A stretch of 25,874 nucleotides of DNA, from IMG/VR virus record IMGVR_UViG_3300024302_001294, positions 1-25,874 of that record; one strand, given 5' to 3'. This document shows positions 1 to 25,874 of this stretch, piece after piece. Positions within the stretch are counted from its first letter, which is position 1; each line of letters starts with the position of its first letter. The position numbers and the translations under genes were made by a program. The notes under the pieces are model-generated. The model did not search any database, was not told the DNA's origin, and worked only from the letters and a program-made list of their open reading frames with translations. Source of the DNA: a virus.

Positions 1-3000
1 TAATATTTCAACACCAGGTGGAATAATAACTTCACCTAGTACTTTAGCTATTCCACCCTCTGTAGGGAAGAAGTTACCAGTTAGTACACTAGATTCCATG
101 ATAGTTTCAATATCTAAGTTTAACATACCATTAGCTATCCACAATAATCCAACATTAAGAGGTTTCTCTTTAACTAAGTTAAATGTGGCACGTTGAATAC
201 GAATCCAGTATTTAACAAAGAACAATAAACCTGAGTCATTACCATACTGTAAGTATCTATTCAAAGGCTGGTCATAGTTAACAAATGTTTCAACCATTTG
301 TGTGTATGCCTTGTCTTTACTGATACCTTTAACTTCAGTATCATGTGAATACATTGCGTATCGTGCAATAAAGTCACTCACTTGAGTAAAGTGCATCATT
401 GTTTTAAAAGTAGCAGTTTGCTCGCCCATGTAAGCTTGGTTAGCTACATCTAAAACTTTTCCTTTAAATAACCCATCTAACTTCTGACCTATAACACTAT
501 CTTTAATTTTCCTTGCAGTTTTATGTCGGTATGTAAAGTCATTTTTATTAATGTCTTCAGTGATTGAGTTGAATAAACCTGCATCAATAAATTTAGCTAC
601 TTTATTCTTATTTAGTTTAGCTGTTAAACGTTTAATCTTCTTATCAATCTGTGGGTCGTTTCGTAACTTAGGGTTACCTAGTCTATCTAATTCAAGTAGT
701 TGTAATTTATGTGCATCTTCTTGATATCTAACAAGTTCTTTGTAACCTTCACGCCACTTTTTAATTAAGTAGCCTGGCGGTACTCCATACATCATAGATG
801 TAATAAAATTACTTGTAAAGTTAACCATTGGAACAATTGGAATCTTAATAACAATAGCTACTTTAGCTAATGCTACTGTTTCAAATATGAGTTTTTCAAC
901 AACTTTAGCATAACGTTGAGCTTTAAAGCTTTTACTAAATAAAATAGTATTAGATATTGATGGCATTTTGTAACCAAATACTACATCTAATAGTTTTTGC
1001 TCTACATTGAATATTTGCTTATTCTTTTTACTGTCACGTTTAGCTATGTAAAGTATGTAGTTACGTGTTGCTCTTGGTAACACATCAAAGTATTCCTCTT
1101 TGTATTTACCATCTAAAATATTAACAAACTTATGTGGTGCTTTAGCATAGTTAAGTTGTGTGTGTTGATACAACAAATCCATAGCTTCTTTATTTATTTT
1201 TTCTGAAGCTACTTTATCTTGTTGATGGCTGTACATTGTAGGCATCACTTCATTGAAAGCAAGCTTTTGCTTTAATAAACGCTCTAACATCACATGTTGC
1301 ATGTGGATAGAGTAATCTACAATTTTGCCTTCTTCGTTAATGATGGGCAACATAGTATGATGTGCATCAAGTGTATTTTGTGATTGTGTCTGTTTCTTAC
1401 GCCATCTTCTAAACACAGCATTTATCTGTCCCTCTGCTTTTGGGTTTCTGCCGATAATTTCTTTAAATGAGGTACCCGCATGATGCTTAGAGGTAACAGA
1501 GGCAATACCTTTAGTTCTCATTATATCTGGGTTATTTTTGATAACATAAATGCCATAGTTACCATCATGTAAGCCAGTGATTACTTCAAAGTTATCCACA
1601 AAAATATAACCTTTCTTTTCCATGTCTGCTCGTGTTACATCATCATTAGGAGCAAATTCAATTTGAATATCAGAGTCTGTTATTGTAGCAATATAACCTT
1701 TAGTCATCAATGCAGGGTTACCATTAAAACCTGCATTTAATGACTCTTGTTTAAATGCAATATGGTGATGAATTATATGTGTGATACCATTATGTGCACT
1801 ATCTAAAGCAAATTCTCTAGCTGCAACGTTAGCTACATCTTTTCTTGGTGAATACTCAGCATCTTGTAATGCTAGTAATGTCACATACACATCCATATCC
1901 TGTATTTCTTCTTTTTTAGTACCTTGATGCGTACGCTTATTAGGATTAGTTTTAACAATCATATGAGCATTCTTATACTGATTACGATTATGAACTTTAC
2001 CTGTCATCATAAATTTAGCTAACTCAGATGATTGAACAGCATAGTGCGTGTTGTTATCAATGTCTAAGGTATCTTCGTATTTAGCTATTTCTACTGCTAA
2101 TTGTTTACCATCAGTTAATAGTCTAATAGCAGCTTCCATACTGTAAGCACCACTAGCTTCTAATATTGAGAAGTCTGATTTTAGTAATACTCGAGTAATT
2201 GAATCTTTCTCATTATCTGTCAATGCTTCTAAATCTAAGAAAGCTGTTAACAATGATTTCTCTGTTAGTTCTTTGTAAGCAACACGAGCTTTATCAACTT
2301 CTTTTTGAGATTTGTACATTAGCTTAATGAAATCTTGATCAATTCCACCGAATGCATCAGCTTTAAGTGCAGCTATGTTGTGGCGTAAGTTAGGTTTAAA
2401 GTACTGGAACGCTTTATCTAAACGTGCCTGTAATTCAGGATGTTTATTAATAAACTCACCATACGTAGATGTCATTAATGCTACTAGCTTAGTGTCATAC
2501 AATATATTAGCTAAGAAGTTATCAATCTTACCGTCTTTAGTAAGTTTATCAACACCTTTGATGTATGCATCAGAAGTTACTTTAAGTCCTTTAGCTGCAG
2601 CATCTTTTAAGAAGTCAGAAACTATTACATTAGCTGAGTCATACTTCTTAGTTAGCTGTTGCTTTCTAATAGCATATTTAATCGTACCACTGCGTTCATG
2701 GCTAACTGTAACCATATCTTTAGTGAGATTAAATATCTCCATTTCTAAATTAGCAGGTCTAGACTTTTTGTTTAAAACGTTTGAAATACGTGTAACAACT
2801 TCTGTTAATAAATCGACAACCTTAGTAATTATGTTAGCACTACTTTCTTTGTCCCATAAAGGTACGACATTAGCTGACATACTACTTAGTTGTTTAACTA
2901 AATGCTTGTTAGTTAATGCATAAGCTAAGAACTCATCTAAGTAGTGCTCATCTGGCATACTGTCACCAAACACATAGTTGTATTGCTGTTTAGCGGCTTC

Positions 3001-6000
3001 AATCTCAGCATCTTTATCTGTTAAGTAAATAACTTTACCATCTGCATCTTTATGTAAAAAGATTTCATAAGGATTAGCCATCTTATCTAACTCAGCTTTA
3101 ACAGCATTTCTAATCTCAGTAACTTCTGATTTAAATTTCTCATCTTTTGCTAACTTACTACTTGTTAAGATGTGAATTAACTCATGTAAGTAAACTTCTT
3201 GAGCTGTCTGCTCTGAGTAGCTATTAGGTGCATATTTATTAATGTGTACTTTTACAGTTTCTGAACCTAATGACACTTCACCTTGAGCTTTAATTTCTGA
3301 CTTTTTAAGCACAACTGTTGTGTTATCTAACGCATTACCTGTCGGTAGTATAATCTCGTCTAATACACGCTGTAAGTGGCTTGCTTGCGCCTCTTTTTCT
3401 TGGCTGTTCGGGTAGTATCCCGTCCAGATATTATTAAGCTTATTGAATATATTCTGTGCTGTTGTTTTAAGTGAGTTTGTTTTATAAATTTCTTCAGCTT
3501 CTGCGTCTACTTCATTATCTAATGAACCTAAAGTATCTGAATCTTTATTAGCCACTTCACCTTGTTCTAAATCTTTAGTTATTGTAATGTTCTCAGGTAA
3601 GTCTTTCCCTTCCGCACCAAACTCTAAGTCACCAGTTCCAACTAACACAAGACGCTCACTAGGCCTAGATGTTGCTACATATAATGAAGATAATTTTGTT
3701 AACCAGTCTGGTGAACCTTGGTTACCCATAATATTTTCATAATCTACATACACAGTTTTGTAGGTACTGCCCTGTGACTTATGTGTATTAATCAAGTATG
3801 CAGCTGATACCTCAGCTGTTGTAACTTCAGCAATAACTTTATTTTCCATATTATATTTTTGCTGGCCTTGTGACATTTGTTTGTGAACAACACGTTTAGT
3901 AAGTTGTCCATCTTCAAATACTAGATGGTGTATTACATTATCATCAGTTTTAACTTGAAGTATTTTTACTGGTACACCATAATATGTCTTTTTATATTGT
4001 CCACCTACTTCAACTGATATTCTTGCCTCATTTAATTCTTGGATTACCGTTACTTCATCACCATTATGTAAAGCTGATGAAAGTTTAGCTGTATTACCCT
4101 CTACAGTAGCAACACTTTCACCTAGAACAATACGTTCACCTTTTATGAAAGGCATTGCTGTTAAATCTCCTGCATTTTCAACCTCTGGAAATAATTTCTG
4201 ACGTATACGTGAACGTATTGAAACAGTACGAGGTTTAGATTCTTTGTTAAAGTGTATGTATTTAACGTTTGCTGGGTCTTTAATGTACTCTTCAACAAAC
4301 ATATCAATCGTTGCGTCTGTCGGGCCACCCATAACAGTACCTTCTGCGTAATGTACACCATCTTGCTTACCATTTTCAGGTACTTTAGGTAGAACAAAAC
4401 CTGTTTGTTTAGATGTACCATCGTAACTTTTTGCATTTCTAAAGATATACTCAATTGTGTTGGCAAGAATATCCGTAATACCCAAAATAGGTGAATCTTT
4501 ACCTTGGCGCATACGTTCAGTTAACTTAACATAGTTGTTAATGTTAATGCCCAAATCAATTTTTTGATTAAAGCCCATTACATTATCGAATACTGCAGAT
4601 AGTGAAATCTTACCTTTAGTGTCTTCAATAGGAGGCAGTTGAACATTGTCACCCATGAAAATAACACGTATATCTAACTCTTTTGATAGTTTTACTATTT
4701 CATCAGAAAACTTCTCACTAACCATTGATACTTCGTCTATTACAATTAGTTTAGTCTGGTCTTTTTGCAATTTTCTAATAGATGCAGCAAATTTATCATC
4801 ATCTCTTGCAAAGAAGAATGAGCCTGTGCGTTTATCATAACGTTTTGTTTGTCCTAATAAACTAGCTAGTGTTGTAAAATGGTCTTCTGCATAACCATCA
4901 GTAGCATTTGCTATTACTTTTTTAGCTTTATGCGTAGGCAAAGCAAATTTAACGCTATTTTTAGCAACACCTAATTCTTGTAATGCTCTACTAACGATTG
5001 TAGTTTTACCAGTACCACCTCTACCTGCTAATACAAAAAGCTTATCTTCAGACTTCCACCATTCTTTCATTTTATTGATAGCGTTGGTTTGCCCTGCATT
5101 AGTTAGTACGTCATTACCTTCACCATCTTCAAATAACTTATAAGATTCTTCTGGTGTGAATTCTGGAATAATTTTTTGAGTATTTACAGTTATTGGGGTT
5201 GCTTCGATGGTGTCGGCTTCTGTAGTTAAAACATCAATTACACTTAAACTTGCACTTAATGCTTCATCTAATAATGTATTGTCTTTTAAACCTAGTAAAT
5301 TACGCACAGTTTCTACGAATTTATTCCATAAAGTTTTATTTCCTTTGTACTGTTTACTCTTCAAATACGTCTGTACACGCTGGTCTGTTAGTACCATAGT
5401 CAAAAATTCATCTAACTGTGCCGTAGCAGGTAGGTCTAAGAAATTATCAACTATGTCCATATCTTCTGCTGGTACAAAGTCTTTACCATCCATAAAATAT
5501 TGCATACTATGTTGAGTATCTTCATCTACATTGCCTGCTTTTACATCTGCATAATAAATATCTGCGATTAATTTTCGGGTTTCAAACATTTTTTCTATCG
5601 CTGCTTTACGTTTACCTGTCAATTTACCTTCAAAAATTTGTTGAGTTGCTGCGTGTATCAGCTCGTGCAATAATATAGTGCTAGTGTCTGTTGGATTTAA
5701 TAACACCATATTAAGACTTTTAGAATAATATGAACGATGTTTTTCTTTAGATAGTGGATTAGGATATTTATCAAAATCTGATGAAACTTTAGTGTCTTCA
5801 GACAACAAAGGTATTAACATCTTAGCAATATATCTAATATAGTTAGTTTGATTTTTGCTATTAGCTAACTTAGTTGCAGCATCTTTAGCACTCTTAAACC
5901 CTTTGACAATGTTTGATGGTACCGAAGTACCTTGTAGTGCTGTAGTAGTTTTCTGTTGAGTAACTTTAGTCTCAACTTTAACACTTTCGATAGTTGCCTT

Positions 6001-9000
6001 GCCATCAGCAATCTCTTTAAGAGTCTCTGGTAAGTACATCTGACTGATAGTAGCATTCTCTAACCACTCATTACCAAATACCTGTGCCATGATGTTCTTC
6101 ATGCGAGCAACTCTAGCCACTTCTTCATGGAAACCCATCTCAATAGCATCAAAGCCTAATGCAGCAATCTGGCTTTCAATAATAGCTCTTTCTGCAGGGT
6201 CTTTAGTAGTCTCTAACTTGTTAAGTAACTGTGTTGCTTCATGTGAGTTTTCTCTGTAATCTTTGTTAACAGCCTCAATAGCTTCTTTACTTAAATTACC
6301 TTTAACTGCTAGTGTTCTTTCTAAAGCTTTTTCTAATACACTAAAGTTAAGTGCTACATCTCTGAATGCTTCATTATACTCATTACTATTATCTAGAGCA
6401 TCAGTGACGTTAGACATGATTGCATCAAAGATAGCCAACACTTCAGGATTCTCAAGTAATGCTTCACCTAATATAACTGAATCAATGTTTTGGATAGTAT
6501 TTGTGTAAGCACTAACGCTTGGAGTTACATACTCTCTCTGGAAATTTGAAGCAATAATAGACTTCTTACCAGTAGTATTTACTACCTTAAATTTCTTGCC
6601 GTTTTTAACAGCAAACTGTATTCTCTGTTCTTTGAACAATACATCATTTCGATTAGAAGAATTCTCTAAACGAATGTCTTTAATAATTTGTATTAATGTA
6701 TCGTCACTTGACCAAGGGCCATACACTAATGGCATTAGTTCTACAGCTAAACTTTCAGCAATAGCTTTCTGTTCAGTTAGTGTTAGCTTTTCTACAGCAA
6801 CACCACGCTTATCTGCTTGTACCTTTAATGCTTTTGTATACTCATGTTTAAAGGCTCTGTATTGAATATCACCACTTTTTATTATTGCATCTCGTGCTTT
6901 AGCTAATGGTTTAATGAACTCATCTAATGCAGTAGTTATAGCAGGTGTGAATATATCTTTAAAGTCTTTTTGTATAGTGTAGCTTTGTCTTTTATCTAAG
7001 GTAAATGATTTAAGCTCATCTTTCTTAAGCATTGCAACTATTGGAATATTTTTATCTTTACCAACTTGAATGAATGAGCTTAGTGCTTCTTCATACTTGG
7101 TTGCTTCTGCAACTACAGCAGCTTTATCTGACTCAGATACAGCATTATTATATTTTGTTTGTAACTCTGCAATATCATTGTATATTTTAGGAATGATATC
7201 AGCAGCTAAGTTTTGAATAATCTTGTTAATTTGAGCACCATAACCACTAATCATTAGTGGGTTCTTTGCAAGATTTCTGCCAAATTTAGAGATTGAGTCT
7301 TTAGCGCTATCCCATAAATCACCATGAATAATAGTTAGAGCATCTAAATTATCCTTAGTTATTTCACCCTCTTTTTTACTACGCTCTGCATTGATATCTA
7401 TCAATGCATCTTTTGATGCAAGTGTCTTCTGTATGAATGAGGCCAGTGATTCATATACATCTAACTCACCACGCTCAATGAACTTCTCCATTGTTTCGCC
7501 TGGCTTAACCATCACACCTACACGGGCAAATGCCTGTGCTAGATGTTCAGCAATTTCTTCATCAGTACCGTTATCAAGTAACTCGTCAGGTACACCATAA
7601 AACTGTAATAGAGCAATCGCATAACCATTTGTAATACCATCAGTCTCAACGCCTAATTTAGCCGTTTTAAATGATTTGGTTGGATGATACTTAGCTAATG
7701 AAGCTAACGCCTCAATTACGTGCATACTAGGGCTTATATCACCATCTTTTAGTAACTTAGCTAGTGCTTTATTAAATGCAGGGCCTTTAACGTCACCTGC
7801 TTTAATTAGTTCAACGATATCATTAGTAACTTCAAGAATTCTATCAAATTCTACAAGTGAACCTTTAAGACCATTCTTATCAATGCCATAACCTAATGCT
7901 TGTGCAATACTGACTTGGTATAAAGCTCTGTCTAACTCTGATTTAATTAAGACATCAGCTGACTTAGGCATGAATAAAGCTCTGTGTATCTTACTACGTT
8001 GACCATTTATACCATTACTGTCAATTCTAACTCTATGTTGCTTCTGTGCAATATACTTAAACCAGAAAGACTGTGAACCTTGTTTTATGTAATCTTTAAC
8101 TTGTTTAACGTCTTTACGTTTATCTTCATTAGAAGTCTTGTAACCATCTACACTTTCATCATGTTTAGTTTCAATATCTTGAATATCTAATAAGATATCC
8201 ATATTAGTATCATCAACTAAATCAAATAGACCTAAAGCTTCTTGTTTACCTATCCATTCAACATTCTGAAGTTTTTCAATTAACTTTTGAACTTTATCAG
8301 GTAAAGCTATAAAGCTATTACGCACATACTTTTGAATATTTTTACTTGGGCTTAGTAACGGCTCAGCTAACCTAGATTCAGTGCCATTAATAAGTGTAAT
8401 ATTCTTTTTGTTACTTTTAAAACTTTCAATTACATCTTCCAAACCGTGTACATCTTTATATGTACCGTCCAGTAGCGGGAACTTAATTGTTTTAATTCTA
8501 CGTGCCTGGTCTTTCTCAATAGCTATTTTTTGTTTTTTCGTAAGGTTAGTATTGCCAACAATTTTCTTTAACTCAGCATTCTGCATAAACTCAACATGTG
8601 AGTATGTTGTATGGTGTATTTTTACTATACCATCATGTCCAAGCTTACTGTCTTTAGTATGTACAGTTGATGCTATAACTAAAGCCATCTGTCCTAAAGC
8701 TACTTGTAATTCTTTCCCAATACTTGGGTCTTTAATTACAGTACCATTTTTATCAACAGATTCTAAAATGTCATAAGTTAATTCTTGAATCTTTAAACCA
8801 TTCAATGATTCAGCATCTACTTTAATATTTAGGTTATTAAATATATCAACACCCATCTCTGTTGTAGCACTATTCCATAAGATACCCATATTACCAAACT
8901 GTCTAAATTCAGCATTTGTAACTGGATGTTTACGGTCACCATATATTAATAAAGCAATAGCTTGTTTATCTGTAACTTCGGAATTAAACTGATTGATACT

Positions 9001-12000
9001 CATCCAATCTAATGATGTCATCATCATTGCGAATATTACTTCATCTGGTAAAGTTCTAACACCATCGATATCTACGTACAAGTAGTTTAATAACGTACGT
9101 TGTGTGAAAGCTCCATCTTTAGAATCTCTGTTAGGATTATTTTTATCATGCTTAGGCTCTAACAAAGTATCAGTAAAAGCTTTACGATACTCTAAGAAGT
9201 ATTCACCAAGATAGTTAATGAATTTCTGGTCAGTGACACCTATGTCTTTAAGCATCTTAGTAACTACGGTACTACCACCATCTTTATCTAATAAACTTTT
9301 AAGTGGATTTCGTGTGTAAAACGAATCACGTTTGGCGTGTGCAGCAACAAATATATCAAATGATGTGAAGGCACTATCTTTAATCTTCAAGAAGCCATCT
9401 TGAAACTTACTTAACAAGTTATTAATTACTACTACACTCTGACGTTTAGCTACTGCTTCTTTGTCTTGTAATGAATCCAGCTTAGCTAGTAGTTGATTAA
9501 CATATGTTAATGCTTTAGGTAACTTACCATTTTTATCACGTAAAGATTCAATCTCATCTTTAATCTTTTGAATCTGCCTACCTAGCTTATTGATGTAGAT
9601 TTCTAACTTAGTAGCTTTCTTTTCTGATTGCTTTGTAGCAGTCTCACCAATTTTAAGAATTTTTACTGTTTTACCATTACGTCTTTGTCTTTCAAATTTA
9701 AGCGCATTAAGGTTTGCATACATTGTGTATTCAGGCTGACCTGCGTTAAACCTATTATTTAATTTCTCATCAACTCTTGTGATTGCTGATTCTAATTCTT
9801 CATCACTAAGTTTAGCTAAATCAGTCTCTGTGCCTCCCCAATAGCCAGGGAACAGCTCAAATTTAGGGTCTCTAGGATTCTTTGAAACAAGTTCAGAATT
9901 ATCAACAAGGAATACTTCGCCTGTTGTTGGGTCAGTTACCCGAATTGTACCTTCATCACTTATTTCCATAGTTCGTGTGTCAACTTCAATAGGGACACCG
10001 TTAGGGAAATAAAATATTAGGATTTCAGGTTCTTTAGTCGGAGATTTTTCTTCAGTCTCTTTTTTAACAACCGGTTTAGTTTTCTTAACAACAGGCTTAG
10101 GCTTAGTTTCTTCAATCTCAATGTTCTCTAAATCCCCTGTATCAGGTTGTGTTTTCTGTTGTTGCTTTGCAAGCAACTCAGCACTTTGACGTAAAGCTTC
10201 ATCTTCTTTAATTTGCTTAGCTCTGCCTGGAGCTAGTTGTTCACTTGTGTTAATAAGTGAAGCAACTGCTTCACCAAAATTTATCTCAGCATTAATATAA
10301 TGAATTAACTTACTTGATTTATTTGTTACCCACCAGTATTCATCTAAATTTTCAACTAATACACCTTTATCATTCTTTACCTTTGCAGGCTCTGTGGTTA
10401 CAATTGCAAGGGTTTCTTTGTTAATCCATACCTTACCACCATTCTTAACAATATTGTAGGCCTTACGAAATACAACAAGCTTATCTTTTAAGCTTCCAAT
10501 GAAATAGTTAACATCTGAAATTACATCTTTACCTTCTTCAAACAGTCTAAGGTAACTTAAGAAGCCTGTGAATTGTTTGTCTGTACCTAGTAATACATCA
10601 TCACGAACTTGGTGTATATTTTTAGTTTCATTTGTGTGTTTATCTAAAGTATTTTTAGTTTTAGCTAATTTAATATGTGCATCAAGCAGTTCTTTTTCTG
10701 TATCTGATAACTGGTCTTTAAGACCTTTCAACTCTTTTAAGGTTTTATCATTGATAGGAAACAATGAGTACAGAACATCAGTAGTTTTAGCAGTAGCAGT
10801 GGACGGCTTAGCTGGTTTATAACTAGTAGTTTTTTCGTAAGCTACTTCAACTCCCGCAATCTTAGCATCTATGTCTGCTAAACCTTTCTTTAAATTTTTA
10901 ATTTCAACTTTATCAGTAGCTATACCGATAGCTGCAATTAGTCTATCCCTAGCGTTTAAAGCTTTACCATAATCAACAAAGAAAGCATTCATTGCATCTA
11001 GTTTTTCTTTAGTAGTTGAATCTTCATTATCTAATACACTGATAGCATCAGCTGCATTTTTATCTAATGTATCAAAAGCTTGTACATCACTTTGTAATTG
11101 CTCATCTTTATCAAGATTTGCAGACTTATGTTGGAAGTCAAAACTTTGTAAAGTACGTTCAATTTGTTTTGATGATGTTTTAGATAGTACCGTGTTACCT
11201 TGTAAATCATTAATATGTTTACCTAAGTTATTACGTTCCTGTTCTAAACGTTTACGGTGTTTCTTAGAAAGGCTAGTATCTTTTAACTTACGGCTAATAG
11301 CATTTAATTTTTTTATTGATTTCTCAATAGCAGTTCTAACTACTTTAGTCTCAGCACGAGCAGTCTTACGCTGTTTAACATTAGTAGGTTCAACTCTGTT
11401 ATTGGCTTTACGTTGTTTAATATTAATTAAACGTGCGCGTTCAGCATCATACTTTTCTTTTCTGTCTGGGAATTTGGCTTCTAATGCATCAAACTTGTCA
11501 TTGATAGCTTTTATTTCAGCTGTTAATCTAACACCATCAGTAGCGTATTCTTTACGCGCTTGAACAGTAGAGTCATTAGTACTAAACTCTTTAATGGCCA
11601 TAATTAGCTCATTCTTAGCAGATTCTATCTCAACAGTACTTACGTCTGACTCATTAGCATTCTCAGCATTTTGGCTAGTTGTCAAGGAATCTACGTAAGC
11701 AAAAGCTTTCTGTAAGTTGTCCATACCTTCAGTGTCTAATCCACTGAAGTCTAAACTTTCATTTTGCTCTAACTGACTTAAAGCACTATCTAACTTCTGT
11801 TCATTGATAAGTATTTCTTGCTCTGACATGCCAGCAGTATTTTTACCGGCTTCAATTGCTTCTTGTAATATCTGTGCTGTTTGTTCATCTGTGAACTTAC
11901 GGTCACCATCTATTTGTTTACTTAATTGAGACGTTGTAGTAGTAGTACCACTTATAACAGAGCCTGGAACTAAACCTGCTACGAAAGAGTTTGCCATACC

Positions 12001-13896
12001 CCATAAGAACTGGCTACTAGCCATGTCAGGTAAATGACCATTCTTAATTAAATCTTGGGCAGCTTCTTCAATTACAAATTGTAATGCTTCAGTAGTACCT
12101 TCAGTTAAACCTCCGGCAGCCATCTCTTTACCTATTACTTTAAATACTTGACCCGCACCATTCTTACGGAAAGAGCTATATAAAGTTTTAGTACCTTGGT
12201 TACCTAAGCCCATTTTCTTAAGAACTTTCAATGGGTAGAACATTTCTAATGTAGCAGCAGCTGAACCACCAGCTAAAGACATAGTAATAGCTTTAGCATC
12301 TCTATGGCCAGCTACTGCTACATCACCATAAATACCACCAGTTTCCATTACATTAGCAGCTAAGTAACCACCAACTGATGCTGACCTATTCTTAATTTTT
12401 TGTAATTGTTTCTTACGTATTTGTTTGTTGACATATTTCTTACCCATGTACTCGGCACCTTTACCAGCAGCATATCTTAAACTACCATAACCAACGGCTA
12501 CGGCACCACCAGTAAAGTATGCAGCTAGTGCAACACCACCTATCTCAATGATAGATGGCATAGCTTCACCAAGTAAGCCCACTAACTTTCTCAGTGCAGC
12601 ATCTGGATTAGACCAATCCACTTCTTCAATAGGAGGTAAGTGTGCACCATTACGCTGAGCTTCATCAATGTTATCTAAATAATGCTCTAACATCTTAGTA
12701 GCAAACTCTGTGTTTCCGGTTGCATCTGCGAGTAATGCAGCAAAACCATAACCGGTAGCTTGTAAGTTATCTACACCTGAACTAAAACTATCTTCAAAAA
12801 CTTCCCAGTATGTATCCTTACCTTCAAGACTGTTAACTAAAGCTTGTTTTCTCTCATAAGCTTTACGTGTTATGGGCTGTCCCATTGAATCAACATATTG
12901 ACCTGTTTTAAGTTGACCATAATCTACAGTCATAGACCTAGCTTTAGCTGCTATTCTTGCTTCTTTTTCTGATTTGTGTACACTAGTAGGTTCTATGTCA
13001 CCTCTAGCAAGCATTACAGCAACTTCATCATCTGAGTATTGCTTACCATCCCAGATGGTAGGAACATTAACCCACTTACCATCTACCTCAAGTGTTGTAG
13101 ATTTCTCAGAAACAATTTCACCATTTAAATAAAATGCAGGTCTTCCAAACTGTGTATTACCAACAACTTGACCTTCATTAGGCATCTTGAAGTTAGAGTA
13201 ATTACTACCATTCTCAGCTTCGTATTTAGAACGTATTTCGTTTTGTTCTGGAGTGTTATCAAACCACCTAGTATTAAACTCAGGTGTGTTCATAGCATTG
13301 TATATATCAACACCAGTGAATGGGTTTGTTAGCGTAGCTTTAGTACGTTTATCTGTTGACCACTTTAATGATGTGGGGTCATATGTAGCATCTGCAACAA
13401 TGCCATTATTAATGTCTTGACCTTCAGAGGCAACCTTGTCAAATAACTCTTCTGAACGTTTACCCATAGCAAAGATAACATCATTAGTTATCCTGTCTTC
13501 AGGCACATTCCATAACTTAGCATAGTGAGCACGTTGGCTATCCCTACCTTTACTTTCAGCTTTATAAAATGATGTCTCTGGTGCATCAATTCCTAGAGCA
13601 CGTAATCCAGCTTCTTTATCACCTAAAGTAAAATAACCTGAATCTGCATCAGTACCTTTACCTTGTAAGTTTTTGAAAGTTACCCTGTTAGTACCTTGCT
13701 CTAAAAAGTTAGAATTACCTTGTTCAATTCGTGTAGATACATTATCTAAATAACTATTACGTATAGCTTCTTCTAAAAAGGTTGTTGAGTTACCTGAAAT
13801 GTCAGATAATTTTTCACGTTTACGTGTACTTGTTGAAGCTAAACTCTGTATTTTACCTGCTACAACACTACTAAAAATCTCAGAAGATGAGGCCAT
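1..13896 (-). CDS. Giant polyvalent virion protein (nuclease, membrane-active region, two zincins, helicase), 3' end outside window
   Basis: One reading frame stays open from ATG at 13894-13896 to base 1, giving at least 4632 codons; its stop lies beyond the left edge. AAGGA stands about 9 nt before the ATG, 12 nt after the previous stop. Read in order: SNase-like nuclease (about 70-215), a VPTIWDG module (about 255-325), a Gly/Ala-rich hydrophobic stretch (about 430-655), a basic coil (about 780-900), a Lys/Pro linker (about 1264-1278), a long helical charged region, zincin 1 (HELIH 2744-2748), SF1 helicase (about 2925-3425), zincin 2 (HELIH 3571-3575), and a hydrophobic C-terminal segment (about 4336-4374). 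Its place at the end of the structural module, after two small internal-protein-like genes, matches ejected proteins such as T7 gp16. Giant multi-enzyme phage proteins are known as 'polyvalent proteins', thought to be injected with the DNA and to counter host defences. Packaging and injection are inferred; the open frame and motifs are seen. No virion RNA polymerase or transglycosylase motif was recognised. Confidence 0.9.
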   Translation of the reverse strand, partial: MASSSEIFSSVVAGKIQSLASTSTRKREKLSDISGNSTTFLEEAIRNSYLDNVSTRIEQGNSNFLEQGTNRVTFKNLQGKGTDADSGYFTLGDKEAGLRALGIDAPETSFYKAESKGRDSQRAHYAKLWNVPEDRITNDVIFAMGKRSEELFDKVASEGQDINNGIVADATYDPTSLKWSTDKRTKATLTNPFTGVDIYNAMNTPEFNTRWFDNTPEQNEIRSKYEAENGSNYSNFKMPNEGQVVGNTQFGRPAFYLNGEIVSEKSTTLEVDGKWVNVPTIWDGKQYSDDEVAVMLARGDIEPTSVHKSEKEARIAAKARSMTVDYGQLKTGQYVDSMGQPITRKAYERKQALVNSLEGKDTYWEVFEDSFSSGVDNLQATGYGFAALLADATGNTEFATKMLEHYLDNIDEAQRNGAHLPPIEEVDWSNPDAALRKLVGLLGEAMPSIIEIGGVALAAYFTGGAVAVGYGSLRYAAGKGAEYMGKKYVNKQIRKKQLQKIKNRSASVGGYLAANVMETGGIYGDVAVAGHRDAKAITMSLAGGSAAATLEMFYPLKVLKKMGLGNQGTKTLYSSFRKNGAGQVFKVIGKEMAAGGLTEGTTEALQFVIEEAAQDLIKNGHLPDMASSQFLWGMANSFVAGLVPGSVISGTTTTTSQLSKQIDGDRKFTDEQTAQILQEAIEAGKNTAGMSEQEILINEQKLDSALSQLEQNESLDFSGLDTEGMDNLQKAFAYVDSLTTSQNAENANESDVSTVEIESAKNELIMAIKEFSTNDSTVQARKEYATDGVRLTAEIKAINDKFDALEAKFPDRKEKYDAERARLINIKQRKANNRVEPTNVKQRKTARAETKVVRTAIEKSIKKLNAISRKLKDTSLSKKHRKRLEQERNNLGKHINDLQGNTVLSKTSSKQIERTLQSFDFQHKSANLDKDEQLQSDVQAFDTLDKNAADAISVLDNEDSTTKEKLDAMNAFFVDYGKALNARDRLIAAIGIATDKVEIKNLKKGLADIDAKIAGVEVAYEKTTSYKPAKPSTATAKTTDVLYSLFPINDKTLKELKGLKDQLSDTEKELLDAHIKLAKTKNTLDKHTNETKNIHQVRDDVLLGTDKQFTGFLSYLRLFEEGKDVISDVNYFIGSLKDKLVVFRKAYNIVKNGGKVWINKETLAIVTTEPAKVKNDKGVLVENLDEYWWVTNKSSKLIHYINAEINFGEAVASLINTSEQLAPGRAKQIKEDEALRQSAELLAKQQQKTQPDTGDLENIEIEETKPKPVVKKTKPVVKKETEEKSPTKEPEILIFYFPNGVPIEVDTRTMEISDEGTIRVTDPTTGEVFLVDNSELVSKNPRDPKFELFPGYWGGTETDLAKLSDEELESAITRVDEKLNNRFNAGQPEYTMYANLNALKFERQRRNGKTVKILKIGETATKQSEKKATKLEIYINKLGRQIQKIKDEIESLRDKNGKLPKALTYVNQLLAKLDSLQDKEAVAKRQSVVVINNLLSKFQDGFLKIKDSAFTSFDIFVAAHAKRDSFYTRNPLKSLLDKDGGSTVVTKMLKDIGVTDQKFINYLGEYFLEYRKAFTDTLLEPKHDKNNPNRDSKDGAFTQRTLLNYLYVDIDGVRTLPDEVIFAMMMTSLDWMSINQFNSEVTDKQAIALLIYGDRKHPVTNAEFRQFGNMGILWNSATTEMGVDIFNNLNIKVDAESLNGLKIQELTYDILESVDKNGTVIKDPSIGKELQVALGQMALVIASTVHTKDSKLGHDGIVKIHHTTYSHVEFMQNAELKKIVGNTNLTKKQKIAIEKDQARRIKTIKFPLLDGTYKDVHGLEDVIESFKSNKKNITLINGTESRLAEPLLSPSKNIQKYVRNSFIALPDKVQKLIEKLQNVEWIGKQEALGLFDLVDDTNMDILLDIQDIETKHDESVDGYKTSNEDKRKDVKQVKDYIKQGSQSFWFKYIAQKQHRVRIDSNGINGQRSKIHRALFMPKSADVLIKSELDRALYQVSIAQALGYGIDKNGLKGSLVEFDRILEVTNDIVELIKAGDVKGPAFNKALAKLLKDGDISPSMHVIEALASLAKYHPTKSFKTAKLGVETDGITNGYAIALLQFYGVPDELLDNGTDEEIAEHLAQAFARVGVMVKPGETMEKFIERGELDVYESLASFIQKTLASKDALIDINAERSKKEGEITKDNLDALTIIHGDLWDSAKDSISKFGRNLAKNPLMISGYGAQINKIIQNLAADIIPKIYNDIAELQTKYNNAVSESDKAAVVAEATKYEEALSSFIQVGKDKNIPIVAMLKKDELKSFTLDKRQSYTIQKDFKDIFTPAITTALDEFIKPLAKARDAIIKSGDIQYRAFKHEYTKALKVQADKRGVAVEKLTLTEQKAIAESLAVELMPLVYGPWSSDDTLIQIIKDIRLENSSNRNDVLFKEQRIQFAVKNGKKFKVVNTTGKKSIIASNFQREYVTPSVSAYTNTIQNIDSVILGEALLENPEVLAIFDAIMSNVTDALDNSNEYNEAFRDVALNFSVLEKALERTLAVKGNLSKEAIEAVNKDYRENSHEATQLLNKLETTKDPAERAIIESQIAALGFDAIEMGFHEEVARVARMKNIMAQVFGNEWLENATISQMYLPETLKEIADGKATIESVKVETKVTQQKTTTALQGTSVPSNIVKGFKSAKDAATKLANSKNQTNYIRYIAKMLIPLLSEDTKVSSDFDKYPNPLSKEKHRSYYSKSLNMVLLNPTDTSTILLHELIHAATQQIFEGKLTGKRKAAIEKMFETRKLIADIYYADVKAGNVDEDTQHSMQYFMDGKDFVPAEDMDIVDNFLDLPATAQLDEFLTMVLTDQRVQTYLKSKQYKGNKTLWNKFVETVRNLLGLKDNTLLDEALSASLSVIDVLTTEADTIEATPITVNTQKIIPEFTPEESYKLFEDGEGNDVLTNAGQTNAINKMKEWWKSEDKLFVLAGRGGTGKTTIVSRALQELGVAKNSVKFALPTHKAKKVIANATDGYAEDHFTTLASLLGQTKRYDKRTGSFFFARDDDKFAASIRKLQKDQTKLIVIDEVSMVSEKFSDEIVKLSKELDIRVIFMGDNVQLPPIEDTKGKISLSAVFDNVMGFNQKIDLGININNYVKLTERMRQGKDSPILGITDILANTIEYIFRNAKSYDGTSKQTGFVLPKVPENGKQDGVHYAEGTVMGGPTDATIDMFVEEYIKDPANVKYIHFNKESKPRTVSIRSRIRQKLFPEVENAGDLTAMPFIKGERIVLGESVATVEGNTAKLSSALHNGDEVTVIQELNEARISVEVGGQYKKTYYGVPVKILQVKTDDNVIHHLVFEDGQLTKRVVHKQMSQGQQKYNMENKVIAEVTTAEVSAAYLINTHKSQGSTYKTVYVDYENIMGNQGSPDWLTKLSSLYVATSRPSERLVLVGTGDLEFGAEGKDLPENITITKDLEQGEVANKDSDTLGSLDNEVDAEAEEIYKTNSLKTTAQNIFNKLNNIWTGYYPNSQEKEAQASHLQRVLDEIILPTGNALDNTTVVLKKSEIKAQGEVSLGSETVKVHINKYAPNSYSEQTAQEVYLHELIHILTSSKLAKDEKFKSEVTEIRNAVKAELDKMANPYEIFLHKDADGKVIYLTDKDAEIEAAKQQYNYVFGDSMPDEHYLDEFLAYALTNKHLVKQLSSMSANVVPLWDKESSANIITKVVDLLTEVVTRISNVLNKKSRPANLEMEIFNLTKDMVTVSHERSGTIKYAIRKQQLTKKYDSANVIVSDFLKDAAAKGLKVTSDAYIKGVDKLTKDGKIDNFLANILYDTKLVALMTSTYGEFINKHPELQARLDKAFQYFKPNLRHNIAALKADAFGGIDQDFIKLMYKSQKEVDKARVAYKELTEKSLLTAFLDLEALTDNEKDSITRVLLKSDFSILEASGAYSMEAAIRLLTDGKQLAVEIAKYEDTLDIDNNTHYAVQSSELAKFMMTGKVHNRNQYKNAHMIVKTNPNKRTHQGTKKEEIQDMDVYVTLLALQDAEYSPRKDVANVAAREFALDSAHNGITHIIHHHIAFKQESLNAGFNGNPALMTKGYIATITDSDIQIEFAPNDDVTRADMEKKGYIFVDNFEVITGLHDGNYGIYVIKNNPDIMRTKGIASVTSKHHAGTSFKEIIGRNPKAEGQINAVFRRWRKKQTQSQNTLDAHHTMLPIINEEGKIVDYSIHMQHVMLERLLKQKLAFNEVMPTMYSHQQDKVASEKINKEAMDLLYQHTQLNYAKAPHKFVNILDGKYKEEYFDVLPRATRNYILYIAKRDSKKNKQIFNVEQKLLDVVFGYKMPSISNTILFSKSFKAQRYAKVVEKLIFETVALAKVAIVIKIPIVPMVNFTSNFITSMMYGVPPGYLIKKWREGYKELVRYQEDAHKLQLLELDRLGNPKLRNDPQIDKKIKRLTAKLNKNKVAKFIDAGLFNSITEDINKNDFTYRHKTARKIKDSVIGQKLDGLFKGKVLDVANQAYMGEQTATFKTMMHFTQVSDFIARYAMYSHDTEVKGISKDKAYTQMVETFVNYDQPLNRYLQYGNDSGLLFFVKYWIRIQRATFNLVKEKPLNVGLLWIANGMLNLDIETIMESSVLTGNFFPTEGGIAKVLGEVIIPPGVEIL
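775..888 (-). other. Hydrophobic segment near the visible C-terminus of the giant protein
   Basis: Residues about 4336-4374 form a long hydrophobic stretch that includes ALAKVAIVIKIPIVPMV followed by TSNFITSMMYGVPPGY and then a basic WREGYK segment. It could form a membrane-inserting hairpin. The region between it and base 1 is helical and aromatic-rich (for example GLLFFVKYWIRIQRATF), without a motif I can name. Confidence 0.4.
2872..3294 (-). other. Zincin metallopeptidase domain 2 of the giant protein
   Basis: Residues about 3535-3675. EVYLHELIHILTSSKL carries HExxH (H3571, E3572, H3575), and YLDEFLAYALTNKHLVKQL (from 3652) gives the likely third ligand E3655, 83 residues downstream. The downstream motif shares LDEFL, LT and V..L with domain 1, so the two look like duplicated copies on either side of the helicase. 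Both keep every zinc ligand. Outside these motifs they differ clearly, so the duplication is old or the two came from separate sources of the same family. Confidence 0.7.
3622..5124 (-). other. SF1 (RecD/Dda-like) helicase domain of the giant protein
   Basis: Residues about 2925-3425 show the ordered motifs of a superfamily 1B helicase. A Q-motif-like LTNAGQTNAI has Q2936. Walker A is GRGGTGKT (2958-2965, K2964). Walker B is LIVIDEVSMVS (D3054, E3055). Motif III is GDNVQLPPI (3082-3090). Motif V/VI includes THKSQGST (3371-3378) and YVATSRPSERL with the arginine finger R3411. All ATPase residues appear intact. Its placement between two peptidase domains in a putative ejected protein suggests it acts on incoming or host DNA; that role is inferred. 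Phage helicases are normally separate early genes, so the fusion is unusual. Confidence 0.85.
5347..5754 (-). other. Zincin metallopeptidase domain 1 of the giant protein
   Basis: Residues about 2715-2850. ILLHELIHAAT carries the HExxH zinc-binding and catalytic motif (H2744, E2745, H2748). Downstream, LDEFLTMVLTDQRVQTYL (from 2828) supplies a likely third zinc ligand, E2830, 85 residues after E2745. This H-E-x-x-H plus downstream Glu layout is that of gluzincin-like peptidases, which also occur in phage polyvalent proteins. It would cleave proteins, either the giant protein itself, other virion proteins or host targets; the substrate is unknown. Domain 2 has the same pair of motifs at the same spacing. 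Confidence 0.7.
11197..11559 (-). other. Basic coiled-coil segment of the giant protein
   Basis: Residues about 780-900 are strongly helical and rich in Lys, Arg and Glu, with runs such as KQRKANNR, KKHRKRLEQERNNLGKH and EKSIKKLNAISRKLK. The net positive charge suggests nucleic-acid binding or packing against the genome inside the capsid. No enzymatic motif is visible here. Confidence 0.4.
11932..12609 (-). other. Gly/Ala-rich hydrophobic, probably membrane-active region of the giant protein
   Basis: Residues about 430-655 hold several hydrophobic Gly/Ala-rich stretches: GGVALAAYFTGGAVAVGYG (about 450-470), SLAGGSAAATLEMFY (about 534-550) and WGMANSFVAGLVPGSVISG (about 630-650). Between them lie short basic stretches and a GGLTEGTTEAL helix. 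This type of sequence is typical of ejected internal virion proteins that line or cross the cell envelope. No clean signal peptide or standard transmembrane topology is evident. Conduit formation is inference. Confidence 0.5.
12922..13134 (-). other. VPT-x-W-x-G module in the giant protein
   Basis: Residues about 255-325 contain WVNVPTIWDG, then an Asp/Glu-rich 'YSDDEVAVML' helix, then a second helix ending in EARIAAKARS. Short modules of this form ('vPT.w.Gk..s..eA......g.....f.s..eA...A..rs') recur in phage injection and tail proteins as far as I recall. Function is unknown; it may be a small protein-binding or particle-docking fold. The motif is seen; the family link is from memory and only moderately sure. 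Confidence 0.45.
13252..13689 (-). other. SNase/TNase-like nuclease domain at N-terminus of the giant protein
   Basis: Residues about 70-215 of the giant protein match the staphylococcal nuclease active site by hand alignment. DADS (83-86) aligns with the calcium-binding DGDT, giving D85 for D21. LRALGIDAPET (98-108) gives R99 for R35, D104 for D40 and E107 for E43. All spacings match exactly (14, 5 and 3 residues). Further on, DKRTKATL (182-189) resembles the conserved Y-G-R strand, giving R184 for R87, followed by a VDIYNAM stretch like the usual 'vN..lv' helix. All five expected catalytic positions are therefore present, so the domain may be active. It would cut DNA or RNA, presumably in the host after ejection. 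The insert between E107 and R184 is longer than in the Staphylococcus enzyme. Confidence 0.75.
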
Positions 13897-13908
13897 AGTG
13901 GGAATTCC

Positions 13909-14676
13909 TTATTTATTTAGTTGCTTCTTTTTTTCTTTCTCTGATTCGATGAATGCATCTGTTTGAAATTTACCAAGTTTCAAGATATCCATTAAGTCTA
14001 CATTTTCTAATTCTTCAACATCTTTACCACCATATATAAACTCATCGATACCTGACTCATCAAAAGTGAATGCTTGCTTAAATATTTTGATAGCTCTATT
14101 CTGTTCAGCCATTGTATAGTTATTATCTTTAAAGAACCCAGAAAGTTTATCAATAACCTCATCAGCAGGTACATCTGCTATACCCAAACTCCAGTTGCTT
14201 GTGGTACCTGCTTCTTTATTCTGTTTTATCATATCTGCACGATATTGATTTAAGTAGTCCTTACTAGTTTTACCTGAATTTTTTGCTTTATTTTCCGCAA
14301 TAATTTCACTAATTCTATAATCATGTTTAATTTTTTCTTGAGCAGACCAACTAGGGTCAACAGGAGCATTAGCAGTCTTATAAGCTTCGATAACAGTATC
14401 TAAATTAGCAAATGAAGTATTAGGGTCAATTGATTGTAATAAGGCATTTCTATCCTCTTTAGCTCGCTTAATATCTTCAACAGAACCATCATCTGCAATT
14501 AGTGCCATAGCAGCAGTTAGTTCATTTGTTTCTCTGTCACTTCTATCTGAGCGGTATCTTTCAACAGCATCTCCAATACCTGAAATGCCAGAACTCAACA
14601 TCTTATTACCTTGGCCCATTGCTTCTAGGATACTGGCACCGTTAGTTGGTGCTATGTTTTGCCATGTTACTGCCAT
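13909..14676 (-). CDS. Putative internal virion protein (255 aa, helical, charged)
   Basis: A 255-residue protein starting at ATG 14674-14676, with a strong AAGGAGAT ribosome site just upstream. It lies 9 nt after the preceding gene and 12 nt before the giant gene, so the three are probably translated together. The N-terminus (MAVTWQNIAP...) has a Gly/Ser-rich stretch with GISGIGDAVERYRSDR. The rest is mainly helical and charged, ending in a Lys-rich tail (EKEKKKQLNK). No catalytic motif is seen. Position between an internal-protein-like gene and the giant corresponds to T7 gene 15 or the small internal proteins of marine podoviruses, so a role in the ejected core is inferred from context rather than from sequence match. 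Confidence 0.75.
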   Translation of the reverse strand: MAVTWQNIAPTNGASILEAMGQGNKMLSSGISGIGDAVERYRSDRSDRETNELTAAMALIADDGSVEDIKRAKEDRNALLQSIDPNTSFANLDTVIEAYKTANAPVDPSWSAQEKIKHDYRISEIIAENKAKNSGKTSKDYLNQYRADMIKQNKEAGTTSNWSLGIADVPADEVIDKLSGFFKDNNYTMAEQNRAIKIFKQAFTFDESGIDEFIYGGKDVEELENVDLMDILKLGKFQTDAFIESEKEKKKQLNK

Positions 14677-14685
14677 AATATCTCC

Positions 14686-15234
14686 TTAACCTATGTTGCC
14701 ATATTTAGGCACCAATGATGCCATATCTGTCCTACCTTGAGCTTTCTTCCAAGCATTCTGGTCATTTAGTCTGTTATTGATTGTAACAGCTTGAGACTCA
14801 TAATTCTTGTTCCACTGGTCAACTTGGTTACCCATCATTTCTCTAGCCAGCTTAACTTGCTTAAGGCCCGCCCATGCTCCAGCTAATGCACCTGCACCTT
14901 GTAATGCAGAGCCTACGCTTGATAATGTGCCATTATTCATCCAGTTTGAACCACCAGTATCTAAAAACTGTTTATTAGCATTCGTTTGAAACTCCATACG
15001 TTTGTCAATAGGTGACTCCATGAAAGCTTTCTGTTGCGCCCCTGATAAATTACCATAAGCGTTAATATACCCTTGTTGTGCTTGTTGTGGACTTACTGGG
15101 GCATTTGTATTTATACTCCACTGGTCATTTTTATCACCAAACCAATTATTAAGATTAAATTTATCGCTATTATCGCCCCAGTAACTGTTGTTACTGTTAC
15201 TGTTATTATTAATATTATTATAAGGCAATGCCAT
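14686..15234 (-). CDS. Putative internal virion protein, gp14-like (182 aa, Asn-rich N-terminus)
   Basis: The start ATG at 15232-15234 has AGGAGA about 6 nt upstream. Residues 6-30 are dominated by Asn and Ser, encoded by AAT/AAC runs. A small hydrophobic Ala/Gly segment, SALQGAGALAGAWAGL, lies around residues 108-123. It is followed by a helix with MMGNQVDQWNKNYESQ and a polar C-terminus. This plan (low-complexity N-terminus, one short hydrophobic Gly/Ala segment, Gln/Asn-rich helix) is common in small ejected proteins of podoviruses such as T7 gp14, which enter the outer membrane. The assignment rests on composition and place in the operon. A hairpin lies in the 82-nt gap before it. Confidence 0.7.
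   Translation of the reverse strand: MALPYNNINNNSNSNNSYWGDNSDKFNLNNWFGDKNDQWSINTNAPVSPQQAQQGYINAYGNLSGAQQKAFMESPIDKRMEFQTNANKQFLDTGGSNWMNNGTLSSVGSALQGAGALAGAWAGLKQVKLAREMMGNQVDQWNKNYESQAVTINNRLNDQNAWKKAQGRTDMASLVPKYGNIG
15145..15222 (-). repeat. AAT/AAC-rich low-complexity tract encoding poly-Asn/Ser
   Basis: The 5' end of the 182-aa gene is a run of AAT, AAC and AGT codons giving Asn/Ser-rich residues 6-30. Such triplet tracts are prone to slippage and length change. Confidence 0.5.
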
Positions 15235-15271
15235 AAACTTCTCCTAAATGTTTTTAATTTTAAATAAATGT

Positions 15272-15303
15272 ATCTCTATCATACATCAAAGTAGATATGA
15301 GAT
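15272..15303. other. Imperfect hairpin in the 82-nt gap before the gp14-like gene
   Basis: ATCTC, TATC and TAC on one side pair with GTA, GATA and GAGAT on the other around a 6-nt loop, with two single-base bulges (12 bp in all). On the minus strand it is followed by an AT-rich stretch but no clean T-run. The other strand has GTTTTTAC just beyond it. It may be a weak terminator, an RNA-processing site or a protection hairpin separating the 882-aa gene from the ejection genes. Confidence 0.45.
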
Positions 15304-15316
15304 GTTAGTTTTTACT

Positions 15317-17965
15317 TTACGCTGATAACACAGCGAAGTCATAAGCTTGTTCATACATATTACCCGCCTCAATTTGGTCATATAAAATATCGTACTTACC
15401 TGTGTTATACATATAATATACTTCAGGTAACACAGGGTTCATTGAAGCAACTGTATCCAATGTTATCAAAGCTAACGCTGTACCATCAGCACTTCTAAAT
15501 AAAGACTCGTTTAAGTCCTTCATAGGATTTGTTAAGTCTAAGTACTGCTGAGCAAAGTTTTCACTATCTTTACCAATAGCTTCCATATCATATTTATTTT
15601 CTTGTGTGATAACACTACTGATTAAATCAGCAGCAGTACCAAACATTTGAAGCATACCATTAAGACTATTAACATCAAAGTAGTAAACAGATAGTGCTAT
15701 AGCAATAACCATTGCTAACTCTGGGCTAATAGCTTTAGCTATGTATAGAATAATTTCTTTAATTAAGTAGTATGCTACCATTTGAATGGCCATTTTTATT
15801 AACCATGCAGAAGTACTTTTTGATGTCCCCCAACTAACATATAAAAGGTAAATTGCAATAACAACTATTATTACTGCTAGTAACTTCATCCAGAAGGACA
15901 CTTCAATTACTTCGTAGTGAGCTACATATATAGATGTATGTGCACTTGCTAAGAATAGACTAGACACATGTGTATTAGGTAAGTGTTTAACTAAATCATA
16001 TGAGAAAGGTATCATCAAATCACCCTGATTAGCAATATTAAACTTAACCATCTTAAATACACCTGTAGCAGCATCTACAACACGTAGTAGGCCGATAGGT
16101 GCTTTAATGGTGTAAGCATTTAAACCGTTAGTTACACACTGATAGTATGTAAATTCTTGTGTAGCTGTTACATTTTCACCAATACGTAGAACTTTCAATA
16201 ATGAACCAGAGTCATTTTTATAAGCTAAATCAGGTTTAAGCACAGTGTCAGAGCTAGTAGACCCGTCTGAGTCTAGTATCGTTGACGTATAAGATATGCG
16301 TACAGTTGGTTGCATTAAGTCACTAGCGTCAGCTACATAAGTAGACTCTTGTGCTAATGTTCCTGCTAAGAACTGTGCAACATCACTTGTATTATCACAG
16401 AGATAACCTACTGCGTATTTAGCTGTACCTGTAGAAACATAGTAAGTGCTTATAATATTATTACTGCTATCAAACTTAGTTGAATCTGTGTAATAAATAC
16501 TGTTTATAACACTACCTGGAGTGGCATCTACGTCAGCTAACGTGTAGTGTGTAAATGTAATATACGCAAACCTAAATGCTGACTTGTACTCACTAGATGT
16601 AGTAACAATGGTGTTATAAGGCTTATCATCTGATGCTGGAGAAGCGTTGTATATGGCTTCTGTAACACCTTGATTACCATATAGTGATGAGCAGAATCTA
16701 AATAAGTAATTCATACCGATTTGTGATGTGTCCCAAACTCTTACTCCGAAACTCAAAAAGACATGGTCAACTTTATTTGTATAATCACTTATACCAGCAT
16801 CTGCAACATCCTCCATAAGAGCAGTAATTGTGTCGTCAGCATCTATTCCTAACTTCTTAACAGTTGAACGTATCTGGTCAGCTTTAGTAGAACTAAATGC
16901 AACATCAAAGTTTTGATTATTTATTCGTAAAGGTACTGCTGGCAGTATCCCCATATTCTCAGATGATGGGTCACCAAAATCTAATGTAGGACTATCTAAT
17001 ACAGTATAAGTACCTGAACCTGACTTATATACAAAGTACTTATTCTCTAAAGGGTCACTGTCTTTAGCATATGTAACAATATAATGCAACCCTGTAGTTT
17101 TAGTTGGTACTTTATACGTTGGTACAATTGCAGTGCTAGGAGATATTTGAACTGTATGTTCCAAAGTACTAGGTTCATAGCTATCACTAGTAAGCTCATG
17201 TGACATAAACATAGTATCAGTGATATCAATAGTATGATGGGTTCCTACATACGTAGTTGAAAATGTTGTTGCAAATTTAGGGTTTGAAAAACTTAATGAG
17301 TAATCATCAGTAACTGAATTATATACAGTACCATTAACATCCACATTATAAGTTAAACCGTTGTACACAACGTTGTTCGAGTTTAAGGTGTAACCTTTGT
17401 TTTCTTGTAACCAGTATTTGACCCAAGGTACTACAAATAGTGTTCCTAAGAAAGCCTTACTAATAGTACAAGGGGTACCTTCTATTGTATTTAAAACTGC
17501 AACAACATCATCATAGTCCACAAACATAATGTTAGCTTCAATCTTGGGGAAATCCTCAAAATAGTTACCATCATCAATGTGTTTTACAAAACTTCTTATG
17601 TTCTTCTTACCACCAAATACTTGTGAGTATAAAACATTAGCTGGAATGTCTTCATTCTTAACGATTGCTTGTTCTATAGCATTTTTGATAGATGACCTAT
17701 CAGGGTCTTCGAATAAAGGTTGATTTAATACATCAAACTGTTCAACCACTTGGTCGTCAAAACCTAGTAGCTTAGCAATGAAATCAACAATGGCCTCAAT
17801 GACCGTTATGATTACATCTACTACAAGGGTGATTAGGCCAACTACTACCTCTACAGCAACTTCAACGATGTCTACGATGACATCAATTACAGTATCAATT
17901 ACATCAACAACAGCATCAACAACTGATTCGATTGCATCAACAATTGCATCAACTACACCACCCAT
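15317..17965 (-). CDS. Large virion structural protein with periodic acidic helix and C-terminal membrane segments (882 aa)
   Basis: ATG at 17963-17965 follows AGGAGA by about 6 nt. Residues 4-68 form an unusual helix of Val, Ile and Ala with an acidic residue at 6, 17, 28, 39, 50 and 61 (exactly every 11) and no basic residue until K65. The middle part (about 150-650) is rich in Ser, Thr, Tyr and Asn and looks beta-rich, as in tail or receptor-facing proteins. The C-terminal quarter has likely transmembrane helices at about 690-711 (LLAVIIVVIAIYLLYVSW), 723-742 and 746-763. It sits where T7 has its tail tube genes, yet looks unlike gp11 or gp12. I do not recognise its family. A membrane-interacting tail or ejected protein is the best guess. 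Confidence 0.8.
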   Translation of the reverse strand: MGGVVDAIVDAIESVVDAVVDVIDTVIDVIVDIVEVAVEVVVGLITLVVDVIITVIEAIVDFIAKLLGFDDQVVEQFDVLNQPLFEDPDRSSIKNAIEQAIVKNEDIPANVLYSQVFGGKKNIRSFVKHIDDGNYFEDFPKIEANIMFVDYDDVVAVLNTIEGTPCTISKAFLGTLFVVPWVKYWLQENKGYTLNSNNVVYNGLTYNVDVNGTVYNSVTDDYSLSFSNPKFATTFSTTYVGTHHTIDITDTMFMSHELTSDSYEPSTLEHTVQISPSTAIVPTYKVPTKTTGLHYIVTYAKDSDPLENKYFVYKSGSGTYTVLDSPTLDFGDPSSENMGILPAVPLRINNQNFDVAFSSTKADQIRSTVKKLGIDADDTITALMEDVADAGISDYTNKVDHVFLSFGVRVWDTSQIGMNYLFRFCSSLYGNQGVTEAIYNASPASDDKPYNTIVTTSSEYKSAFRFAYITFTHYTLADVDATPGSVINSIYYTDSTKFDSSNNIISTYYVSTGTAKYAVGYLCDNTSDVAQFLAGTLAQESTYVADASDLMQPTVRISYTSTILDSDGSTSSDTVLKPDLAYKNDSGSLLKVLRIGENVTATQEFTYYQCVTNGLNAYTIKAPIGLLRVVDAATGVFKMVKFNIANQGDLMIPFSYDLVKHLPNTHVSSLFLASAHTSIYVAHYEVIEVSFWMKLLAVIIVVIAIYLLYVSWGTSKSTSAWLIKMAIQMVAYYLIKEIILYIAKAISPELAMVIAIALSVYYFDVNSLNGMLQMFGTAADLISSVITQENKYDMEAIGKDSENFAQQYLDLTNPMKDLNESLFRSADGTALALITLDTVASMNPVLPEVYYMYNTGKYDILYDQIEAGNMYEQAYDFAVLSA
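17770..17957 (-). repeat. 33-nt-periodic coding repeat at the start of the 882-aa gene
   Basis: The DNA encoding residues 4-65 is built from degenerate GTTGAT, GTAATT and GATGCA units that repeat an acidic codon every 33 nt (six times). The units are not identical, so the protein pattern rather than the DNA seems to be under selection. Confidence 0.6.
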
Positions 17966-18001
17966 GTGTTATCTCCTGTGTATTTACATAAGGGTACTAA
18001 C

Positions 18002-18529
18002 TTACGTAGGCTCTGCGTTTGTTATTTGGGTGTTTAGGTTACCTGTACCCGTTGCGTTAATAGCAGTAATGTTTGTAGCAGCTACTCCAGCTGTACTAAC
18101 GTTAATACTCCATGCATCCATAAGTGTCTTAAGATACTTCTGGTCAGCATTCCACTTGAACCCTTTAGCTTGCTCACCATATAAATTGGATTGCTTACCT
18201 AAAATACTATCAGCATGTGGTGCTGTCTTAGTAGTCTGTTGCGTCTGTGCATATTCAGTAATTTCTTTCTGACCTAATACAGCGGATTCAGCATTAGTCT
18301 TTTCTTTACCTAATGTGAACGAAGCAGAGTTCTGTAAAGCACTCTGCATAGCTCCTAAGTACACAGTAGCGTAATCAGCACCCGTTATCCTACCTAAATG
18401 GAATTGTGCGTCTAAATGGATGTTTACGGCTTCCATTAGGTCATCAAAGATACCAGTACCTGTAACTACATAGTCTGCACTAGTGGTTAAGGCACTTCCT
18501 TGGGTTAAATCTGTATTAGCTACTGTCAT
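18002..18529 (-). CDS. Conserved phage structural protein, unknown function (175 aa)
   Basis: Start ATG at 18527-18529; the AGGA ribosome site overlaps the end of the preceding gene, 4 nt upstream, suggesting translational coupling. The N-terminal half has FDDLMEAVNIHLDAQFHLGR, then ITGADYATVYLGAMQSAL, a helical pattern I associate with small structural proteins found after the capsid gene in marine podoviruses. The middle is Gln/Thr-rich (TEYAQTQQTTKTA), and the C-terminus is Ala/Thr/Asn-rich and probably beta-structured. No enzymatic motif is visible. A head-tail connector or tail-assembly role is possible from gene order only. Confidence 0.75.
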   Translation of the reverse strand: MTVANTDLTQGSALTTSADYVVTGTGIFDDLMEAVNIHLDAQFHLGRITGADYATVYLGAMQSALQNSASFTLGKEKTNAESAVLGQKEITEYAQTQQTTKTAPHADSILGKQSNLYGEQAKGFKWNADQKYLKTLMDAWSINVSTAGVAATNITAINATGTGNLNTQITNAEPT

Positions 18530-18533
18530 AATA

Positions 18534-19127
18534 TTATCCTACTGAACTTGTTGCTTTTTGTCTTACTGCAATCTTGTCAACTTCTTCCTGTGTTAAGTCA
18601 TCTAGTACTTCAACATTGTATGCTTTAATCTTTTGAGGTTCCATAGTCTCTTGACCATTACGAACAACCTTTTTAAAGATTTGACATTCAGCTGCTTTAA
18701 TATTTTCAAAAATGATATTAGGAACGTGCCAACCTTCTTCATTATTAAATGGTACGTATTTTTTAACTACTTTACCGCCGTTAGCTACACTGTTACCAAA
18801 ACTAAAAATCTCACCTGTTGACTCAAGTTTAAGTGGGTCATTAGGTCGTACGATAACTCTGATTAGCTTCATAGTGTTATCTTCACGTAGACCTTCTAAT
18901 TCAACCCCATTGAATTTAAAGTCATCTAGTTGGTCTGCTGTAATTAATACAGCTGTTGGTATTTCTTGTGTTGCTTCTGTTACTGCTTCCATATTATCAC
19001 CCTCCGTGATAGGTAAGTTATTTAAAGCTTCTTCAAGCTTTTCTCTTTTTGAATTAAAGTGCATCTTAATACCGTTTTCGGCCAGCTTATCGCTTATCTG
19101 TTTAGATGTCATATCTTGTATATTCAT
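18534..19127 (-). CDS. Structural protein with HeH/SAP-like N-terminus (197 aa)
   Basis: Start ATG at 19125-19127 with a strong GGGAGGAA ribosome site just downstream of the capsid terminator hairpin, so it may begin a less expressed part of the operon. Residues about 4-38 (MTSKQISDKLAENGIKMHF, then SKREKLEEALNNL) fit a HeH/LEM/SAP-type helix-extended-helix motif, usually DNA-binding or a protein-docking element in phage structural proteins. An acidic linker follows (about 40-60). The C-terminal domain (about 60-190) is beta-rich, with VRPNDPLKLESTGEIF and WHVPNIIFENIKAAE. A capsid accessory, connector or head-fibre role is plausible; the function is not established. Confidence 0.7.
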   Translation of the reverse strand: MNIQDMTSKQISDKLAENGIKMHFNSKREKLEEALNNLPITEGDNMEAVTEATQEIPTAVLITADQLDDFKFNGVELEGLREDNTMKLIRVIVRPNDPLKLESTGEIFSFGNSVANGGKVVKKYVPFNNEEGWHVPNIIFENIKAAECQIFKKVVRNGQETMEPQKIKAYNVEVLDDLTQEEVDKIAVRQKATSSVG

Positions 19128-19159
19128 AATTAGTTCCTCCCGGGAATTCTATTAGTAAA

Positions 19160-19192
19160 GTAGCCCGCCCGCACTTCGTGCTAACGGGCTAC
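19160..19192 (-). terminator. Hairpin terminator after the major capsid gene
   Basis: An 8-bp outer stem (GTAGCCCG with CGGGCTAC) encloses an inner GCAC/GTGC stem with a 3-nt loop, offset by small internal loops. On the minus strand it is followed by a short TTTA rather than a long T-run. It lies 16 nt after the capsid stop, where T7 has T-phi after gene 10. It may end transcription partially, giving high capsid and lower downstream expression, or act as an RNA-processing or stability hairpin. Confidence 0.7.
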
Positions 19193-19208
19193 AAAGGTTA
19201 AGCTCTAG

Positions 19209-20492
19209 TTAAGCAGCTTTAGTCCACATGATACCTAGACGTTCAGGGCGTAATGCCATGAAGCCGTAGTACCATTTGATTGAGTAGAAACCTTTCTCGC
19301 CGTAAGGGTCGTTAAGGTCTGCAATCTCTTTACCTGGCTTCTTGTGAGTAGTAGTGAACTTCACAGTCTTACCATCAGTTTGGAAACCAATAGTAGTAAA
19401 TGAACCATCACCAACAACTAACATCGGGTAGATGTCAACACTAGCAGCACCACCTTTAGCAGAGTACAACATCTCAGGAACTACAACGATACGGAACTGG
19501 TCTACAGTACCGATTTCACCGTTAAGGATGTTAGCAGCATCAGCGTACTTCTCTACACCAGTAAAACCAGTACCAACTGCAGATGTGGTATCAATACCTT
19601 TCATCTTACGCACAAGAGGAATCAAGTCAGGGCCAATGTACATTACACGTCCACCATTAACGGTCTTAGTGTCTGTCATACGAGAACCTGAAATAATCTT
19701 AGTTTGCTTAGGACACTTAGCGTTATCCAAGGCAATAGATAATTGCATGAAGTCTTCATAATCAACAGTTGCAGCAACAGTTGCTTTAGTAGTAACAGCA
19801 CCAGGGTACTTAACAGTACCTGAGGAAGTTGCAGTGTTAACTAGGTCAACTTGTAATGCAGCTTCAGTTAGCTCAGTTGCACCTTGAACCATCTCTTCAG
19901 TGATGTGTGACATCAATTCTGAGTCTGAATCAAAGTCTAGAGACTCTTGAGTGTACTCAGTAAAGAAGCCTTGCTTCACGATAGAACCAGTAATTTGCGT
20001 ACGGGTCATACCAACACGGTTAACTCTACCACCATTCTCAGTCAATGCAGGAAGACGGTCAGCAATTACACCGATGTCTTTAGCAGAACCATAAAGGTTA
20101 CCAGAGTTCTTAAGAGCAACAACTGCACCAGTAGCAGCTAAAGCGTTAGCTGAAGTTGCGTAGTAGCCCGCAGTAGTAGATGAAGCAGCAGTCCAACCAG
20201 TACCACCACTCGTTTGCGTACCATCAATCTTCCATGAAGAGTACTTATCCTTAAGTACAATTAAACCAGCAGCATCTAAGCCTTGGTCATTGTTATTCAA
20301 ATCATCTAGTAAAGGCTGGTAAACGTCTTGTTTAATAGTCTTACCATGATGCTTAGGCATTGCACGTACATCAGCCAAAGGCATAAAGTACTGCTTGTCG
20401 CGTACTGCAATTAGCGCTTTTTTGTAATAGAAATCAGTGCGAGCCTGTGCACCAATACTTGAGTCGGAACCTGTTCCGTATGTTAAAGCCAT
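19209..20492 (-). CDS. Major capsid protein, N4-gp56 family type (427 aa)
   Basis: Start ATG at 20490-20492 with AGGAG upstream. The length and pattern fit the N4-gp56 major capsid family, an HK97-fold group: an N-terminal arm with QARTDFYYKKALIAVRDKQYF, a conserved stretch GFFTEYTQESLDFDSDSEL followed by an ITEEMVQGATELTE helix (compare 'yG.fie.tde....d.dp....i..el'), and the usual C-terminal ending YYGFMALRPERLGIMW. Many copies form the capsid shell. It follows a scaffold gene and precedes a hairpin terminator, the canonical arrangement. Its codons look more G+C-rich than those of neighbouring genes, as expected for a highly expressed gene. No N-terminal prodomain is evident, consistent with a separate scaffold. 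Confidence 0.9.
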   Translation of the reverse strand: MALTYGTGSDSSIGAQARTDFYYKKALIAVRDKQYFMPLADVRAMPKHHGKTIKQDVYQPLLDDLNNNDQGLDAAGLIVLKDKYSSWKIDGTQTSGGTGWTAASSTTAGYYATSANALAATGAVVALKNSGNLYGSAKDIGVIADRLPALTENGGRVNRVGMTRTQITGSIVKQGFFTEYTQESLDFDSDSELMSHITEEMVQGATELTEAALQVDLVNTATSSGTVKYPGAVTTKATVAATVDYEDFMQLSIALDNAKCPKQTKIISGSRMTDTKTVNGGRVMYIGPDLIPLVRKMKGIDTTSAVGTGFTGVEKYADAANILNGEIGTVDQFRIVVVPEMLYSAKGGAASVDIYPMLVVGDGSFTTIGFQTDGKTVKFTTTHKKPGKEIADLNDPYGEKGFYSIKWYYGFMALRPERLGIMWTKAA

Positions 20493-20503
20493 GATATTCT
20501 CCT

Positions 20504-20515
20504 ATAAAGCTTTAT
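20504..20515. repeat. Perfect 12-bp palindrome before the capsid gene
   Basis: ATAAAGCTTTAT is a perfect inverted repeat in the 28-nt gap between the scaffold stop and the capsid ribosome site. It is AT-rich, with no loop, so it is a weak RNA hairpin at best. It could be a protein-binding or processing site, or chance. Confidence 0.35.
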
Positions 20516-20520
20516 TAAAT

Positions 20521-21705
20521 TTAACCACTAGCCGCCATTTTCATAAACTCATCATCGGTCATCTTTAGATAATCCGGAGTAGACGAAGTCTTCTTGCTAG
20601 CAGTTTTCTTTGTAGAGCCTGCTGCTTTCCGTTTCTGGTTAAGCTTTGCAGTATCTACTTCATTTGCTTTAGTCTGTGGTACAGATGCTTGAGGTTGTTG
20701 ATTAACGTGTCCCTCATTGACTAAAGAGCCCTGATGTTGGAGGTATTCTGCCACTTGTCTGTAAGCTACTACGTCAGGTACATTAGCTAATCTACCTACC
20801 GCACGCTCAGAGTCAATTATTGACTGAACCTTATCATAGACACCATTATAAACGTGGTCATTGATAATTCCGATAATCTCAGGATTTTCAGATATTAACT
20901 TCTTACTTTCGTTATCCCATTCTTTAGATAAAACATTTAATGTCTTGTCAAAAGATGGCGAATCTTTAATACTGTCTAACGCCTGGTTTATCTTAAACTC
21001 CATATCAGATACTCCATAGTCAGTAGGCTTATATTCTACTTCCTCGTCAGTATCTATATCTAACGGGTCAATGCCACTATCTTTAATAAGTTTAGCAATT
21101 GCTTGAGGGTTTTTCTTAGATAAGTCAATTAAGTTATTCAACTTTGCAGTATCTAACAAACCTTCTTTTTCTAACATGCTAACAATCTTCAGATTTGGGT
21201 TTAACGCCTGCATCTTCTGATTATAGTCAGCACCCTTTTGCATTAACGAAATAGCATCATCGACAGTGTCGACTTTCATCATTCGCTTGCTAGCCTTAAA
21301 CGGTGACATAATCCGTTTATATGCACCCTCAAAATCTACTCCAGGTGACTCTTGAGTATCCTCAAGGATATCACTTGTTTCGGTATTTGCAGTTACATCT
21401 GTATCCTGAGACTCTGTGGAGGTATCATCATTAGTTGTTTCATCCTCCGATAGAGTATCCTCTATCGGGTCGGTTACTTCATCTACTGAGTCATCTTCGT
21501 CAGATTCATCGGTGTTACTTTCAGATACTACTTCTTCAGTAGTATCCTCATTCGATTCTGCTTCAAGAGTTTGCTCTCCATCTGCTTCATCAATCTGGTT
21601 AGTTTCTTGAGCTTCTAGTTCTTGGTCTAGTTCTTCCTCAAGCATACTTAAATCTTGTTTTAGGAATTCCTCATCCGTCATTCCTAGTGCGTTATCTAAT
21701 GCCAT
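20521..21705 (-). CDS. Capsid scaffolding protein (394 aa, highly acidic N-terminal half)
   Basis: The ATG (21703-21705) overlaps the preceding stop by one base (TAATG), so translation is coupled; GGAGGG lies upstream. Residues about 20-125 are extremely rich in Asp, Glu, Ser and Thr. The middle (about 130-330) is helical, and the C-terminus has a basic Lys-rich stretch (QKRKAAGSTKKTASKK) followed by a short end helix. This composition, plus the place directly before the capsid gene, is typical of podovirus scaffolds, which guide procapsid assembly and leave or are cut away before packaging. Near-identical octamers MTDEEFLK (9-16) and MTDDEFMK (382-389) mark both ends, possibly duplicated capsid- or portal-docking helices. 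No protease motif is seen in it. Confidence 0.87.
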   Translation of the reverse strand: MALDNALGMTDEEFLKQDLSMLEEELDQELEAQETNQIDEADGEQTLEAESNEDTTEEVVSESNTDESDEDDSVDEVTDPIEDTLSEDETTNDDTSTESQDTDVTANTETSDILEDTQESPGVDFEGAYKRIMSPFKASKRMMKVDTVDDAISLMQKGADYNQKMQALNPNLKIVSMLEKEGLLDTAKLNNLIDLSKKNPQAIAKLIKDSGIDPLDIDTDEEVEYKPTDYGVSDMEFKINQALDSIKDSPSFDKTLNVLSKEWDNESKKLISENPEIIGIINDHVYNGVYDKVQSIIDSERAVGRLANVPDVVAYRQVAEYLQHQGSLVNEGHVNQQPQASVPQTKANEVDTAKLNQKRKAAGSTKKTASKKTSSTPDYLKMTDDEFMKMAASG

Positions 21706-22043
21706 TATGCTAAGCCCTCCTGAATAAGCAGTGCTTTAGTTTCTTCATCGTCAGCAAGTTGTTGTTCAGACTGTACTCCTCTTGACAATACACTATCGAA
21801 AAACTTCGCTAGTGAACCGATACCATAAATCATCTTATCGATAACCATTTGCTGCTCTTCAGTTAAGTTAGAGCTTTTAGCCATAACTAGTCTCGCAGCT
21901 TCTTCTTTAAAGTAATACTCAGTGATTACTTTTTTAAAGTCTCTATTCTTTTGTAGCTTAACCATACTATCTTTAACATCTACAAAGTGTTTTGACTCTG
22001 CCATATTTGCTTCTAATACTTCTATCTGTTCTTCAGTGTTCAT
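21705..22043 (-). CDS. Small conserved morphogenesis protein between portal and scaffold (112 aa)
   Basis: Start ATG 22041-22043 with AGAGGA upstream. The protein is almost entirely helical, with KLQKNRDFKKVITEYYFKEE followed by AARLVMAK and a second helix region (IDKMIYGIGSLAKFF). Small helical proteins with 'l..n.dFk.vi...yf.eeaarlv' are, as I recall, common between portal and scaffold genes in marine podoviruses, with unknown function. It overlaps the scaffold start by one base. A candidate extended -10 promoter lies in the 69-nt gap upstream. It could be a head-assembly chaperone; this is inference from position. Confidence 0.75.
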   Translation of the reverse strand: MNTEEQIEVLEANMAESKHFVDVKDSMVKLQKNRDFKKVITEYYFKEEAARLVMAKSSNLTEEQQMVIDKMIYGIGSLAKFFDSVLSRGVQSEQQLADDEETKALLIQEGLA

Positions 22044-22082
22044 CGTGTGTCCTCTTATTGAGATTTAAACAAGTAAAGTGTT

Positions 22083-22098
22083 TTACCGAATTATATCA
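22083..22098 (-). promoter_or_regulatory. Candidate extended -10 promoter before the small-protein/scaffold/capsid genes
   Basis: In the gap between the portal and the 112-aa gene the minus strand reads TGATATAAT (complement of 22090-22098): a perfect TATAAT with a TGn extension. No good -35 lies 16-18 nt upstream, which extended -10 promoters do not need. Initiation near 22083 would give scaffold and capsid their own transcript from host RNA polymerase. The gap is AT-rich, so a chance match is possible. Confidence 0.35.
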
Positions 22099-22112
22099 CG
22101 GTTTTTTAAACA

Positions 22113-24245
22113 TTACCCTCCATTTAACACAGGGTCGTTAATAAGTGCATCTGCAAACTTATTATCCATCCCATGTTTTTGGTCGACTTTCTTCATGTTT
22201 TCCTCATGCTGGCGACCTACACCAGACTCTTGTTCCACGAAGTTAAGGTCTTCCAAGTCAGACTTACTATTAAGATTTCTATTCTTAGCCATCTCAGTAG
22301 CAGTCTTAGCCTTCTTGTATTCAACATCTACAGTATTCTCAGCAGCTTTAGCTTGTTCATTAGCTATCTGTGCTTGTAGTAGTTGCATTTCAAGTTGTGC
22401 TTTCTGTTCAGCCATAGGATTAGGTTGCGGCTGGTATTCTTTAATTTGTTTGCTTAGGTCAGGCATCTTACGTAAACGTGCAATATCCGCTAATATCATC
22501 TGTGACATCGCTGGGTCCATATTATTACCCATAGTTTGCAACATGAATGATAACTCTTGAGCTTTCTCATTATCTGCTTCAGCAGTAGATATGTTTAGTT
22601 TAATGTCATACATACCACCTAAGTCTTCACGGTTAATAGCAACGAACTCTTCATTAGTGACTCTGATAATCTCTTGGTCAGATAAGAACTCAGCGTTCAT
22701 AGAGATAACTTTACGCCCTATCTGGTTAATACCATTAGCTAATCTACGTAGGATACCTAGCTCACGTTTAGATGAAGCATCTAGTGCTGACCTAATTCCA
22801 GTAGCTGTAGAACCTAATGCTTGACCTGTAATACCCTGACTAAACGCTTTAACGCCTGTAAGTGATTCAGCTTCATTGTTCTGAAGGTTAAGCATATTCA
22901 AGGCACTGCCAGGAATTTCTGGGTACACTTCCATGTGAAAAGCTTGTCTAGGGTCTACATTAGAATTAAACTTATAATCAGCACCCTGTTCAAACTTACG
23001 AGCGTTAGTTACGTCTAGTGCATCTTTACGGATACCCATCTGACCATTAGCACTTCTACCGATAATATCAATCATACCACGAGTTACAGCACCTACAATC
23101 TTCTGATTGTCTTCTAGTAATGCTCCATCAGGTTCACCATAGATAGATTTACGTCTAGGTAAGTATTGTATTGCTACAAATGGTAGCTTCTTATCTGGGA
23201 ATGGGTTCTCATCCATTCTGATTAATGTATTACCTACCCATGAAGCTACAAAAGGTTCTACTTCACCTGTGCCATTAATATCCCAAAAACCCCAGTATTC
23301 ATAAACTACAATCTTTTTACGTGCATCATCTTTAAACTTAAAGCTACTATCATCACCTGATTCAAAATCAGGTTCATTAAGTGGGCTACTGTTATCTAAA
23401 GATACGTACTTTAAATTATCATATCTACCATCTTTCTTAAGTTGAGACATTGATGTTTCAAAACTATAGATAACAAACTCAGCACTATTTAGGTCACCTT
23501 GACAAGTTGGGTCAATAACTACATTGTTGTAATCACACACCTCTAACTCAGGCTGATTCTTAATAATTTTAACTTGTTCTTCTATATGTGAACCTACCTG
23601 TACAGGCATAACTGCTGTACCACCTTGCATAGACATTTCATGTGCTTGTTGCATCTCTGGTGGGATTTCTTGTTGAAATCTCTCAGGGTCTTCTTGCATC
23701 ATTGCATGTAACTGTTGGTGTACTTGGTTTGCTTCTTGTGTAGGTTGGAAATCAAAATCTGGTACTTCTACCTCTTCAATTTCTTCTTCGTACTCCCAAC
23801 CTACTTTAACTACAACAGTGCCTTCATCCACAGCTGTGCGAATGTATTCATCAATAAACTTAGTTTTATCTATTTTGCAATTAATCTGATAGTTTAATAC
23901 TTGGCCGTTTTGAATAGCAGCTTCTTTATCTTCAAATGTAGCTGGAGCTGTATTGAATAAGTCATCAGTAGACAGGAAAGGCTCACTTAATGCAGCGTAT
24001 CGCCACTCAGCTTGTTTACGAATAAGCTTAGGTACAATCTTAGACCTACCCTTCTTAGCTTTAATTTGTTGGTCACCATTTAAGTTACTTAACCAGTTAT
24101 CTATTTCAAGTACATGGTCAGTATGTGCTGACTGTGCTTCTTGGTAGTCTTGCTTAAGTTCTTCTAACTTAGGTGGGTTATCCCATTCAGTCAAGTTTTT
24201 CGGTTCACTTAAATCTAAATCTAAATCATCTTTGTCTTCTTTCAT
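22113..24245 (-). CDS. Portal protein (710 aa)
   Basis: Start ATG 24243-24245; its AGGAAA site overlaps the preceding stop. The length is close to P22-type portals (about 725 aa). Seen in order: an N-terminal helix region with KKGRSKIVPKLIRKQAEWRY (about 64-83); a Gln/Met-rich insert (about 165-212); a wing and stem core with DYNNVVIDPTCQGDL and LPFVAIQYLPRRKSIYGEPDG; the GITGQALGSTATGIRSALD helix region characteristic of podovirus portals; and a long C-terminal coiled coil (about 610-665, rich in Gln, Ala, Glu and Lys). The portal is the 12-mer ring at the capsid vertex for DNA packaging and exit. Gene order (portal, scaffold, capsid) supports this. Sequence type is nearer to marine podovirus and P22/N4-like portals than to T7 gp8. 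Confidence 0.88.
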   Translation of the reverse strand: MKEDKDDLDLDLSEPKNLTEWDNPPKLEELKQDYQEAQSAHTDHVLEIDNWLSNLNGDQQIKAKKGRSKIVPKLIRKQAEWRYAALSEPFLSTDDLFNTAPATFEDKEAAIQNGQVLNYQINCKIDKTKFIDEYIRTAVDEGTVVVKVGWEYEEEIEEVEVPDFDFQPTQEANQVHQQLHAMMQEDPERFQQEIPPEMQQAHEMSMQGGTAVMPVQVGSHIEEQVKIIKNQPELEVCDYNNVVIDPTCQGDLNSAEFVIYSFETSMSQLKKDGRYDNLKYVSLDNSSPLNEPDFESGDDSSFKFKDDARKKIVVYEYWGFWDINGTGEVEPFVASWVGNTLIRMDENPFPDKKLPFVAIQYLPRRKSIYGEPDGALLEDNQKIVGAVTRGMIDIIGRSANGQMGIRKDALDVTNARKFEQGADYKFNSNVDPRQAFHMEVYPEIPGSALNMLNLQNNEAESLTGVKAFSQGITGQALGSTATGIRSALDASSKRELGILRRLANGINQIGRKVISMNAEFLSDQEIIRVTNEEFVAINREDLGGMYDIKLNISTAEADNEKAQELSFMLQTMGNNMDPAMSQMILADIARLRKMPDLSKQIKEYQPQPNPMAEQKAQLEMQLLQAQIANEQAKAAENTVDVEYKKAKTATEMAKNRNLNSKSDLEDLNFVEQESGVGRQHEENMKKVDQKHGMDNKFADALINDPVLNGG

Positions 24246-24254
24246 GATAATTTC

Positions 24255-24545
24255 CTAAAAATCAATTTTATATATCGGCATACCATTAATTTCAGTATGC
24301 TCTACTGTGTGTCCTGGGAAGAAGTTATCTTCTTCACCATCAAACAAACTACAATATGCATCTTTTTTTCTTACTATCTCTGTGAAGAAATACTTTAATA
24401 AGCTTGCTAAATTTACTTTAGCTTCAGTATTGCTTGCACATACAAGACTAGCAATAAGGAACCCGTCTAGTTCCCGATTATACATATAATAGATGAAAGC
24501 CTCACCTTTCTGCAATACTGTGCAATGGTGAAATTTAACCTCCAC
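24255..24545 (-). CDS. Unknown small protein coupled to ketosynthase and portal (96 aa, GTG start)
   Basis: The start is GTG (24543-24545), sharing its G with the TAG stop of the ketosynthase gene (TAGTG); GGAGAG lies 6 nt upstream and decides this start. It ends in TAG 9 nt before the portal ATG. The protein has a beta-rich N-terminus (EVKFHHCTVLQKGEAFIYYM), a hydrophobic middle (GFLIASLVCAS), a helix (LASLLKYFFTEIVRKK), and a C-terminal strand pair with HTEINGMPIYKIDF. It has two His near the start and three Cys. I recognise no family; a degenerate GNAT-like or lipid-related fold is conceivable. Its position may make it a partner of the ACP/ketosynthase pair, or merely a small pre-portal head protein. 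Confidence 0.7.
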   Translation of the reverse strand: MEVKFHHCTVLQKGEAFIYYMYNRELDGFLIASLVCASNTEAKVNLASLLKYFFTEIVRKKDAYCSLFDGEEDNFFPGHTVEHTEINGMPIYKIDF

Positions 24546-25549
24546 TACAAACTCTCCACAATAGCTGCTGAAAATACATTACCCATACCCGCACCTAAAC
24601 TTAAAAATGTTCCACCTAATTCCATTATAGACATGTGCATTTCTACACCTGTACTTGGGCCCATTATATGTCCTATTCTACTTTTATAGTTTACAGTTTT
24701 AATATCACCAAGAGTTTCTGTGATTACTGCTTGCTCTATTTGATTGTCTTTTGAGTACGTAGAATGTGTTTTTACATAGTCCAAATGTCCATGGTGTGTA
24801 TCTAATACATTTGAGATTACTCGTTTATAACCATCCCCAGTTGTTGTAATACCTAGTGGATTAGTATGTGTCTCAGCTACAATGGATATATCATGCAGTT
24901 GAGCTATTGGCATATTGCCTGTAACGTTTATTGACTCTTCTGATTCTAACACTGTGATATTAGCCCCTTGACCTAATCTAAACTTCTGAGCTTTACCTTC
25001 TTCATTAGCTAATAAGCATAGTTTATTCTCACCGAAGAAACTCATGTACTCCTCACTTGCACCATTATCACTAGCTACGACAATAACTCTGTCAAGTACA
25101 CCTGACTTAATTAATGTGTTGGCTTGGAATAGTGCAGCATGTGCTGATATACAAGATGTAGAATCAGTACTTACATACTCTGTACCACCTAGCTTATTAG
25201 CTAATTGACCTGCATAAATCTGAGTCATACCTAGTGGTAGCATTCTATGCTTAGGGTATTTATCTGTTAAAGGTATAGTAGTGCCATATCCCGTCCACAC
25301 AGAACCGCCAGTTGATAATATTAACCCCGTCCTACGCGTAGGTAAAGCTTTTAACTCATCCATAGAAGATGTAATTGCACCATTAGTGCCTGCTAAAAGA
25401 TATTCTACAAACTCAGACGGTAATATCTTTACGCCTAGAGCTACCCGCATACCCCCATCAGATACTTGATGGATGTACTGAGGATATTGTACATAATCAA
25501 TCAATGTAGTATCTTCAGAGTATATGGAGTTTAGGTGTGTAATGTACAT
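24545..25549 (-). CDS. Compact beta-ketoacyl-ACP synthase, FabF/FabB-like (334 aa)
   Basis: A thiolase-fold condensing enzyme that would elongate an ACP-bound acyl chain using a malonyl-type donor. The nucleophile is C133 in STDSTSCISAHAAL. The first active His is H262 in VKTHSTYSKDNQ. K289 and H294 are in YKSRIGHIMGPSTGVEM, keeping the 5-residue Lys-His spacing of FabF. The end FLSLGAGMGN corresponds to the FabF glycine-rich loop; by hand alignment the gatekeeper Phe400 is Ala320, which could change acyl-chain selection. The Cys-His-His set separates it from FabH (Cys-His-Asn). At 334 aa it is shorter than FabF (about 413), lacking the usual N-terminal 'VVVTG.G..SP.G' strand. ATG lies 1 nt after the ACP stop (TAATATG), with only a weak GATGGG site, so translation is probably coupled to the ACP. 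No reductase, dehydratase or malonyl transferase is seen nearby, so it would rely on host enzymes. Confidence 0.85.
   Translation of the reverse strand: MYITHLNSIYSEDTTLIDYVQYPQYIHQVSDGGMRVALGVKILPSEFVEYLLAGTNGAITSSMDELKALPTRRTGLILSTGGSVWTGYGTTIPLTDKYPKHRMLPLGMTQIYAGQLANKLGGTEYVSTDSTSCISAHAALFQANTLIKSGVLDRVIVVASDNGASEEYMSFFGENKLCLLANEEGKAQKFRLGQGANITVLESEESINVTGNMPIAQLHDISIVAETHTNPLGITTTGDGYKRVISNVLDTHHGHLDYVKTHSTYSKDNQIEQAVITETLGDIKTVNYKSRIGHIMGPSTGVEMHMSIMELGGTFLSLGAGMGNVFSAAIVESL
24552..24557 (-). promoter_or_regulatory. Ribosome-binding site for the GTG-started 96-aa gene
   Basis: The minus strand reads GGAGAG inside the end of the ketosynthase gene, with 6 nt before the GTG. This good match and spacing support GTG as the true start and indicate stop-start coupling. 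Confidence 0.65.
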
Positions 25550-25550
25550 A

Positions 25551-25874
25551 TTAACCCATCACCGACCTAACAGAGTGTTCAAGCTCTTCTGCGGTGTAAC
25601 ACCGTGTCTGATATTTTTTAATGAATGCAACAATAGTGTGTCCAGTAATATCTTTATTATCCTCAAAAAACTTTTTACCATCTTCCTCAGATACTCCAAA
25701 GGTGGTATCTAACCACATAAATAACATCATAACACCTAAACTATCTAAGTTGGTGTCTAAAATACTCTGGTCTAACGATGTAATCGGTACAAAGTTATCA
25801 TCATTATGTTCGTACTCACTTAGTTTATTAATAACATCGATAAACTCAGCATCTGTAATACTATTAGAAGGCAT
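25551..25874 (-). CDS. Acyl carrier protein (107 aa, begins at window edge)
   Basis: ILDTNLDSLGVMMLFMWL contains the DSL phosphopantetheine site, with S45 as the attachment serine, followed by the recognition helix and an acidic loop (FGVSEEDGKKFFED), then a closing helix (TGHTIVAFIKKY), the order of the ACP four-helix fold. It is longer than E. coli ACP (77 aa), with about 30 residues before the usual core and a C-terminal tail (TAEELEHSVRSVMG). The ATG is the last codon of the window, so its ribosome site and a possible longer start lie outside. It would need a host phosphopantetheinyl transferase. Adjacent to a ketosynthase, it is probably the dedicated carrier for that enzyme, although it could also exchange with host fatty-acid enzymes. 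Confidence 0.85.
   Translation of the reverse strand: MPSNSITDAEFIDVINKLSEYEHNDDNFVPITSLDQSILDTNLDSLGVMMLFMWLDTTFGVSEEDGKKFFEDNKDITGHTIVAFIKKYQTRCYTAEELEHSVRSVMG

Follow-up and report, generated by a model that had tools for sequence, protein, structure and literature searches.

An N4-type virion RNA polymerase gene with a built-in SF1B helicase, predicted in an uncultured Schitoviridae-like phage

INTRODUCTION

The locus described here raises the question of what a phage gene of at least 4,632 codons encodes, and why a helicase should lie within it. The answer bears on the virion RNA polymerases (vRNAPs), since how these enzymes find single-stranded promoters on linear incoming DNA and aid genome entry is only partly explained. 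Coliphage N4 needs host gyrase: its vRNAP is inactive on native double-stranded DNA, and its early promoters need that enzyme (PMC4496689). The N4 vRNAP is ejected first and binds the membrane, host gyrase extrudes the hairpins that serve as its early promoters, further entry is driven by transcription, and the C-terminal domain autoinhibits the RNAP (PMC4496689, PMC12633501). N4-type RNAPs with one or more zincins have already been described among the polyvalent proteins (Iyer et al. 2017; PMC5512222), where the partners listed for them are a zincin, lysozyme, PBECR RNase and ART, an SF1 helicase being absent there.

RESULTS

A stop-free frame of 13.9 kb

The window that we analyzed is a complete IMG/VR record of 25,874 bases, and the early promoter region lies outside it. 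Compared with known phages by megablast, the window gave no match. On its minus strand, one frame runs from an ATG at position 13896 to base 1, the end of the record, for 4,632 codons with no stop; the plus strand opposite is rich in stops, and the longest stop-free run in 100 base-shuffled copies of the window was 204 codons. The single open frame reported by an earlier sequence-only reading is therefore real. That reading had wanted the true stop located in flanking sequence, and a related contig (L002) places it: there the same protein extends 8 residues beyond W4632 and then stops, so that the full length is about 4,640 aa.

Independent contigs share the domain order in open frames of 4,709, 4,933, 5,001 and 5,963 aa. 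When the helicase was compared with that of L002 (67% amino acid identity), substitutions were concentrated at the third codon position (0.43, against 0.24 and 0.19 at the other two). The shared order and this third-position excess make sequencing error or chimerism unlikely, including the hidden stops that the sequence-only reading had named among the things that would refute it. Although the frame comes from a single metagenomic contig whose 3' end is missing, we give virtually no credence to an assembly artefact or a decaying fusion, because the relatives, with the same in-frame order and mostly third-position substitutions, already contradict it.

An N4-type virion RNA polymerase beside an N4-like structural module

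The features of the giant gene, from the amino terminus of the protein onward, are as follows.

1..13896, minus strand: virion RNA polymerase with built-in helicase, whole gene; truncated at its 3' end by the record boundary, lacking about 8 codons
9235..13896, minus strand: N-terminal part, aa 1-1554; putative ejection/membrane domain, from its location relative to the RNAP
13576..13656, minus strand: short SNase-like signature, aa 81-107 (DADS..R99..GIDAPE), unproven; from the sequence
12316..12573, minus strand: aa 442-527, weak match (E 0.17) to the predicted membrane-helix region of N4 vRNAP
6190..9234, minus strand: N4-type single-subunit RNA polymerase domain, aa 1555-2569; RNAP profile E 3.5e-67; R1955, D2086, K2211, Y2219 and D2491 at presumed catalytic positions
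5212..5892, minus strand: zincin 1, aa 2669-2895, equivalent of N4 C1; HELIH 2744-2748, Glu 2830; profile 1.5e-14
3577..5199, minus strand: SF1B helicase of Dda/RecD2 type, aa 2900-3440; motifs, profiles and fold match
2782..3303, minus strand: zincin 2, aa 3532-3705; HELIH 3571-3575, Glu 3655; C1-type profile 1.4e-9
1..2781, minus strand: C2 domain, aa 3706-4632; C2 profile and PDB N4 vRNAP matches

The order in the protein is thus N-terminal domain, RNAP, zincin 1, SF1B (Dda-type) helicase, zincin 2 and C2. The sequence-only reading had missed the RNA polymerase, which several lines of evidence identify. PHROG 2206, annotated as virion RNA polymerase, matches the giant protein with an E value of 0 and 2,221 bits; Pfam places the N4 RNAP helical domain at aa 2202-2328; and the C-terminal part matches the PDB chains of full-length N4 vRNAP determined by cryo-EM (E 3-7e-27). 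The RNAP, C1 and C2 profiles were built from 12 cultured Schitoviridae vRNAPs of 3,240 to 3,819 aa, and the C2 profile covers aa 3477-4606 (E 2.8e-138), a span that includes zincin 2. N4 residues R1421, D1556, K1667, Y1675 and D1948, which we take from the N4 mini-vRNAP literature to be the catalytic positions, align with the five residues listed above for the RNAP domain, and all five are kept.

Nine genes upstream of the giant gene match the order of N4 gp51-gp59, which replaces the T7-like structural module of the sequence-only reading with an N4-like one.

13909..24245, minus strand: nine structural genes corresponding in position to N4 gp51-gp59, from gene order versus N4
13909-14676, minus strand: gene 1, position of N4 gp51
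14686-15234, minus strand: gene 2
15317-17965, minus strand: gene 3
18002-18529, minus strand: gene 4
18534-19127, minus strand: gene 5
19209-20492, minus strand: gene 6, major capsid
20521-21705, minus strand: gene 7
21705-22043, minus strand: gene 8
22113-24245, minus strand: gene 9, portal

The portal is of the SU10/N4 type and is 59% identical to that of Salmonella phage FSL SP-058. The gene in the gp51 place encodes 255 aa, compared to 644 aa for the N4 periplasmic tunnel ejection protein. Also within the structural module lies a beta-ketoacyl-ACP synthase-like gene (24545-25549, minus strand; fabF model E 1.9e-17), preceded by a small acyl-carrier-protein-like gene (25551-25874, minus strand) with a DSLG motif and a weak PP-binding match (E 0.15). 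The same ACP-ketosynthase pair, at 30% identity, stands beside a P22-type tail gene in the unrelated circular phage genome MW202545.

Because the PHROG, Pfam, PDB and profile matches, the catalytic residues and the nine-gene order all agree, we identified a Schitoviridae-type vRNAP in an N4-like module. The RNAP domain carries its presumed catalytic residues, a C1 zincin and then C2 follow it, and the gene adjoins the gp51-gp59 virion genes. From these sequence comparisons, the giant gene almost certainly encodes, in the architecture listed, the vRNAP of an uncultured Schitoviridae-like (N4-type) phage. As a large multidomain phage protein with several unrelated enzymatic domains, encoded with virion genes, it is also a polyvalent protein; on this the sequence-only reading was right, down to the SF1 helicase, the two zincins and the neighboring structural module, with ejection presumed.

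Coliphage N4 gp50 and other Schitoviridae vRNAPs (PDB 9pnr, 11fw; PMC12633501) share with it the gene position, an N-terminal domain assigned here by position, the RNAP with the same presumed catalytic residues, the C1 zincin and C2. They measure 3,240 to 3,819 aa, whereas this protein reaches about 4,640 aa and differs from gp50 in an SF1B helicase inserted after zincin 1 and an N-terminal extension. The published polyvalent proteins, which are injected, are likewise large and multidomain, but the partners given there for N4-type RNAP include no SF1 helicase (PMC5512222).

The N-terminal part

The first 500 aa of the giant protein are 81 to 87% identical in three close relatives (L027-L029). 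Membrane-active stretches had been proposed for this part and remain plausible: hydropathy over the first 1,000 aa is modest with no strong peak, but aa 442-527 align weakly (E 0.17) with N4 residues 230-308, overlapping the membrane helices predicted at 224-278 of N4 vRNAP (PMC12633501). An SNase-like nuclease had also been proposed. Its characteristic residues (DADS, R99 and GIDAPE, aa 83-107) are kept in the three close relatives, and the signature in aa 81-107 is unproven as a nuclease: Pfam searches of protein slices at E<=10, the SNase profile PF00565 against the giant protein and a PDB search each gave no SNase match, and an AlphaFold2 (AF2) model of aa 1-440 (pLDDT 41) was too poor for a judgement of fold. 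The best-modelled N-terminal stretch, aa 244-321 (about 12933-13167), is a small beta-rich segment (pLDDT 50-74) that is highly conserved in L027-L029 and may be a separate injected-protein domain.

A complete helicase between two zincins

A complete SF1 helicase sits between zincin 1 and zincin 2. Its motifs are Walker A (GRGGTGKT, aa 2958-2965), Walker B (DEVSM, 3050-3059), motif III (GDNVQLPP, 3080-3089), motif V (THKSQGST, 3365-3378) and motif VI (VATSR, 3405-3412), all intact and invariant or nearly so across five lineages. The predicted helicase model had T4 Dda (3upu) as its best PDB match (E 7.3e-17). Motifs, profiles and this structural match confirm the SF1 helicase of the sequence-only reading, and the motifs together with the predicted two-domain fold place it by family in SF1B, as a Dda/RecD2-like enzyme. 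It shares fold and motifs with T4 Dda, RecD2 and N4 gp37; those helicases, by contrast, are stand-alone and encoded with replication genes, and the fused helicases form a separate clade.

A helicase Walker A at this place was absent from all 12 cultured vRNAPs examined (3,240 to 3,819 aa). Within the sensitivity of tblastn, nothing in the entire phage collection, of which 458 records carry the vRNAP C-terminal domain, matched a zincin-helicase-zincin query over 80% of its length; among the matches listed, identity was at most 32%, and the records bore stand-alone helicase names or were unannotated. No relatives of the RNAP/zincin 1 junction came up in a scan.

The two zincins belong to one family, and HExxH with a downstream Glu, the signature of the polyvalent-protein metallopeptidases, is present in all 16 aligned domains; both are accordingly putative metallopeptidases. 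The sequence-only reading had listed them after the helicase. Two zincins are indeed present, with HELIH at aa 2744 and 3571, but the helicase lies between them and about 900 residues lie beyond. The AF2 model of zincin 1, helicase and zincin 2 was fair only for the helicase and part of zincin 2, and we therefore make no claim on the zincin fold; a structure of N4 C1 is available (PMC12633501). In N4, DEV and SP058, copy 1 is retained and copy 2 is degenerate, in contrast to the intact second zincin here. We rejected the idea that zincin 2 is unique to this phage, given those degenerate copies and the two HExxH sites of Vibrio phage phi 1. Three complete helicase-bearing relatives (L005, L012 and L013) have HExxH in copy 2 only.

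Helicase-bearing vRNAPs in other uncultured N4-type phages

Scans of IMG/VR revealed ten independent N4-type lineages, the window included, that encode the helicase in the vRNAP gene or gene cluster. In the window and six relatives (L002, L003, L004, L005, L012 and L013), the helicase, zincin and C2 share a frame that also includes the RNAP in every contig long enough to reach it; this repeats in related phages the domain order that the sequence-only reading had proposed to compare. Elsewhere the parts are divided. One gene of L015/L050 encodes RNAP-helicase and the next zincin-C2; in L020/L051 the RNAP has its own gene and helicase-zincin-C2 another; and L010/L052 joins the helicase to the N-terminal domain in one gene and encodes RNAP-zincin-C2 separately. 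Because the helicase of L010/L052 sits on the N-terminal-domain gene, tight physical coupling of helicase and RNAP is not universal. The complete 5,963-aa frame of L003 (17-17905, plus strand) is longer by about 900 residues in the stretch from helicase to zincin 2 and carries an extra GxxxxGKT near aa 835.

A C2 tree put the helicase-bearing group and the 12 cultured phages on opposite sides (support 90/93), a split for which a single gain, or a single loss in the cultured clade, would suffice.

The same helicase lineage on crAss-like polymerases

In seven further contigs (L016, L017, L018, L019, L021, L023 and L024), the helicase lies at the C terminus, or close to it, of giants that have no N4 RNAP. 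All seven have the crAss-type DxDxD motif (e.g., GSDFDIDK). Two of them were compared with crAss-like RNAPs by tblastn, and both matched: L016 to phi14:2 gp66, a catalytic RNA polymerase subunit, and L019 to Flavobacterium and crAss-like virion proteins. In most of the seven, a zincin recognized by the N4 C1 profile precedes the helicase; that of L021, L023 and L024 has KExxH in place of HExxH and is therefore probably inactive. A cultured relative, Flavobacterium phage Fpv3, has a crAss-type RNAP and a zincin in a 4,287-aa "structural protein" without the helicase. Both the N4-type enzyme and the crAss-like vRNAP of the Cellulophaga phage phi14:2 gp66 type are giant virion RNAPs, and uncultured relatives of the latter end in a zincin and a helicase of the same lineage; the crAss-like polymerase fold is nonetheless unrelated (DxDxD, two double-psi barrels), and C2 is missing.

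In our helicase trees, all fused copies from both polymerase types formed one group (support 100/99, 97/94 and 99/99); N4 gp37-type, crAss replication and Dda helicases fell outside it, and it included no phage replication helicase. These trees have no root, some of the stand-alone helicases sit on long branches, and because sampling began from the fused form, the count of stand-alone members may be too low. A relocated N4 gp37 replication helicase was considered as the source and dropped, as the trees do not support it and G017, a relative, encodes a stand-alone helicase separately. Inside the fused clade nests a single chromosomal helicase, that of a Bacteroidota MAG (L026, 4706-6208, plus strand); by its placement, it is possibly a donor to the phages or a capture from a phage. 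Such chromosomal helicases look rare, and a common bacterial helicase was likewise dropped, as only the query's own genome matched in a 41-genome sample of the phylum (E<=1e-15).

DISCUSSION

The virion RNAP, the zincin and C2 are already known; the new part is the helicase fusion. In the open literature searched, we found no description of a helicase fused to an N4-type vRNAP or shared with the crAss type, which is not proof of absence. The architecture that the sequence-only reading did not know as described is accordingly part old and part new: RNAP, zincin and a large C-terminal domain are published (PMC5512222, PMC12633501), and the order with the helicase was not found described. Among the sequences examined, we found the helicase-vRNAP combination only in uncultured phages; the unrelated, putatively injected crAss-like polymerases carry a helicase of that lineage too.

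An injected polymerase with its own ATP-driven DNA-unwinding motor is, in our judgement, probably the best explanation overall. By homology, a few vRNAP copies would be held in the capsid and ejected ahead of the DNA, the N-terminal domain would anchor them at the inner membrane, and early genes would be transcribed during genome entry. The helicase, whose activity is suggested by its family, would be an injected ATP-driven motor on single-stranded DNA, acting on the incoming DNA in cis with the polymerase. As SF1B enzymes run 5' to 3', a helicase on the non-template strand would travel with the polymerase. It might open or hold open early promoters, aid elongation, pull the genome in, or do several of these, and the chain, once delivered, may be cleaved by the zincins into functional pieces. 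For a role in promoter opening and/or genome entry we consider the chances evenly balanced. The ten N4-type lineages, the seven crAss-like giants and the single clade of fused copies (99/99) speak for a polymerase-helicase partnership, whereas cultured vRNAPs manage without a helicase, and in L010/L052 it is not on the RNAP gene.

Of the alternatives, the strongest, though unlikely, is that the helicase is cargo, released by the flanking zincins and acting alone to start replication or recombination or to protect genome ends, with no part in transcription. Processing by such zincins has been proposed, but the vRNAP of N4 is packaged as an uncleaved chain (PMC5512222). HExxH and the downstream Glu are intact in the two zincins beside the helicase here, yet the complete relatives L005, L012 and L013 have the downstream HExxH only; and while L050 and L051 have gene boundaries between the RNAP, helicase and zincin-C2 parts, a stand-alone helicase is encoded separately in at least one relative (G017).

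Less probable still is a translocase that reels the genome in, replacing the transcription-driven entry of N4 and not involved in promoter opening. Helicases of this SF1B type move along single-stranded DNA, and the incoming genome is double-stranded, even if an ATPase in the same chain would be well placed. The vRNAP does belong to the DNA ejectosome and is tied to N4 genome injection (PMC12633501, PMC4496689).

Polyvalent proteins do contain zincins among other effector domains (PMC5512222), but the "attack kit" of nuclease, helicase and proteases against host DNA and proteins, as the sequence-only reading pictured it, is improbable, since the protein is built around an RNA polymerase, neither profiles nor PDB matches nor a confident model support the nuclease, and early transcription with genome entry is the more economical account.

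Returning to the injected polymerase with its own motor, we advance with some reserve, at rather less than even confidence, a broader proposal: one SF1B lineage may be a shared, exchangeable partner of injected RNAPs of two unrelated folds, N4-type and crAss-type, forming with them a self-contained engine that would unwind its own template without host gyrase. A natural enzyme that joins RNA polymerase and helicase in one chain would also be unusual. Equipped with its own helicase, from a lineage found beside two unrelated polymerase folds, such a vRNAP would make the question of promoter opening and genome entry directly testable.
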